64,000 bases of DNA from Variovorax paradoxus (GTDB taxonomy: Bacteria > Pseudomonadota > Gammaproteobacteria > Burkholderiales > Burkholderiaceae_C), in NCBI RefSeq assembly GCF_009498455.1, contig NZ_CP045644.1:5583001-5647000 (forward strand), written 5' to 3'. The notes below the pieces were generated by a model. That model was not told the origin of the DNA. It did not search any database and was given only the letters and a program-made list of their open reading frames with translations. Both the position numbers and the translations under genes were made by a program. Shown here piece by piece: positions 1 to 64,000 of this stretch. Numbering within the stretch: the stretch's first letter is position 1; each line of letters starts with the position of its first letter.

Positions 1-686
1 AGCGGCGCGGTCGCGCCCGCGTGCAGGGCGAGCACCTCGCGCAGCACCTCGCGCTTGCGTGCGAGGCCATCAGCGTCGAGCCCCGTGCCGGCGCCGGTGC
101 ACAGGCCGATCTCCAGCCCGGCCAGGCGCGACAACAGCAGCGCCGCGGACGAGCTGTTGCCGATGCCCATTTCGCCGAGCAGGAGCGCATTGCCCGGCAA
201 CGCGCGCACGACCTCGCGGCCGTTGGCGATGGCCTGGGCGCATTGCTCGGGCGCCATGGCGGGGCCGGCCGAGGCGTCGGCCGTGCCGGCGCCGATGCGC
301 CGCGACACCAGGCCGGGGCGCGGCTGGAAGTCGCGCCGCACGCCGCAATCGACCACGGTGAGCGCCAGGCCATGCTGGCGCGCCAGCACGCTCACGGCCG
401 CACCGCCCGCCAGGAAGTTCTCGACCATCTGCCAGGTCACGTCGCTCGGATAGGCCGACACGCCGCGCGCCGCCAGCCCATGGTCGCCGGCGCATACCAG
501 CATCTGCGGCGCGTCGAGCACGGGCTGCTCGGTGCCGAGGATGGTGCCGATGCGCAGCGCCAGCGCTTCGAGGCGGCCGAGCGCGCCGACCGGCTTGGTC
601 TTGTTGTCGAGCGCGGCCTGCAGACGCGCCGCGAGTGCGGCGTCGGCGATGTCTGGAACAGCGGGAATCAAATCGGTGTCGGTCAT
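1..686 (-). CDS. cobT: Nicotinate-nucleotide-dimethylbenzimidazole phosphoribosyltransferase, 3' end outside window
   Basis: Transfers phosphoribose from nicotinate mononucleotide to 5,6-dimethylbenzimidazole, giving alpha-ribazole phosphate for the lower loop of cobalamin. The minus frame opens at ATG 686 and reads to base 1 without a stop, about 228 residues, so roughly the C-terminal third is missing. Family hallmarks are a KTKPVGALGRLE stretch near residue 30 (substrate loop), CAGDHGLAARGVSAYP near 65, and LLGEMGIGNSSSAALL near 170. The start ATG overlaps the cobQ stop (ATGA), so it is probably co-translated with cobQ. Its base substrate would be made by the bluB product encoded at 19169-19867. 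Function is clear; only the C-terminus, with the catalytic Glu, is unseen. Confidence 0.93.
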   Translation of the reverse strand, partial: MTDTDLIPAVPDIADAALAARLQAALDNKTKPVGALGRLEALALRIGTILGTEQPVLDAPQMLVCAGDHGLAARGVSAYPSDVTWQMVENFLAGGAAVSVLARQHGLALTVVDCGVRRDFQPRPGLVSRRIGAGTADASAGPAMAPEQCAQAIANGREVVRALPGNALLLGEMGIGNSSSAALLLSRLAGLEIGLCTGAGTGLDADGLARKREVLREVLALHAGATAP

Positions 687-2149
687 GCGATCAGGCCGGC
701 GAGCACGCCGGCGTCGAAGTGGGTGTCGATGAAGTCGGCCAGGCCGTCGAAGGTGGCGTCCAGGGTGGGCGCCGTGGTGCCGAACAGCGCCTGCAGCGCG
801 GCCGGGTCTTCAAACAGGCCGTGCAGATAGAGGCCCAGCACGTTGCCGCGCGCGTTCTGCCAGGCCAGGCCCTCGGGCATCACGGCGTGGCCGTCGTGGG
901 CCAGTTGCGGGTGGGCGGCCGTCTGGCCGTGGTGGATTTCGTAGCCGGCGATGCGCACGCCCGACAGCCCGGCCCAGGGGCCTGCGACCAGATTGCCGGC
1001 GAAGGCCGCCTCGCGGTGCCGCACGGTCTTCTCGCGCTCGAACACAGTCACGAGCGGCAGCAACCCGAGGCCGGGTGCATTGCCGTCGATGCCATGCGGA
1101 TCGACCAGCGCTTCGCCCAGCATCTGCAGCCCGCCGCAGACGCCCAGCACCGCACCGCCGCGTCCGGCGTGCTCGGCCACCGCGCGGTCCAGGCCCTGCG
1201 CGCGCAGCCAGGCCAGGTCGCCGCTCGTGTGTTTGGAGCCCGGCAGCACGATCCAGTCGGCGCCGGCCACGTCGGCCGGCGTGCGGGCCCAGACCAGGCG
1301 CACGCCGGGCACGTTCTTCAGCGCCTGGAACTCGTCGAGGTTGCTCAGGCGCGGGTACGCGACCACCGCCACGGTGCGCGTGACCACGCCGCTGGCGCGG
1401 CTGCGGTCGTCGAACACGCCGTCTTCCTCGGGCAGGCCGTGCTGCCACCACATCGGCAGCGTGGCCACGGTGGGCACGCCGGTCAATTCCTGCAGTTGTT
1501 GCGGCGCGGGCGCCAGCAGCGAGGCGTCGCCGCGGAACTTGTTGAGCACGAAGCCCTGGATGAGCGCCCGGTCGGCCTCGGGCAACAAAGCCCAGGTGCC
1601 GTACAGGTGGGCGAAGGCGCCGCCGCGGTCGATGTCGGTCGCGAGCAGGCAGCGCGCCTGCGCATGGCGGGCGACGCGCATGTTGACGATGTCGCTGGCC
1701 ATGAGGTTGATCTCGGCCGGCGAACCGGCGCCCTCGATCACGACCACGTCGTTCTCGGCGCGCAATTCGTCGAAGGCCTGCACGATCTGCGGCCAGACGC
1801 GTTCGCTGCGCCCGCGCCACGGCAGGGTCGAGAGCGACTCGCTCACCTGCCCCATCAGCACCACCTGGCTGTGGGTGTCGCGCTCGGGCTTGAGCAGCAG
1901 CGGGTTCATGCGCACATCGGGCACGGCGTTGGCGGCCAGGGCCTGGAAGTACTGGGCGCTGCCAATCTCGCCGCCCTCGACCACGCGGGCGTTGTTGCTC
2001 ATGTTCTGCGCCTTGAACGGCGCCACCCGCAGCCCCTGGCGGGCATACCACCGGCACAGCGCGGTGGCCAGCCAGCTCTTGCCGGCGCCGCTCGTGGTGC
2101 CCAGGACCATGACGCAGCGCGCCGGTCCGCTTGTTGCTCTGGAACTCAT
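683..2149 (-). CDS. cobQ: Adenosylcobyric acid synthase (glutamine-hydrolysing)
   Basis: Cytoplasmic enzyme amidating the b, d, e and g side chains of adenosylcobyrinate a,c-diamide, using glutamine and ATP. The protein has 488 residues, normal for CobQ/CbiP. The N-terminal synthetase domain starts with a P-loop-like GTTSGAGKS (residues 17-25), followed by FKAQNMSNNA near 45-54. The C-terminal class I glutamine amidotransferase domain has its nucleophile in GVCGG (Cys338), with GYEIHHG near 415. It is first of a two-gene unit with cobT, transcribed away from a small gene at 2241. No riboswitch was recognised in the 91 bases upstream, unlike btuB. Confidence 0.95.
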   Translation of the reverse strand: MSSRATSGPARCVMVLGTTSGAGKSWLATALCRWYARQGLRVAPFKAQNMSNNARVVEGGEIGSAQYFQALAANAVPDVRMNPLLLKPERDTHSQVVLMGQVSESLSTLPWRGRSERVWPQIVQAFDELRAENDVVVIEGAGSPAEINLMASDIVNMRVARHAQARCLLATDIDRGGAFAHLYGTWALLPEADRALIQGFVLNKFRGDASLLAPAPQQLQELTGVPTVATLPMWWQHGLPEEDGVFDDRSRASGVVTRTVAVVAYPRLSNLDEFQALKNVPGVRLVWARTPADVAGADWIVLPGSKHTSGDLAWLRAQGLDRAVAEHAGRGGAVLGVCGGLQMLGEALVDPHGIDGNAPGLGLLPLVTVFEREKTVRHREAAFAGNLVAGPWAGLSGVRIAGYEIHHGQTAAHPQLAHDGHAVMPEGLAWQNARGNVLGLYLHGLFEDPAALQALFGTTAPTLDATFDGLADFIDTHFDAGVLAGLIA

Positions 2150-2240
2150 CGGGGGATTGTCGTTGAGCGCCGAACTGAAACCGGAAGGCCGACTCAGACG
2201 TAATAAGAGTGAGGCCCCTCAGGGGCGCACCCCAAAAACC

Positions 2241-2480
2241 ATGCCCGCCCTCAACGATCTGGCGCTGACGGTCGAGGAGCGCGAGCCGGGCCGGTTCTAC
2301 TGGCTCCTGCTCGAAGCCGTCCACGACACCGGCAGCACCGCCGACACGCTCGGCTACCGGCCGTTGCGGGTGGCTGCGCGACCACAGCCCAGCTATTCGA
2401 GCGCGCTCGCACTGGGTGCTGCGGCGCTGAATCAGGTGGCCGCCACGGCGACGCATCCGGGCCCCGGCGACAGCGCCTGA
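2241..2480 (+). CDS. Small conserved-looking hypothetical protein, 79 aa
   Basis: Short open frame from ATG 2241 to TGA 2480, divergent from cobQ and convergent with the efflux outer-membrane gene at 2500. It fills a gap that would otherwise be empty. The product begins MPALNDLALTVEEREPGRF, is soluble and mixed in composition, has no signal peptide and no membrane segment, and ends in an Ala/Thr/Gly/Pro-rich tail. The EREPGRFYWLLLEA stretch looks like true coding sequence rather than a shadow frame. I do not recognise a family and assign no function. The main doubt is whether it is translated. Confidence 0.5.
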   Translation: MPALNDLALTVEEREPGRFYWLLLEAVHDTGSTADTLGYRPLRVAARPQPSYSSALALGAAALNQVAATATHPGPGDSA

Positions 2481-2499
2481 GCCCGGACGGCGCCGTTGA

Positions 2500-3975
2500 T
2501 CAGCGGGTCGCCACCTTTTCCGCCGCCGGCACTTCCCAGCCGCCGCCGATCGCGCGAATCAGCCCCACCGTCGCCTGGTACTGGGCCGACTTCACCTGCA
2601 GCGCCTGGCGCCGGTTGCGCAGCTCGCTGCGGCGCGCGTCGAGCAGGTCGAGCTGGCTCACGTAGCCGTTGCGGTAGCGCGTGTCCGACAGGCTGGTGGC
2701 GCGCTGGGCCGAGGTCACGGCCTGCGCCTGCACCACCGACTGCTCCTGCAGGATGCGGATGGCGGCCAGCTGGTCTTCGACCTCCTGGAACGCCACCAGG
2801 ACCTGCGAGCGGTAGCTGGCCAGCGCACCGTCGAGCTGGGCATTGGCGCCCTGCACGCCGGCTTCGCGGCGACCGCCGTCGAAGATCGGCAGCGACAGCA
2901 GCGCGCCCACGCCCCACGAGCGCGCCGACCACTTGAAGAGGTCGCCGATCTCGGGCGAGGCGTAGCCGGCCGCGCCGGTCAGCGAGATGTTCGGGAACCA
3001 CGCGGTCTGCGCCACGCCCACGCGGGCCTGCGCCGCCATGACAGCGCTCTGCGCGGCCGACACGTCGGGCCGGCGCGTGAGGACCGTGGACGGCACGCCC
3101 GGCGGGATCACCGGCAGCGCGGTGCCCCAGTCGTCGGGCCGCATGCCGAAGCTGGAGGCCGAATCGCCCACCAGCACGGCCAGCGCATGTTCCACCTGGG
3201 CGCGCTGGCGGTCGAGCGCGAGCGCGTCCGATTCGGTGGACGACACCTCGGTCTGCACGCGCGCCACGTCGAGCTCGGCGATGTCGCCGGCCTGCTGGCG
3301 GCGCTGCGTGAGGCGCAGCGTGTCGCGGTAGGCGGCGACCGATTCGCGCACCAGCACGCGCTCGGCGTCGAGCGCGCGCAGCTGCAGGTAGGTCTGCGCC
3401 ACCTCGGCCTGCACCGCGAGCCGGGTGCTCTGCAGCAGCGCCTCGCGGCCCGCCGCGTCGAGCTTGGCCGCATCGGCCGCGCCCGAGAGGCGGCCGAACA
3501 GGTCGACCTCGTACGAGAACGTGGCGCCGATGTTGGTCATGGTGCCGGGCCGGGTGCTGGCCGTGGCCTTGTCCAGGCCCGCACCGCGGTTGGCGCCGGC
3601 GCCCAGGCCGATCTGCGGCAGGCGGTCGGCCTGCGCGCTGCGTGCCAGCGCACGGGCCTCGGCCAGCCGCGCGGCGGCGGCCTGGATGTTGGCGTTGTCG
3701 ACGGCGGCGCGCTCGACCAGCGTGTTGAGCACCGGGTCGTTGAACGCCAGCCACCACTCGCCGCGCGGTTGCGCCTCGGCGGGCGTGGCGCGGGTGAAGC
3801 CGGCCGGGGCCGTGGCGCCCGGTTGCTGCTGCGGCTGTTCCTTGAACTGGGCCGCGGTCGGCACCGAGGGCATGCCCGAGGGCACGCTGGCGCAACCGGC
3901 CAGCACGAGGGCCGCCACCAGCGGCAGCATGGCGGTGCGCAGCGGGCGCATCAGGGTGGGGATTCCGAATGTCAT
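2500..3975 (-). CDS. RND efflux outer-membrane factor, NodT/OprM-type lipoprotein
   Basis: Outer-membrane channel of a tripartite efflux pump, forming the exit duct for substrates passed by the RND permease and adaptor. From ATG 3975 the protein has 491 residues. It has a lipoprotein signal with lipobox LAGC (mature Cys near residue 27), then two OEP repeats rich in Ala/Gln/Arg helices, as in NodT-family proteins. The longer frame to 4062 would overlap the permease gene, so the start with the GAAAGAAGG-like site upstream was chosen. It is third in the adaptor-permease-channel operon, 25 bases after the permease stop in the restored frame. Drug specificity cannot be read from sequence. Confidence 0.9.
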   Translation of the reverse strand: MTFGIPTLMRPLRTAMLPLVAALVLAGCASVPSGMPSVPTAAQFKEQPQQQPGATAPAGFTRATPAEAQPRGEWWLAFNDPVLNTLVERAAVDNANIQAAAARLAEARALARSAQADRLPQIGLGAGANRGAGLDKATASTRPGTMTNIGATFSYEVDLFGRLSGAADAAKLDAAGREALLQSTRLAVQAEVAQTYLQLRALDAERVLVRESVAAYRDTLRLTQRRQQAGDIAELDVARVQTEVSSTESDALALDRQRAQVEHALAVLVGDSASSFGMRPDDWGTALPVIPPGVPSTVLTRRPDVSAAQSAVMAAQARVGVAQTAWFPNISLTGAAGYASPEIGDLFKWSARSWGVGALLSLPIFDGGRREAGVQGANAQLDGALASYRSQVLVAFQEVEDQLAAIRILQEQSVVQAQAVTSAQRATSLSDTRYRNGYVSQLDLLDARRSELRNRRQALQVKSAQYQATVGLIRAIGGGWEVPAAEKVATR

Positions 3976-4000
3976 GGAAAACCTTCTTTCTTCTTGTCGA

Positions 4001-7000
4001 TCAGTCATGCGCGCCGTGCGAGGGGCGCGGCGAGGCCGGTACCGGATGCAGACCGCCACCACCGCCGCCGTGCGAAGGGGTCGCAGGATGGTCGGCCGAC
4101 ACGAAGTCGTCGCCGTGCGGCACTTCGCCGTGCAGCTTGAGCGGCCGGTTGCCCGCCAGGCGGCGCATCAGCACATAGAACACCGGCGTCAGGAACAGGC
4201 CGAAGGCCGTCACGCCGATCATTCCGGCGAACACCGCCACGCCCATCGCCTTGCGCATCTCGGAGCCGGCGCCGGTCGAGAGCACCAGGGGCAGCACACC
4301 CATCACGAAGGCCAGCGAGGTCATCAGGATGGGGCGCAGGCGCAGGCGGCTCGCTTCGATCGCGGCCTGGATCGGCGTGCGTCCGGCGAACTCCAGCTCC
4401 CGTGCGAACTCCACGATCAGGATCGCGTTCTTCGCACTCAGCCCCACCAGCACGATCAACCCGATCTGCGTGAAGACGTTGTTGTCGCCCCGAGATCCAC
4501 ACGCCCGCCATCGCGGCCATGATGCCCATCGGCACGATCAGGATGATCGCGATCGGCAGCGTCAGGCTTTCGTACTGCGCGGCGAGCACCAGGAACACCA
4601 GCAGGATCGCCAGCGGGAACACCAGGAAGGCGGAGTTGCCGGCCAGGATTTCCTGGTAGGTCAGCTCGGTCCACTCGAAGCTCACGCCCTTGGGCAGCGT
4701 CTCGGCCGCGATCTTGGTGATCACGTCCTGCGCCTGGCCCGACGAATAGCCGGGGGCCGGGCCGCCGTTGATGTCAGCGGCCAGATAGCCGTTGTAGCGC
4801 ATGGCGCGTTCCGGGCCGAAGGTCGAGTTGACCTTCATCAGCGCGGCCAGCGGCACCATCTCGCCCGAGGTCGAGCGCACCTTCAGCATGCCGACGTCTT
4901 CGGCACGGGCGCGGTACGGCGCATCGGCCTGGACGCGCACGGAGTACGTGCGGCCGAACTTGTTGAAGTCGTTGGCGTACAGGCTACCGAGGTAGATCTG
5001 CATGGTGTCGAAGATGTCCGTCACCGGCACGCCGAGCTGGCGCGCCTTGGTGCGGTCGATGTCGGCATACAGCTGCGGCACGTTGACCTGCCAGCTCGTG
5101 AACATGCCCGTCAGCTCGGGCGCGGCATACGCCTTGGCCATGAAGGCCTTCACCGCAACGTCCATCTGGTCGTAGCCGACCGAGGCGCGGTCTTCGATCT
5201 GCAGCTTGAAGCCGCCGGTCGTGCCCAGGCCTGCCACCGGCGGCGGCGGGAACATCACGATGAACGCGTCCTGGATGCTCGAGAACGCACCGTTGAGCTG
5301 GCCCGCCACCGCACCGCCGCTCTGGTCGGCGCGCTTGCGCTGGTCGAAGGGCTTGAGCGTGGCGAACACGATGCCCGAGTTCGAGCTGTTGGTGAAGCCG
5401 TTGATCGACAGGCCCGGGAAGGCAATGGCGTCTTCCACGTTCGGGTTCTTCTTCATGATCTCGCCCATGCGGGTGATCACCTCTTCCGTGCGGTCGAGCG
5501 TGGCGCCGTCGGGCAGCTGGGCAAAACCGATGAGGTACTGCTTGTCCTGCGCGGGCACGAAGCCGCTGGGCACCGCCTTGAAGAGGCCGAAGGTCACGCC
5601 GACCAGCGCCAGGTAGATCACCAGCATCAGCGTCTTGCGCGAAATCACGCGCTTGACGCCGCCGCTGTAGGCCTCGGAGCCGCGATGGAAGAACCTGTTG
5701 AAGCCGCGGAACAGCCAGCCGAAGGCCTTGTCCATGCCGCGCGTCAGGGCGTCCTTCGGCTGGTCGTGGCCGCGCAGCAGCAAGGCGGCGAGTGCGGGCG
5801 ACAGCGTCAGCGAGTTGATGGCCGAGATCACCGTCGAGATCGCGATGGTCACCGCGAACTGCTTGTAGAACTGGCCCGTGAGGCCGCTGATGAACGCCAG
5901 CGGCACGAACACGGCCACGAGCACCAGCGCGATCGCGATGATGGGGCCCGACACTTCGCGCATGGCGCGGTACGTGGCCTCACGCGGTGTGAGCCCCGCC
6001 TCGATGTTGCGCTCGACGTTCTCCACCACCACGATGGCGTCGTCCACCACGATGCCGATCGCCAGCACCAGCCCGAACAGGCTCAGCGCGTTGATCGAGA
6101 AACCGAGGAGGTGCAGCACCGCGAAGGTACCGATCACCGACACCGGCACGGCCAGCAGCGGAATGATCGATGCGCGCCACGTCTGCAGGAACAGGATCAC
6201 GACCAGCACCACCAGCGCGATGGCTTCGAGCAACGTGTGGATCACCGATTCGATCGACGCACGCACGAACTGCGTCGGGTCGTAGGCGATGCGGTATTCC
6301 AGGCCTTCCGGCATGTTCTTGTTGAGCTCTTCCATCGTCTTGCGAACGTTGGACGAGATGTCGAGCGCGTTGGAGCCCGGGGCCTGGAACACGCCCATGC
6401 CGACGGCCGGGTCGTTGTTCAGCAGCGAACGCAGCGAGTAGTCGGCGGCGCCCATTTCGAGGCGGCCGATGTCGCGAAGGCGCGTGACGGCGCCGTCGGT
6501 GCCGCTCTTGACGATGATGTCGCCGAACTCTTCTTCGCTCTGCAGGCGCCCTTGCGCATTGATCGACAGCTGCATGTCCACGCCCGACAGGCCCGGCGAT
6601 GCGCCGACCACGCCGGCCGCGGCCTGCACGTTCTGGCCACGGATGGCAGCCACCACGTCGGAAGCCGAGAGACCACGCTGCGCGACCTTCTGCGGATCGA
6701 GCCAGACGCGCATGGAGTAGTCGCCGCCGCCGAAGATCTGCACCTGGCCCACGCCTTCGATGCGCGCCAGCGGGTCCTTGACGTTCAGCACCGCGTAGTT
6801 GCGCAGGTAGTTGATGTCGTAGCGGTTGTTCGGCGAGACGAGGTGGACCACCATCGTCAGGTCGGGCGCGCTCTTGACGGTCGTGATACCGAGGCGCCGC
6901 ACTTCTTCGGGCAGGCGCGGCTCGGCTTGCGAGACGCGGTTCTGCACCAGCTGCTGGGCCTTGTCGGGATCGGTGCCGAGGCGGAAGGTGACCGTGAGCG

Positions 7001-7271
7001 TCATCACGCCGTCGGTCGTCGCCTGGCTGCCCATGTAGAGCATGCCTTCGACGCCGTTGATCTGCTCTTCGAGCGGCGTGGCCACCGTTTCAGCAATCAC
7101 CTTCGGGTTGGCGCCGGGGTACGTGGCGCGCACCACCACCGAAGGCGGCGCGACTTCGGGGTACTCCGAGATCGGCAGGCCGCGCAGCGCAATCAGGCCG
7201 GCGATCAGCATCAGTAGCGACAGCACGCCGGCAAAGATCGGCCTGTCGATGAAGAATTTTGAGAGATTCAT
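4001..7271 (-). pseudogene. RND efflux inner-membrane permease (AcrB/MexF-type), frameshifted near 4488
   Basis: Proton-driven drug efflux permease. From ATG 7271 the frame gives a normal HAE1 permease, with the paired Asp of TM4 (GIVVDDAIVVVENVER) near residue 408. After codon 928 (VWISG, about 4488-4491) the frame becomes nonsense to 4005. The proper C-terminus, starting GDNNVFTQIGLIVLVGLSAK, continues in another frame to a stop at 4001. This part holds the conserved Lys (the AcrB K940 position) and the last membrane helices. The break lies at GGGG; two missing bases, or one extra, would explain it. As read, the pump lacks TM10-12 and should be inactive; a base-calling error at the G run is equally possible. 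Restored length is about 1090 residues. Confidence 0.85.
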
Positions 7272-7311
7272 GTTGGTTCTCCGGCGGGCGCCAGGGCGCC
7301 CTCCTCCGAAA

Positions 7312-8565
7312 TCAGGACTTCGCGGCCTCGGCCACGCGTTCCGGTTGTTGTTGCTTCGTATCGGCCTTGGCGTCCATGGTCACGGACTGCGGCACCACCA
7401 GCGCACCCGGGCGGATGTGCTGCAGGCCGTTCACCACGACGCGGTCGCCGGCCTTCAGGCCCTTGCTCACCACGCGCAGGCCGTTGATGGGCGCGCCCAG
7501 CGTCACCTCGCGGTACATGGCCTTGTTGTCGTCGCCCACGACCATCACGAACTTCTTGTTCTGGTCGGTGCCGATGGCACGCTCGCTCACCAGCAGCGCG
7601 GTGTCGTTGCGGGCCTGGCCCATGCGGATGCGGGCGAACTGGCCGGGAATGAGCGCGCCGTCCTTGTTGTCGAACGAGGCACGCACACGCACGGTGCCGC
7701 TGCGGGCGTCGACCTGGTTGTCGATCAGCTGCAGCTTGCCGGTGAAGGGCGTGCCCTCCAGGCCAGCGGTGCCCATCTGCACGGGAATCGTGTCGATCTG
7801 GCCGCGGGCGCCGGCGTTGGCCGGCAGGTCCTTCAGCGCGCGGGTGATGACCTGCTCGTCGGCGTCGAAGCTCGCGTAGATCGGGCTCACCGACACCAGC
7901 GTGGTCAGCACGGGCGCGCCGGGGCCGGCGGCCACCAGGTTGCCCACGGTCACTTCGAGCTTGCCGATGCGGCCCGACACCGGCGCGCGCACCTGGGTGT
8001 AGCCCAGGCTCAGGCGTGCGGTCTGCAGCGAGGCTTGCGCGGCGCGCAAGTTGGCTTCGGCTTCGCGGCCGGCGTTCACGCGCTCGTCGAGCTCGCGCTG
8101 CGCAATGGCCTGCTCGTCCCACAGACGCTTGGCACGCTCCTGCTCGCTGCGGCTGAAGGCCTGGCGGGCTTGGGCCGACGCGACCTGCGCTTCGGCACGC
8201 TCCACCTCGGCAACGTACGGTGCGCGGTCGATGGTGATGAGCAGGTCGCCCTGCTTCACCAGCGCGCCTTCGCGGAAGTGCACCGACTGCACGGCGCCTG
8301 CCACGCGGGAGCGCACATCGACGCGCTCCACGGCTTCGAGGCGGCCCGAGAACTCGTCCCAGGCGTTGATCTCGCTCGACGCCACGGTAGCGACCGACAC
8401 CGGCGTGCCCTGTTGCGCGGCCACCGGGGCCGTGGCCTCGGCCTTGAAGCTGTACATGCCCACCACCGCGGCGGCCACGGCCAGCACCGCGGTGAGGCCG
8501 GTCACGGCGGGCCACAGCCCCTTGCGGGCGGCGGAAGACAGCGATTGTTCGTTCTTGTTCGACAT
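7312..8565 (-). CDS. RND efflux periplasmic adaptor (MexE/AcrA family)
   Basis: Membrane-fusion protein bridging the RND permease and the outer-membrane factor in the periplasm. It has 417 residues. A hydrophobic anchor or signal occupies about residues 19-36, followed by the first beta-barrel and lipoyl half near 65-100 (VDVRSRVAGAVQSVHFREGA). A helical hairpin at about 105-175 is rich in Ala, Glu, Gln and Arg. The second lipoyl half follows (YTQVRAPVSGRIGK, about 185), then the beta-barrel and membrane-proximal domains. The protein ends in a Lys/Gln-rich tail. First gene of the three-gene efflux operon, with 155 bases upstream before an unrelated gene. The LysR gene at 9784 is a plausible but untested regulator. 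Confidence 0.92.
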   Translation of the reverse strand: MSNKNEQSLSSAARKGLWPAVTGLTAVLAVAAAVVGMYSFKAEATAPVAAQQGTPVSVATVASSEINAWDEFSGRLEAVERVDVRSRVAGAVQSVHFREGALVKQGDLLITIDRAPYVAEVERAEAQVASAQARQAFSRSEQERAKRLWDEQAIAQRELDERVNAGREAEANLRAAQASLQTARLSLGYTQVRAPVSGRIGKLEVTVGNLVAAGPGAPVLTTLVSVSPIYASFDADEQVITRALKDLPANAGARGQIDTIPVQMGTAGLEGTPFTGKLQLIDNQVDARSGTVRVRASFDNKDGALIPGQFARIRMGQARNDTALLVSERAIGTDQNKKFVMVVGDDNKAMYREVTLGAPINGLRVVSKGLKAGDRVVVNGLQHIRPGALVVPQSVTMDAKADTKQQQPERVAEAAKS

Positions 8566-8720
8566 GATGGTTCGTCCTTCTCGATGACTTTTTCGGGATG
8601 CAACAGGCCATCCCGGCGCCGGCGGCGTCAGGAGGCGGAATTCAGAGAACAGAAAGCCCTGCCACCCGCCTCGGTGGAGGCGGCGGCTTGGTTCAGGGGG
8701 CGGAGCGGACCCTCGCGGGT

Positions 8721-9602
8721 CTAGCTGGGCTCAGGGACCGCCGGGGGCGGTGTGGTGGCGCTGAAGAATTCGCGGAAGTGCTGCTGCACGCTGGCTTCGC
8801 AGGATGCGCATCCCACGGCCTCGGTGTCGTACAGCGCCTTGGGCCAGTTGTCGGCACCGGTCAGCACGCTGCTCGTGACCTCGATGCCGGCCGACCGCAG
8901 CCGGCCCGCGAAGGTCATGGCCTCGTCGCGCATCGCGTCGTCGGGCCCCACCAGCACCAGCGCCGGTGCCAGGGCGGCCAGCCGCAGCGATCCGCTCGGC
9001 ACCGCGTAGGGGTGCGTGGCGTTCGACGGACAGCTCAGGTACTTGGCCCAGCCCGTGGCCCAGCGGCACTCAGCCTCGTCGTTCGTGGCATTGCGCAGCG
9101 AGGCGGTGCCGGCGCACGGGTCGAGCATGGGCGACAGCAGGATCTGGCCTGCCAGCGGCGGATGGGCGCGGTCGCGGGCCACCAGGGCCACGCTGGCCGC
9201 CAGATTGCCGCCGGCCTCTTCGCCGGCCAGGTACACCTGGGCGCCCTTGCCGCCGAGCTTCACGCGTTGCTTGTAGAGCCATTCGAGCGCCGCATAACCC
9301 ACCTCGACCGGCTCCGGGAACGGGGCCGCCGGGGCCAGCGGGTAGTCGAGCGACACCACCACCGCACCCGCGCCGGCCAGCAGCCGGGCCACGTTGCGGC
9401 CGTTGTCGAGGTTGCCGCAGATGAAGGTGCCGCCATGGAAGTGCAGCACCAGCGGCACGGTTTCGCCCCGTGGACGCTGACCGTAGACACGGGCAGCCAC
9501 GGGCTCGCGGCCGGGCAGCTCGATCGACAGATCGGACTCCACGCCGTGTGCCGCGGCAAGCGCAGCAGCTTCAGCGGACCGGGACGATGGACGGGGTGAC
9601 AT
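8721..9602 (-). CDS. Alpha/beta-hydrolase fold protein of the HSL type, apparently lacking catalytic Ser and His
   Basis: 293 residues with the fold of hormone-sensitive-lipase-type esterases. The oxyanion motif HFHGG is at residues 54-58, the strand LDYPLAPAAPFP near 85, and the acid loop GPDDAMRDEA at 219-228. The nucleophile elbow, normally GDSAGG, reads GEEAGG (127-132), so Glu129 stands where Ser should be. The usual His loop after the acid is replaced by TGADNWPKA near 248-256. Two of three triad residues therefore seem lost, and hydrolysis by the normal mechanism is unlikely. The frame is intact and the fold well kept, which suggests a retained non-catalytic or altered role rather than decay. 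It lies between the efflux operon and a divergent LysR gene. Confidence 0.8.
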   Translation of the reverse strand: MSPRPSSRSAEAAALAAAHGVESDLSIELPGREPVAARVYGQRPRGETVPLVLHFHGGTFICGNLDNGRNVARLLAGAGAVVVSLDYPLAPAAPFPEPVEVGYAALEWLYKQRVKLGGKGAQVYLAGEEAGGNLAASVALVARDRAHPPLAGQILLSPMLDPCAGTASLRNATNDEAECRWATGWAKYLSCPSNATHPYAVPSGSLRLAALAPALVLVGPDDAMRDEAMTFAGRLRSAGIEVTSSVLTGADNWPKALYDTEAVGCASCEASVQQHFREFFSATTPPPAVPEPS

Positions 9603-9663
9603 GGGCGACCTCAGGGATATGGGCGATGGTTGAAATATAAGGCGCTACATGCGCGTTGAAACA

Positions 9664-9688
9664 GGAAACACAGCCCTACTCTGTTTCC
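9664..9688. promoter_or_regulatory. Inverted repeat GGAAACA-N11-TGTTTCC, candidate LysR operator
   Basis: A perfect 7-base inverted repeat with an 11-base spacer lies in the 181-base divergent interval between the hydrolase-like gene (start 9602) and the LysR gene (start 9784). LysR-type regulators often bind interrupted dyads of this spacing near their own divergent promoter. The assignment to that regulator is inference. Confidence 0.5.
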
Positions 9689-9783
9689 AAACGGAGAACA
9701 ATCGGGCATACCGTAGGGGCGCATTCCTTGTGTGAGAATCCGCCTCCTTCCGGCATAAGCCGGTCTCCCTGAACAGGCATTCG

Positions 9784-10698
9784 ATGGATCAAATCCAGGC
9801 AATGCGGATCTTTGTCCGCGTGGTGGAAGCCGGCACCTTCACCCGTGCCGCCGACTCTCTGGCCCTGCCCAAGGGCACCGTCACCAAGCAGATCCAGGCG
9901 CTGGAAGCGCGCCTGCACGTGAAGCTGCTCAACCGCACGACGCGGCGCGTCACCGTCACGCCCGACGGCGCCGCCTACTTCGAGCGCGCGGCGCGGCTGC
10001 TGAACGACTTCGACGACATGGAAGCCAGCATGACGAATGCGCAGGCCAACCCCACGGGGCGGCTGCGCATCGACGTGGGCACCTCGGTGGCGCAGCAGAT
10101 CATCCTGCCCAACCTGGCCAGCTTCTGCGACCGCTATCCCGACATCCAGGTCGACCTGGGCGTGAGCGACCGCACCGTCGACCTCATCAGCGACAACGTC
10201 GACTGCGTGATCCGCGCCGGCGAACTCAGCGACCAGTCGCTGGTGGCGCGCCGCATCGGCACCCTGCACTTCGTCACCGTCGCCTCGCCGGCCTACATCA
10301 AGCGCTATGGTGCGCCGCAACATCCGAACGACATCGAGAAGCGCCACCACGTCGTGAGCTACTTCTCGGGCACCACCCGGCGCGTGTACCCGCACGAGTT
10401 CAAGAAGGGCGACGAGTACATCGAGCTCAACGGCCCCTACCGCGTGTCGGTCAACGAGAGCAACGCCCACATGACGGCCGTGCTCGCGGGCTTCGGCCTG
10501 TCGCAGTGCATCACCTTCTCGGCCGAGCCGCTGCTGGAGACCGGTGAACTCGTCGAGGTGCTGGCCGACTGGCAGCGCGACCCGCTGCCGATCCACGTGG
10601 TGTACCCGCCGAACCGGCACCTGAGCGCGAAGGTGCGGGCGTTTGTGGACTGGGCGGCGGATCTGTTCGCGAAGAATCCGCGGTTGCAGAAGCGCTGA
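9784..10698 (+). CDS. LysR-family transcriptional regulator
   Basis: 304-residue regulator. The N-terminal winged HTH covers residues 1-60, with the recognition region TRAADSLALPKGTVTKQIQALE, and is followed by a linker helix. The C-terminal substrate-binding-like effector domain starts near 90 (GRLRIDVGTSVAQQ). It belongs to the LysR group with HTH ending LNRTTRRVTVTPDG, which often controls a divergent oxidoreductase, hydrolase or efflux gene. It is divergent from the hydrolase-like gene and the efflux operon beyond it; a dyad at 9664-9688 may be its site. The inducer is unknown. One base pattern to note is a ccggc-ataa-gccgg hairpin at about 9752-9766, just before the start. Confidence 0.9.
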   Translation: MDQIQAMRIFVRVVEAGTFTRAADSLALPKGTVTKQIQALEARLHVKLLNRTTRRVTVTPDGAAYFERAARLLNDFDDMEASMTNAQANPTGRLRIDVGTSVAQQIILPNLASFCDRYPDIQVDLGVSDRTVDLISDNVDCVIRAGELSDQSLVARRIGTLHFVTVASPAYIKRYGAPQHPNDIEKRHHVVSYFSGTTRRVYPHEFKKGDEYIELNGPYRVSVNESNAHMTAVLAGFGLSQCITFSAEPLLETGELVEVLADWQRDPLPIHVVYPPNRHLSAKVRAFVDWAADLFAKNPRLQKR

Positions 10699-10713
10699 GG
10701 GGCGCTTCCCGCG

Positions 10714-11178
10714 TCAGTAGACCGGCTCGCACCGCACCTCGCTCTTCACCGAATTCGCAATGAAGCACTCCTCATGCGCCCGATGATGCAAGTGCGCGAT
10801 CTGCTCCCGCGTAGGCAGGTTCTCGCCCGAAAAGCTCACCTGCGGGCGCAGCGTGACCACCGTCATCGCCATCTTTCCCTCGGCGTTCTTCTCCATCACG
10901 CCCGTGGCCGCGTCGACATAGCGGTCGACCACGAACTTGCGCTTCACCGCCATGGTGAGGAACCACAGCATGTGGCAGCTGGACAGCGAGGCCACGAACA
11001 TCTCTTCCGGATCGACGGCCGACGCATCGGAGAACGGCAGCGGCACCACATGCGGTGACGAAGAGCCCGGCACCTGCGCACCGCCGTCGAAACGCAGCAC
11101 GTGGTGGCGGCTGTAAGTGTTGGCCAGGAAGTCCTGGTCGCCCCGCTCCCAGACGATCTCGGCGGTGTACTCGGACAT
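10714..11178 (-). CDS. OsmC-family peroxiredoxin-like protein
   Basis: 154-residue OsmC/Ohr-fold protein, probably reducing organic hydroperoxides through a Cys pair. Both expected cysteines are present: Cys68 in SLSSCHML and Cys138 in HEECFIANS, the latter in the typical C-terminal helix. Family members are cytoplasmic homodimers. The N-terminus (WERGDQDFLANTYSRHH) resembles the OsmC-like subgroup annotated as OsmC family rather than Ohr. It lies 43 bases downstream of lrgB on the same strand, so it may be read with lrgAB, and converges with the LysR gene at 10698. The physiological substrate is not known. Confidence 0.88.
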   Translation of the reverse strand: MSEYTAEIVWERGDQDFLANTYSRHHVLRFDGGAQVPGSSSPHVVPLPFSDASAVDPEEMFVASLSSCHMLWFLTMAVKRKFVVDRYVDAATGVMEKNAEGKMAMTVVTLRPQVSFSGENLPTREQIAHLHHRAHEECFIANSVKSEVRCEPVY

Positions 11179-11221
11179 GGGTCGTGCTCCTCGATGGATG
11201 GAATGAATGAATGATCGAATG

Positions 11222-11950
11222 TCAGACGCTCATCAGCTTCACGATCAGCGGCACCAGCAGCGCGGTCGCGATGCCGTTGAGCCCCATCGCCAGCGCCGAG
11301 AACGCGCCTGCGGTTTCGTTCACCTGAATGGCCCGCGCGGTGCCGATGCCGTGCGCCGCCATGCCGACAGCGAAGCCGCGCACCGCGGGCTCCTTGATGC
11401 GCAGCAGGTTCAGCAAGCCGGTCGCCATGATCGCGCCCGAGATGCCGGCGATGGCCGCGGCTACGGCCGCCAGCGACGGCAGGCCGCCGATCTTTTCGGC
11501 CACGCCCATCGCGATCGGCATGGTGGCCGACTTGGGCGCGAGCGACATCAAGAGCTCGTGCGAACCGCCGAGCACCCAGCCGATGCCAATGGCCGACACG
11601 ATGGCAGCCACCGAGCCCACCAGCAGCGCCACGCCGATCGGCAGCCACAGGCGCCGCAGGCGACCGACCTGGCTGTACAGCGGCACGGCCAGCGCCACGG
11701 TGGCCGGGCCGATGAGGAAGTGGACGAACTTGGCGCCCTCGAAGTAGGTGTCGTAAGGCGTGCGCGTGAGCAGCAGCACGCCCACGATGACGATCACCGA
11801 CACCAACACCGGGTTGACCATCGGGTTGCGTCCGCTGCGCGCGTGCAGCCACAGCGCGCCCAGGTAGGCCAGCAGCGTGAGCGACAGCCACAGCAGCGGC
11901 GACTGGGCCAGGAAGACCCAGATTTCAGAGAGTTTGGCGGGTGCGTTCAT
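11222..11950 (-). CDS. lrgB: LrgB/CidB-family membrane protein
   Basis: 242-residue inner-membrane protein with about six or seven hydrophobic segments and the family motif region LAPKSATMPIAMGVAEKIGG near the middle. The LrgAB/CidAB family is linked to murein-hydrolase control and to export of small organic acids or glycolate-like compounds (PlgG in plants). Its start (11950) overlaps the stop of the preceding lrgA gene (ATGA), so the two are translationally coupled, as expected for partners. Function in this organism is open; the family call is firm. Confidence 0.9.
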   Translation of the reverse strand: MNAPAKLSEIWVFLAQSPLLWLSLTLLAYLGALWLHARSGRNPMVNPVLVSVIVIVGVLLLTRTPYDTYFEGAKFVHFLIGPATVALAVPLYSQVGRLRRLWLPIGVALLVGSVAAIVSAIGIGWVLGGSHELLMSLAPKSATMPIAMGVAEKIGGLPSLAAVAAAIAGISGAIMATGLLNLLRIKEPAVRGFAVGMAAHGIGTARAIQVNETAGAFSALAMGLNGIATALLVPLIVKLMSV

Positions 11951-12300
11951 TCAGCGTCCTTGCCGGTGATGCGGATCATCCAGCGCAGCGTGAGCGCGGT
12001 CACCGCCATGGTGAAGGCGCCGCCCACGACACCGGCCGCAAGGAACGGCAGCCACTCACGCCCCACACGCTCGAAATGCAACATGACGCCGGTCACTGCC
12101 GGAATGAACAGCAGCATCAGGTTGCGCAGCAGATGGCCCGAGGTGTCGGTCAGCGCTTCCGGCACGCCGCGGCGCACGAGCAGGCCGACGAAGAGCAGCA
12201 GCATGCCGATCAGCGGACCGGGGATCGGCAGCGACAGCCACTGCACGAGCAGTTCGCCCGCGAGCTGGCACAGAAAGAGCGTGGTGATGGCGTAGAGCAT
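11947..12300 (-). CDS. lrgA: CidA/LrgA-family holin-like membrane protein
   Basis: Small membrane protein of 117 residues from ATG 12300, with four hydrophobic helices and the family core LSLPIPGPLIGMLLLFVGLL near residue 25. Longer frames reach 12582 but run into cobC antisense-frame coding, so the family-length start was used. It partners the overlapping lrgB. It begins 53 bases after the cobC stop with no clear terminator between, so read-through from the cobalamin operon is possible. Confidence 0.9.
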   Translation of the reverse strand: MLYAITTLFLCQLAGELLVQWLSLPIPGPLIGMLLLFVGLLVRRGVPEALTDTSGHLLRNLMLLFIPAVTGVMLHFERVGREWLPFLAAGVVGGAFTMAVTALTLRWMIRITGKDAE

Positions 12301-12353
12301 GGGCCTCGTTGTTTTCCTTTTTTGCGACGGCCCTATTGTGGTGCGAGGTGCGT

Positions 12354-13364
12354 TCAGCCGCTGTGTCGTGCGGCGCGTGCCCACGCGGCCTTCAGTGCCT
12401 GCTGGCTGGCCGGCGGCAGCACGCCCAGGCGCAGGTGCCCTGGCAGGCCGAAGGAAGTGCAGTCGCGCAGCTTGATGCCCTCGGCGCGCAGCGCGGCAGC
12501 GCGAGGCGGATACGGCGCGTCGGGCCGTGCGCCGAAGAAGTTGGCGTCGCCGGGCTGCACCTCCCAACCGAGCGATTCGCACACGGAGCGCTGCCGCGCC
12601 TTCCAGTCACGCAGGATGTCGAGGCTGCGCGCTAACCAGCCTTGCGCTTCGTCGGTGGCCCAGGTCGTGAGCAGCGCCACGCCGTGCGTGCCCAGCGGCC
12701 ACGACGGCGCAAGGCGTTCGAGCCGCTCCAGCAACGGGCCGGCCACGTCGAGGTTCGCGGGCGCGATCGCATAGGCGGCGCGGATACCGGTGAGGCCCAT
12801 GGCCTTGTTCGGTGTCCACAGCTGCCAGACGCGGTCGCGCTGTGCGTCGTCGTGCGAAGGCCGGCCTTCGAGGCGCAGCGGTTCGTAGGCCATGTCGAGC
12901 ACGCAGACCGCATCGCTCGCGGCATGCTGCGCGATGTCGGGCTGCGGCTGGCCTAACGGGCTCGACGGTTCGCAGCACCAACGCAGCGCGGCACCGTCGG
13001 CCTCTTCGGGTGCGCGCCACACGTCAAGGCCCCAGGCCTGGGCGGCGCGTTCGTAGTCGCCGTAGCTGTGCGCGGGCAGCCAGACATCTCCACCGCCACG
13101 TTGCGCAACGGCGGCGCTGATGCGGTGGATGAATTCGCTCGCGCTCGCGGCGATCGCGATGCGCTCCACGGCCACGCCGTGGAAATCGGCAAGCGCGGTG
13201 CGCAACGCGGTGTAGCGCGGATCGGGATAGTGCGCCGCGTCGGCCTCGCGCAATGCCGCCAGCACGGCGGGACACGAGCCCACCGCGTTGCCGTTGGTCG
13301 AGAAGTCGTGCGGCGCGGCGCCCGTCTCGTCGGGGCCGCCGTGCACCATGGCTTGATTCGTCAT
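12354..13364 (-). CDS. cobC: Threonine-phosphate decarboxylase-type PLP enzyme for cobalamin aminopropanol arm
   Basis: 336-residue fold-type I aminotransferase-like enzyme, named CobC in aerobic bacteria and CobD in Salmonella. It supplies (R)-1-amino-2-propanol phosphate by decarboxylating threonine phosphate. Visible features are the FSTNGNAVG substrate segment (21-29), YPDPRYTALR near 46, the PLP-ring Asp in VLDMAYEPL (Asp157), and the PLP lysine in TPNKAMGLTGIR (Lys187). The start ATG overlaps the cbiB stop (ATGA), matching the shared pathway, as CbiB joins the product to cobyric acid. Longer upstream frames are shadows within cbiB. The name cobC here is the Pseudomonas usage, not alpha-ribazole phosphatase. 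Confidence 0.9.
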   Translation of the reverse strand: MTNQAMVHGGPDETGAAPHDFSTNGNAVGSCPAVLAALREADAAHYPDPRYTALRTALADFHGVAVERIAIAASASEFIHRISAAVAQRGGGDVWLPAHSYGDYERAAQAWGLDVWRAPEEADGAALRWCCEPSSPLGQPQPDIAQHAASDAVCVLDMAYEPLRLEGRPSHDDAQRDRVWQLWTPNKAMGLTGIRAAYAIAPANLDVAGPLLERLERLAPSWPLGTHGVALLTTWATDEAQGWLARSLDILRDWKARQRSVCESLGWEVQPGDANFFGARPDAPYPPRAAALRAEGIKLRDCTSFGLPGHLRLGVLPPASQQALKAAWARAARHSG

Positions 13365-14350
13365 GCCCACCTCGCCAGCAGCGGCGACAGCATCGCCAGC
13401 GAAGCAATCACCGCCAGCCCCCACGCCACCCGTTCGCCGAGCTGCGCGGTGCGCGCGGTGTCGGCCGACGTGGCGGCACGCCCTTCCCCGTTCAACACAT
13501 AGACGCCCGGCTTCGCCAGCCGCACGCCCAGCAGCAGCGCCATCGCACCCATCGGCCAGCCGCTGTTGGGCGACGGCGTACGGCGCGCCTCGCGGGCCAC
13601 GCCGCGTGGCCAACGGCCGGCCGCGAGTGCCAGCAGCAGCACGGTGAGGCGCGCGGGCAGCCACGAGAGCACGTCGTCGGCGCGTGCGGCCCACTTGCCG
13701 AACCAGGTCCAGTCGCGACCGCCGCGTTCGCCGCGGTAGCCCCACATGGCGTCGGCGGTGTTGGCGAAGCGGTAGAGCGCCGCGCCCGGCAGGCCGAACA
13801 GCACGAACCAGAACACGGGCGCCACCAGCGAGTCGTTGAGGTTCTCGGCCAGCGATTCGATGGCGCTTTCGCGCACCTCGCGCTCGCTCAGCGTCGAGAC
13901 ATCGCGGCTCACGAGGCGTGCGAGCCGTGCACGGCCTGCGTCGAGCGATTCGCCCAGCGCGGTCTCGACCGCCAGCACCTCGTCGCGCAGCATGCGCCAC
14001 GCGAAGAGCGGCTTGAACGCGAGCCCAAGCACCACGGCCATGGCCCAGACTGGTAGCCATTGCATCCCCAAGCTCTGCACGGCCGACGCGACGGCGAACG
14101 CAGCCATCGCGCCCACGCACCAGCCGAGCGCGCCCATCGCAAAGCCCGGCAGGTCACGCGGCTTCGCGTCGGCGGCACGCGGCGCGAGGCGGCTGCCGAT
14201 CCAGTCCAGGTAGCGGCCCATCCACACCACGGGATGCAGCGGCGCGGGCGGTTCGCCGAGCCAGCGGTCGACGGCCAGTGCCAGCCACAGGGCGGCGACC
14301 AACGCGAGGGCGAAGACGGTGAAGGGATCGAGCGCGGGCATGGAAGGCAT
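13361..14350 (-). CDS. cbiB: Adenosylcobinamide-phosphate synthase
   Basis: Integral membrane enzyme (CbiB in Salmonella, CobD in Pseudomonas) joining adenosylcobyric acid to the aminopropanol phosphate arm. 329 residues with several hydrophobic helices. Family motifs are RWLGEPPAPLHPVVWMGR near 29, RDVSTLSEREVRESAIESLAEN split around 150-170, and FANTADAMWGYRG near 195. It follows cobN by nine bases and overlaps cobC, all on the minus strand, so it is an internal operon gene. The ATG at 14350 (MPSMPALDP) was used; an internal Met three residues later is equally possible. Confidence 0.93.
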   Translation of the reverse strand: MPSMPALDPFTVFALALVAALWLALAVDRWLGEPPAPLHPVVWMGRYLDWIGSRLAPRAADAKPRDLPGFAMGALGWCVGAMAAFAVASAVQSLGMQWLPVWAMAVVLGLAFKPLFAWRMLRDEVLAVETALGESLDAGRARLARLVSRDVSTLSEREVRESAIESLAENLNDSLVAPVFWFVLFGLPGAALYRFANTADAMWGYRGERGGRDWTWFGKWAARADDVLSWLPARLTVLLLALAAGRWPRGVAREARRTPSPNSGWPMGAMALLLGVRLAKPGVYVLNGEGRAATSADTARTAQLGERVAWGLAVIASLAMLSPLLARWA

Positions 14351-14359
14351 TTTCGTGAA

Positions 14360-17300
14360 TCAGGCGGCGGGCACGGCCCGGCCACGCCGCCATTGCACCA
14401 GCGCGCCGACGGCCAGCAGCAAGGCGGCGCCGAATGCGGCGAGCAGGCGCGGCAGCGCGGCGGACGGCGGCGGGGGCGAGGGGGTGTCGGTGATGGGCTT
14501 CAGCTGGAGGCCGGTCACGGGCTGTGCTAGGTCTGGCGTGGTGGGCGATTCGGGCGCAGGTGTCGCTGCTTCGACGCGTGCGATGGGCGACGTGACAACA
14601 ACCGGCGCAGGTGCAGTCACAGGCGAAGGCACCAACGCAGCCTGCGCGAACCGCTGCACCGCCTCGTTCCGCTCCCGCAGCCCCGTGGCGCGCACCGCCT
14701 CCGTGTAGGCCTGCGCCAGCTCGCGCCGCGTCGTGGCATCGGGCTTCCAGTAGTTCAGGCGCACGGCATCGAGCATGCGTTCCAGCGTCTGCGCGAAGGC
14801 GGCGCGGTTCTCGCGCTCCAGCCACTGGCGCGTGCCGAGCTTGTAGGTGTCGCGCACATAGACCTCGTGCAGCGACTGCCAATGGTCCGCGCGCACGGCC
14901 GCAGGCGCGGTCGCCTGCCAGCCCCAGAGGAACTGCGCGGTCTTGAGCACCTGCAGCGCGCCGCTGTAGCCCTCGGCCTTCTGCGCCTCGATCCACTGGG
15001 GATGCAGGTAGCGCGTCTGCATCTCGCGCGCGATGGCGCCGGCGGCGGTGTCGGTGCGCACGGCCGCGCCGTCGCGCAGGTTCTGCACGTACAGCGCCGG
15101 GTCCTTGCCCGTGAGGTGGCGCACGGCGAGCGCAATGCCGCCCAGGTACTGGAACGGGTCGTCGTTGGTCAGCACGCCGTAGAGGTTGGAGGTGCGCGCC
15201 ATCAGCGCGGCATCGACCTGCGCGAGGTTGCCCGCGAAGGCGCCCGCGCGCGTCATGCCGTCGAGGCCGCGCCCGTAGGCGTGGCCCATGCGGTCCATGT
15301 AGAGCCCGGCCATCTGCGCGTCGCCGCCGCCGCGCTGCTGGCCCTTCCAGAGTTCGGTGGCGAGCACCGCTTCTTCGAGCCCGGCACCGTAGCTGCCCTG
15401 CTCGTTCGAGAACACGCGCGCGGTAGACCAGCGCCGCGCCTCGGCCGCCGTCGCACCCTCGGCACGCAGCGTGCGCGCCATCGCTTCGCTGTGCTGCGCG
15501 ACGGCGTTGCCGGGCTCGTCGAGCGCGGCCACCTGCTGCACGGCTTCGTCGAGCCAGCGCATCACGTGCGGGAACTGGTCGCGGTACGAACCGGTGACGC
15601 TGATCAGCACATCCATGCGCGGCCGTTTCAGCACCGCGGCCGGCACGATCTCGATGCCGACCATGCGTCCGGCTTCGTCCCAGCGCGGCTTCACGCCGAG
15701 TGCATGGAAGGCCTGGCTCTCGGTCACGCCCTGGTGGCGCGAGGCCTCGCCGGCCCAGAGCGTGAAGGCGATCTTTTGCGGCGGCCGGCCGCCGTGGGTG
15801 CGGGCGTGCGCAGCGATCCAGTCGTCCATCGCGGCGACGCCGGTGTCCCAGGCGGCGCGCGTGGGCACACGGCTGGGATCGAAGCCGTAGAGGTTGCGGC
15901 CGGTCGGCAAGCTGTCGGGGTCGCGCACCGGGTCGCCGCCGTAGCGGGATTTCAGGTAGCGGCCGTCGAGCGCGGTGAGCAGGCCTTCGATTTCCTCGTT
16001 GTGAGCCAGCACCGTGTCGAGCGCGCGAGCCCGTGCGGCCAAGGTGCGCAAGGGCTCGGCGTCGGCGGTGTCATGGCCCGCCAACACCGCTTCCAGCCAC
16101 CGCGCAGGCTTCGACGCTGCAATGCCCTGCGCATCGGTGAGGAACATCTCGTCGAGGTCTTCGCCCATCGCCTGCGCCACGGGCTTGCCGAGGATCTGCA
16201 GGATGGTCTGGCGCCGCCGCTGCGCATCAGGCGCCTCGCCGAAGGTCGCCAGGCCCAGCGGCTGTGCGGTCTGCGCCAGCTCGTCGAGGTACGGATGCAG
16301 CACGGCGATGAAGCCGGCGAAATCGGCGCGGATGCGCGCGGGCGTCCATTGCAGGTCACGGTCGTAGTGCTGGGCGACGAAGTCGGCGGTGAGACGCCGT
16401 TCCATCGCCGTCTTCACCGCGCCGGGCGACAGCGTTTCCCAGTCGTGCAGGCGGTCGTGCATTTCGCGCACGCCGGGGCGGAAGCCCGCGGGCGTGAACA
16501 TGGGTGTCGAATGGCTCACCATCGTCGCGCGACCGCGGCGCTTCGCGGTGGTCGCCTCGCCGAGGTTGTCCATGATGTACGGATAGACGTTGGGCACGTC
16601 GCCCAGCGCGAGCAGCGGATCGTCCTGCACCGAGAGCCCGCGCTCCTTGCCCGCCGACCACTCGACCGTGCCGTGCGTGCCCACGTGCACGAGCGCATCG
16701 GCACCGAAGCGGCTGCGCAGCCAGAGGTAGGTCGCGAGGTAGCCGTGGCTCAGCGGCACGGCCGCGCGGTGGTACACCTGCTGCGCCTTGTCGGCCACCT
16801 GCGTGCCGGGCTCGAAGCGCGGCGGCTGGCGCAGCACGACCACCTGGCCGAACTGCACGCGCGGCACCACGAAGGCCGGTGCGCCGGCCACGGGCCGCAG
16901 CATGGCCGAGGATTCGGGCGGGCCCCAGTAGGCTTCGATGCGGCGTTGCGTCTCAGAAGGCAGCGCGCGGAACCACGCGAGGTATTGCGACAGCGGCAGC
17001 GTGTCGGCCAGCCCCTGGTCGAGCAGCGGCTGAAGCGCGTCGCCGCCCTGCGCCGTCGGGTAGTAGGCCTTCATCGTGGCCTGCACCTGCGCGATGACCG
17101 CGTCCGCGCCCGGCGCCTCGGTGCGGTAGCTGGCCGCCTGCATCGCGGACAGCATCCGGTCGACGCTGCGCGGCACGTTGAGGAACGACGCACCGAAGTT
17201 GGCCTCGCCCGGCGGGTAGTTGTAGACCAGCATCGCCACGCGGCGCTCGGCGGCGGGCGTGCGCCGCAGGCGCAGCAGCGCGGCGGCCTTGTCGACCACG

Positions 17301-18349
17301 GCATCGAGCTGCGCGGGCAACGGCTGCAGGCTGCCGGTGACGGCGTCGCGTGCCGTCACGAGCATCGGGTCGGTCATGCCCGCGAGTTCACTCGGGCTGT
17401 AGTAGGCCGCGATGTCGGTCTGCGCGAGGCCGTCCTTGCTGCGCGCCCATTGCGAAGCGTCCATGGCCAGCGACGGCAGCGTCTGCAGCACGGGCACGCC
17501 GATGCGTTCGAGCTCGGCCTTGCGCTCGTTCGGGCTGAACACCAGCGCGGCGTTGACGAGGAGATCGGCCACGCGACGCTCGCCCTCGCCGGCGTGCGTC
17601 ATGCGGAAGAACAGGTCCTTCTGCTGGCGCGGGCCGTAGAAGGCATAGGCGCGCAGGCCGCGTTGCGCGAGCGTGCCGATCAGCCGGTCGAGCCAGTCGG
17701 TGTCGTCGCCAGTCAGCGTGGCGCTGTTGACCGCGATGGCGACGGTGCCCTGCCCGCCCGGCAACGCCTCGACGGCCGCGATGCTGCTTTCGACGCGTGG
17801 CCAGTCGGGGTGATAGAAGCCGGCGAGTGGCAACGGCACGGGGTCGGGCAGCCCAGCCGCATCGCCGACGCGCGCCATCGCCTGCACCGAGGCTTTCAGA
17901 TTGGCCTCACCCGAAAAACGCCAGTAGGCACGCAAGCGCTGCGCCCAAGCCGCATCCACGCCGCGCTCGGCCGCGAGCGGCGGCACCTCAGGCGGCTTCT
18001 GGCCTTTCGCCATGAGCGCGAACTCACCGATCTGCACATAAGGAACGGCGCTGCGCGCGATGACGTCGCCGAAGCGCGCCGCCGCCGACTGGGCGACGCT
18101 GAGGTGCGGCGCATCGATGACGAGAAGGCGCGCACCGTCAAGCGCGGCGGCGAGCGCATCGGGTGTGTCCTGCGCGGCCGACACTACCTGCAGCGGCACG
18201 CCGGCCGTGTGCGCTGCCGTCTGCAGCCGCACGACGCGCGCAGGCGACACCAGCGCCGTGCTCAATACCACCACGTGAGACTCGGCCGCCATCGCAGGCT
18301 GCGCCATCAGGCACAAAAGCCAGAGCCAGAAAACGAAAAGCCGCGTCAC
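14360..18349 (-). CDS. cobN: Exported, membrane-anchored CobN-like chelatase large subunit
   Basis: 1329-residue CobN/BchH-family protein. CobN inserts cobalt into hydrogenobyrinate a,c-diamide with the ATPase subunits CobS and CobT; related HmuS-type proteins act on haem. The GTG start overlaps the stop of the upstream DUF2149 gene (GTGA). The N-terminus is a signal sequence (RLFVFWLWLLCLMAQPAMA), and the C-terminus has a hydrophobic helix (LLAAFGAALLLAVGALVQW) followed by an Arg-rich tail. The bulk should therefore lie outside the cytoplasm. Family motifs such as HVGTHGTVEW and NDDPFQYLGG are intact. The neighbours encode ExbB-like and ExbD-like proteins instead of CobS/CobT, which suggests a proton-motive-force-driven periplasmic chelatase or dechelatase. 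The metal and direction are unknown. Confidence 0.88.
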   Translation of the reverse strand: MTRLFVFWLWLLCLMAQPAMAAESHVVVLSTALVSPARVVRLQTAAHTAGVPLQVVSAAQDTPDALAAALDGARLLVIDAPHLSVAQSAAARFGDVIARSAVPYVQIGEFALMAKGQKPPEVPPLAAERGVDAAWAQRLRAYWRFSGEANLKASVQAMARVGDAAGLPDPVPLPLAGFYHPDWPRVESSIAAVEALPGGQGTVAIAVNSATLTGDDTDWLDRLIGTLAQRGLRAYAFYGPRQQKDLFFRMTHAGEGERRVADLLVNAALVFSPNERKAELERIGVPVLQTLPSLAMDASQWARSKDGLAQTDIAAYYSPSELAGMTDPMLVTARDAVTGSLQPLPAQLDAVVDKAAALLRLRRTPAAERRVAMLVYNYPPGEANFGASFLNVPRSVDRMLSAMQAASYRTEAPGADAVIAQVQATMKAYYPTAQGGDALQPLLDQGLADTLPLSQYLAWFRALPSETQRRIEAYWGPPESSAMLRPVAGAPAFVVPRVQFGQVVVLRQPPRFEPGTQVADKAQQVYHRAAVPLSHGYLATYLWLRSRFGADALVHVGTHGTVEWSAGKERGLSVQDDPLLALGDVPNVYPYIMDNLGEATTAKRRGRATMVSHSTPMFTPAGFRPGVREMHDRLHDWETLSPGAVKTAMERRLTADFVAQHYDRDLQWTPARIRADFAGFIAVLHPYLDELAQTAQPLGLATFGEAPDAQRRRQTILQILGKPVAQAMGEDLDEMFLTDAQGIAASKPARWLEAVLAGHDTADAEPLRTLAARARALDTVLAHNEEIEGLLTALDGRYLKSRYGGDPVRDPDSLPTGRNLYGFDPSRVPTRAAWDTGVAAMDDWIAAHARTHGGRPPQKIAFTLWAGEASRHQGVTESQAFHALGVKPRWDEAGRMVGIEIVPAAVLKRPRMDVLISVTGSYRDQFPHVMRWLDEAVQQVAALDEPGNAVAQHSEAMARTLRAEGATAAEARRWSTARVFSNEQGSYGAGLEEAVLATELWKGQQRGGGDAQMAGLYMDRMGHAYGRGLDGMTRAGAFAGNLAQVDAALMARTSNLYGVLTNDDPFQYLGGIALAVRHLTGKDPALYVQNLRDGAAVRTDTAAGAIAREMQTRYLHPQWIEAQKAEGYSGALQVLKTAQFLWGWQATAPAAVRADHWQSLHEVYVRDTYKLGTRQWLERENRAAFAQTLERMLDAVRLNYWKPDATTRRELAQAYTEAVRATGLRERNEAVQRFAQAALVPSPVTAPAPVVVTSPIARVEAATPAPESPTTPDLAQPVTGLQLKPITDTPSPPPPSAALPRLLAAFGAALLLAVGALVQWRRGRAVPAA

Positions 18350-18699
18350 TTCCCGCCCGACGCCGGCACCGCGTCCGCCGGCACGTAGATCATCGTGCCG
18401 TCCTTCAGGCGCCAGGCGGTGCCCGCCTTTTCGCCGTCGCCCTGCCCCGTCGCGCCGCTGGCCTTGAAGCGCGTGACCTTCTGGCCTTCGCGCGTGATGA
18501 TCTCCATGTCGGGCTGGCCCTCGTGGCGGATGACCGTCACCTTGTCCTGCGAGAACGGGTTCACCGGGTTGTTGATGACCGCGATCATCAGCATGCCGAT
18601 GACGACCATGAAGACGTCGATCAGGTTGATGGTCGAGAGCACCGGGTCGTCGTCGTCGCTGTCCAGGCTGCTCAAGATCGAGAACTGCCTGCGGCTCAT
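18346..18699 (-). CDS. DUF2149 protein with an ExbD-like membrane helix
   Basis: 117-residue protein with one membrane helix at about residues 24-42. The helix reads NLIDVFMVVIGMLM and carries Asp28 where ExbD/TolR/MotB-type proteins hold their proton-binding Asp (ExbD-type pattern: IDV then hydrophobic, ending in M). The C-terminal 75 residues are soluble and presumably periplasmic. Both ends overlap neighbours by 4 bases: ATGA with the ExbB-like gene and GTGA with cobN, so the three proteins are made together. I call it DUF2149 from memory of families next to CobN-like proteins. The ExbD resemblance is seen in the sequence; the role as stator or proton path is inferred. Confidence 0.85.
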   Translation of the reverse strand: MSRRQFSILSSLDSDDDDPVLSTINLIDVFMVVIGMLMIAVINNPVNPFSQDKVTVIRHEGQPDMEIITREGQKVTRFKASGATGQGDGEKAGTAWRLKDGTMIYVPADAVPASGGK

Positions 18700-19169
18700 G
18701 ACAACCGGTCCCGCGCATCGAGCAGCATCACCAGCTCGCGCATGAGCCAGCGGCGGCGCACCGTGTAGACCACGAAGGTGATCGACGCCGAAGCCAGCGC
18801 CACGATCACGGCCGCGAACGCGGGCGCCAGGCTCTGCGCCACGCCTTGCGATTCACCCGAGGCCACAGCCACGAGCGCCGGGCCCATGGGGATCATGGTG
18901 GCGATCAGCCCGAGCATCGGCGCCACGCGGCTGCACAGGCGCACGCCTTCGAGCTGCTTGAGCACGACCAGCTCCATCTGCTCCTGGCTGGCCTGCGCGT
19001 GGCGTTGCAGCACCAGCGCGCGCGACGGGTCGCGGCGACGCTGCCACCCCTCGATGCCGAAGGCGCCGAGGCAGTACACCGCATAGACGAAAGACAGCAG
19101 CACGCCGAGCGTCACGGGCCAGAGGAACAGGCGCGCAAGCTCGAAGAGAACGGTGTCGAAGGCCAGCAT
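18696..19169 (-). CDS. MotA/TolQ/ExbB-type proton channel protein
   Basis: 157 residues with three predicted membrane helices: about 8-33 near the N-terminus, about 84-100 (RVAPMLGLIATMIPMGPAL, the ExbB TM2 pattern with a conserved Gly and Thr) and about 110-135 (APAFAAVIVALASASITFV, the TM3 pattern). A cytoplasmic stretch rich in Arg and Gln joins the first two. It is shorter than ExbB itself, typical of variants encoded beside CobN-like and DUF2149 proteins. It begins TGATG-coupled to the bluB stop and ends overlapping the DUF2149 start. It likely forms the channel that uses the proton gradient to drive the exported CobN-like protein; that is inference. Confidence 0.85.
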   Translation of the reverse strand: MLAFDTVLFELARLFLWPVTLGVLLSFVYAVYCLGAFGIEGWQRRRDPSRALVLQRHAQASQEQMELVVLKQLEGVRLCSRVAPMLGLIATMIPMGPALVAVASGESQGVAQSLAPAFAAVIVALASASITFVVYTVRRRWLMRELVMLLDARDRLS

Positions 19170-19867
19170 CAGGTGGGCTCCACGGAAGAAGATGAAGTGG
19201 AAGAAGGATCGAACAGGTCCGACGGCCGGCCCCAGCTTTCGTCGAACACCAGCGACGCAAGCGGAGCGCGCTTGGCCCAGCGTTCGCGCTGCAGCATCGG
19301 CTCTTCGTAGAACGCATGCACCGGGCCCAAGCACAGCACGGCGATCGGCTCGGCGCCTTCGGGCAGACCGAGCAGCACGCTCAGCTCGGCAGGCTCGAAC
19401 AGCGACACCCATCCCATGCCCAGCCCTTCGGCGCGCGCCGCGAGCCAGAGGTTCTGGATGGCGCAGGAGGCCGAAGCCAGGTCCATCTGCGGCAAGGTGC
19501 GGCGGCCGAACACATGCTGCTCGCGGCCGTCAGCGAGCGTCACCACCAGCAGCTCGGCCGCGTCGAGCACGCCCTGCACCTTGAGGCGCATGAATTCGTC
19601 TTCGCGCTGGCCGAGCGCGCGGGCGGTGCGCACGCGTTCGCGCTCGACCACCTCGTGCAGCTGCCGGCGCAGCCCTTCGCCGCGCACGCGGATGAAGCGC
19701 CACGGCTGCATGAAGCCGACGCTGGGCGCGTGGTGCGCGGCGTCGAGCAGGCGGCGCAGCACGTCGGGCGCCACCTCACCCCCTGCAAAGTGGCGCATGT
19801 CGCGCCGCTCGTGGATGGCGCGGTACACCGCCTTGGCCTCGTCGGCCGCGAACGCATGCGCCACCAT
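19169..19867 (-). CDS. bluB: 5,6-dimethylbenzimidazole synthase
   Basis: Flavin-destroying enzyme that converts reduced FMN and oxygen into 5,6-dimethylbenzimidazole, the lower base of B12. 232 residues of nitroreductase fold. Features are the N-terminal RAIHERRDMRHF motif near 17-28, HAPSVGFMQPWRFI near 46-60, and ASASCAIQNLWLAARAEGLG near 130-150, where BluB retains the lid and Asp/Ser features absent from ordinary nitroreductases. It is six bases from cobO and overlaps the ExbB-like start. Its presence means aerobic lower-ligand synthesis, feeding CobT at the left end of the window. Confidence 0.92.
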   Translation of the reverse strand: MVAHAFAADEAKAVYRAIHERRDMRHFAGGEVAPDVLRRLLDAAHHAPSVGFMQPWRFIRVRGEGLRRQLHEVVERERVRTARALGQREDEFMRLKVQGVLDAAELLVVTLADGREQHVFGRRTLPQMDLASASCAIQNLWLAARAEGLGMGWVSLFEPAELSVLLGLPEGAEPIAVLCLGPVHAFYEEPMLQRERWAKRAPLASLVFDESWGRPSDLFDPSSTSSSSVEPT

Positions 19868-19872
19868 CGGGG

Positions 19873-20442
19873 TCAGTCCTCGATGCCGCGCTGCGCCGGG
19901 ATGCCGGCCTTGAACGCGTGCTTGACCATCTGCATCTCGGTGACCGTGTCGGCCAGCTCGATGATCTCGGGCGGGCAGCGCCGGCCGGTGAGCACAACGT
20001 GCACATGCTTCGGGCGCGCGCGCAGGGTTTCGAGCACGCCTTCGAGCGGCAGCCAGCCGTAGATCAGCGGGTAGGTGATCTCGTCGAGCACCACGAGAAA
20101 GAAGTCGCCCGACAGGATCGCGGCCTTGGCCTTTTCCCAGCCGTCGCGCGCGAGCTGGCCCGAGCGGTCGAGGTCCTGGCTTTTCCAGCTGAAGCCGTCA
20201 CCGAGGCCTTCGATGGGCACGCCGATCTGCTCGAACATGCGGTGCTCGCCGAAGCGCGCCGAAGGCACCTTCATGAACTGGTAGATCTTCACGGCCTTGC
20301 CGCGGCCGTGTGCGCGCAGCGCGAGACCGAATGCTGCGGTGCTCTTGCCCTTGCCGTCGCCGGTGTTGACGATGACGATGCCGCGGCGTTCGCCTTCGGG
20401 CTTCTCGTAGGGCTTTTCGCTGGGAGGGGTTTCTATTTGCAT
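19873..20442 (-). CDS. cobO: Corrinoid adenosyltransferase, CobA/CobO type
   Basis: Transfers the 5'-deoxyadenosyl group from ATP to the cobalt of cob(I)yrinate a,c-diamide and other corrinoids. 189 residues from ATG 20442, with P-loop GDGKGKST (28-35), KIYQFMK near 63, [10 protein letters not shown] near 122, and the C-terminal [13 protein letters not shown] common to the family. A longer frame reaches into the palindromic repeats at 20500-20720 and was rejected. It follows btuD after a 313-base gap, so an internal promoter is possible; it is followed closely by bluB. Confidence 0.93.
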
Positions 20443-20499
20443 GAGGTTTTCCGTTTGCTTGTGTTCTTGGCGCTGCGGTTCAGGGCGTGTGCACAGGCC

Positions 20500-20718
20500 A
20501 CCGGGTACTTCCCTCCGCGAATGTCCCCCGGGCTTCGCCCTCCTCCTTGATTTCGCTGCGGGAAGCACCCAGTGCCCTGCGCACACTGGGCGCGGTCGTT
20601 GTGCTGGTCGATCAACAACCGCACTGGATCACGCTCACGTCGATGGGGTGCCTTGCGCAGCGAAATTAAGGGGGAGCCCGAAGGGCAGAGGACATTCGCG
20701 GAGCAAGGTGCCCCGTCG
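20500..20718. repeat. Pair of inverted, REP-like palindromic elements in the cob operon
   Basis: The 313-base gap between btuD and cobO holds two related palindromes in opposite orientation, at about 20497-20570 and 20646-20715. Read on opposite strands they share CCGCGAATGTCC, a GC-rich hairpin around gggcttcgccc or gcccgaagggc, and TTGATTTCGCTGCG or TTAATTTCGCTGCG. The outer ends of each also pair (gggtacttccc with gggaagcaccc; ggggtgccttgc with gcaaggtgcccc). Together they can form two separate stem-loops or one long cruciform. This looks like a dispersed extragenic palindrome unit present twice. No good open frame and no riboswitch were seen here. It may end or attenuate transcription inside the operon. 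Confidence 0.7.
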
Positions 20719-20755
20719 GCGGGAGCGCGCCCTGAATGACTGGAAGCGCGAGGCG

Positions 20756-21538
20756 TCATAGCGGCAATGCGATCCATTGGTCTGCCACGCGGTGCACGCG
20801 AATCCGATGGTCGAACACCTGCTCGAGCGCCGCGTGCGTCACGGGGTCGGAGCAAGCACCGTGATGCGTCACCCGCCCCCGATTCATCACCACCAGTTCG
20901 TCCGCGGCCAGCGCCATCGGCAATTCATGCAACACGCTGACCACGGTGCGGCCTTGCGCGACCAACTCGCGCGCCGTCTTCATCCAGTCCGCCTGATGCG
21001 GCGGATCGAGATTGGCCAGCGGCTCATCCATCAGCAACAACTCGGCCTCGACCGCCAGCGCACGCGCCAGCAGCACGCGCTGCCGTTCGCCCCCCGACAA
21101 CTGCCCCAACGGACGATCGCGCCAATCCCAGGCCTGGGTGCTGCGCAGTGCGCGTTCCACGGCATCGCGATCCGCTTCGCTAGGTGCCGCGAGCCAGCGT
21201 TGGTGCGGCAGGCGTCCGAGCATGGCCACGTCGTAGACCATCAGGTCGTCGGCGCTGCCCTCGCCCGTGCCGCTCTGGCCCAGCCAGGACAAGCGCCGTG
21301 CGCGCACGCGGGCCGGCACGGCAGCCTGTGTCTCGCCGAAAAGCCGGACCTCGCCGCGGTGTGCGAGCAAACCGGCCAGCGCCTTCAACAACGTCGACTT
21401 GCCGGCCCCGTTCGGTCCGACGATGCTGGTCCAGCGGCCGGCCGCAAGTGACAAGTCGATGTTGTGCAGCACCTCGACCGAGCCGAGCGTGGCGCTGAGG
21501 CCGCGCGCTTCGAGCGCGGCGGATGGGGTGCGGCTCAC
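20756..21538 (-). CDS. btuD: Vitamin B12 ABC transporter ATP-binding protein
   Basis: 260-residue ABC ATPase from a GTG start whose GTGA overlaps the btuC stop. An ATG at 21576 would add 13 residues but overlaps btuC further. Walker A is GPNGAGKST, the signature is LSGGERQRVLLARAL, Walker B is LLLMDEPLANLD, and the switch His is in LHELP. It powers BtuC for corrinoid import across the inner membrane. FecE-type siderophore ATPases look similar, but linkage to btuF, btuB and the cob genes decides the call. It is the last gene before the REP-like gap. Confidence 0.9.
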   Translation of the reverse strand: MSRTPSAALEARGLSATLGSVEVLHNIDLSLAAGRWTSIVGPNGAGKSTLLKALAGLLAHRGEVRLFGETQAAVPARVRARRLSWLGQSGTGEGSADDLMVYDVAMLGRLPHQRWLAAPSEADRDAVERALRSTQAWDWRDRPLGQLSGGERQRVLLARALAVEAELLLMDEPLANLDPPHQADWMKTARELVAQGRTVVSVLHELPMALAADELVVMNRGRVTHHGACSDPVTHAALEQVFDHRIRVHRVADQWIALPL

Positions 21539-22545
21539 GGTCCACCGCCCTTCGCGCCGCGTCGGTGCATCAGCCATAACAGGTAGCTGCCGCCGAGCAC
21601 CGCCGTGAGCACGCCCACCGGCAGTTCCTGCGGCGCGATCAGCCAGCGCGCGAGCAGGTCGGCCGCCATCAGCAGCAGCCCGCCCATCAACGCCGACAGC
21701 ACGATCAGCCGCGCATGCGTGGTCTTGACCACCGAGCGCACCAGGTGCGGTGCGGCCAGGCCGACGAAAGCGATCAGGCCGGTCTGCGCGACGGCGGCGC
21801 CGGTCGCCAGCGCCAGCACCGCCACCAGCGCGGCGCGCATGCCGCCGAGTGGCAACCCGAGGCTGCGCGCGGTGGCCTCGCCGAGCGCGAGCCCGTCGAG
21901 CACCGGCGCGAGCGCCCAGGCCAGCAGCAGGCAGGCCGCACCGACGGCCGCCATCACGGCGCAGGCGGTCCAGCCGACCAGGCCCGTGCTGCCAAGCACG
22001 AAGCCCTGCAACGCCTGAAGAATGTCGGCCGAGGCGATGGTGACGAGGTCTTTGGCGGCGCCCAGCACCACGCCGACGATCACGCCTGCGAGCAGCAGCC
22101 GCAGGGTCTGTTGCACGCCGCGCGCCAGCGTCAGCGTGAGCAGCACCGCGGCCACGGCGCCAACGAAAGCCGCGCCTGTCAGGCCGATGCGCATCACCCA
22201 TTGCGTGCTGGTGACGGAGCCGCCGAACAGCATCAGTGCCAACGCCACGCCGAGCGACGCACCCGAAGCACTGCCCAGCAGGTACGGATCGGCCAGCGGA
22301 TTGCGGAACAGCCCCTGCGCCACCGCGCCGGCAAGCCCGAGCAGCGCGCCCGCGAGCCAGGCGCCGAGGGTGCGCGGCAGGCGGATGTCCCAGACGATCT
22401 GCAGCGCCACCGGGTCGTGCCGCGCGGACAGCAGGCTCTGGAAACCGGTGCTGCCGATGCCCAGGCCGAAGAGCAGCAACGCCGCGCCCAGCAGCAGCAA
22501 GCCGGCACCGAGCAGCAGCACGCGACGCAGATGGGCGGAATGCAT
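21535..22545 (-). CDS. btuC: Vitamin B12 ABC transporter permease
   Basis: 336-residue FecCD/BtuC-type permease with about ten hydrophobic helices. Visible motifs are DIRLPRTLGAWLAGALLGLAG (residues near 50-70), FRNPLADPYLLGSASGASLG, and the coupling loop GLIAFVGLAAPHLVR near 265. It forms the inner-membrane path for corrinoids with BtuD and BtuF. The ATG at 22545 was taken; a GTG at 22554 that overlaps the btuF stop (GTGA) would add three residues and matches the coupling style of this operon. Substrate assignment rests on context. Confidence 0.9.
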   Translation of the reverse strand: MHSAHLRRVLLLGAGLLLLGAALLLFGLGIGSTGFQSLLSARHDPVALQIVWDIRLPRTLGAWLAGALLGLAGAVAQGLFRNPLADPYLLGSASGASLGVALALMLFGGSVTSTQWVMRIGLTGAAFVGAVAAVLLTLTLARGVQQTLRLLLAGVIVGVVLGAAKDLVTIASADILQALQGFVLGSTGLVGWTACAVMAAVGAACLLLAWALAPVLDGLALGEATARSLGLPLGGMRAALVAVLALATGAAVAQTGLIAFVGLAAPHLVRSVVKTTHARLIVLSALMGGLLLMAADLLARWLIAPQELPVGVLTAVLGGSYLLWLMHRRGAKGGGP

Positions 22546-22550
22546 GCCGC

Positions 22551-23432
22551 TCACCGCCCCTTGTCCGACAGGCACTGCGCCATCAGGCGCGCGGCCTCGT
22601 CCATGCGCGGGCCGGGGCGCACGACCACGTCGGTCTGTTCGGCGTCGAAGCGGCACACGCGCCCTTCGCGCACCGCGCGGATGCCGCCCCAGCCGGGACG
22701 CTGCTCCAGCCCCATCGCGCTGCGCACGCTGACCATGATGAGGTCGGGGTTCGCACGCACGACGAACTCGGGGTTGAGCTTGGGAAAGGGGCCGAGCGAC
22801 GCGGGCACGATGTTCTTCACGCCGAGCCGCGCCAGCGTTTCGCCGATGAAGGACGAATCGCCCGCCGCGTAAGGGCCGGTGTTGACTTCGAAGTACACGC
22901 GCAGGCCCTTGGCGCTGGCAGGCAGCGACTGCGCTGCGGCCGACACGGCTGCATCGATGGCGCGCCAGACGGCGGGTGCCTCGTGCGTGTCGAGCACCTG
23001 GTCGAGCGCGTTCAATACGCGGCGCACGTCGGCGTGGCTCTTGGGTTCGAGCACGATCACCTTCAGGCCCAGCGCCTCGAGCCGCTGCGTCACGCGTGAC
23101 GACTTGGCGAGCAGCACCACGTCGGGCTTGAGCGCGACGATGGCTTCGACGTTCGGATCGATCCCGCCGCCGAGCTGCGGCAGCGCGCGCACCTGCGCAG
23201 GTGAGTTGGAATAGCGGTCGACGCCGATCAGCCGGTCGCAGGCGCCGAGCGCGCAGACGCCTTCGGTGAGCGATGGCAGCAGCGAGACGATGCGCTGCGG
23301 CGGCTGCGCCAGATGCACGGTGACGCCGCGCTCGTCGAGCACATCGATGGCCTGCGCAGCCTGCGCGCACACCGCCAACGCAAGGCCGAGCGAGAGCGCG
23401 CGCAGCCAAGTCTTCATGGATTCGAAGCTCAT
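22551..23432 (-). CDS. btuF: Periplasmic corrinoid-binding protein
   Basis: 293-residue class III solute-binding protein. It has a signal peptide at about 6-27 (ALSLGLALAVCAQAAQA), then RIVSLLPSLTEGVCALGACD near 47-66, typical of BtuF. The LKPDVVLL strand and backbone helix follow. It captures cobalamin or cobinamide in the periplasm and hands it to BtuCD. The start MSFESMK was chosen because its ATG overlaps the cobU stop (ATGA); MKTWLR at 23417 is an alternative. If the exported CobN-like protein acts on corrinoids, BtuF or BtuB would be its likely source of substrate. Confidence 0.9.
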   Translation of the reverse strand: MSFESMKTWLRALSLGLALAVCAQAAQAIDVLDERGVTVHLAQPPQRIVSLLPSLTEGVCALGACDRLIGVDRYSNSPAQVRALPQLGGGIDPNVEAIVALKPDVVLLAKSSRVTQRLEALGLKVIVLEPKSHADVRRVLNALDQVLDTHEAPAVWRAIDAAVSAAAQSLPASAKGLRVYFEVNTGPYAAGDSSFIGETLARLGVKNIVPASLGPFPKLNPEFVVRANPDLIMVSVRSAMGLEQRPGWGGIRAVREGRVCRFDAEQTDVVVRPGPRMDEAARLMAQCLSDKGR

Positions 23433-24019
23433 GCGGCGGGCGCCTTCAGCGTCAGCGGCAGGCCGGCGACCATCAGCGTCGCGCGGTGGCAGGCGGCGGC
23501 GACGTCCTGGTTCAAGCGGCCGAGCACGTCGACGAAGGCACGGGTCTCGCGGCCCAGCGGGATCACGCCCAGGCCGATCTCGTTGCCGACCAGCACCACG
23601 GGGCCGCGCGCTTCGCGCAGCGCGATCAGCAGCAGCGTGGCGTGCGCCGAGGGCGTGCGCGTGACCATGGCGGCACCTTCGGTGCGCAGCGGCATCAGCA
23701 GGTTGGTGAGCCACAGCGTGAGGCAATCGACCACCACGAGCGTGTCGGGCGCGCTCTGCGTGACGATGGCACGCGCCAGCTCGATCGGCTCCTCGAGCGT
23801 CTGCAGGCCGGGTACGCGCTCGGCACGGTCGCTCTGGTGGCGCGCGATGCGATCGCGCATCTCGTCGTCGTGGGCCTGCGCGGTGGCGATCAGCACCGCG
23901 CGGCGCGACTTGGGCGATGTCGGCGATTGGGCCAGCCAATCGGCGGCGCGCTGTTCGGCACGGCGCGACTTGCCGCTTTTCTGGCCGCCGAGGATGAATT
24001 CGTGCTCAATGAGGGGCAT
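23429..24019 (-). CDS. cobU: Adenosylcobinamide kinase / GTP:adenosylcobinamide-phosphate guanylyltransferase
   Basis: Bifunctional enzyme that phosphorylates adenosylcobinamide and attaches GMP to give AdoCbi-GDP. 196 residues. The P-loop GGQKSGKS is at 11-18, AQAHDDEMRDRIARHQSDR near 48-66 holds the guanylylated His region, VVVDCLTLWLTNLL is near 110, and GNEIGLGVIP near 145. ATG 24019 overlaps cobB by 14 bases and the stop overlaps btuF. This enzyme is used both in de novo synthesis and in cobinamide salvage, in keeping with the mixed uptake and assembly operon. Confidence 0.93.
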   Translation of the reverse strand: MPLIEHEFILGGQKSGKSRRAEQRAADWLAQSPTSPKSRRAVLIATAQAHDDEMRDRIARHQSDRAERVPGLQTLEEPIELARAIVTQSAPDTLVVVDCLTLWLTNLLMPLRTEGAAMVTRTPSAHATLLLIALREARGPVVLVGNEIGLGVIPLGRETRAFVDVLGRLNQDVAAACHRATLMVAGLPLTLKAPAA

Positions 24020-25406
24020 CGGAAGACGCCTGTGCGGCGTGGCTGTCGAGTTCGAGGGGCATGGCGCCGAAGAGCCGCGCGGTCGCCTCCGGGCTGGACG
24101 CGAACCACGCATGGAAGTAGCTCGCGCGCACGGGGCCGTGCACGTACAGCGCCTCGCCGCCGCGCGTGCCGACGGTGCGCGCGGCAGGCGCGAGCGGCGT
24201 CTCGCAGCGCGAGTAGTGGAAGGTGTGGCCGCGCAAGGCATGCACGCCGAGGTCGAGCTGCTGCGGGCCGAGGCCGGCCAGCCGCTTCTGCATGACCGCC
24301 CTTCCCGGCAGCACGCCCCAGAGGCGGTGCACGTCGTGCGGTTCGGCGTCGTCGCGCGTGGCGAGTTCGTCGAACAGCGCCATCATGCCGCCGCACTCGG
24401 CCCAGATGGGCTTGCCGGCGGTCACATGGTTCGCGAGCGAGAGCCGCAACCGGTCGCTGGCCGACAGCACTGCCGCGTGCAGCTCGGGATAGCCGCCGGG
24501 GAACCAGGCCGCGTCGCAAGGCGGCAGCGGCTCATCCGCCAACGGCGAGAAGAACGCGAGCCGCGCGCCGAGGGCTTCGAGCACGTCGAGGTTGGCCGGG
24601 TAGATGAAGGAGAACGCCGCGTCGCGCGCGATGGCGATGGTGTGACCGGCCAGCAGCGGCGCGATGGGCGCTGCGACTTCGTGTTCGAAGCGCACCTGCG
24701 GCAGCTGATCGGGCGTGCGTTGGCCGAGCGGCGTGGTCGCGAGCACGTCGGCCGCAGCATCGAGGCGCACCATGGCGTCAGCCCCCAGTTCGGCCGCGCC
24801 GACCAGCCCCAGGTGGCGTTCAGGCAGCGCGAAGTCGGCGCTGCGCGGCAAGGCGCCGAGCCAGTCGCCGGGCTCGCGCAACGCGTCTTTCAGCATGTCG
24901 GCATGGCGCTCGCTGGCCACGCGATTGGCGAGCACGCCGGCCCAGGGCAGGCCCGGCTGGAAGTTCTGCAGGCCGTACGCCAGTGCACCGAAAGTGCCGG
25001 TCATGGCCTGCGCGTCGATCACGGCCAGCACCGGCAGGCCCAGGCGCGCGGCCAGTTCGGCCGCGCTGGGCGTGCCGTCGAACAGGCCCATCACGCCTTC
25101 GACGATGACCAGGTCGGCCTCGCACGCGGCGGCATGCAGGCGCGCGCGGCAGTCGGCTTCGCCGGTCATCCACAGGTCGAGCGAATGCACCGGCGCGCCG
25201 GTGGCCAGCGCGAGCCAGTGCGGATCGAGGAAGTCGGGCCCGCACTTGAAGGCCCGCACGCGGCGGCCCTGGCGCACGTGCAGCCGCGCGAGCGCGGCCG
25301 CGACGGTGGTCTTGCCCTGCCCGGAGGCCGGCGCGGCCACGAGCACCGCGGCGCAGGTGGCAGCGGCGCCAGGCGGGAAACGGCGGGTGTTTACTGCGGA
25401 GTCCAC
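24006..25406 (-). CDS. cobB: Cobyrinate (hydrogenobyrinate) a,c-diamide synthase
   Basis: Glutamine-dependent amidation of side chains a and c of the corrin ring. 466 residues, as in CobB/CbiA. The N-terminal ATP domain has P-loop APASGQGKT (25-33) and KCGPDFLDPHWL near 54-65, a strong family marker. IVEGVMGLFDG follows near 100. The C-terminal amidotransferase domain has its nucleophile in WAECGGMMALFDEL and a late His in a TFHYSR motif. It overlaps the btuB end by 16 bases. Corrin-ring-forming genes are absent from this window, so whether it serves full synthesis cannot be judged here. Confidence 0.93.
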   Translation of the reverse strand: MDSAVNTRRFPPGAAATCAAVLVAAPASGQGKTTVAAALARLHVRQGRRVRAFKCGPDFLDPHWLALATGAPVHSLDLWMTGEADCRARLHAAACEADLVIVEGVMGLFDGTPSAAELAARLGLPVLAVIDAQAMTGTFGALAYGLQNFQPGLPWAGVLANRVASERHADMLKDALREPGDWLGALPRSADFALPERHLGLVGAAELGADAMVRLDAAADVLATTPLGQRTPDQLPQVRFEHEVAAPIAPLLAGHTIAIARDAAFSFIYPANLDVLEALGARLAFFSPLADEPLPPCDAAWFPGGYPELHAAVLSASDRLRLSLANHVTAGKPIWAECGGMMALFDELATRDDAEPHDVHRLWGVLPGRAVMQKRLAGLGPQQLDLGVHALRGHTFHYSRCETPLAPAARTVGTRGGEALYVHGPVRASYFHAWFASSPEATARLFGAMPLELDSHAAQASSDAPH

Positions 25407-27349
25407 TTGAGTCCGACGTACGCGGTGCGGCCCCCGTTGGCGTAGAGCCGTGCGAACTGATAGTCCTTGTCGCCCACATTGTCCACGCGCGCCACGAGGT
25501 TCAGGTCGCGCGTGATCTGCGTGCTGGCCGACAGGTTGAGCAGCGTGTAGCCGCCGAGCTTGACGGTGTTGGCGGCGTCGTCGAAGCGCTTGCCCGAGCT
25601 CTGGATCTCGGCGCCCAGCGTCCAGCCGGCGATGCGCCAGTCGGCACCCAGCGTGCCGTGGGCCCGTGCGCGGCGTGCCAGCAGGTTGTCGGTGGCGAGG
25701 TCGCGCGGGTCCTGGTAGTCGAGCGAGGCACGCAGCGTGACGTCGCCGATGCGGTGACCGCCCGTGAGCGTCACGCCCTGGTAGCGTGCGCGCGCCGTGC
25801 TGGCGTAGCAGCCGAACGACGACTGGCAGCCCTTGGCGCTGCCGTCGAACACGATGAGGTTCTGCACCCGGTTGCGGTACAGCACGATGCCGGCCTGCGT
25901 GGCGCCGGCCGTGTACTGCAGGCCCAGCTCGACGTTGCGGCTCGACTCGGGTTGCAGGCTCGCCAGGCCGTATTCGCTGAAGCGCTGGTACAGCGTGGGC
26001 GCGCGGAACGCGGTGCCGGCCGACACGGTGGCGCGCAGGCTCGGCGTGATGGCGTAGCCGTAGGCGGCGCTGCCGGTGGTCTTGCCGCCGAACTCGCTGT
26101 CGTCGTCATGGCGCACGTGCAGCTGCAGCGAATGCGGGCCCTTCACGTAGCCGTAGCCCAGTGCGGCGGCGTTCTGCGAGCGGTCGCGCGAGAACAGCTT
26201 GGCCGAGGTGGTCGGCGCGTTCTCGAGGGCGTCTTCGCGGCGCTCGAGCGTGGCGGTCACGAGGTGCGCGCCGAAGCGGAATTCGTTCTGGAACAGGTAG
26301 CCGCGCAGGCGGGTTTCGGTGCGGTAGAACGACGGCTGGGTCTTGTAGACCGTCTGCGAATCGGTCACCTGCAGGCGGGTGCTGTAGATGTCGTTCCACT
26401 TGGCCGACCAGGTCAGGCCGGCGGTGCGCAGTTCGTTGGTCGACACATCGCCCCGGAAGGTGATCGGCAGCCTGGTGCGATAGCTCACCGACGGGTCGTA
26501 CGCCGCTTCAGTGTTGCTGGTGAGCAAGGTGGCGTCGAGGCGCTGGTCGGGCGTGATCTGGAAACCCAGCTTCAGGTTGCCCGAGGTGCTGCGGTAGCCG
26601 TCGCGGTCGGGGTTGGTGAAGCCGTCTTTCGACGGCGTGCGCTTGGCGATGGGCTGGATGTTGAAGCCCTTGCTTTCTTCATGCGCGACACCGAACGAGT
26701 AGTCGAGCAGGCCCGACTTGCCGCTCACGCCGCCCTCGATCTTGCGCAGGCCGTGGCTGCCGAAACCGATGCCGGCGTAGGGCGACACGCCCTCTTCGCC
26801 GCGCTTGGTGAAGAGCTGGATCACGCCGCCCACGGCGTCCGAGCCGTAGACCGCGGCGGCCGGGCCACGCAGCACTTCGATGCGGTCGATCTGCGACAGC
26901 GGAATGCCTTCCCACCCGGCGCCGCCGGTCGATTGCGAATCGATGCGCACGCCGTCCAGGTAGACCGCGGTGAAGCGCGATTCGGCGCCGCGGATGAACA
27001 CGCTGGTGGCGTTGCCCACGCCGCCGCTGCGCGAGATCTCCATGCCGGGCAGGCGCGCCAGCACGTCGGCCACGCCGGTCGCGCCGCTGCGCTCGATGGT
27101 CTTGCGGTCGACGATGGAGACATCGCCCACCAGGTCCGACAGCGCCTGCGGCGTGCGGTTGGCGGTGACGACGGTCTCGTCGAGCGTGGCAGATGTAGAT
27201 GCAGCAGCCACGGCTTGCGCTTGCGCAGCCAGCGGCACCAGGGCCAGGCCGCCGAAGGCCGAGGCCAGGGCGAGCGTCAGCGGCAGGCACGCGGGACGGC
27301 TGCGGCGCGCGCTGGCGCGGCCGCTGGAGAGGGAAACACAGGAAATCAT
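25391..27349 (-). CDS. btuB: TonB-dependent outer-membrane receptor for corrinoids
   Basis: 652-residue outer-membrane receptor. After a long signal region (cleavage near residue 46), the TonB box DETVVTA is seen near 54-60, followed by a plug domain with DVLARLPGMEISRSGG and RGAESRFTAVYLDGVRI, then a 22-strand barrel ending in aromatic WTPQ-type residues. It takes up B12 or cobinamide with energy from TonB, which is not encoded here. A cobalamin riboswitch lies upstream, which supports the substrate. ATG 27349 has a poor ribosome site, and a longer frame would run back through the riboswitch, so 27349 is preferred. It is the first gene of the cob-btu operon. Confidence 0.92.
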   Translation of the reverse strand: MISCVSLSSGRASARRSRPACLPLTLALASAFGGLALVPLAAQAQAVAAASTSATLDETVVTANRTPQALSDLVGDVSIVDRKTIERSGATGVADVLARLPGMEISRSGGVGNATSVFIRGAESRFTAVYLDGVRIDSQSTGGAGWEGIPLSQIDRIEVLRGPAAAVYGSDAVGGVIQLFTKRGEEGVSPYAGIGFGSHGLRKIEGGVSGKSGLLDYSFGVAHEESKGFNIQPIAKRTPSKDGFTNPDRDGYRSTSGNLKLGFQITPDQRLDATLLTSNTEAAYDPSVSYRTRLPITFRGDVSTNELRTAGLTWSAKWNDIYSTRLQVTDSQTVYKTQPSFYRTETRLRGYLFQNEFRFGAHLVTATLERREDALENAPTTSAKLFSRDRSQNAAALGYGYVKGPHSLQLHVRHDDDSEFGGKTTGSAAYGYAITPSLRATVSAGTAFRAPTLYQRFSEYGLASLQPESSRNVELGLQYTAGATQAGIVLYRNRVQNLIVFDGSAKGCQSSFGCYASTARARYQGVTLTGGHRIGDVTLRASLDYQDPRDLATDNLLARRARAHGTLGADWRIAGWTLGAEIQSSGKRFDDAANTVKLGGYTLLNLSASTQITRDLNLVARVDNVGDKDYQFARLYANGGRTAYVGLKWTPQ

Positions 27350-27424
27350 GGGGTGAACCGAACGAACTTCTATGCCCTGGCCGGCTTCCCCGCCGGCGCC
27401 ATGGGCGTCATGGCTGCCGATGCG

Positions 27425-27650
27425 GCAGCCGCCTTGTTGGCCGGTATCCGGGCTGGCAGATCGACCCTTTGCCGCCTTCCCAGGCGCCTGTTTCAGAGCG
27501 CCCAGTGGCTGGATGGAAAGGGGTGACGCCTTGCGGCGTCGTCTGCTTGACCGTTGCGGGGGCAGCGCAGGCGGCTTCGGCCCCGGGGGGCGTCCACTCC
27601 TGCTTCCCGTTGAACTGCGCCGTGCGAACCACGCCGCGAGCACCAACGGG
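27425..27650 (-). promoter_or_regulatory. Cobalamin (AdoCbl) riboswitch upstream of btuB
   Basis: Read on the minus strand, this interval contains the ordered landmarks of the cobalamin aptamer. They are AACGGGAA (27604-27611), GCCCCCGCAACGGT (27550-27563), CCACTGG (27502-27508), GGGAAGG (about 27475-27481) and GCCCGGATACCGGCC (27439-27453). It ends about 90 bases before the btuB start. In that linker a GC-rich hairpin (about 27382-27401) could affect translation. Binding of adenosylcobalamin would be expected to turn down btuB and the genes behind it. The rest of the 27350-27793 gap holds the upstream promoters for btuB and the plus-strand zapA unit. Exact ends are estimates. Confidence 0.92.
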
Positions 27651-27793
27651 CAGGATTTTAGGCCCACGGGGCGGCCACACCACACCGGGTTTGATCACCG
27701 GCGGCGCAGGCCCCAGAATCTCGGCCACGTCCGGCGCGCGCCCGCGCGGTGCGCCAGACCTTCCGAATTCCCGGGAAACTACAATCGCCAACC

Positions 27794-28021
27794 ATGCCCG
27801 CCTCCAGCCCCATCGACCAGATCGCCGAGCGTGTGGAACGCCTGCTTGTGCGTCACGAAGAGGTGCAGCGCACCAATGCGCTGCTGCAGGAACAGGTCGA
27901 TGCGCTCACGCGTGAACGCGACGGCCTGAAGTCGCGGCTCGCCGCGGCCCGCACCCGCCTCGATGCCCTGCTGGAACGGCTGCCGGCCGAACCCCCTTCC
28001 GAAGATTCCCATCACGCATGA
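27794..28021 (+). CDS. Small coiled-coil protein, ZapB-like (TIGR02449-type)
   Basis: 75-residue, highly charged protein that is almost all heptad-like coiled coil (IAERVERLLVRHEEVQRTNA then Leu/Arg/Glu repeats). It resembles the short protein commonly encoded just before zapA in proteobacteria and compared with ZapB. It overlaps zapA by ATGA, which suggests joint synthesis and a role in Z-ring assembly. The start at ATG 27794 gives the family length; a longer frame from 27749 has no support. The division role is an inference from context and coiled-coil form. Confidence 0.85.
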   Translation: MPASSPIDQIAERVERLLVRHEEVQRTNALLQEQVDALTRERDGLKSRLAAARTRLDALLERLPAEPPSEDSHHA

Positions 28022-28353
28022 AGCAGATTGAAGTACAGATCATGGGCCAGAGCTATTTGCTCGGCTGTCCCGACGGCGGCGAGGCGCAGCTGCGCGAGGC
28101 CGTCGACCGCGTGGACGCGGCCATGTGCAAGATCCGCGACGCAGGCAAGGTGAAGGCCCGCGACCGCATCGCCGTGCTCGCCTCGCTGAACCTGGCCTTC
28201 GATCTCGCGGCCCAGCAGGCCGCTGCTGCTGCCGCACCGGCGCCTGTTGCCGCCGCCCGCGCCGAAGAAAGCGCCGGCGACGCCGACCCGAAGGCCGCCC
28301 AACTCATTCAGAGACTCGATCAAGCCTTGGCGGGCGATGGACATTTGCTCTGA
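28018..28353 (+). CDS. zapA: Cell division protein ZapA
   Basis: 111-residue ZapA, which binds and bundles FtsZ filaments at mid-cell. The N-terminal domain has KQIEVQIMGQSYLLGCPDGG (2-21) and LREAVDRVDAAMCKIRD, followed by a helix (RIAVLASLNLAFDLAAQQA) used for tetramerisation. The C-terminus is an Ala-rich extension. It is coupled to the coiled-coil gene before it and followed by 6S RNA, the usual proteobacterial order zapA-ssrS. Confidence 0.93.
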   Translation: MKQIEVQIMGQSYLLGCPDGGEAQLREAVDRVDAAMCKIRDAGKVKARDRIAVLASLNLAFDLAAQQAAAAAAPAPVAAARAEESAGDADPKAAQLIQRLDQALAGDGHLL

Positions 28354-28394
28354 AGGCACGCGGCACGGCGCAGACGGGGCGTAAAATCCACTTC

Positions 28395-28567
28395 GTCTGC
28401 AGACGTGTCGGGCTTAATATTTCCTTGTTCCAATGCTCTCCGGAGCCGGGCTTGGTACATCGCTAGACGGGCGTGATCATCTCGCGTCAGATGAACCCGA
28501 AGTCTTGCTGCCCTCGCCCACCTGAACCCTGGTTCAGGATGCGGGTCCGGCACACCATCTGCAGACA
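28395..28567 (+). ncRNA. ssrS: 6S RNA
   Basis: About 173 nt directly after zapA, the conserved place for 6S RNA. The ends pair as GTCTGCAGA (from 28395) with TCTGCAGAC (to 28566). The 3' half has the typical CACCTGAACC-CT-GGTTCAGG hairpin (28521-28538), and the centre is long and mostly self-pairing, as needed to mimic an open promoter. A TAAAAT -10 element sits at 28382-28387 and a strong terminator at 28580-28617. 6S RNA binds sigma-70 RNA polymerase in stationary phase. Ends are predicted from pairing, not from data. Confidence 0.85.
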
Positions 28568-28579
28568 CCTTTTCCCGCC

Positions 28580-28617
28580 ACGGCCCCCTGCTTCACCGCA
28601 CGGGGCCGTTGCTTTTT
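28580..28617 (+). terminator. Rho-independent terminator after 6S RNA
   Basis: Stem ACGGCCCC (28580-28587) pairs perfectly with GGGGCCGT (28602-28609), with a 14-base loop, followed by TGCTTTTT. It ends the 6S transcript just before the TauE/SafE gene. Confidence 0.9.
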
Positions 28618-28645
28618 CAGCCACTCCTTTCTTCCTCATCCGCCC

Positions 28646-29473
28646 GTGAACTTCACCGCCCTGCTCGACCCGCTCCTGATCGCCGAACTCGCCGCGCTCG
28701 GCCTGGGCACCGGTTTCCTCGCGGGCCTCCTGGGCATCGGCGGCGGCATGTTGATGGTGCCGTTCATCACGATCATCATGGGCCAGCGCGGCGTGCCGGC
28801 CGACCTCGCGGTGAAGATGGCGATCGCGACCTCGATGGCGACGATCATCTTCACGTCGGTGTCCAGCGTGCGCGCGCACCACAAGCGTGGCGCGGTGCGC
28901 TGGGACATCGTGCAGCGCCTGGCGCCCGGCATCGTCATCGGCAGCCTCGCGGGCAGCCTGGGCGTGTTCGCGCTGCTCAAGGGCACGGCGCTCGCCATCT
29001 TCTTCGCGCTGTTCGTGGGCTTCTCGGCCACGCAGATGTTCCTCGACAAGAAGCCCAAGCCGACACGCCAGATGCCGGGCACCGGCGGCCAGCTCGCGGC
29101 AGGCGGCACCATCGGCTTCATCTCGGGCCTGGTGGGCGCGGGCGGCGGCTTCATCAGCGTGCCGTTCATGACCTGGTGCAACGTGGCCATCCACAACGCG
29201 GTGGCAACCAGCGCGGCGCTGGGCTTTCCGATTGCGGTGGCCAACGTGCTGGGCTATGTGCTCAGCGGCCAGTCGGTGCAGGGCCTGCCGGCCGGCGCCT
29301 TCGGCTACATCTGGCTGCCCGCGCTCGTGGTGATCGCGGCCTGCAGCGTGTTCACCGCGCCGTTGGGCGCCAAGGCTGCGCACAGCCTGCCGGTGAAAAA
29401 GCTCAAGCGCGTGTTCGCGAGCATCCTGTACCTGCTGGCCGCCTACATGCTCTGGAAGGGCCTGCGGGGCTGA
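28646..29473 (+). CDS. TauE/SafE-family sulfite/anion exporter
   Basis: 275-residue inner-membrane protein with about eight helices. The family repeat GLGTGFLAGLLGIGGGMLMVP (near 20-40) recurs as GFISGLVGAGGGFISVPF near 155-172. The two related halves are typical of TauE/SafE (DUF81) permeases, which export sulfite, sulfoacetate or related anions. The start is GTG 28646. It stands alone between the 6S terminator and a universal stress gene; nothing in the context tells the substrate. Confidence 0.88.
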   Translation: MNFTALLDPLLIAELAALGLGTGFLAGLLGIGGGMLMVPFITIIMGQRGVPADLAVKMAIATSMATIIFTSVSSVRAHHKRGAVRWDIVQRLAPGIVIGSLAGSLGVFALLKGTALAIFFALFVGFSATQMFLDKKPKPTRQMPGTGGQLAAGGTIGFISGLVGAGGGFISVPFMTWCNVAIHNAVATSAALGFPIAVANVLGYVLSGQSVQGLPAGAFGYIWLPALVVIAACSVFTAPLGAKAAHSLPVKKLKRVFASILYLLAAYMLWKGLRG

Positions 29474-29546
29474 GGCATATCAAAGCCTCACCGGCTTTCC
29501 TGTGCCATCCTATGCAGCTGTTGTTCATAGTCGTAAAAGGAAAGCC

Positions 29547-29972
29547 ATGAAAATCCTCATCGCCGTCGATGGCAGCGCCTACACGCAAAAAGCCCTCAAC
29601 TACCTGCTCGCCAACCGCGCCATGTTCGTGGACGGCCATGAGCTGGTGGTGGTGAATGTCTGCACCGGCATCTCCGGCCACGTGGCGCGGCACCTCAGCA
29701 AGGAAATCGTCACCGATTACTACGCCGAGGAAAACGCCAAGGTGCTCGACCCGGTCAAGGCCTGGTTCGCCGACAAGGGCGTGACCAACTACAAAGCCGA
29801 CGCGCGCCACGGTCACGCGGCCGAAGAAATCCTCAAGTCGGCCAGCGAATCGAAGGCCGAGCTGATCGTGCTGGGCACGCACGGCCACGGCATCCTGGGC
29901 CGCGCGCTGATGGGTTCGGTGGCGACCAAGGTCGTGGCCGAGACCGACATCTCGGTGCTGCTGGTCCAGTAA
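29547..29972 (+). CDS. Universal stress protein UspA family
   Basis: 141-residue cytoplasmic Usp domain protein. The N-terminal strand MKILIAVDGSAYTQKAL is typical, and the C-terminal ATP-binding motif G-x2-G-x9-G-S is present in THGHGILGRALMGSVATKV, so it probably binds ATP. A ribosome site AAAGGAAAG precedes ATG 29547. Such proteins help survival under starvation or stress, often by unknown means. It converges with the AraC gene. Confidence 0.92.
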   Translation: MKILIAVDGSAYTQKALNYLLANRAMFVDGHELVVVNVCTGISGHVARHLSKEIVTDYYAEENAKVLDPVKAWFADKGVTNYKADARHGHAAEEILKSASESKAELIVLGTHGHGILGRALMGSVATKVVAETDISVLLVQ

Positions 29973-30016
29973 GAAGACCCGTCAACCCGGCGACGGCCGA
30001 TGCGCCGTTGCCGCGG

Positions 30017-30982
30017 TCATGGCTGCGTGCGCTGCCGCCGCCATTCGCGCGGCGAACATCCGAAGCGCTCGCGAAACGCGCGGCTGAAATGCGCCGCGTC
30101 GTTGAAACCCCTCCCGTACGCAATTTCTCCCACCGGCCGCCCTGCCAGGCGCGGCTCCAGCAGGTCGCGGCTGCACGCGTCGAGCCGGCGCTCCCAGATG
30201 TACTGCGAGGGCGTCAGCGGCTCGCTCTTGAACACACGGTGGATGTGGCTCACCGACATGCCCAGTTGCGCCGCCAGCGTGCCCACCGACAGCGTCGGGT
30301 CGGCCAGCTGCTCGTCGATGCGCTGCTTCACGCGCCCCAGGTGGTACGCCGTGAGGTTGCTGAGCGCCGGTGCGTGCGCCGCGGGCAGCGTCTGCAGGCC
30401 GGCCACGAGGATGTTCTGCACGCCATGCGCCACCGCCAGCGCCGAGGCCGGCTGCAGCGCGTCGAAGTCCTCGCGCAGCGTGCGGATCATGCCCAGCAGC
30501 AGGTGCCCCGCACCCTCGCGCCCTGACACCGTGGTGGCCGTGAGCGCCTCGGTGTCGCGCAATTCGCTGCGCAGCCGCTCACCGGGCAGCTTGAGCACGA
30601 TCTGCTCGAAGGGCTGGTCGAACAGCAGCTCGTAAGGCCGCGTGCTGTCATACAGCGCGAAGTCGCCGGCGCCGAGCACGGCGTCGCGCCCGTCCTGGCG
30701 AACCACGCCCTGCCCGCGCGCCTGGATGCTGACAAGAAAGCAGTCGTCGCTCGACGCCGCGATGTGGCGGGGCGTGCGCACCACCTTCTGAGCCCGCGAG
30801 GTCACGACCGACATGCCGAGGCCGGGCAGCGCGTGCTGGCGGATGCTGCCCTCGAAGTCGCCGCCGTCACCGGGGCGCACCGCATCGCATTCGAGCTGCA
30901 CGTAGACGTTGCAGATCATGTCGGTCCAGTACGCGAGCCGCTGGTCGCGCGAAACGGCATCGGTGCTGAGCAGATGGGTCAT
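30017..30982 (-). CDS. AraC-family transcriptional regulator
   Basis: 321 residues from ATG 30982. The N-terminal domain resembles the AraC-binding-like domain of regulators of aromatic or nitrile catabolism (RLAYWTDMICNVYVQLEC near 15). The C-terminal pair of HTH motifs has LSVGTLAAQLGMSVSHIHRV and EIAYGRGFNDAAHFSRAFRE, ending in the usual GCSPREWR. It is divergent from the nitrilase gene with about 180 bases between, so it is the natural candidate to control it. A longer frame (to 31042) is possible but its extra start lies within the divergent promoter region. Confidence 0.9.
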   Translation of the reverse strand: MTHLLSTDAVSRDQRLAYWTDMICNVYVQLECDAVRPGDGGDFEGSIRQHALPGLGMSVVTSRAQKVVRTPRHIAASSDDCFLVSIQARGQGVVRQDGRDAVLGAGDFALYDSTRPYELLFDQPFEQIVLKLPGERLRSELRDTEALTATTVSGREGAGHLLLGMIRTLREDFDALQPASALAVAHGVQNILVAGLQTLPAAHAPALSNLTAYHLGRVKQRIDEQLADPTLSVGTLAAQLGMSVSHIHRVFKSEPLTPSQYIWERRLDACSRDLLEPRLAGRPVGEIAYGRGFNDAAHFSRAFRERFGCSPREWRRQRTQP

Positions 30983-31161
30983 CGGGGTCCTCGGAAGGCC
31001 TTCGCAAAGGCACATGCAACGCTGGAACAAGAACGCCGCCAATCCGGGTCAAGGCGTTCCGGCGGCGCGAATCTACGCTTCATGCAACCCGCATGCCACC
31101 GCGCAAACCCGGTGCGCACGGCGGGGATTTCGTTACGTTCATTGCCCCTGGAGAACACCCC

Positions 31162-32178
31162 ATGCCGACCACCGTCCACCCCAAGCTGCGCGTCGCCGCC
31201 GTGCAGGCCGCGCCTGTGTTCCTCGACCTCGACGCCACCATCGACAAGACCATCGACCTGATGGCGCAGGCCGCGCAACAGGGCGTGCAGCTCATCGCCT
31301 TTCCCGAGACCTGGGTGCCCGGCTACCCGTGGTGGACGTGGCTCGATTCACCGGCCTGGGGCATGCAGTTCGTGCAGCGCTACCACGACAACTCGCTGGT
31401 CATCGGCTCGCCCGAGTTCGAGCGCCTGCAGGCCGCGGCACGCCGGCACAAGATCTGGCTCTCGCTCGGCTACAGCGAGAAAGCGGCGGGCAGCCTGTAC
31501 ATCGCGCAGGCGCTGATCGACGACCAGGGCCGCACCGTGCAGACGCGCCGCAAGCTCAAGCCCACGCACGTGGAACGCACCGTGTTCGGTGAAGGCGACG
31601 GCGCCGACCTGCACGTGGTTGAAACGCCATTGGGCAACATCGGCTCCCTGTGCTGCTGGGAACACCTGCAGCCGCTGAGCAAGTACGCGATGTATGCGCA
31701 GAACGAGCAGATCCACTGCGGTGCGTGGCCAAGCTTTTCGCTCTACCGCGGCGCGGCCTATGCGCTGGGCCATGAGGTCAACAACGCCGCGAGCCAGGTG
31801 TATGCGGTCGAGGGCGGCTGCTTCGTCATCGCGCCCTGCGCCACGGTGTCGAAGGCCATGAGCGAGCTGATGTGCACCGACGACGGCAAGCGACAGATGC
31901 TGGGCGTCGGCGGCGGGCATGCGCGCATCTACGGCCCGGACGGTTCGCCGCTGGGCACACCGCTGGCCGAGGACGCCGAAGGCCTGGTGATCGCCGACAT
32001 CGACCTCGGCATGATCGCGCTCGCCAAGGCGGCGGCCGACCCGAGCGGCCATTACTCGCGGCCCGACGTCACGCAGCTGCTGCTGAACAAGACGCGCCGC
32101 ACACCCGTGGTGGTGCAGCTCACGCCGGAGCCCGAGGGCAGCGCGGCCGAGCCGGTGGCTGCGGCCGTGCAGGCCTAG
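31162..32178 (+). CDS. Nitrilase (aliphatic/arylaliphatic type)
   Basis: 338-residue carbon-nitrogen hydrolase converting nitriles to acids and ammonia. The catalytic triad is intact: Glu49 in FPETW, Lys131 in RRKLKPTHVER, and Cys165 in LCCWEHLQP. WVPGYPWWTWLD (51-62) and the CWEH form place it with true nitrilases rather than amidases. The C-terminal RPDVTQLLL is also family-typical. A ribosome site CTGGAGAAC precedes the ATG. A divergent AraC gene probably regulates it. Its TAG stop lies in the same CTAG tetranucleotide as the convergent matB stop. Exact nitrile preference cannot be read. Confidence 0.92.
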   Translation: MPTTVHPKLRVAAVQAAPVFLDLDATIDKTIDLMAQAAQQGVQLIAFPETWVPGYPWWTWLDSPAWGMQFVQRYHDNSLVIGSPEFERLQAAARRHKIWLSLGYSEKAAGSLYIAQALIDDQGRTVQTRRKLKPTHVERTVFGEGDGADLHVVETPLGNIGSLCCWEHLQPLSKYAMYAQNEQIHCGAWPSFSLYRGAAYALGHEVNNAASQVYAVEGGCFVIAPCATVSKAMSELMCTDDGKRQMLGVGGGHARIYGPDGSPLGTPLAEDAEGLVIADIDLGMIALAKAAADPSGHYSRPDVTQLLLNKTRRTPVVVQLTPEPEGSAAEPVAAAVQA

Positions 32179-33734
32179 CCGGCGAACAGTTCCTTGTGCT
32201 CGGCGCGCAGCAGCGCCTTCTGCACCTTCCCCATCGTGTTGCGCGGCAATTCGGGAACGACGAAGCAGCGCTTCGGGATCTTGAAGTTCGCGAGCTTGGC
32301 CTTGAGTTCGGCCACGATGGCATCGGCATCGATCGCGGCGCCGACCTTGGGGATCACGATGGCCACGCCCACTTCGCCGAAGTCGGGGTGCGGCACGCCG
32401 ATGACGGCGCTTTCGGCCACGCCGGCCATCTCGTTGATGTAGCCCTCGATCTCGGCCGGGTAGACGTTGTAGCCGCCGCTGATGATCAAATCTTTGCTGC
32501 GCCCGACGATGGTGATGTAGCCGCGCGCATCGATCTTGCCCACGTCGCCGGTCTTGAAGAAGCCGTCGGCGGTGAACTCTTCCTTCGTCTTCTCGGGCAT
32601 GCGCCAGTAGCCGGCGAACACGTTGGGGCCCTTCACCTGGATGCCGCCGATCTCGTCGACCGGCAGGTCCTTGCCCTCGTCGTCGCGCACGCGCAGCTGC
32701 ACGCCGGGCAGCGCGAAGCCCACGGTGCCGCCGCGGCGCTCGCCCTTCTTCGGGTCGTACGGGTTCGACGTGAGCATGGCGGTCTCGCTCATGCCGTAGC
32801 GCTCGAGGATCGTGTGACCGGTGCGCTCGCGCCACTCGTCGAAGGTCTCGATGAGCAGCGGCGCCGAGCCCGCGACGAAGAGGCGCATGGTGCGCACCGC
32901 CTCGCGCGTGAGGCCCGGCTCGGCCAGCAGGCGCACGTAGAGCGTGGGCACGCCCATGAACACGGTGGCCTCGGGCAGCTTGGCGACGATGCGCTTCGGG
33001 TCGAACTTCGAGAACCAGATGATCTTGCTGCCGTTGAGGAGCGCGCCGTGCAGCGCCACGAACAGGCCGTGCACGTGGAAGATCGGCAGCGCGTGGATGA
33101 GCACGTCGCCCTTCTTCCAGCCCCAGTAGGTCTTGAGCACTTCGGCGTTCGACAGCAGGTTGCGGTGCGTGAGCATCGCGCCCTTGCTGCGGCCCGTGGT
33201 GCCGCTGGTGTACAGGATCGCGGCGAGGTCGTCGGGCTTCTTGAAGGCAACGGTATGGCGGTCGCTGCAGCGCGCCGCGGCGTCGAGCAGCGTGCCGGTG
33301 CGGTCGTCGTCCAGCGTGAACACATGGCGCGTGCCGGCCGCTTCGGCAATCGGTCGCACCCAGGCCGCGTTGCGGCCGGTGCACACGACCACGGCGGGTT
33401 CAGCGTTGCCGATGAAGTACTCGATCTCGGCGCTCTGGTAGGCCGTGTTGAGCGGCAGAAACACGTAGCCCGCGCGCAGGGTCGCGAGGTACAGGAGCAT
33501 GGCTTCGACCGATTTCTCGACCTGCACGGCAACGCGCGCGCCCTTCTCGAGCTTCAGGCCGTCGAGCAGGTTGGCGATCATCGCGCTGGCGCGGTCGAGG
33601 TCGCGCCACGAATAGTGCAATCCGTTGTCGGTTTCGACCGCGATGGCGTCGGGGTCGGCGGGAAAGGCCGCGCGCAAGGCGGCGAACAGGTTGGCGTTGG
33701 GGGAGGACTTCGTCTTCATCATCTTCGTCATCAT
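32175..33734 (-). CDS. matB: Malonyl-CoA synthetase (malonate-CoA ligase)
   Basis: 519-residue ANL-family adenylating enzyme making malonyl-CoA from malonate, ATP and CoA. Motifs are LYTSGTTGRSKGAMLTHRN (A3, near 170), HALPIFHVHGLFVALH, RYGMSETAMLTSNPY (A5, with malonate-type residues), GDVGKIDARGYITIVGRSKD (A7/A8) and the C-terminal lysine region PRNTMGKVQK. It closes an operon with malonyl-CoA decarboxylase and a Bug receptor. The N-terminus (MMTKMMKTK) offers four Met starts within six codons; 33734 is the outermost. Confidence 0.93.
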   Translation of the reverse strand: MMTKMMKTKSSPNANLFAALRAAFPADPDAIAVETDNGLHYSWRDLDRASAMIANLLDGLKLEKGARVAVQVEKSVEAMLLYLATLRAGYVFLPLNTAYQSAEIEYFIGNAEPAVVVCTGRNAAWVRPIAEAAGTRHVFTLDDDRTGTLLDAAARCSDRHTVAFKKPDDLAAILYTSGTTGRSKGAMLTHRNLLSNAEVLKTYWGWKKGDVLIHALPIFHVHGLFVALHGALLNGSKIIWFSKFDPKRIVAKLPEATVFMGVPTLYVRLLAEPGLTREAVRTMRLFVAGSAPLLIETFDEWRERTGHTILERYGMSETAMLTSNPYDPKKGERRGGTVGFALPGVQLRVRDDEGKDLPVDEIGGIQVKGPNVFAGYWRMPEKTKEEFTADGFFKTGDVGKIDARGYITIVGRSKDLIISGGYNVYPAEIEGYINEMAGVAESAVIGVPHPDFGEVGVAIVIPKVGAAIDADAIVAELKAKLANFKIPKRCFVVPELPRNTMGKVQKALLRAEHKELFAG

Positions 33735-33746
33735 CGAACGGCAGGC

Positions 33747-34532
33747 TCAGGAAGAGCGGAAATTCGGAGGGCGCTTGGCCAGGAAGGCATCGATGCCTTC
33801 GCGGTGCTCGGCGGTGTCGGCGTAGTCGTACGCGGTGGCCAGCAGCTGCTGTGCCGCCGCGCCACCGCGCTTCAGTGCGGTGAAGGTGGCCTTGTGCAGG
33901 CGCGCGGCCTGGGGCGAGAGCGCGGCAATGCGCGCCGCATGCGCCTGCGCGGCGGCCGGCACTTCGGCGTCGGGCAGCACGTGCAACAGAAAGCCGGCGT
34001 CGTACAGCCGCTGCGCGCCGTGCACGCCGGCGGCCAGCAGCATGTCGCGTGCCAGCACGTCGCCGATGGCGCCATGCACCAATGCGGCTTCGCGCGGCGC
34101 CATCGGAAAGCCCAGCTTCGCGATCGGTGCGCCGAACTTCGACGACGCACCGGCCAGGCGGATGTCGCAGCAGCTGGCAATTTCGACGCCGGCGCCCATG
34201 CAGGCGCCTTCGATCTGGGCCACCAGCGGCAGCGGGCAGTCGAGCATCGCCTGCAGCGCGGCCCAGACTTCGTTCTCGTGGAATTCGCGCAGGCTCGCCT
34301 CGTCGAAGCGGAACGACGGGTACTCGGAGATGTCGCCGCCCGCGCAGAAGGCACCGCCCTCCCCGCGCACGACGACGCAGCGCAGCGCGGTGTCGTCGGC
34401 ACGCAGACCATCGAACACCGCGCGCAACTCGCGCCACATGGCGCGCGTCATCGCATTGAGGCGCCCCGGGTTCGACAGCGTGACGACCGCCACGGCGCCT
34501 TCGCGGCGCAGCGAGACCTGCCGATCGGTCAT
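33747..34532 (-). CDS. Enoyl-CoA hydratase/isomerase-family protein in malonate operon
   Basis: 261-residue crotonase-fold protein. The oxyanion-hole segments are CAGGDISEYPS (near 62-72) and GACMGAGVEIASCCDIRLAG (about 108-127). The usual catalytic Glu positions are not certain: VHGAIGD occupies the second. It acts on some acyl-CoA thioester, but no step of plain malonate breakdown needs a hydratase. It overlaps the Bug receptor stop (ATGA) and lies 12 bases before matB, so it is part of the unit. It may serve a substituted malonate or a downstream branch; specificity is unknown. Confidence 0.85.
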   Translation of the reverse strand: MTDRQVSLRREGAVAVVTLSNPGRLNAMTRAMWRELRAVFDGLRADDTALRCVVVRGEGGAFCAGGDISEYPSFRFDEASLREFHENEVWAALQAMLDCPLPLVAQIEGACMGAGVEIASCCDIRLAGASSKFGAPIAKLGFPMAPREAALVHGAIGDVLARDMLLAAGVHGAQRLYDAGFLLHVLPDAEVPAAAQAHAARIAALSPQAARLHKATFTALKRGGAAAQQLLATAYDYADTAEHREGIDAFLAKRPPNFRSS

Positions 34533-35518
34533 TCGAGCTTGGCGCCCGAGGCTTTCACGACGGTCGCCCATCGCTTGATCTCGGCGTTGACGAAGCGGCC
34601 GTACGCGGCGTTCGTGACGTTCGGAATCTCGGAGCCGTTCTGGGCCCAGATGGCTTTGAGCTCGTCGGTGCCGAGCGCCTTCTTCATCGTCTCGATGATC
34701 TGCGTCTGCGCTTCGGCCGGCGTGCCCTTGGGCGCCCACAGGCCGTACCAGGTGGTGACGGTGTAGTCGGGCAGGCCCACTTCGGCGGCGCAGGGCACGT
34801 CGGGGAATGCGGGGTTGCGCTTGGCACCGGCGACCATGAGCGCCTTGATGCGCCCGCCCTTGATGTGCTGTGCCGAAGAACCCAGGCCATCGAACATCAG
34901 GTCGACGTTGCCGGCGATCAGGTCGGACAGCGCCGGGCCTGCGCCGCGGTACGGAATGTGGGTGATGAAAGTGCCGGTCTGCAGCTTGAACAGCTCGCCC
35001 GCGAGGTGGTGCGAAGTGCCCGAGCCGGCCGAACCGTAGTTGAGCTTGCCGGGGTTGCGCTTGACCGTGGCGATCAGCTCCTGGATGGTCGCGGCCTGCA
35101 CCCGCTTCGGGTTGACCACCACGACCTGCGGCACGTTGGCCAGCAGCATCAGGGGCACGAAGTCTTTCTCGAGGTCGTAGTCGAGCTTGGGGTAGATCGA
35201 CGGTGCGATCGCGTGGTGCACCGCGCCCATGAAGAGCGAGTAGCCGTCGGCCGGCAGCTTGGCCGCGATGCTCGCGCCCACGGTGCCGCCAGCGCCGCCG
35301 CGGTTGTCGATGACCAGCGTCTGGCCTGCCGCGCGTGAGAACTGGGCCGACAGCGGGCGGGCGAAGGCGTCGGTGCCTCCGCCGGCCGGGAACGGCACCA
35401 CCATGGTCACCGGCTTGGTCGGCCAGCCTTGGGCGCGCGCACCACCGCAAAGGGCCACGGCCCCGGCAGCGGCGGCGACGCGCAGCACATCGCGTCGTTG
35501 AAAACTCTGTTGCGTCAT
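34529..35518 (-). CDS. Bug-family (tripartite tricarboxylate) periplasmic solute receptor
   Basis: 329-residue TctC/Bug protein. A twin-arginine-like signal (QRRDVLRVAAAAGAVALCGG) is followed by WPTKPVTMVVPFPAGGGTDAFAR, the carboxylate-binding strand, and DNRGGAGGTVGA. Bug receptors bind carboxylates such as malonate, citrate or glutarate. No TctA/TctB membrane partners are nearby, which is common for orphan Bug proteins in Burkholderiales. Placement between malonyl-CoA decarboxylase and a CoA ligase suggests malonate or a related dicarboxylate as ligand, by inference. Confidence 0.9.
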   Translation of the reverse strand: MTQQSFQRRDVLRVAAAAGAVALCGGARAQGWPTKPVTMVVPFPAGGGTDAFARPLSAQFSRAAGQTLVIDNRGGAGGTVGASIAAKLPADGYSLFMGAVHHAIAPSIYPKLDYDLEKDFVPLMLLANVPQVVVVNPKRVQAATIQELIATVKRNPGKLNYGSAGSGTSHHLAGELFKLQTGTFITHIPYRGAGPALSDLIAGNVDLMFDGLGSSAQHIKGGRIKALMVAGAKRNPAFPDVPCAAEVGLPDYTVTTWYGLWAPKGTPAEAQTQIIETMKKALGTDELKAIWAQNGSEIPNVTNAAYGRFVNAEIKRWATVVKASGAKLE

Positions 35519-35611
35519 CTGTCTTGTCTCCTGTCGTCGTCGTTGTGGAAGTTGCCGCCCTCCGGCGGTCAGGGTGCGGGCCGCAGCGCTGCCGCGGCGA
35601 AGCGAACGGAC

Positions 35612-37078
35612 TCAGCCTTTTTTGAGGAACAGGCTTTCGATGTCTCCCGAAACTGCGATCTTGCCTTCGGCCAGCCAGGTGCGATGGCGGTCCAGGCGCT
35701 TGAGGTCGTACAGGTAATTGACCATGAGACCGTACGACTGCTTGAGCCCCTTGGCCGACGGGTCGCCGGCCCAGTTGAGCCGTTCGACGCGTGCGCCGTT
35801 GCCCAGGTGGAAGCGCGCCACCGGATCGGCCGGCGTGCCGTCGACCAGCGTGCGGCCCAGGTACTCGGCGGCGGCCTGCAGCAGCCACTGGCGCAGCGGC
35901 GACTTGGCGTCGAGTTCCGTCGCCGCATCGACTGCAGCGAGCAGGCGCTCGGCCGTCGGTGGCACCGAGCCGACGAGGCGGCCGAGTTCGGCTTCGCGCT
36001 TTTCGTCCAGGCGCGGCAGCAGCTCGGCGGCGTTCTTGGCGAGCCACGTGCGCAGGCCCGGAATGGGCGACAGCGTGGCGAAGGTCTTCAGGCGCGGAAG
36101 TTCGTCCTGCAGGGTTTCGACCACGCGCTTGATGAGCGAGTCGCCGAAGCTCACGCCACGCAAGCCGGTCTGGGTGTTGCTGATCGAATAGAAGATCGCG
36201 GTGGTCGCTTTGGCCGGCTGCACCGGCACGGCGGCCTCGTCGAGCAGCGGCATGATGCCTTCGCTGATGCGGTCGACCAGCGCCACCTCGACAAAGATGA
36301 GCGGCTCGTTCGGCAGGCGCGGATGGAAAAAGCCGTAGCAACGGCGATCGCTGTCGTCGAGCCGGTTCTTCACATCGGACCAGCTCTTGATGTCGTGCAC
36401 CGCTTCGTAGCGGATGAGCTTCTCGATCAGCGAGGCCGGCGAGTTCCAGTCGATGCGGCGCAACTCGAGGAACGCCACGTCGAACCAGGTCGAAAACAGA
36501 TGCTCCAGCTCGGCCTCGAGCGCGAGCAGGCGCTTGTCGGACTTCAGGCACGGCAGCAGGTCGGCGCGCAGGTCGACCAGAAAGCGCATGCCGCCGGGTT
36601 CGACCGCAAAGCGCTGCAACAGCCGCATGCGCGGCGACACCAGCGCGCGGCGCAGACGCAGCTCGGCCTGCCCTTCGTCGGGCGTGCCGACGGCGCCCTG
36701 GTGCTGGTCGCGCGCGCTCTTGAGCTTGCCCGCGTCGGCGGCGAAATGCTCGCTCATGAGCGCCCAGTAGTCGCGGCGCTCTTCGGGCGAGGCGCCGGCG
36801 TAGGCCTGCGCGATGGCATGGGCGCGGCGGCCGCCCTCGACCTCGCTCACACGCGGATCGATCACGGCCTGCAGTTCGGCCAGCACGCGGCGCAGGGTGC
36901 GCGGCGACAGCGCCTCGTCGGCCTTGCGCAGCGTGGCCAGCAGCCGCTCGGCGGTGGTGCGGGCGCTGGGCTTGGGCGTGTGGCGGGCCGGGCTCTTCGT
37001 GGCGCCATTGCTCGCCACGGGAACCTTGGACGATTCGCCCATGCGCAGGCGCGCCTGGAACCACTCGGTCGCACTCAT
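35612..37078 (-). CDS. matA: Malonyl-CoA decarboxylase
   Basis: 488-residue enzyme splitting malonyl-CoA into acetyl-CoA and carbon dioxide. The N-terminal helical domain (about 90-170) is followed by the acetyltransferase-like catalytic domain, with CYGFFHPRLPNEPLIFVEVAL near 255-275, where the conserved catalytic Ser/His pair region lies, and FYSISNTQTGLRGVSFG near 300. Length fits bacterial MatA. It is 40 bases after the regulator gene and 93 before the Bug gene. Together with matB it turns malonate into acetyl-CoA. Confidence 0.92.
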   Translation of the reverse strand: MSATEWFQARLRMGESSKVPVASNGATKSPARHTPKPSARTTAERLLATLRKADEALSPRTLRRVLAELQAVIDPRVSEVEGGRRAHAIAQAYAGASPEERRDYWALMSEHFAADAGKLKSARDQHQGAVGTPDEGQAELRLRRALVSPRMRLLQRFAVEPGGMRFLVDLRADLLPCLKSDKRLLALEAELEHLFSTWFDVAFLELRRIDWNSPASLIEKLIRYEAVHDIKSWSDVKNRLDDSDRRCYGFFHPRLPNEPLIFVEVALVDRISEGIMPLLDEAAVPVQPAKATTAIFYSISNTQTGLRGVSFGDSLIKRVVETLQDELPRLKTFATLSPIPGLRTWLAKNAAELLPRLDEKREAELGRLVGSVPPTAERLLAAVDAATELDAKSPLRQWLLQAAAEYLGRTLVDGTPADPVARFHLGNGARVERLNWAGDPSAKGLKQSYGLMVNYLYDLKRLDRHRTWLAEGKIAVSGDIESLFLKKG

Positions 37079-37118
37079 CGATCTGCTCCTGTGCCGTTGG
37101 TTGCAAGGGTGGTGCGTG

Positions 37119-37787
37119 TCACGGCATCACCCGGGATTTCTGCTGTTGCATGACTTCGCGCAATGCTTCGCGCTGGCGCGTCATGTGGGTGCGCATGGCG
37201 GCATCGGCGCCTTCGCTGTCGCGCGCCTTGAGCGCGGCGAACACGGCCAGGTGCTCCGACAGGCTCTGGTCGAGCCGCCCCGGCGCGTGCAGCTGCTGCA
37301 GCCGCGCGAGCTTCAATATTTTGCGCAGGTCGCCGATCACCTGGGCCAGCCACTTGTTGTCGGCGAGCTTGATGATCGCCTCGTGAATGATGTGGTTGGT
37401 GGCGTAGTAGTCGTTGATGCGCCGGGCCTTGGCATGGCGCACCAAGCGCTCATGCAATGCGTCGAGCTCGTTCAGTTCGGCGTCGCTGGCGTTGCGCGCG
37501 GCCTCGTAGGCGCAGCGGCCTTCGAGTAGCGCAATGACCGGAAAAATCTCGTCCAGGTCGCGCTCGGTCACCTCGTTCACGAAGCAGCCGCGGCGCGGCT
37601 CGTGGCGCAGCAGGCCTTCGGCCGTGAGCACCTTCAGCGCCTCGCGCAGCGGCGTGCGCGAGATCGACAGCCGCTCGCACAGGGCCGCCTCGTCCACGAA
37701 GCTGCCGGGCGCCAGCGTGCCGTCGAAGATCTGCTCGCGCAGCGTGGCGGCGACTTCGTCGTGGAGGGAATTGGGGACCAGGCGCAT
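37119..37787 (-). CDS. matR: GntR-family (FadR subfamily) regulator of the malonate operon
   Basis: 222 residues from ATG 37787. The winged HTH (LREQIFDGTLAPGSFVDEAA and SISRTPLREALKVL) is followed by an all-helical FCD ligand domain with Asp/His metal-site residues (NHIIHEAIIKLADN). A longer frame would start at 37874 and run through a palindrome that looks like its operator (37822-37841), so the inner start is preferred. It is the first gene of a co-directional matR-matA-Bug-ech-matB unit. It probably represses its own operon and is released by malonate or malonyl-CoA; that is inferred from matR relatives. Confidence 0.88.
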   Translation of the reverse strand: MRLVPNSLHDEVAATLREQIFDGTLAPGSFVDEAALCERLSISRTPLREALKVLTAEGLLRHEPRRGCFVNEVTERDLDEIFPVIALLEGRCAYEAARNASDAELNELDALHERLVRHAKARRINDYYATNHIIHEAIIKLADNKWLAQVIGDLRKILKLARLQQLHAPGRLDQSLSEHLAVFAALKARDSEGADAAMRTHMTRQREALREVMQQQKSRVMP

Positions 37788-37821
37788 GCGTTGAAGACTC
37801 GAAAAGTCGGTGGGCGTTTCG

Positions 37822-37841
37822 CGTAATTTCCTGTAATTACG
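37822..37841. promoter_or_regulatory. Palindrome CGTAATT-N6-AATTACG, candidate MatR operator
   Basis: A perfect 7-base inverted repeat with 6-base spacer lies 34 bases before the preferred matR start. A second AT-rich half (GCATAATTG) abuts it at 37841-37849. In such a GC-rich genome an AT-rich perfect dyad beside a GntR gene is a strong operator candidate, likely controlling the whole mat operon by autoregulation. Confidence 0.7.
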
Positions 37842-37920
37842 CATAATTGTGAGTGGACAGTTAATGCAATGCAAGGGCCACGCCCTGCCCCGGCGGCCCG
37901 GAATTACCCTGAGACGGACG

Positions 37921-37960
37921 AAAAAAAGCGGCGCGCACCCGAGGGTGCGGCGCCGCTTTG
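37921..37960 (-). terminator. Rho-independent terminator of lgt
   Basis: AAAGCGGCG-C-GCACCC pairs with GGGTGC-GGCGCCGCTTT around a short GAG loop; on the minus strand the stem is followed by seven T, so it ends lgt transcription, which stops at 37978. It also insulates the mat regulator promoter region from lgt. Confidence 0.88.
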
Positions 37961-37977
37961 TGCGGATGCGTGGAGGC

Positions 37978-38808
37978 TCAGGCCCGGGCGGTGCTGCCGG
38001 TCTTTCCGGCCCGGCCGAACCAGATCCACAGCGCGATGCCGCCGATCACCATCGGCACGCTGAGCCACTGGCCCTGGCTCAAGCTGAGTGCGCGCAGGCC
38101 CAGGAAATCGTCGGGCTCGCGGAAGTACTCGGCCACGAAGCGCAGCACGCCATAGCCGATGAGGAACACGGCGGCCACCTGCCCCTGCTTGCGCTCCTTG
38201 CGCGCGTAGAGCCACATCACGACGAACAGCAACAGGCCTTCGAGCAGGAACTGGTAGACCTGCGACGGATGGCGCGGCAGCGTCGAGCCGCTTTGCGGGA
38301 ACACCATGCCCCACGGCAGGTCAGGGCTGCTGAAACGGCCCCACAGCTCGCCGTTGATGAAGTTGCCCACGCGGCCCGCGGCCAGGCCGGTCGGCACGCA
38401 GGGCGCGACGAAGTCCATCACCTGCCAGAACGGCCGCGCACGCGAGCGCGCAAACCACACCATCGCACCGATCACGCCGAGCAGGCCGCCATGGAAGCTC
38501 ATGCCGCCCTGCCACACATAGAGAATTTCGAGCGGGTGCGTGAGGTAGTACTCGGGCTTGTAGAACAGGCAGTAGCCGAGCCGGCCGCCGACGATCACGC
38601 CCATGACGCCGAGGAACAGGATGTCCTCGATGTCCTTGCGTTGCCACACGCCGGCCGTGGCCAGCGAGCGGAACGGCTCGTGGCGCAGGCGGCGCGTACC
38701 GAGAAAGTAAAACAGCGCGAAGGCCGCCAGGTAGGTCAGGCCGTACCAGTGAATGGCCACCGGCCCCAGCTGCAAGGCGACGGGATTGATCTGCGGATAC
38801 ATGAGCAT
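37978..38808 (-). CDS. lgt: Prolipoprotein diacylglyceryl transferase
   Basis: 276-residue inner-membrane enzyme adding diacylglyceryl from phosphatidylglycerol to the lipobox Cys. Seven helices are expected. Motifs seen are [11 protein letters not shown] near 22, [15 protein letters not shown] (near 75), [11 protein letters not shown] (His near 103), the signature [14 protein letters not shown] (near 143-156), and [13 protein letters not shown] start two codons later (MYPQIN) is equally possible. It lies alone, ended by the terminator at 37921. It would process lipoproteins such as the efflux channel at 2500-3975. Confidence 0.95.
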
Positions 38809-38865
38809 CCGACGATTGTGCCGTGGCGCGATGACGCCGCCGGCACGGGGGCATTCAGGGCAATG

Positions 38866-39135
38866 TCAGCGCCCGAACTTCCACCACAGCCATCCCGCCA
38901 CCAGGGCCGGCACCGCGAAGACGAACAGGAAGATCGGCAGCTCCTCGGCCACCGAGTACCCGGCCTGGAGCACGCCCACGGCCATGTTGATGCCCGCGCC
39001 GACGAACCACGCCGGAATGAACCACTTGGCCGCCGCGGCCAGCGCCATCGACGAGCCGTCGCCCATGAAGCGGCCGGCCAGAAGAAACACCACCAGCAGC
39101 GCGAAGCCGCCGCCCATCACCATGACTGTGTGCAT
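38866..39135 (-). CDS. Small membrane protein of unknown function
   Basis: 89 residues from ATG 39135 with three hydrophobic segments: GGFALLVVFLLAGRFM near 9, WFIPAWFVGAGINMAVGVL near 37, and LPIFLFVFAVPALVAGWLWW near 66-85. It ends WKFGR, suggesting a cytoplasmic tail. I do not recognise a named family. It lies 40 bases downstream of the short-chain dehydrogenase on the same strand, so they may share a transcript. The longer frame to 39396 runs inside that gene and was rejected. Confidence 0.75.
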   Translation of the reverse strand: MHTVMVMGGGFALLVVFLLAGRFMGDGSSMALAAAAKWFIPAWFVGAGINMAVGVLQAGYSVAEELPIFLFVFAVPALVAGWLWWKFGR

Positions 39136-39175
39136 CTGCGTTGTCCTCTGAATCGATCGTGCCGATGTTGCCGGA

Positions 39176-39949
39176 TCAGCGCGTGGTGTAGCCGCCGTTG
39201 GCGAAGATCGTCTGGCCCGTGATCCACCAACCCTCGGTGACCAGGAAGCGCACGATGGGCGCGATGTCCTCGATGTCGGTGAGGCCCTTCTTCGAGTACT
39301 TGCTGAGCGCGGCGGCGGTGCTGTGGTACGCCACGGCCTCGGGGCTTTCCTGGCCGTAGAAAAACGGCGTGTCCATCGGTCCCGGGCCGACGGCATTCAC
39401 CGAGATGCCGCGCTCGCCGAACTCCTTGGAGGCCGCGCGCGTGAAGTGCTCGACCGCCGCCTTGGCCGCCGGGTAGATCGCATAGAACGGCGTGTAGGCC
39501 GCGAGCAGCGAGCTCACCAGCGTCACGATGCTGCCGCCGTCGGCCATCGTGCGGCCGGCCTGCTGGATGAAGAAGAAGGCCGCTTTGGCATTGGCGTCGA
39601 AGCTCTTGTCGTAGTCGGCCTCGGTGATGTCCAGGATCGGCTTCTTGATCACCACGCCCGCCGTGTTGATCGCCAGGTCGACCTGCCCGAAGTGCTTCAC
39701 GGCCTGGTCGAACAGCCTCACGTTGTTCTCGACCACGGCGAGGTCGCCCTGCACCAGCAGCGTGTCTGCCCCCTTGGCCTTCAGCGCGGCGGCGGTCTGC
39801 TCGGCCTCGGCGCGCGAGCTGTCGCTGTTGTAGTGGATGGCGATGCCGCGCGCGCCGCCGTCGACCAGCAGATGGGCGATGAGGGCACCGAGGTTCTTGC
39901 CACCGCCGGCAATGACGGCGACCTTGTTCGTGAGCGTGCGTGCGGACAT
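39176..39949 (-). CDS. Short-chain dehydrogenase/reductase
   Basis: 257-residue classical SDR. The cofactor loop reads AGGGKNLGALIA (14-25), a variant of TGxxxGxG, with HYNSDSSRAEAEQ after strand 2 suggesting NADP preference. NTAGVV is the NAG-like motif. Catalytic Ser in VSSLLAAY is followed by the YxxxK motif YAIYPAAKAAVEHF. The C-terminus has GWWITGQTIFANGGYTTR. The substrate is unknown. Divergent from a LysR gene (40100) with 150 bases between, so probably regulated by it. Confidence 0.9.
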   Translation of the reverse strand: MSARTLTNKVAVIAGGGKNLGALIAHLLVDGGARGIAIHYNSDSSRAEAEQTAAALKAKGADTLLVQGDLAVVENNVRLFDQAVKHFGQVDLAINTAGVVIKKPILDITEADYDKSFDANAKAAFFFIQQAGRTMADGGSIVTLVSSLLAAYTPFYAIYPAAKAAVEHFTRAASKEFGERGISVNAVGPGPMDTPFFYGQESPEAVAYHSTAAALSKYSKKGLTDIEDIAPIVRFLVTEGWWITGQTIFANGGYTTR

Positions 39950-40099
39950 GGATGAACTCCTCTGGATGAATGAAGAACCCGAAAGACCGGGGTCGGGATG
40001 TGTGACCGAGCAGCCAGTCTATTGATCGACAAGTTGCAGATAAATCACTCATTCAAGGCTAGACTGTTCTGAAAATCACGAACAATCAGCCCCGCCGCC

Positions 40100-41038
40100 A
40101 TGGACCGCATCGAACTCCTCCAGGTCTTCCTGCGCGTGGCCGAAACCGGCAGCTTCACGCGCGCCGCCGACCGGCTGGCGCTGCCACGCGCCACCATCTC
40201 GACCGCCATCCAGCAGCTTGAGGCCCGCCTGGGCTCGCGCCTGCTGCACCGCACCACGCGCCGCGTGGGGCTCACGCCCGACGGCGAGGTGCTGCTCGAA
40301 CGGGCCCGCGGGCTGGTGGCCGACATGGAAGACATGGAGCAGCAGTTCCAGCCCGCGCACAGCAGCGTGAGCGGACGGCTCAAGGTCGATGTGCCCAGCC
40401 GCATCGCGCGCCTGCTGATCGCGCCGGCGCTGCCGGACTTCTTTGCACGCCACCCGGCGGTCGAACTGGAACTCGGTTCCAGCGACCGCGCGGTCGACCT
40501 CGTGCTGGAAGGCGTGGACTGCGCCCTGCGCGTCGGCCCGCTCGCCAGCAGCAGCCTCGTGGCCCGGCCGCTGGGGCATTTCACGCTTATCAACTGCGCG
40601 AGCCCGGCGTACCTTGCGCAGCACGGCACGCCGCGCACGCCGGCCGACCTGCCGCAGCACTTCGCGATCAACTACGCCTCGCCCACCAGTGGCCGCGCCG
40701 CGCCCTGGGAATGGCGGCTGCGCGACGGCGAGACCCAGACGTTGCGGCTGCGCAGCCGCGTGGCGGCGAACAACGCCGAGACCTACATCGCGTGTGCGTT
40801 GGCGGGGCTGGGGCTGATCCAGATTCCGGCCTACGACGTGCGCGCGCACCTGGCGGCCGGCGAGCTGGTCGAGGTGCTGCCCGACGCGCGTGCCGAGCCG
40901 CTGCCGGTGCACCTCGTGGTGCCGCACCGGCGCAATCTGTCGCGGCGCGTGCAGGCTTTCGCGGGCTGGCTTGACACGGTGCTGGCCACCTCGCTCGATG
41001 CGCCCTCTCCCGCTGGACGCGGGTCGCGCAGCCCCTGA
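40100..41038 (+). CDS. LysR-family transcriptional regulator
   Basis: 312 residues. HTH at 1-60 (GSFTRAADRLALPRATISTA) and an effector domain from about 90 (GRLKVDVPSRIARLL). It belongs to the same LysR branch as the gene at 9784: HTH ends RTTRRVGLTPDGE, and the effector domain has DLVLEGVDCALRVGPL. Divergent from the SDR gene, it is its likely regulator. It ends only three bases before the convergent LysR gene at 41042. Confidence 0.9.
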   Translation: MDRIELLQVFLRVAETGSFTRAADRLALPRATISTAIQQLEARLGSRLLHRTTRRVGLTPDGEVLLERARGLVADMEDMEQQFQPAHSSVSGRLKVDVPSRIARLLIAPALPDFFARHPAVELELGSSDRAVDLVLEGVDCALRVGPLASSSLVARPLGHFTLINCASPAYLAQHGTPRTPADLPQHFAINYASPTSGRAAPWEWRLRDGETQTLRLRSRVAANNAETYIACALAGLGLIQIPAYDVRAHLAAGELVEVLPDARAEPLPVHLVVPHRRNLSRRVQAFAGWLDTVLATSLDAPSPAGRGSRSP

Positions 41039-41041
41039 GCC

Positions 41042-41983
41042 TTAGGCCGGCACGCGCCCGGCCCGCTCCCGCACGAAGGCCACGAAGCGCGCCAGCGCCG
41101 GATGCGCCGCCTGCGCGGGCCACACGAGGCTGGTCTCGCACACCGGCAAGGTCACGCGGCGGCGCCCCACCCCCTTGAACTCGTGGACCTGCCGGTAGAC
41201 CACACCGGCGCGCCGGAACTGCATCACGCTGTGCGGCACCCAGGCCGCGCCGATGCCGCCCGACACGAGGTTGACGATGGTCTGCATCTGGATCGCCTCC
41301 TGCGCCACCTGCGGCGTGCGCCCGGCCGCGTGGTACAGATCGAAGATCGCGTCGTGCAGCGAGGGCACGATGCGGCGCGGAAAGATCACCAGCGGCTCGT
41401 CCAGCACCTCGGCCAGCGGCACGGGCCGCGCCTCGGCCAGCCGATGCTGGGCGGGCAGCGCGAGCACCAGCGGCTCCACCTCGACCGGCAGGCAGGCCAG
41501 CCCCGGCGGCGCGGCGCCCGGCGAATGCAGCATCAGGCCGGCGTCGATCTCGCCGCGCGCGAAGGCTTCGAGCTGCACGTCGCCGGTAGCTTCCACCAGT
41601 TCGAGCGCCACTTCGGGGCACAGCACACGGAACTCGCGCACCCAGGCCGGCAGCTGCTCGAAGCCGACCGTCGAGACAAAGGCGATGCGCACGCGCCCCA
41701 CCTGCCCCGCCGCCGCCGCGCGCGCCCGCGCCGGCAGCGCCTGGGCACGCGCCAGCAGCTCGCGCACGTCGGGCAGCAGCGCCTCGCCGGCGGGCGTGAG
41801 CGCCACGCGCCTTCGGGTGCGGTCGAACAGCACCACGCCCAGCGTTTTTTCGAGCTGGGCAATGGCCTGCGTGACCGGCGGCTGCGTCATGTGCAGGCGC
41901 AGGGCGGCGCGGCCGAAGTGCAGTTCTTCGGCCACGGCCACGAACTGGCGCCAGGCGCGCAGGTCGATGAGGGCTTCATTCAT
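41042..41983 (-). CDS. LysR-family transcriptional regulator next to ilvD
   Basis: 313 residues of a different LysR branch (BenM/CbbR-like HTH with [20 protein letters not shown] and [15 protein letters not shown]). The effector domain starts near 98 ([15 protein letters not shown]). It is divergent from ilvD with 106 bases between, in which three GGATTG/CCAATC half-sites are found (41997-42032). It may control ilvD in response to a pathway intermediate, but the related branch more often senses aromatic acids, so the target could be elsewhere. Confidence 0.9.
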
Positions 41984-41996
41984 ACGCCAAGCATAT

Positions 41997-42032
41997 CAAT
42001 CCATGCGTCAAATTGGATTGGAACCAATCAAT
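41997..42032. promoter_or_regulatory. Overlapping inverted repeats, candidate LysR site between lysR and ilvD
   Basis: CAATCC (41997-42002), GGATTG (42015-42020) and CCAATC (42024-42029) form two dyads sharing the middle half-site: CAATCC-N12-GGATTG and GATTGG-AA-CCAATC. Shared half-sites of this kind fit the LysR habit of sliding between a recognition and an activation site. Confidence 0.55.
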
Positions 42033-42089
42033 CAGAAGTCCGATACTTGGCGCTTCCCCTCACGATCTCCCCACGACAGAAGAGACACC

Positions 42090-43784
42090 ATGGACACCAA
42101 GACCATCCAGATCAATCGCCGCAGCGCGAACATCACCGAAGGCAAGAGCCGCGCCCCCAACCGCTCGATGTTCTACGCCATGGGCTACGAGGAAGGCGAC
42201 TTCAAGAAGCCGATGGTCGGCGTCGCCAACGGCCACAGCACCATCACGCCCTGCAACTCGGGCCTGCAGAAGCTGGCCGACGCGGCCATCGCGGGCATCG
42301 AGGAAGCCGGCGGCAACGCGCAGGTGTTCGGCACCCCCACCATTTCCGACGGCATGGCCATGGGCACCGAAGGCATGAAGTACTCGCTGGTGAGCCGCGA
42401 GGTCATTTCGGACTGCATCGAGACCTGCGTCGGCGGCCAGTGGATGGACGGCGTGCTGGTGGTCGGCGGCTGCGACAAGAACATGCCCGGCGGCCTCATG
42501 GGCATGCTGCGCGCCAACGTGCCCGCCATCTACGTCTACGGCGGCACCATCCTCCCGGGCCGCTACAAGGGCCAGGACCTGAACATCGTCAGCGTGTTCG
42601 AAGCCGTGGGCCAGAACGCCGCCGGCAACATGAGCGACGAAGACCTGCACGAGATCGAGAAGCGCGCCATTCCCGGCACGGGCTCGTGCGGCGGCATGTA
42701 CACGGCCAACACCATGTCCAGCGCGTTCGAGGCGCTCGGCATCTCGCTGCCCTACTCGTCGACCATGGCGAACCCGCACGACGAAAAGGCCAACTCGGCC
42801 AAGGAATCGGCCAAGGTGCTGATCGAGGCGATCAAGAAAGACCTGAAGCCGCGCGACATCGTGACCAAGAAGGCCATCGAGAACGCCGTGGCGGTCATCA
42901 TGGCCACCGGCGGCTCGACCAATGCGGTGCTGCACTTCCTGGCGATCGCGCACGCGGCCGAGGTCGAATGGACCATCGACGACTTCGAGCGCATGCGCAA
43001 GAAGGTGCCGGTGCTGTGCGACCTGAAGCCCTCGGGCAAGTACCTCGCGGTCGACCTGCACCAGGCCGGCGGCATCCCCCAGGTCATGAAGGTGCTGCTG
43101 AACGCGGGCCTGCTGCATGGCGACTGCATCACCATCAGCGGCCAGACCATCGCCGAAGTGCTGAAGGACGTGCCCGACGTGCCGCGCGCCGACCAGGACG
43201 TGATCCGTCCGATCGACAAGCCCATGTACGACGAAGGCCACCTGGCCATCCTGAAGGGCAACCTGTCGCCCGAAGGCGCGGTCGCCAAGATCACTGGCCT
43301 GAAGAACCCCGTCATCACCGGCCCGGCCCGCGTGTTCGACGACGAGCAGTCGGCGCTGCAAGCCATCCTGGCCGGCAAGATCGTCGCCGGCGACGTGATG
43401 GTGCTGCGCTATCTCGGCCCCAAGGGTGGCCCGGGCATGCCGGAAATGCTGGCGCCCACGGGCGCGCTGATCGGTGCGGGCCTGGGCGAAAGCGTCGGCC
43501 TCATCACCGACGGCCGCTTCTCGGGCGGCACCTGGGGCATGGTGGTCGGCCACGTCGCACCCGAAGCAGCAGCGGGCGGCACCATCGCGTTCGTCAACGA
43601 AGGCGACTCGATCACCATCGACGCGCACAAGCTGGTGCTCGAACTGAACGTGCCCGAAGCCGAGATCGCCAAGCGCCGCGAAGGCTGGAAGGCCCCGGCC
43701 CCGCGCTACACGCGCGGCGTGCAGGCCAAGTTCGCGTTCAACGCCTCAAGCGCGAGCTCGGGCGCGGTGCTCGACAAGTTCTAA
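42090..43784 (+). CDS. ilvD: Dihydroxy-acid dehydratase
   Basis: Iron-sulfur enzyme converting 2,3-dihydroxy-isovalerate or -methylvalerate into the 2-keto acids for valine, leucine and isoleucine. 564 residues. Cluster and active-site motifs are [10 protein letters not shown] (near 50-59), [14 protein letters not shown] (near 128) and [14 protein letters not shown] (near 197), all cysteines intact. The Ser-containing [10 protein letters not shown] lies near 474. A typical ribosome site is weak (AGAAGAGACACC). It is monocistronic by layout and divergent from a LysR gene. Confidence 0.95.
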
Positions 43785-43791
43785 GACGAAC

Positions 43792-44610
43792 TCAGCCCAT
43801 CATCCAAGCGCCGTAGCCGAAGGCAGCAAAGCCCAGGCCGACGATCGCGAAGATGGCCCGGACTTCGAAATCCATCGCCGGGGGAAAGCTCTGCACGACG
43901 AAGTGCAGCAGCGCCCCCGCGCCGATGGTGAGAAAACCCGCACCGAACTGCTTCATCGCGCTCTCGTCGGGATAGAGAAACACCAGCGCGAAGCCGGCGA
44001 GGAACACCACGTTCGCCAGCACCGTGCCGCGCGTGCGCCATCTCTTCTGCGTGGGCGTCGGCTCGCGCACCGGCGCCGGTTGGCCCTTGCGGCCTTCCTT
44101 GAGCGCCAGGCCGGCGAAGAACAGGCCGAACATCGTCGGAAATCCGCCGAAGAGGCCGAGCCCCCAGACGACGCCCCACATGTTCTGGAAGTCGGCCACC
44201 AAGGCCTTGGCGGGGTCGGCGGTGCTGTAGCGCACCTCGACCGCATCGCCCCACTCCTTGTCCGACAGGCTGCCACCGAGCCCTTTGACGCGGCGCTTCC
44301 GCCCATCGGCGGTGGTGTATTCGACGACGGGCGCACGCGTGGTGGTGACGTCGCCCTTGCTGTCCTTGCTGCGCTCTTCCACGAACTCGACCAGGCTGCC
44401 TTGCGTGGGGGCTGTGCCCGCGATCGACTGGTAGCGCTGCCAGCCCACCGTGACCGCGCCGTACAGGCCGGCGCAGCCGATCAGCAGTGCGCCAATGCCG
44501 GCACCCCAGAAGAAGGTCTTGAAGCGCCCGACCAGCGCGCCAACGGCCGGGCCGACCAGCAGCGACAGCCCGAAGACGAGCAAGGCATGGGTGGCGGCTT
44601 CGTCGTCCAT
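43792..44610 (-). CDS. DUF3592-type membrane protein
   Basis: 272 residues with a helix pair at about 9-50, a soluble domain at about 65-130 (VEYTTADGRKRRVKG and a WGDAVEVRYSTADPAKA strand pattern, typical of DUF3592), then helices near 145-170, 195-213 and 220-270. The fold is a membrane-anchored beta domain of unknown role. It converges with ilvD (7-base gap) and lies 46 bases after the Trp-rich gene on the same strand. No function can be given. Confidence 0.75.
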   Translation of the reverse strand: MDDEAATHALLVFGLSLLVGPAVGALVGRFKTFFWGAGIGALLIGCAGLYGAVTVGWQRYQSIAGTAPTQGSLVEFVEERSKDSKGDVTTTRAPVVEYTTADGRKRRVKGLGGSLSDKEWGDAVEVRYSTADPAKALVADFQNMWGVVWGLGLFGGFPTMFGLFFAGLALKEGRKGQPAPVREPTPTQKRWRTRGTVLANVVFLAGFALVFLYPDESAMKQFGAGFLTIGAGALLHFVVQSFPPAMDFEVRAIFAIVGLGFAAFGYGAWMMG

Positions 44611-44656
44611 GGCGCGCGTCCGATTGGCATGCGGCGCGGGTGACGGAGCCGCGTGG

Positions 44657-44914
44657 TCAGCGGCGCGGGCGCTGTTGCCCGTTGCTGGTGCGAAGGCCCA
44701 TGTTGGTCTTCTGGCGGTCGATGCGCGCCTGCTTGCGCGCCTCTTCGCGCTCGATGACCTTGCGCTTGGTGTAGCCCGACGAATCGGCCCAGGCCCACCA
44801 TGCCAGGGCCAGCGCGAACGGGCTCAGCACGATCCACCAGCTCCAGCCGGCGACCATGCCCACTTCGAAATATTTGAGGGCTATACCAAGCAGGCCCAAG
44901 AGCAGAAACCACAT
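44657..44914 (-). CDS. Small Trp-rich membrane protein (TIGR04438-type)
   Basis: 85 residues from ATG 44914. The N-terminus MWFLLLGLLGIALKYFEVG and the helix WSWWIVLSPFALALAWWAWAD give two membrane segments with seven or more Trp, followed by a basic tail with RKVIEREEARKQARIDRQK. This matches the Trp-rich proteins annotated mainly in Burkholderiales as TIGR04438. The longer frame to 44962 adds only a basic leader without support. Function is unknown. Confidence 0.85.
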   Translation of the reverse strand: MWFLLLGLLGIALKYFEVGMVAGWSWWIVLSPFALALAWWAWADSSGYTKRKVIEREEARKQARIDRQKTNMGLRTSNGQQRPRR

Positions 44915-45020
44915 CGCGAATCCCCTCAGAGTTGGTCGGTATCGCCGCCGGTGCGTGTGCACCGCGCTACCTACAATCGCGTTGGATCGAATGTAACTCA
45001 GCCCTTACGAAAACAGTCCC

Positions 45021-45326
45021 ATGAAAAGAACGATGTTGATGGCAGTCCTGGGCCTCGGCCTCGCGGCGCCCGCCTTTGCCGACCTGGCCCTCGCCACGTC
45101 GAAGAACTGCATGAGCTGCCACGCGGTCGAACGCAAGGTGCTCGGGCCCTCGTTCAAGGACATTGCGGCCAAGTACAAGGACGACAAGGGCGCAGCCAAC
45201 ACGCTGGCCACCAAGATCATCAAGGGCGGCTCGGGCGTGTGGGGCCCGGTGCCGATGCCGGCCAACAACCAGGTCAGCGAAGCCGATGCGAAGAAGCTCG
45301 CGGCCTGGGTGTTGTCGACGAAGTAA
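45021..45326 (+). CDS. Secreted class I cytochrome c
   Basis: 101-residue periplasmic c-type cytochrome. Signal peptide 1-20 ends AFA. The haem motif CMSCH is at 30-34, and the axial Met is in PVPMPANN (Met79). The spacing and KVLGPSFKDIAAKYK fit cytochrome c-551/c-552 electron carriers. It is a single gene, divergent from the Trp-rich gene, and probably shuttles electrons to a terminal oxidase or peroxidase. Confidence 0.93.
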   Translation: MKRTMLMAVLGLGLAAPAFADLALATSKNCMSCHAVERKVLGPSFKDIAAKYKDDKGAANTLATKIIKGGSGVWGPVPMPANNQVSEADAKKLAAWVLSTK

Positions 45327-45359
45327 TCAGCAGAGAAACGAAGCGCGCGGCGCGCCCGG

Positions 45360-45860
45360 TCAGATGCTCGGGTTGATGTCGCTGGGCACCGGACGGCGCT
45401 CGATGCGGTCCTCGAGCTGCCCGATGTGCGCGGCCACCGTGTTGTCGGTCTGGTCCGAACGCGCCTTGACCGCGCGTTCCAGTTGCTCCATCCGCGCCAG
45501 CAGCGCGGTGTGCCGGTCGGCGTTGTGCGACATGTGCTGCTTCTCCTGCGCTTCCAGGAAGTTGCGCAGTTCGGTGAAGCGCGAAGCCTCGGCCTTGTCG
45601 GCGAGGTCGCGCTGGGTCTGCATTTCCTTCGTGTGGCGTTTGGTCTCCAGCAGCACCGAGCTGTGCAGGTACAGCACGTACACGAGGAAGAAGGCCGCGA
45701 GCACGGCCGTGAGCCCCAGCATGATGAGCCCCAGCGGCGCCGACACGCTCATGAAGCCGAGCCACACGTCGGTGGGGGCCGACAACGTGCCCCAGTTCAG
45801 CGCGGCAAGCCCCGCGATGAGCAGCACGATGACAAAAAGAAAAGCGGATCTCACGCCCAT
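45360..45860 (-). CDS. Membrane protein with C-terminal coiled coil, unknown function
   Basis: 166 residues. Two N-terminal membrane helices (FLFVIVLLIAGLAALNWGTL and LIMLGLTAVLAAFFLVYVLY) resemble LapA/DUF1049-type proteins in the NWGTLSAP context. A long charged coiled coil follows (about 72-150, rich in Glu, Gln, Arg), then a short tail with RRPVPSDINPSI. It faces the cytochrome gene convergently. A role at the envelope is likely, but none can be named. Confidence 0.75.
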   Translation of the reverse strand: MGVRSAFLFVIVLLIAGLAALNWGTLSAPTDVWLGFMSVSAPLGLIMLGLTAVLAAFFLVYVLYLHSSVLLETKRHTKEMQTQRDLADKAEASRFTELRNFLEAQEKQHMSHNADRHTALLARMEQLERAVKARSDQTDNTVAAHIGQLEDRIERRPVPSDINPSI

Positions 45861-46048
45861 GTGGCGCCTCCTTGCAAAAGACCGACAAAAGCCGCACGCC
45901 TGTGATGGCGCGCGGTGACGGCATCGGTTTTACCTCAGCAAGGAGCCCGCTTTGGTGCGCATGGCCGCACAAACGGCCATGTCCTACACCTCTCCACAGC
46001 CAGTTCGTGACAACTGTTCCGAATCGGTAGGCGATGGCCGCGTTTGCG

Positions 46049-46092
46049 GTCAGTTCGTTTCCGACAACTGATCGAGGATCGCCGGGTTCTGC
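46049..46092. repeat. Duplicate of the acs 3' end, within gap 45861-46179
   Basis: This 319-base gap lies downstream of acs. Bases 46049-46092 repeat, with about five changes, the last 14 codons of acs including its stop (46180-46222), 130 bases away in the same orientation. On the minus strand it encodes [13 protein letters not shown] and a stop, like the acs end [13 protein letters not shown]. Upstream of it the acs similarity is lost and a stop is in frame, so it is a remnant. A hairpin (accggcc-ttgc-ggccggct, 46155-46172) directly after the acs stop may aid termination but has no T run. Nothing else is recognised in the gap. Confidence 0.8.
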
Positions 46093-46179
46093 CGGACACA
46101 TCACATCGCTGCGCGATATGAGTGCCGTCTTCACCGGCCCCGCGCTGTGCGCTCACCGGCCTTGCGGCCGGCTCCTCGA

Positions 46180-48177
<1,998 letters not shown>

Positions 48178-48328
48178 GCTCTTGTCTCCTGATTGAATGC
48201 GGCCGTAATGTCGGGGCACGCACTTACGGGCCACTGACGGGGTCGATGTTAGTTCGCAGGGTTATCACGAGTGCGTCACTGGGAGACCTCTAAAATCGCC
48301 CGACTTTTTACATCCGTCTTCTTACTTC

Positions 48329-48964
48329 ATGTCCGCCCCCGATCCTTTCGACGCCCGGAACGCGCCCGTACCAGCGCGCAGTTCCCCGCTCAAGCCCCTG
48401 CCCCGGCTCATCTTCGCGAGCCGCTGGCTGCAGCTGCCGCTGTACCTGGGGCTGATCGTGGCCCAGGGCGTGTACGTGGTGCACTTTCTGGTCGAGCTGC
48501 TGCACCTGGTCGAAGCCGCCTTCGGCAACAAGGACGCGCTCCAGGCCCTCATCGCGAGCATCGGCTACAAGACCACCGCCCCGGTCGGCACCCTCAACGA
48601 GACGGTGATCATGCTGGTGGTGCTGGCGCTGATCGACGTGGTGATGATCTCCAACCTGCTGATCATGGTGATTGTGGGCGGCTACGAGACCTTCGTGAGC
48701 CGCATGGACCTCGAAGGCCACCAGGACCAGCCCGAGTGGCTGAGCCACGTGAACGCCTCGGTGCTCAAGGTGAAGCTGGCCACCGCCATCATCGGCATCA
48801 GCTCGATCCACCTGCTCAAGACCTTCATCAACGCGGACAACTACACCGACAAGGTGCTGATCGCGCAGACCGTGATCCACATCGCGTTCCTGTTCTCGGC
48901 CATGGCCATCGCCTACACCGACAAGCTGATGAACGAGGCGGCCGCCGCCAGCACGCGCCACTGA
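48329..48964 (+). CDS. yqhA: YqhA/UPF0114-family membrane protein
   Basis: 211-residue integral membrane protein with four hydrophobic segments. Family core sequences are SRWLQLPLYLGLIVAQGVYV (about 31-50), ETVIMLVVLALIDVVMISNL near 92, GGYETFVSRMD near 117, and SHVNASVLKVKLATAIIGIS near 138. It matches the TIGR00645/YqhA proteins. Function is not established; possible small-molecule channel. It converges with the LysR gene at 48971. Confidence 0.88.
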   Translation: MSAPDPFDARNAPVPARSSPLKPLPRLIFASRWLQLPLYLGLIVAQGVYVVHFLVELLHLVEAAFGNKDALQALIASIGYKTTAPVGTLNETVIMLVVLALIDVVMISNLLIMVIVGGYETFVSRMDLEGHQDQPEWLSHVNASVLKVKLATAIIGISSIHLLKTFINADNYTDKVLIAQTVIHIAFLFSAMAIAYTDKLMNEAAAASTRH

Positions 48965-48970
48965 GCCCCG

Positions 48971-49879
48971 CTAGGGCGTATCCCAGGCCGGCACTTCGGT
49001 GAAGCGCTCGGCCAGAAAATCGAGCAAAGTGCGCAGCGCAGACGGCATGTGCTTGCGCGAGGCGTACACCGCGTACACCCCCAGCACCTGCGGCTCGTGA
49101 TCGGGAAAGAGCGACACCAGCTCGCCCGACTGCAGCAACCCCGACGTCAGATAGGTGGGAAGCATCGCGATGCCCGCCCCGGCCCGCGCCAACGCCATCA
49201 GGCTGGACGCGTCGTTGGTCGAGAGGTTGCCGGCCACGGCCACCGAGACCGGCTGGCCGTCGGCCTTGCGCGTGAAGTTCCAGAGGCTGCGGCCGAAATA
49301 CGAATGCGTGAGGCAGTTGCGCTGCGCCAGCTCTTCCACGCGCTGCGGCTGGCCGTGCGCCTTCAGGTAGGCCGGCGTTGCGCAGACCACCGAGCGGCAC
49401 ACCGAGAGCCGCCGCGCAATGAGGTTCGGGTCGATCTCGGCCGACACGCGGATCGCGAGATCGATGCGCTCGTCCACCAGGTTCACCGCGCGATCGAGCA
49501 GCACCAGGTCGACCGCCACGCCCGGGTAGCGCCGCACGTAGTCGGCCACCGCGCGGGCCAGTTGCGCCTGCGCGAACGAGGTGCTGGCGGTGATGCGCAA
49601 CTGCCCGCTCGGCGCCTCGGCCGGATGGCGCACCGCCGCCTGCATGTCGCCCGCAAGCTCCAGCACCTGGCGGCAGCGCGGCAGCAGCTCTTCGCCCGCG
49701 GCCGTGAGGCTCAGGCGGCGCGTCGTGCGGTGCAGCAGGCGTGCGCCGGTCCATTGCTCCAGTTCGGCCACGTAGCGCGTGACGACCGGGCGAGACATGT
49801 CGAGCTTGTCGGCCGCGGCTGAAAGGCTGCCCGCGTCCACCACGGTGACGAACACCCGCATTGCATTCAATCGGTCCAT
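48971..49879 (-). CDS. LysR-family transcriptional regulator
   Basis: 302 residues from ATG 49879. HTH at 1-60 (GSLSAAADKLDMSRPVVTRY) and effector domain from about 92 (GQLRITASTSFAQAQ). The group resembles the LysR proteins at 9784 and 40100. Divergent from the NAD(P)-binding protein gene at 49988, which it probably regulates; the 108-base gap between them has an AT-richer stretch with TTCGAGG and TTTCGAA. A longer frame to 51394 runs over the divergent gene and fumC and was rejected. Confidence 0.9.
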   Translation of the reverse strand: MDRLNAMRVFVTVVDAGSLSAAADKLDMSRPVVTRYVAELEQWTGARLLHRTTRRLSLTAAGEELLPRCRQVLELAGDMQAAVRHPAEAPSGQLRITASTSFAQAQLARAVADYVRRYPGVAVDLVLLDRAVNLVDERIDLAIRVSAEIDPNLIARRLSVCRSVVCATPAYLKAHGQPQRVEELAQRNCLTHSYFGRSLWNFTRKADGQPVSVAVAGNLSTNDASSLMALARAGAGIAMLPTYLTSGLLQSGELVSLFPDHEPQVLGVYAVYASRKHMPSALRTLLDFLAERFTEVPAWDTP

Positions 49880-49987
49880 TCGAACGATTTTAGGAATAAA
49901 GAAGCGCGGAATTCGAGGTATTTCTTTCGAAACCAGAAACCTAAGATGCGGTTCATCCCCTTCCGAACCTTTTGACTGGAGTCCCTC

Positions 49988-50605
49988 ATGAGCCACATCG
50001 CCATCATCGGAGCCACCGGACGCGCCGGCAGCCGCCTTCTCGAAGAAGCACTGCGCCGCGGCCATACCGTCACCGCCATTGCGCGCAAGGCCAGCGAGAA
50101 GCTGTCGGGCCGCGCCAACGTGAAGGCCGTGGATGTCGACGCGCTCGACGCCGCCGCCCTCGAAAAGGCCGTGGCCGGCCATGACGCCGTGTTCAGCGCC
50201 GCGCATTTCGCCACCGTGCCGCCTGCGGCCATCATCGAGCCCGTGAAGCGCGCGGGCGTAAAGCGCCTGCTGGTGGTCGGCGGCGCCGGCAGCCTGTTCG
50301 CGGCGCCCGGTCTGAAGGTGATCGACACGCCGAACTTCCCCGATGCCTACCGCGCCGAAGCCACGGCCGGCGGCGTGTTCCTCGATGCGCTGCGCAACGA
50401 GAAGGACCTCGACTGGACCTTTCTGTCGCCCTCCGCCGAATTCGTCGAAGGCGAGCGCACGGGCAAGTTCCGCCTCGGCACCGACGACCTGCTGGTGAGC
50501 GCCGAAGGCCGCAGCTGGATCAGCTTCGAGGACTACGCGATCGCGTTCATCGACGAACTCGAGAAGCCCGCACACTCGCGCCAGCGCTACACGATCGGCT
50601 ACTGA
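49988..50605 (+). CDS. NAD(P)H-binding atypical short-chain reductase
   Basis: 205 residues with the Rossmann motif IIGATGRAGSRLLEEALRRG (5-24), typical of the NmrA/YwnB-like atypical SDR group, then AIARKASEK after strand 2 (NADP preference). No YxxxK catalytic pair is seen, so it may reduce quinones or act as a sensor, as in close families. Divergent from a LysR gene, the usual layout for inducible oxidoreductases of this type. Converges with fumC through a shared terminator. Confidence 0.88.
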   Translation: MSHIAIIGATGRAGSRLLEEALRRGHTVTAIARKASEKLSGRANVKAVDVDALDAAALEKAVAGHDAVFSAAHFATVPPAAIIEPVKRAGVKRLLVVGGAGSLFAAPGLKVIDTPNFPDAYRAEATAGGVFLDALRNEKDLDWTFLSPSAEFVEGERTGKFRLGTDDLLVSAEGRSWISFEDYAIAFIDELEKPAHSRQRYTIGY

Positions 50606-50626
50606 TCGATCGATCAAGCGCCAACG

Positions 50627-50653
50627 AAAAAGGACCCTCGCGGGTCCTTTTTT
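50627..50653. terminator. Bidirectional rho-independent terminator
   Basis: AAAAAGGACCC pairs with GGGTCCTTTTT around TCGC, with A and T runs on the two sides. It serves both the plus-strand reductase gene (ends 50605) and minus-strand fumC (ends 50671). Confidence 0.92.
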
Positions 50654-50670
50654 CATGGGGGCTGAACGGA

Positions 50671-52068
50671 TCAGCGACCGGTCATGTTCTCCGGCACCAC
50701 CCACTGGTCGAACTGCTCGGCCGTGAGATGACCCGACGCAATCGCCGCCTCGCGCAGGCTCGTGCCTTCCTTGTGGGCCTTCTTCGCGATGTAGGCCGAC
50801 TTGTCGTAGCCGATGTGCGTGTTCAGCGCCGTCACCAGCATCAGCGAGCGCTGCACCAGCTCCGTGATGCGCTCGCGGTTCGGCTCGATGCCCACGGCAC
50901 AGTGGTCGTTGAAGCTCACCATGCCGTCGGCCAGCAGGCGCACGCTCTGCAGGAAGTTGTGCGCCACCATCGGGCGGAACACATTGAGTTCGAAGTTGCC
51001 CGAGGCGCCGCCGATGTTGATGGCGACGTCGTTGCCGAACACCTGCGCGGCCAGCATCGTGACGGCTTCGCTCTGGGTCGGGTTGACCTTGCCCGGCATG
51101 ATCGACGAGCCGGGTTCGTTCTCGGGAATGCTCAGTTCGCCGATGCCGCTGCGCGGGCCGCTCGCGAGCCAGCGCACGTCGTTGGCGATCTTGTTCATGC
51201 TGGCGGCGAGCGTCTTGAGCGCGCCGTGGGCATGCACCAGCGCATCGACGCTGGCCATGGCTTCGAACTTGTTCGGCGCGGTGACGAATGGCAGGCTCGT
51301 GAGCTTCGCCAGTTCGGCGGCGACCTGCTCCGCATAACCCTTGGGCGCGTTGAGGCCCGTACCGACAGCCGTGCCGCCCAGCGCCAGTTCGCACAGGTGC
51401 GGCAGCGCGGCGCGCACATGCGCTTCGCCGTGCGCCAGTTGCGCGACGTAGCCCGAGAACTCCTGGCCCAGCGTGAGCGGCGTGGCGTCCTGCAGGTGGG
51501 TGCGGCCGATCTTCACGATGTCGGCGAAGTCTTCGGCCTTCTTCGCCAGCGTGCCTCGCAGCCTGGCGATGGCGGGCAGCAGCTTGTGCGTGATGGCCTC
51601 GACGGCGGCCACGTGCATGGCGGTCGGGAACACGTCGTTGCTCGACTGGCTGCGGTTCACGTCGTCGTTCGGGTGCACCAGGCGCCCTTCCCCGCGCTCA
51701 CCGCCGAGGATTTCGCTCGCGCGGTTGGCCAGCACCTCGTTGACGTTCATGTTGCTCTGCGTGCCCGACCCGGTCTGCCAGACCACGAGCGGGAACTCGC
51801 CCCGGTGCTTGCCGGCGATGACTTCGTCGGCCGCGGCCACGATGGCCTGCGTCTTCTTCTCGTCCTGCAGGCCCAGCGCGTGGTTCACCACGGCCGATGC
51901 GCGCTTGACCTGGGCCAGCGCCTTGATGATCTCGCGCGGCTGCTGCTCGCCGGAGATGTCGAAGTTCTGCAGCGAGCGCTGCGTTTGCGCGCCCCACAGC
52001 TTGTCGGCCGGCACGTCGATCGGGCCGAAGGTGTCGCGCTCGGCACGGGTCTTGGGAGAAGTCGTCAT
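50671..52068 (-). CDS. fumC: Fumarate hydratase class II
   Basis: 465-residue oxygen-stable, iron-free fumarase interconverting fumarate and malate. The family signature [13 protein letters not shown] is near 316-328, with other active-site regions [14 protein letters not shown] near 98 and [16 protein letters not shown] near 186. The C-terminus [16 protein letters not shown] is usual. A class I enzyme is encoded nearby at 56234-57787, so the genome has both types. The 134 bases upstream of the start (52069-52202) hold its promoter region; nothing specific was recognised there. Confidence 0.95.
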
Positions 52069-52202
52069 GAGAAAAAGGGCTCCGCAGTCTTGGATGGTTG
52101 CGCCCGCTCACCGGACGCGGTGCCGAGTATCGGCTCGATAAGAATGGCTCGCATCTGACGAGGCCTTTCGCCCGGGTCCCACAGACACGATACGCCTGCG
52201 GG

Positions 52203-52232
52203 TTGACTCGCGTCATGCCAAAAAGTTATAAT
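52203..52232 (+). promoter_or_regulatory. Consensus sigma-70 promoter upstream of proV
   Basis: TTGACT (52203-52208) and TATAAT (52227-52232) with an 18-base spacer make a near-perfect housekeeping promoter, rare in this GC-rich sequence. It predicts a start near 52240, leaving a leader of about 385 nt before proV. Confidence 0.85.
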
Positions 52233-52239
52233 CATGGGC

Positions 52240-52625
52240 TTCCGACGACCAACAAGTCATGTTGGTCACCCTTGCACTACTCGCGGATCTGTGAATCCCG
52301 TCGCGGTGCAAGGTCCTCCACGCCGGGCCCAGCCCGGCAAACCGGCCGGATCTTTTTCCGGCCCCATTGCCACGTCACGCTCATCCAGGCGGCGCCCCTC
52401 GACCAGGCCCGTTGTCTGCGAATGAAGCATCCGGCGGGCACTGGCTTCGTCGCCACGTCGTTTTCAGTGCCTGTCGGCAGCCCTCGGGGCTCGCCGGGCC
52501 ATTGCATGCGCATGCGCAAACTTCATGCGCGCTGTCGGGCAGCTCCCTCATCGGGCTGATGGCGTGGCCGTTGCCGTCCTTCGGGGCGGTGCTGTGTCCA
52601 CCCTTCACTCAAGGAGCCCCGGCAT
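52240..52625 (+). promoter_or_regulatory. Long structured 5' leader of proVWX, possible new RNA element
   Basis: Right after the promoter come four hairpins in about 120 nt. They are GACCAAC-N7-GTTGGTC (52247-52267), CCTTGCAC/GTGCAAGG (52270-52313, with CGCGGAT and CGTCGCG arms inside), GCCGGGC-CCA-GCCCGGC (52322-52338) and GGCCGGA-TCTTTT-TCCGGCC (52344-52363). Hairpins 3 and 4 can pair alternatively (GCCGG with CCGGC at 52342) and would then be followed by ATCTTTTT, like a terminator. The remaining 260 bases to proV have no convincing gene. It matches no riboswitch class I can name. It could sense osmotic state or a ligand, or yield a small RNA; this is inference. Confidence 0.6.
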
Positions 52626-53879
52626 ATGGCCAAAGGAATTCTCATCGACCATGTCTTCAAGGTGTTCGGCGATTCGCCCGAGCAAGCCCTGGAGCTGGTC
52701 CGCCAAGGTTTTTCCAAGAAGGAAATCCTGGCGCAAACCGGCCAGTCGATCGGCGTGTTCGATGCCACCTTCGAGATCCAGGCCGGCGAGATCTTCGTGA
52801 TCATGGGCCTGTCGGGCTCGGGCAAGTCGACGCTGGTGCGCCTGCTCAACCGCCTGATCGAGCCGACCGCCGGGCGCATCGTGATCGACGGCGCCGACAT
52901 CAACGAGCACTCCGACAGCAAGCTGCGCGCGCTGCGCCGCAAGGACATCAGCATGGTGTTCCAGTCGTTCGCGCTGATGCCGCACATGACGGTGCGCGAG
53001 AACACCGCCTTCGGCCTGGAGCTGTCGGGCACACGCAAGAAAGACCGCCTCGCACAGGCCGACCTGGCGCTGGCGCAGGTGGGCCTTTCGGGCTGGGGCG
53101 ACAGCTACCCCGACGAGCTCTCGGGCGGCATGCAGCAGCGTGTGGGCCTGGCGCGCGCGCTGGCGTCTGACCCGTCGATCCTGCTGATGGACGAGGCCTT
53201 TTCGGCGCTCGACCCGATCATCCGCACCGAGATGCAATCGGAACTGCTGCGGCTGCAGCAGGTGCAGCGCCGCACCATCGTCTTCATCTCGCACGACCTG
53301 GACGAAGCCATGCGCATCGGCGATCGCATCGCGATCATGAAGGACGGCCACGTGATCCAGGTCGGCACGCCCGACGAGATCCTGCGCAGGCCGGCCGACG
53401 ACTATGTGCGCAGCTTCGTGCGCGGCGTCGACGCGGCGGCGGTGTTCAAGGCGGCCGACATCGCGCGCAAGTCGCTCACCGTGGTGTGCGAGCACCCCGA
53501 GCGTGGCGCGCACGCGGCGCTCAAGCTGCTCGAAGACCAGGACCGTGACTTCGCCTACGTGACCAGCCCGACCAAGCGCTTCCTGGGCGTGGTCTCGGCC
53601 GACACGCTGCGCGGTGCGCTCGACGGGCATTCGGGCCCGCTCGGACTGCATCACGCCTTTCTCGACGAGCTGCCGCGCATCGACGCCGAAGCCCCCGTGG
53701 CCGGCCTCATTGGCCAGCTCGCGCAGGCGCCGTGCGCGCTGCCGGTGGTGGCCGGCGACGGCCGCTTCTGCGGCGCGATCAGCAAGACGACGCTGCTCAA
53801 GTTCCTCGACCGCGACACGCCGCCGATCGAACCCGTCTCGCCGCACGCCGCCCCCGCACTCGCCGCCGAGCCGCACTGA
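52626..53879 (+). CDS. proV: Glycine betaine/proline ABC transporter ATP-binding protein
   Basis: 417-residue ATPase of the ProU/OpuA type. N-terminal family segment LIDHVFKVFGDSPEQALEL, Walker A GLSGSGKST near 57, signature LSGGMQQRVGLARAL near 164, Walker B ILLMDEAFSALD near 188, and C-terminal paired CBS-like domains (about 280-400), which in OpuA sense ionic strength. It drives uptake of osmoprotectants with ProW and ProX. Preceded by a ribosome site CAAGGAGCC and a long structured leader. Confidence 0.93.
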   Translation: MAKGILIDHVFKVFGDSPEQALELVRQGFSKKEILAQTGQSIGVFDATFEIQAGEIFVIMGLSGSGKSTLVRLLNRLIEPTAGRIVIDGADINEHSDSKLRALRRKDISMVFQSFALMPHMTVRENTAFGLELSGTRKKDRLAQADLALAQVGLSGWGDSYPDELSGGMQQRVGLARALASDPSILLMDEAFSALDPIIRTEMQSELLRLQQVQRRTIVFISHDLDEAMRIGDRIAIMKDGHVIQVGTPDEILRRPADDYVRSFVRGVDAAAVFKAADIARKSLTVVCEHPERGAHAALKLLEDQDRDFAYVTSPTKRFLGVVSADTLRGALDGHSGPLGLHHAFLDELPRIDAEAPVAGLIGQLAQAPCALPVVAGDGRFCGAISKTTLLKFLDRDTPPIEPVSPHAAPALAAEPH

Positions 53880-53900
53880 ATTCACGAAGGACCTTGAACG

Positions 53901-55085
53901 ATGAACGACACCACATTGCCTTCCGACCTGAACGCGCCCCTGATGGACGCCCCCGTCCTGGACACGCCCGCGGCGCCCCCCGCCCTCGATCCATGGGAAG
54001 CGATCTCCGCCGCGCCTGACACCTCGACCGCCAGCGCCTGGCTCGACGCGCCGGCGAACACCGCGCACGCCCTCGCCGGGCAGGCCGACACCGCCACCGG
54101 CGGCTTCGCATTGCACCGCCTGTGGGACGGCTCGCTGCCCGTCGAGGCCTGGATCAACCAGGGCCTGGGCTGGGTGGTGGAGCATTTCCGCCCCTTCTTC
54201 CAGACCGTGCGCCTGCCCATCGACAGCACGCTCAACTCGGTGCAAAGCCTGCTCACCGCCCTGCCCGCGCTGCCGATGATTGCGATCATCGGCTTGCTCG
54301 CCTGGCAGTTCGCCGGCCGCGCGCTGGCCATCGGCACCGTCGTGTCGCTGATGCTGGTGACCCTGCTCGGCATCTGGCCCGAAGCCATGGTCACGCTGTC
54401 GCTGGTGCTGACCTCGCTGGTGTTCTGCATGGTCATCGGCCTGCCGCTGGGCGTGCTGCTGGCCAGCAACGACCGGGCCCAGCGCGTGATGCGCCCGGTG
54501 CTCGACGCGATGCAGACCACGCCGGCCTTCGTGTACCTCGTGCCGGTGGTGATGCTGTTCGGCATCGGCAACGTGCCGGGCGTGATCGTGACGATCGTCT
54601 TCGCGCTCGCCCCGCTGGTGCGCCTGACCAACCTCGGCCTGCGCCAGGTGCGGCCCGACCTCATCGAGGCCGCACGCGCCTACGGCGCCTCGCCCTGGCA
54701 GATGCTGCTGAAGGTGAAGCTGCCGCTGGCCATGCCGTCGATCATGGCCGGCATCAACCAGGCGCTGATGCTGTCGCTGTCGATGGTGGTGATCGCCTCG
54801 ATGATCGCCGTGGGCGGCCTGGGCCAGATGGTGCTGCGCGGCATCGGCCGGCTCGACATGGGCCTGGCCACCGTCGGCGGCCTGGGCATCGTGCTGCTGG
54901 CGATCACGCTGGACCGCCTGACGCAGGCCATGGGCAAGTCGCGCCGCAGCGCCGGCCACCGCTGGTGGTACACGGGCCCGGCCGGCCTCGCGCTGCGCAC
55001 GCTGCAGCGCCTCGTGGGCACGCCTTCACGCAGCCAGCCGCATGCCGACGACGCCGTGCCCGCCCTTTCCACACAAGCGCACTAA
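53901..55085 (+). CDS. proW: Glycine betaine/proline ABC transporter permease
   Basis: 394-residue permease. As in enteric ProW, a long N-terminal extension (about 1-110), here rich in Ala, Asp and Pro, precedes the membrane part. Helices run from about 120, and the ATPase-coupling EAA loop is [20 protein letters not shown] (near 268). A basic C-terminal tail follows. It lies 21 bases after proV and forms the membrane channel of the importer. Confidence 0.93.
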
Positions 55086-55107
55086 CGATCACGGAGGACA
55101 TCCACGC

Positions 55108-56130
55108 ATGAAGACAACCCGCCTCTTCTTCGCCCGCGGCCTCCTGGCGCTGGGCCTTGTCGCCTTCGGCACCTTGGGTGCGGCCGCGCAAACCGCCGCC
55201 GCCGAACTGCCCGGCCAGGGCATCACCGTGCAACCGCTGAAAAGCTCGCTCGCCGAGGAAGCCTTCCAGACGCTGCTGGTGATGCGCGCGCTCGAAAAGC
55301 TCGGCTACAAAGTCGAGCCGATGAAGGACCTCGAGCCCGCCACCGAGCATCTGGCCATTGCCAATGGCGACGCCACCTTCATGGCCAACCACTGGAGCCT
55401 GCTGCACGCCGACTTCTACAAGAACAGCGGCGGCGACGCCAAGCTGTGGCACCAGGGCGTGTACTCCGACGGCGCGGTGCAGGGCTACCTGATCGACCGC
55501 AAGACCGCTGAGCAGTACAACATCACCAACCTCGCGCAGCTCAAAGACCCGGCCATCGCGAAGCTGTTCGATGCCGACGGCGACGGCAAGGCCGACCTCA
55601 CCGGCTGCAACCCCGGCTGGGGCTGCGAGCTGGCCATCGAGGGCCACCTGAGCGCCTACCAGTTGCGCGACAGCGTGACCCACAAGCAGGGCAGCTACGC
55701 CGCGCTCATGGCCGACACTATTGCGCGCTTCAAGCAGGACAAGCCGATCCTTTACTACACCTGGACGCCCTACTGGGTCAGCGCCGTGCTGCGTCCGGGC
55801 GCTGACGTGGTCTGGCTGCAGGTGCCGTTCTCGCCGCCACAGGCCGGCGAGCCGGTGAACACGCGGTTGTCGAACGGCCGCAACTACGGCTTCCTGGCCA
55901 ACCAGCAGCGTATCGTCGCCAACCGCGCCTTCATCGAGAAGAACCCCGCCGCCGGCCGCCTGTTCGAAGTGATGAAGCTGCCGATCGCCGACATCAACGC
56001 ACAGAACCTGCGCATGAGCGAAGGCGCGAACAGCATGCAGGACGTGACGCGCCACGCCGACGGATGGATTCGCGTGCACCAGGCGACCTTCGATGGGTGG
56101 ATTGCCGAGGCGCGCGCCGCCGCCCGGTAA
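55108..56130 (+). CDS. proX: Glycine betaine/proline periplasmic binding protein
   Basis: 340-residue periplasmic receptor. Signal peptide about 1-27 ([20 protein letters not shown]). The mature part has aromatic residues for binding quaternary amines, such as [12 protein letters not shown] near 91 and YYTWTPYWV near 213, the latter typical of ProX. A Cys pair (GCNPGWGC near 171-178) may form a disulfide. A GC-rich hairpin (GCCGGCGCC/GGCGCCGGC, 56148-56174) follows the stop but lacks a T run. Last gene of proVWX. Confidence 0.93.
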
Positions 56131-56233
56131 CGCCGACTCACACCCGTGCCGGCGCCCTTTCGCCCGGCGCCGGCCTGCGGTATTGGTGGCTGAGATAATC
56201 GAGGGCGTTCCCCCTCCAAGAAGACTCCCCACC

Positions 56234-57787
56234 ATGACGACCACGATCCAGCAGGCCGACCTGATCGAATCGATCAGCGCCGCGCTCCAGTACATCAGCT
56301 ACTACCACCCCGCGGACTACATTGCCCATTTGGCCAAGGCCTACGAGCGCGAGCAGAGCCCCGCCGCCAAGGACGCCATTGCGCAGATCCTCACCAACAG
56401 CAAGATGAGCGCCACGGGCCACCGCCCGATCTGCCAGGACACCGGCATCGTCAACGTGTTCCTCAAGGTCGGCATGGACGTGTGCTGGGGCGGCTTCACC
56501 GGTTCGCTGGACGACGCCATCAACGAAGGCGTGCGCCGCGGCTACAACCACCCCGACAACACGCTGCGCGCCTCGGTCGTGGGCGACCCGCAGTTCGATC
56601 GCAAGAACACCAAGGACAACACGCCCGCGGTGATCTTCACCGAGATCGTGCCCGGCAACACCGTCGAGGTGACGGTGGCCGCCAAGGGCGGCGGCAGCGA
56701 GAACAAGAGCAAGCTGGTCATGCTGAACCCCGGCGACAGCGTGGTCGACTGGGTGCTCAAGACCGTGCCCACCATGGGCGCCGGCTGGTGCCCGCCCGGC
56801 ATGCTGGGCATCGGCATCGGCGGCACCGCCGAGAAGGCCGCGCTGATGGCCAAGGAAAGCCTGATGGACGACCTGGACATGCACGAGCTGCAGGCCAAGG
56901 CCGCCTCGGGCGCCGAGCTGAGCAAGGTCGAGGCGCTGCGCCTGGAGCTGTTCGAGAAGGTCAATGCCCTGGGCATCGGCGCGCAGGGCCTGGGCGGCCT
57001 GGCCACCGTGCTCGACGTCAAGATCAAGATGTACCCGACGCACGCGGCCAGCAAGCCCGTGGCGATGATCCCCAACTGCGCGGCCACGCGCCACGCGCAC
57101 TTCGTGATGGACGGCAGCGGCCCGGTCTACCTCGATCCGCCGTCGCTCGACCTGTGGCCCGACGTGAACTGGGCGCCCGACGAAAAGAAGAGCAAGCGCG
57201 TCGACCTGAACAAGCTCACGCCCGCCGAAGTCGCCAGCTGGAAGCCGGGCGACACGATCCTGCTGAACGGCAAGATGCTCACCGGCCGCGATGCCGCGCA
57301 CAAGCGCATCCAGGACATGCTGGCCAAGGGCGAGAAGCTGCCGGTCGATTTCACCAACCGCGTCATCTACTACGTCGGCCCGGTCGATCCGGTCGGCAAC
57401 GAAGCCGTGGGCCCCGCCGGCCCGACCACCGCCACGCGCATGGACGGCTTCACCGAGATGATGCTGGCCCAGACCGGCCTGATCGCCATGATCGGCAAGG
57501 CCGAGCGCGGCCCGGTCGCCATCGAGGCGATCAAGAAGCACAAGAGCGCCTACCTCATGGCCGTGGGCGGCGCCGCCTACCTCGTGAGCAAGGCCATCAA
57601 GACCGCCAAGGTCGTGGGCTTTGCGGACCTGGGCATGGAAGCCATCTACGAATTCGACGTGGTCGACATGCCCGTGACCGTGGCAGTCGATGCCGGCGGC
57701 ACCAGCGCGCACATCACCGGCCCGGCCGAGTGGCAAAAGCGCATCGCCAGCGGCGAGTTCAAGACCATTCCGCTGGAAGTCGCTTGA
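56234..57787 (+). CDS. Fumarate hydratase class I (iron-sulfur)
   Basis: 517-residue oxygen-sensitive [4Fe-4S] fumarase in a single chain (alpha and beta parts fused). Cluster region residues include GHRPICQDTGIVNVF near 57, GAGWCPPGMLGIGIGG near 181, and MIPNCAATRHAHF near 280, which carry the three cysteines. The beta part has LNGKMLTGRDAAHKR near 341 and GPTTATRMDGFTEM near 397. It is paired with fumC at 50671 as the second fumarase. Its TGA stop overlaps the TTG start of murI. Confidence 0.93.
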   Translation: MTTTIQQADLIESISAALQYISYYHPADYIAHLAKAYEREQSPAAKDAIAQILTNSKMSATGHRPICQDTGIVNVFLKVGMDVCWGGFTGSLDDAINEGVRRGYNHPDNTLRASVVGDPQFDRKNTKDNTPAVIFTEIVPGNTVEVTVAAKGGGSENKSKLVMLNPGDSVVDWVLKTVPTMGAGWCPPGMLGIGIGGTAEKAALMAKESLMDDLDMHELQAKAASGAELSKVEALRLELFEKVNALGIGAQGLGGLATVLDVKIKMYPTHAASKPVAMIPNCAATRHAHFVMDGSGPVYLDPPSLDLWPDVNWAPDEKKSKRVDLNKLTPAEVASWKPGDTILLNGKMLTGRDAAHKRIQDMLAKGEKLPVDFTNRVIYYVGPVDPVGNEAVGPAGPTTATRMDGFTEMMLAQTGLIAMIGKAERGPVAIEAIKKHKSAYLMAVGGAAYLVSKAIKTAKVVGFADLGMEAIYEFDVVDMPVTVAVDAGGTSAHITGPAEWQKRIASGEFKTIPLEVA

Positions 57788-58596
57788 ACCCGGTCGGCGT
57801 GTTCGACAGCGGCGTCGGGGGGCTGAGCACGCTCGCCGCGCTGCAGGCCGAGCTGCCGACCGAACGCTTCGTCTACTTCGCCGACACCGCGAACGCGCCC
57901 TATGGCGAGCGCGGCGACGCCTACGTCATCGCGCACTCGCGCCAGGTGGTCGAACACCTGCTGCGCGCGCACGGCATCAAGGCGCTCGTGGTGGCCTGCA
58001 ACACGGCCACCACGGCGGCGATCCACGTGCTGCGCGCCGAATTCCCCTCGCTGCCCATCGTGGGCCTGGAGCCGGCGCTCAAGCCGGCCGTGGCGACGAG
58101 CCGCACGGGTCACATCGCGGTGCTGGCCACGCGCGGCACGTTGGCCAGCGCCCGGTATGCGGCGCTGCGCGATTCCTTTGCAGGCACGACGACCGTGCGG
58201 CCCGTGCCGTGTGACGGCCTCGTGAAGGCCATCGAAGGCTTCGACAGCGCCACCATCGCCGCGCTCTGCGCGCGCTACATGGCGGAGGCCGGCCCCTTCG
58301 GCGATCGCCCGGGCCAGGTCGACACCGTGGTGCTCGGTTGCACGCACTACCCGCTCGTGAAAGACGAACTGCAGCGCCACGCACCGTCGACGCTGCGCTT
58401 CATCGACACCGGTGCACCGGTCGCGCAGCAGACGCGCCGCGTGCTGACGTCGCTCGGCCGGCTGGCAGATGACAACAGCGAAGGCGGGCTGGTCCTCGAG
58501 AGCAGCGGCGTCCTGGCGGTGCTCGAAGCAGCCGCCGCGCGTTGGCTGCCCGCGCGTTCGCAAAGCGCCGCGGTGCCTGCGGCAAACGTCGCCTGA
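57784..58596 (+). CDS. murI: Glutamate racemase
   Basis: 270-residue enzyme making D-glutamate for peptidoglycan. Asp in VFDSGVGGLSTL near 8, first catalytic Cys in VVACNTATTAA near 72, second in VLGCTHYPLVK near 183. It begins with TTG overlapping the fumarase stop (TTGA); no ATG exists nearby that keeps the N-terminal motif, so TTG is required. Translation is therefore coupled to the fumarase gene, an unusual pairing of central metabolism and wall synthesis. Confidence 0.93.
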   Translation: MNPVGVFDSGVGGLSTLAALQAELPTERFVYFADTANAPYGERGDAYVIAHSRQVVEHLLRAHGIKALVVACNTATTAAIHVLRAEFPSLPIVGLEPALKPAVATSRTGHIAVLATRGTLASARYAALRDSFAGTTTVRPVPCDGLVKAIEGFDSATIAALCARYMAEAGPFGDRPGQVDTVVLGCTHYPLVKDELQRHAPSTLRFIDTGAPVAQQTRRVLTSLGRLADDNSEGGLVLESSGVLAVLEAAAARWLPARSQSAAVPAANVA

Positions 58597-58613
58597 CCTC
58601 ATCACGATTGGCA

Positions 58614-59402
58614 ATGCGCGCCCTCTTCTTCCTGCGTCATGCACTGCTCCTGCTGGGCCTGGCTTCGGCCGTCGGCCTGAGTCACGCCGCCTGCGAAAGC
58701 GGCTTGGCCGAGCGCATGCATGCCAAGCTTTATCCCAGGCAACCGCTCGACGAGCGGCTCGCGGCCTGCAAGGTCTGGCCGGCGTTCCCCGGCCGCAGCA
58801 TCGTGGTGCTGCCGATGCCGCGCGAGACCACCGACAAGGGAGCCAAGGTCTTCGACCTGGCGCTGCTGCTCATCCAGCGGCCCGACAACGGCAACACCGA
58901 CCGCGACACGGTGATCGGGCGGATCTTCCTGCCCGAAGCGCTCGACGAAGACGCCACCACCGCGATCCAGGAGATCCGCGTCGACACCTCGCGCTACGTG
59001 CTGTCGCCCGACACGCGCGCCTTCGGCCTGCGCGTGCGCTACCGCGGCAACAGCCCGACCTCCGGCCCGCAGGCCAGCGAGACCGTGCGCCTGTACGTCC
59101 AGCATGGCAACAAGCTGCGCCAGGTGCTGCAGGAGGTCGAGCTCGACCACGACAACGGCGGCTGGGACGCCACCTGCACCGGCCACTTCGAGAAGCTGCG
59201 CACGATGCTGTCGGTCGCGCGCACGACGAGCAACGGCTTCGCCGACCTGCAGCTGTCGCGCACGCTGGTGCAAAGCCGTGCGCAGGAACAGGAAGACCAA
59301 GGCTGCGTCGAGAAAGCGCTGCCGGCGAAGTTCAGCACCGTGACGCTGCGCTATGACGGCGAGCGCTACAAGGTGCCGAAGTCGCTGCAGCAGATGCCCT
59401 GA
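58614..59402 (+). CDS. Secreted protein of unknown function
   Basis: 262 residues with a signal peptide ending near residue 25 (LLLGLASAVGLSHA). The mature part has four cysteines (CES near 27, ACKVW near 52, TCTGHF near 187, GCVEKA near 230), which could form two disulfides. Beta-rich segments include VVLPMPRETTD and YVQHGNKLRQVL. No family is recognised. It lies 17 bases after murI, possibly co-transcribed, and converges with the MFS gene. Confidence 0.8.
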   Translation: MRALFFLRHALLLLGLASAVGLSHAACESGLAERMHAKLYPRQPLDERLAACKVWPAFPGRSIVVLPMPRETTDKGAKVFDLALLLIQRPDNGNTDRDTVIGRIFLPEALDEDATTAIQEIRVDTSRYVLSPDTRAFGLRVRYRGNSPTSGPQASETVRLYVQHGNKLRQVLQEVELDHDNGGWDATCTGHFEKLRTMLSVARTTSNGFADLQLSRTLVQSRAQEQEDQGCVEKALPAKFSTVTLRYDGERYKVPKSLQQMP

Positions 59403-59406
59403 CGGG

Positions 59407-60723
59407 CTACGACGCGGCGGGCTTTTCGCGCAGCGCTGCGGCCCGACCTCGCGCCATATCGATCGGCAGCAACAGCACGAGCCCGGCCACGAACAGCACC
59501 GCGGTCGAGAGGATCGCGATGCGTTGGTTGCCGCCGGTGGCCCAGGTGATGGCACCGAAGCTCAGCGGGCCGATGATGCTGGCCAGTCGCGTGGCGAAGG
59601 TCCAGAGCCCGAAGAACTCGGCAAGCTGCTGCGGCGGCGCGAGGTAGCCCGTCATCGCGCGGCCGGCAGATTGGCTCGAGCCCATCGCCAGCCCCGCGAT
59701 GGCGGCGGCCCACCAGAAGCCGCCCTTGGTCGTGACCCATGCGGCGATCACGCAGACCGCGATCCACGCGAGCAGCGTCGCGGCCAGCGACAGCTTGTGG
59801 CCGACGCGGTCCTGCACGTAGCCGAAGGCGAAGGCGCCGAGCGCGGCCGCCAGGTTGAGCACGAAGATCAGCACCATCGTCTCGCTCGCGACGAAGCCGA
59901 TCACCTGCTCTGCGTAGATCGCCGCCAGCGTGATCGCCACCGCCACGCCGCCCTGGTAGCAGACGGTGCAGACCAGCAGCCACATGAAGTCGCGGTAGGC
60001 GCGGGCCTGCTGGAACGTGGCGCGCAGCTGCTGCCACGCGCTGTTCTGGCCGCAGCTGGCCTGCGGCGCAGCGCGCTCGGGCAGCAGCGCAAACGTCGCG
60101 CAGGCGGCAGCGCCGTAGAGGGCCGCCGTGATCAGCATCGTGACCGGCACGAAATGGGCCGCCGGTAGCCCGCGGGCCTGCGACCACAGCACGTAGGCCA
60201 GGCACAGCCCCAGCGCCAGCATGCCGCCGACATAGCCAAAGGCCCAGCCCCAGCCGCTCACCTTGCCCATGCCTTCGGCTGTCGCCAGCTCAGGCAGGAA
60301 GGCGCCGGTCAGCGACTCGCCGTAGGAATAAAACGCATTGGAGACGATCACCAGCGCCATCGCGAGCGCAACGCCCATCGCGCCGCCCGCAAAGCCCGGC
60401 GTGAGCGCGAGCGCCGCGGTGGCGAACACGCAACCTGTGGTCGTCATGACCAGCACGCGCTTCTTGGCACCATGCAGGTCGGCCCAGGCGCCGATGGCGG
60501 GCATCGTGAGCATCACGATGGCGTACGAGGTGCTGAGGGCCGCGGTCCACGCGAAGGTGGCCCATGGCGCGCCCTTGGCGATGCCGCCGACGAAGTAGGC
60601 GGCGAACACCGCCGTGATCACGACCGTGGTGTAGCCCGAGTTCGCGAAGTCGTACATCGCCCAGCCGAACACCTCGCGCTTGCGCACGCCGGGGCGCAAC
60701 GCGGAGGCTGGGAACAGGGCCAT
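59407..60723 (-). CDS. UMF1/Atg22-type MFS transporter
   Basis: 438 residues with about twelve membrane helices. The family hallmark VFGWAMYDFANSGYTTV is near 19-35, and SGWGWAFGYVGGMLALGLCL near 155 is also typical of UMF1/Atg22-like proteins. Yeast Atg22 exports amino acids from vacuoles; bacterial roles are unproven. The substrate cannot be read. It lies 33 bases downstream of the acidic unknown gene on the same strand. Confidence 0.85.
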   Translation of the reverse strand: MALFPASALRPGVRKREVFGWAMYDFANSGYTTVVITAVFAAYFVGGIAKGAPWATFAWTAALSTSYAIVMLTMPAIGAWADLHGAKKRVLVMTTTGCVFATAALALTPGFAGGAMGVALAMALVIVSNAFYSYGESLTGAFLPELATAEGMGKVSGWGWAFGYVGGMLALGLCLAYVLWSQARGLPAAHFVPVTMLITAALYGAAACATFALLPERAAPQASCGQNSAWQQLRATFQQARAYRDFMWLLVCTVCYQGGVAVAITLAAIYAEQVIGFVASETMVLIFVLNLAAALGAFAFGYVQDRVGHKLSLAATLLAWIAVCVIAAWVTTKGGFWWAAAIAGLAMGSSQSAGRAMTGYLAPPQQLAEFFGLWTFATRLASIIGPLSFGAITWATGGNQRIAILSTAVLFVAGLVLLLPIDMARGRAAALREKPAAS

Positions 60724-60756
60724 GCGGCCTTGGGACCGGGCGGAGAAGTGAGCGGG

Positions 60757-61398
60757 TTAGTGCAAGTGGCGCGGACGACGGCCACCGCCGTGACCACCAC
60801 CGCCGCTGCCGCCGCCAGCGCCACCGGCACCGCGCGGACGCTTGCCGATTTCGAGCGAGTTCACGAGTGCGTCGAAACGGTCGCTGAAGAGGCGATCGAT
60901 TTCGGAGACCACGCCACCCAGCTCGGCGCCGTCGAAGTGGCGTTCCATGAGGTTGACCACGTCTTCGACCAGCAGGTCGCGCTGCACCTGCATGATCGCG
61001 GCCGGATTGGGGCCCACGAACAGCATCAGGAAGTCGTCGCGCGACTCTTCGTCGGGGTCACCCTCTTCTTCGTCGAAATCGGTGTCGTAGAAGGTGACTT
61101 CAATCGCGGCGCCGCGCTCGGAGAGTTCGTTCAGGGCCATGCACATCTCGTCGAGCGCCTGGCGGAAGTCTTCATCGCCCGGCACGGTCCAGCAGATCTG
61201 CAGCGTGTGGTCTTTTTGCTCGAAGCGGATGCCCGGCTCTTCTTCGTAGGTGCTGGTGGCACCGTCGGCCAGCGATTTGGCGCCCGCGTATTTCCAGAGC
61301 GGCTTCAGCGCCTCCTGGATTTGCTCGAAGCTCGCGTCCGCGCGCAACGGCACATCGCCGTGCACATGGATCTCAAATGGAGCGTTGTAGCGAGGCAT
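60757..61398 (-). CDS. Acidic conserved-looking protein with Gly/His-rich tail
   Basis: 213 residues from ATG 61398, with a good ribosome site AAGGGAG seven bases before it. The first 165 residues are soluble and acidic (a cluster DFDEEEGDPDEESRDDF near 112) with alternating strands and helices. The last 30 residues are a Gly/Arg/His tail (GGGGHGGGRRPRHLH). It is not a membrane protein. No known family is assigned. The tail could bind metal or nucleic acid. It directly precedes the tRNA cluster on the same strand. Confidence 0.8.
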   Translation of the reverse strand: MPRYNAPFEIHVHGDVPLRADASFEQIQEALKPLWKYAGAKSLADGATSTYEEEPGIRFEQKDHTLQICWTVPGDEDFRQALDEMCMALNELSERGAAIEVTFYDTDFDEEEGDPDEESRDDFLMLFVGPNPAAIMQVQRDLLVEDVVNLMERHFDGAELGGVVSEIDRLFSDRFDALVNSLEIGKRPRGAGGAGGGSGGGGHGGGRRPRHLH

Positions 61399-61421
61399 CA
61401 AATACTCCCTTGTAAATATGG

Positions 61422-61513
61422 TGGTACCCGGAACGGGGGTCGAACCCGTATGCCCCGATCAAGGAAGCGGCGGATTTTAAGTCCGATGTGTCTACCAATT
61501 TCACCATCCGGGC
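61422..61513 (-). tRNA. tRNA-Leu(UAA)
   Basis: Minus-strand cloverleaf of 92 nt with a long variable arm. Anticodon stem CGGA/TCCG encloses CTTAAAA, so the anticodon is TAA. The T arm is ACGGG-TTCGACC-CCCGT and the 3' CCA is encoded. The acceptor pairs GCCCGGA with TCCGGGT, including a G-U end pair. Confidence 0.95.
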
Positions 61514-61545
61514 CACAGGTTGAACATCGACGATACCCCAAATGA

Positions 61546-61579
61546 AACAAGCCCCGGCAACGTCGGTTGGCGGGGCTTG
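61546..61579 (-). terminator. Probable terminator between tRNA-Cys and tRNA-Leu
   Basis: CAAGCCCC (61548-61555) pairs with GGGGCTTG (61572-61579), and on the minus strand is followed by a T-rich GTTTCATTTG. The T tract is broken, so termination may be partial. Confidence 0.5.
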
Positions 61580-61611
61580 CGTATCGGAGCCGATCGGTCT
61601 TGATGAGAGGG

Positions 61612-61685
61612 TGGAGGCGCGACCCGGAGTCGAACCGGGCTACACGGATTTGCAATCCGTTGCATAACCGCTTTGCTATCGCGCC
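61612..61685 (-). tRNA. tRNA-Cys(GCA)
   Basis: Minus-strand 74-nt cloverleaf: acceptor GGCGCGA/TCGCGCC, anticodon loop TTGCAAA giving GCA, T arm CCCGG-TTCGACT-CCGGG, CCA encoded. Confidence 0.96.
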
Positions 61686-61711
61686 ACGCTGAATAACGAA
61701 ATCGAACTGCG

Positions 61712-61742
61712 AAAAAAAGGGAAGCTGGTTGCTTCCCTTTTT
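61712..61742 (-). terminator. Rho-independent terminator after tRNA-Gly
   Basis: AAAGGGAAGC (61716-61725) pairs with GCTTCCCTTT (61731-61740), and the minus strand continues with seven T. It should end the tRNA-Gly transcript before tRNA-Cys. Confidence 0.88.
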
Positions 61743-61749
61743 CAAAAAC

Positions 61750-61825
61750 TGGAGCGGGAAAAGAGTCTCGAACTCTCGACCTCAACCTTGGCAAGGTTGC
61801 GCTCTACCAACTGAGCTATTCCCGC
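61750..61825 (-). tRNA. tRNA-Gly(GCC)
   Basis: Minus-strand 76-nt cloverleaf: acceptor GCGGGAA/TTCCCGC, D arm GCTCAGTTGGTAGAGC, anticodon loop TTGCCAA giving GCC, T arm GAGAG-TTCGAGA-CTCTT, CCA encoded. Confidence 0.96.
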
Positions 61826-61886
61826 GTTTCGAGCCTCAAATTATATACCAGTTTTTCGAGGCTTCACAAGTTCTGCAATCAATCGA

Positions 61887-64000
<2,114 letters not shown>

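Follow-up and report, generated by a model that had tools for sequence, protein, structure and literature searches.

Three overlapping genes of Variovorax paradoxus, placed in a cobalamin-riboswitch operon within a stretch of 64,000 nucleotides (hereafter the window), encode an ExbB-like channel protein, a DUF2149 protein and a CobN-like chelatase with export features. The explanation that we prefer, although tentatively and at somewhat less than an even chance, is a periplasmic chelatase that runs on proton power and works on corrinoids imported by BtuB; it would most likely metalate unfinished ones before they reach BtuFCD. The operon setting suggests that imported B12 precursors are processed outside the cytoplasm with membrane energy, not ATP.

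A three-gene module in a B12 operon

The trio lies on the minus strand in the order exbB-duf2149-cobN, together with genes of corrinoid uptake and completion (bits are model scores):

27422..27662, minus strand: cobalamin riboswitch, head of the operon (60.6 bits, cut-off 31.5)
25391..27349, minus strand: btuB, outer-membrane B12 receptor (TIGR01779 432.6 bits, below the cut-off of 599.7)
24006..25406, minus strand: cobB, cobyrinic/hydrogenobyrinic acid a,c-diamide synthase (NF002204 410 bits, cut-off 254)
23429..24019, minus strand: cobU, adenosylcobinamide kinase/guanylyltransferase (153.1 bits, cut-off 161)
22551..23432, minus strand: btuF-like binding protein (below the BtuF cut-off)
21535..22545, minus strand: btuC-like permease (top match BtuC, under its cut-off)
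20756..21577, minus strand: btuD-like ATPase (top matches other ABC ATPases, all under cut-off)
19873..20442, minus strand: cobO, corrinoid adenosyltransferase (199.3 bits, cut-off 167.75)
19169..19867, minus strand: bluB, 5,6-dimethylbenzimidazole synthase (250.6 bits, cut-off 150)
18696..19169, minus strand: exbB-like gene, ExbB/MotA-like channel protein of 157 aa (Pfam MotA_ExbB 30.5 bits, cut-off 22.9)
18346..18699, minus strand: DUF2149 gene, 117 aa (88.7 bits, cut-off 27.1)
14360..18349, minus strand: exported CobN-like chelatase (HmuS/BtuS branch, as judged from sequence), 1329 aa, GTG start (PF02514 961 bits)
13361..14350, minus strand: cobD/cbiB (220.2 bits, cut-off 165.9)
12354..13364, minus strand: cobC-like aminotransferase (best model 102.7 bits, below the cut-off of 290.55)
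683..2149, minus strand: cobQ, cobyric acid synthase, in the window and outside the operon (524.2 bits, cut-off 273)
3..686, minus strand: cobT, truncated by the window edge (251.1 bits, whole-protein cut-off 319.3)

Both internal overlaps of the trio measure 4 bases (ATGA and GTGA), and bluB and exbB have one base in common. The exbB/duf2149 overlap of 4 bases recurs at 19 of the 21 loci of the B12-linked exported-CobN form, here called type A (21 genomes, that of the window counted in), while duf2149 and cobN overlap by 4 bases in 16 of the 21 and by 11 bases in three, two of the 21 CobN frames being unreadable at that place; given this recurrence, such tight packing exceeds chance. Neither tonB nor a metal permease (HmuT, DUF2162 or UreH-like) is found among the named genes of the window operon. 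The sequence-only reading had described ExbB-type and DUF2149 genes directly before cobN and overlapping it, as well as a place among B12 genes, and both descriptions hold, the second in the form of one cobalamin-riboswitch operon that includes btuFCD, cobO and bluB.

The B12 link that it drew is strengthened by the Comamonadaceae plasmid CP099607.1, where the trio stands alone behind a cobalamin riboswitch located about 90 bases ahead of exbB-duf2149-cobN, with no other operon gene. Riboswitches, called with Rfam (a scripted B12-box pattern was dropped as too strict), are present at 19/21 type A loci; the two loci without one lie on contigs of 14.0 kb (L113) and of 12.4 kb, beginning inside cobB (L119). 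The riboswitch precedes exbB by about 130 bases at L120 and by about 620 at L121. Plasmid matches in Paracoccus and Pseudoalteromonas fall where no gene is annotated.

CbiC and CobJ, two markers of corrin-ring synthesis, are both absent from the window genome, and the host apparently cannot synthesise the corrin ring of vitamin B12. Twenty of the 21 type A genomes have neither a CbiC match nor a CobJ match over cut-off (CbiC is present in 1/21), and CobQ exceeds its cut-off in all 21, with CobB at 19 of the loci. The missing ring synthesis is consistent with type A, and not specific to it, since only a minority of the family as a whole (52/299) has ring synthesis.

An exported branch of the CobN family

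The N-terminus of the window CobN, VTRLFVFWLWLLCLMAQPAMA|AES, has a hydrophobic core and an AxA site, and its C-terminus a single hydrophobic helix at about residues 1302-1320 and then WRRGR; the export features described here rest on scripted hydropathy and the AxA site. A signal-like N-terminus is found in 18 of the type A proteins and a C-terminal helix in 20, out of 21. The exported CobN proposed earlier thus stands as to its signal-like start, C-terminal helix and Arg-rich end, but with a shorter body than claimed: the PF02514 match stops at residue 1207, where a Pro-rich linker follows.

In the phylogeny, the window CobN shares an exported clade with proteins of methanogens and with HmuS, a haem dechelatase (SH-aLRT 97), and cytosolic CobN form a distinct clade (SH-aLRT 100). 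It fails TIGR02257 (521 bits, cut-off 822) but exceeds the cut-off of NF004644, another model that bears the name CobN. Judged from its sequence, it is not the cobalt-inserting CobN but a member of the separate exported HmuS/BtuS branch. Since NCBIfam names this protein as the cobaltochelatase of B12 biosynthesis, B12 makers may be wrongly predicted where the gene is counted.

The earlier reading had reported no ChlI/ChlD, which is true of the window only, because the genome carries cobW-cobN-chlI-chlD elsewhere (G000:C1:4441-4448 kb). The genome-wide check for another cobN thus found one, so the window CobN is not the sole copy; this second CobN is cytosolic, without a C-terminal helix, and reaches 1545 bits on TIGR02257. 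A CobT-like match in the same genome scores 246 bits, below the cut-off of 759. The presence of ChlI/ChlD and CobW would allow the window protein to be a plain cytosolic cobaltochelatase borrowing them, but they adjoin the second CobN, which passes the model that the window protein fails, and the latter shows export features by hydropathy. Furthermore, neither a second cytosolic CobN nor BchH is present in 15/21 type A genomes, where ChlI/ChlD matches also stay below 50 bits (TIGR02442). This explanation is highly improbable, and counts as already refuted provided that the N-terminus is an export signal. A cytosolic cobaltochelatase is absent from 18 of the 21 type A genomes, the other three having a CobN of ~1270 bits; BchH occurs in three further genomes, and taking every second CobN in type A genomes for a cobaltochelatase proved wrong on their account.

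The superfamily histidine (H559 in the window CobN, H538 in HmuS) is kept in all 21 type A proteins. The position of HmuS H1209 is Asp in 21/21, matching cytosolic CobN: the window protein has D1064 and Q1067, i.e., DDxxQ in place of the DHxxE of HmuS (His-1209, Glu-1212), and the CobN-type D/Q pair is retained throughout type A. The Met-rich insertion of HmuS is absent (34 residues between aligned blocks in the window CobN, against about 200), and the N-terminal part did not align to HmuS, whose haem ligands are Met-79 and His-254. The idea that His at the HmuS-1209 position strictly marks haem users was rejected, Azospirillum having it with no hmuY in the stretch shown. The conserved His and D/Q pair argue against a corrinoid handler without metal chemistry, which would bind its ligand in the periplasm and release it to BtuF with the aid of protons. 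Such a handler would fit the BtuB and BtuFCD neighbours and the binding of haem by HmuS at a head/neck site distant from the catalytic one; we consider it improbable.

The ExbB-DUF2149 pair

The window DUF2149 protein has one helix only, carrying Asp28. An acid in this helix is present in 68/68 bacterial proteins (Asp28 in 57/57 aligned; 11/11 of type G by eye) and was read by eye as Asp in 20 archaeal ones, with Glu in Runella. Likewise, the Thr of ExbB helix 2 (Thr91 in the window protein) occurs in 68/68 bacterial sequences. Canonical ExbB has a second Thr ring in helix 3; the window protein has Val/Ala at that place, and HmuU-type proteins have Thr. By analogy with ExbD, the small part of DUF2149 after the helix would lie in the periplasm; its predicted structure is a helix followed by strands (single-sequence model, pLDDT 61.8, too weak for a fold search). 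Sequence searches of the PDB gave no match to ExbD for DUF2149 and none for ExbB, and viral contigs yielded no DUF2149 relatives. One sequence fetched as a DUF2149 locus (L073) is an ordinary ExbD below the family cut-off and was removed from the counts.

Among loci of the window's DUF2149 class, a CobN-family gene is present in 66/68 and ExbB in 68/68, and among the methanogen DUF2149 loci fetched, in 13/20 and 20/20, respectively. ExbB-DUF2149 occurs without a nearby CobN at two of the 68 bacterial loci, whose genomes have no PF02514 gene, and at seven of the 20 archaeal ones (one on a cut contig). These solitary pairs, and the missing helix-3 Thr ring of the window ExbB, speak against the preferred reading.

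The pair might instead be an ordinary TonB energiser for BtuB, with CobN an unrelated passenger or acting alone. The DUF2149 helix is ExbD-like, its model weakly matches the real ExbD of L073, btuB is present in the operon, and HmuU/HmuV are so interpreted in passages of PMC10100974 and PMC12583661. However, 13/20 methanogen loci pair ExbB-DUF2149 with an exported CobN in organisms without an outer membrane, the cluster of plasmid pSZ77 already has a separate exbB-exbD-tonB set, the 24 kb of CP099607.1 that were inspected contain a trio and no TonB receptor, and the named window operon genes lack tonB. Because of the methanogens and pSZ77 in particular, this role is unlikely, and we give the explanation as a whole little weight. 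The proton-driven machine of the sequence-only reading receives indirect support from the conserved acid and Thr, the methanogen trio and the pSZ77 set, proton coupling itself being what we infer from them. Passages of the literature on HmuS treat the two partners as TonB accessories or leave their role open; if they are the chelatase's own motor, as they may be, this would be a new power source for an extracytoplasmic metal-tetrapyrrole reaction.

Proposed action on imported corrinoids, and known relatives

In the preferred reading, ExbB, DUF2149 and CobN would form one inner-membrane machine. With CobN exported and held by its C-terminal helix, the chelatase body would lie in the periplasm, and since the periplasm is without ATP, ExbB and DUF2149 would act as a proton-driven stator replacing the ATP-using ChlI/ChlD or CobS/CobT motor. 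Corrinoids would enter through BtuB, and the machine would act on their metal centre, most likely supplying cobalt to unfinished corrinoids that carry no metal or the wrong one; the product would be imported by BtuFCD and completed by CobB, CobO, CobQ, CobD, CobU and BluB. We lean to insertion over removal because the ring markers are absent while CobB, CobQ and BtuFCD are kept, and because haem systems pair with metal uptake.

A periplasmic dechelatase is an unlikely, albeit substantial, alternative: it would remove metal as HmuS does (a wrong metal, or the cobalt of analogues), driven by proton power or a reductant. HmuS, a membrane-bound haem dechelatase shown in 2025, takes iron from haem, and as described in PMC12583661 it does so expressed and purified alone, with NADH, which counts against the preferred reading. 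The hmu operons hold the same partner genes, and the same gene kinds are found in the Zur-regulated PA1922-1925 and inside a Ni-hydrogenase maturation cluster, resembling metal supply; that the trio or its homologues also accompany iron, zinc and perhaps nickel genes looks like metal release. Nevertheless, the window operon has a corrinoid importer and no metal permease among its named genes, removing cobalt would ruin the very vitamin this operon serves to salvage, and the window CobN differs from HmuS in DDxxQ and the lack of the Met-rich insertion.

A wider hypothesis, speculative and rather unlikely in full, is that a pmf-driven class I chelatase without AAA+ ATPase inserts cobalt in the periplasm, that ring-less hosts thereby use metal-free corrinoids leaked by cobalt-starved producers, and that, under different regulators and with different receptors, this module also handles iron, zinc and perhaps nickel. 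In the literature found, metal-free corrinoids are not documented as a common nutrient, a point against the preferred reading. The B12 variant hints at a possible unrecognised diet of corrin rings complete as rings and incomplete as vitamins.

The CobN-CobS-CobT and CobN-ChlI-ChlD systems share the PF02514 body and the D/Q pair with the window protein but are cytosolic, ATP-driven and of a separate clade. Desulfovibrio CbiK-P is described as a periplasmic cobaltochelatase (PMC4063343). It resembles the proposed window chelatase in location but is of class II, with an unrelated fold. To our knowledge, it has no ExbB/DUF2149. In Pseudomonas aeruginosa, PA1922-PA1925 are described as a Zur-regulated receptor-CobN-ExbB/D-DUF2149 set (PMC9431628); compared by that description, they have the same gene kinds in type B order, are zinc-controlled, and no cob genes are named. 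The core of the E. coli Zur box (up to 3 mismatches) was found in none of the type B (non-B12) loci, so this zinc link is not extended to them.

Plasmid pSZ77 of Trichlorobacter (Geobacter) lovleyi resembles the window in carrying exbB-duf2149-cobN behind tandem cobalamin riboswitches, and differs in its receptor, DUF2162 permease and own exbB-exbD-tonB, in an organism with ring-synthesis genes; its authors noted a CobN cluster without CobS/CobT, of unknown role (PMC3403914). Bacteroides fragilis, of the Bacteroidota, has an hmu-like operon whose CobN-like chelatase is likewise under a cobalamin riboswitch, a role in cobalamin metabolism being only suggested in the passage concerned (PMC10100974). 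The BtuS family (Rodionov 2003), named in a passage of PMC6460266, was put forward as a third type in addition to CobN and ChlH. The passages on the B. fragilis operon and on BtuS do not tie either to missing ring synthesis.

The closest counterpart is HmuS-HmuU-HmuV of Bacteroidota, alike in the class I chelatase, which is anchored in the membrane and has a signal or anchor at its N-terminus and a helix at its C-terminus, and in the MotA/ExbB and DUF2149 genes, the upstream TonB-dependent receptor and the shared exported clade. The HmuS parallel drawn earlier is supported by hmuYRSTUV, whose fifth gene is described as MotA/ExbB and sixth as DUF2149 (PMC10434189). In contrast with hmu operons, which are under iron control, the window operon has a B12 riboswitch, lacks HmuY and HmuT, and adds a corrinoid importer and cob genes, with the order exbB-duf2149-cobN; metal uptake (FeoB) is what accompanies the haem systems, unlike the window operon. 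The kind is already known from HmuS. What is new is the B12 variant, together with its repeated origin and genome setting.

A cobalamin operon encoding an exported CobN homolog

The ExbB-like, DUF2149 and cobN genes, a trio linked by four-base overlaps, belong to a cobalamin operon, and a second CobN is encoded elsewhere in the genome:

27662-27422, minus strand: cobalamin riboswitch (Rfam)
Following the riboswitch, minus strand, in operon order: btuB-cobB-cobU-btuF-btuC-btuD-cobO-bluB-ExbB-like-DUF2149-cobN homolog-cobD-cobC
2149-3, same window: cobQ and the start of cobT
G000 (the window's genome), C1, 4441-4448 kb (locus L003): CbiM-CobW-CobN-ChlI-ChlD cluster, containing the second CobN

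The window CobN (14360-18349) has a signal-like start, matches PF02514 over residues 141-1207 and continues into a Pro-rich linker, a C-terminal helix and a terminal Arg stretch; the signal sequence and the C-terminal helix with an Arg-rich end described in the sequence-only reading are both present. Since NCBIfam NF004644 ('cobaltochelatase subunit CobN', equivalog) is passed by this exported protein, its automatic annotation is probably a misnomer.

The genome is a single contig of 7,288,087 bases with two PF02514 genes. The second encodes a true cobaltochelatase (TIGR02257, 1545 bits versus a cut-off of 822), and the window CobN scores 521 bits on the same model. The initial claim that no CobS/CobT or ChlI/ChlD is seen holds for ChlI/ChlD in the window only: in the wider genome they stand beside the second CobN, with matches that fall short of the curated thresholds for their models. 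The CobT model gives hits below threshold only. As the genome has zero matches to CbiC/CobH, a marker of corrin-ring synthesis, and no CobJ above cut-off, and encodes both CobQ and CobB, the organism appears to finish the corrin ring without building it, yet retains two cobalt-chelatase-like proteins. CbiC is also without a match in 12 of the 32 family genomes whose PF02514 match exceeds 1220 bits, the NCBIfam check of these high-scoring CobN covering two (L003 and L257).

Distribution, regulation and genomic setting of the trio

Of 369 genomes sampled across the class, 20 have a DUF2149 match above the family cut-off (21 counting one weaker match), as do 43 of 299 genomes of the window's family, both counts including the window's genome. 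Sixty-nine loci, the window's own among them, were examined over ~20 kb each or up to contig ends; one (L073) encodes an ordinary ExbD instead and was excluded. ExbB is present at all 68 remaining loci and a CobN homolog at 66; the two CobN-less loci (L101 in G420, L108 in G422) carry ExbB-DUF2149, and no PF02514 gene was found in either whole genome. At L110 (G371), L083 and L109 (G526), CobN is split across two frames or shortened at its start, maybe through decay or sequencing errors.

In our own grouping, type A (21 loci, 21 genomes) runs exbB-duf2149-cobN within a B12 context; type B (23 loci) runs receptor-cobN-exbB-duf2149 and shows none of the cob genes looked for; and type G (11 loci), found in the class but outside the window's family, has a longer CobN and a divergent DUF2149, mostly amid cob genes. 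A further 13 loci fall outside these types. A cobalamin riboswitch (Rfam) was found at 19/21 type A loci, the misses (L113, L119) lying on short contigs, at 6/7 tested type G loci, and at none of the 11 type B loci tested out of 23. The distance from its end to exbB is ~130 bases in L120 and ~620 in L121, a type A locus comprising riboswitch and trio only, with no cob genes seen inside the stretch. The cleanest sign of the trio itself as a B12-regulated unit is plasmid CP099607.1, where a riboswitch (40.2 bits versus 31.5) ends ~90 bases 5' of exbB and is followed by exbB-duf2149-cobN alone.

CbiC occurs in one of the 21 type A genomes, the same one in which CobJ exceeds its cut-off, and CobQ is above cut-off in all 21, with CobB present at 19/21 loci. 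A cytosolic cobaltochelatase (~1270 bits) is encoded in three, all of the window's genus, and three further genomes have BchH as second PF02514 gene; in the other 15, many of them drafts with completeness of 93-100%, PF02514 is represented solely by exported CobN (type A or also B). Because ring synthesis is uncommon family-wide (52/299 genomes), its near-absence from type A carries modest statistical weight, and the argument rests on the retention of a chelatase and two ring-amidating enzymes without the ring pathway.

ExbB-DUF2149 as a candidate motor

Asp28 in the DUF2149 helix is kept in 57/57 aligned sequences and, by eye, in 11 type G proteins too divergent for alignment; this place matches that of the proton-carrying Asp of ExbD. 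Thr91 of ExbB is kept in 68/68, whereas the canonical ExbB helix-3 Thr is kept in HmuU-type proteins and not in the window ExbB. A single-sequence model of DUF2149, too weak for more, gives a helix followed by strands.

It is unlikely that ExbB-DUF2149 merely energises BtuB. A pure BtuB energiser should require an outer membrane, whereas many methanogens, which have no outer membrane, carry the pair, often with CobN: DUF2149 was found at 26 places in 20 of 31 methanogen genomes searched, and at the 20 of these 26 examined, ExbB adjoins DUF2149 in 20/20 and CobN lies within 10 kb in 13/20. In all 12 methanogen CobN frames that are complete within the fetched region, the N-terminus is hydrophobic and the protein carries a C-terminal helix. 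Among the seven CobN-less loci, one is on a cut contig and two have the pair behind a large exported, possibly S-layer protein; in these two (L242 and L247, about 5.9-10.3 kb), ExbB-DUF2149 comes straight after the protein, S-layer-like by eye, and may power something other than CobN. Also against a BtuB energiser, pSZ77 of Trichlorobacter lovleyi, in a cluster preceded by tandem riboswitches, has its own separate exbB-exbD-tonB after receptor-DUF2162-exbB-duf2149-cobN; its describers had remarked on the missing CobS/CobT (PMC3403914).

Active site, phylogeny and direction of metal transfer

According to PMC12583661, HmuS requires His-538 and also uses His-1209 and Glu-1212. The equivalent of His-538 in the window CobN is His559. 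The 1209/1212 pair is Asp/Gln in 21/21 type A and 23/23 type B proteins and in each of the three cytosolic CobN included, and the 1209 place is Asp in 11/11 type G and 14/14 archaeal proteins. His occupies the 1209 place in two HmuS, in one ChlH and in four relatives whose loci showed no cob gene.

In a quick phylogeny of 58 rows (a subset of those in the active-site comparison plus 11 new), the exported proteins all form a single clade (SH-aLRT 97); cytosolic CobN (100) and ChlH/BchH (99) lie outside it. Types A and G had been defined by genomic context; constraining them together was rejected (p-AU 1.9e-8), in a test chosen after an earlier FastTree run where the place of G was poorly supported (0.33), indicating that the B12 link arose, or persisted, on two or more distinct branches. 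L096 (G384), from the window's own family, encodes an HmuS-type protein (DHVYEFMGG) with ExbB and DUF2149, which clusters with HmuS.

The inner-membrane-crossing partner in type A is a corrinoid importer, not a metal permease; on this basis the favoured reading is that type A CobN inserts metal into corrinoids. BtuS was named by Rodionov 2003, as cited in PMC6460266, and in the portion of the open-licence literature consulted no proposal was found of a proton-driven chelatase or of metal-free corrinoid salvage by such a protein. That exported CobN instead removes metal from a tetrapyrrole or corrinoid seems rather improbable, its main argument being the iron, zinc and nickel settings of the module. 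Literature and plasmid records show the same module under iron (hmu), under zinc (PA1922-1925) and, in Runella, within a nickel-hydrogenase maturation cluster. In the latter (L264, Runella slithyformis pRUNSL01, 4719-18977), exbB-DUF2149-cobN with a receptor and a UreH-like permease is flanked by hypABF and hypCDE, with a nickel hydrogenase downstream, and may serve nickel; Glu stands in for Asp28 in the DUF2149 of this module. On an Azospirillum brasilense plasmid (L261, 5548-17506), cobN-exbB-DUF2149 is followed by a cobalamin riboswitch (10387-10604) and then by genes for an ABC importer and a receptor and by nikR; the CobN there carries His at the position of HmuS His-1209. The iron, zinc and nickel settings lend plausibility to a proton-driven chelatase module of general use whose receptors vary.
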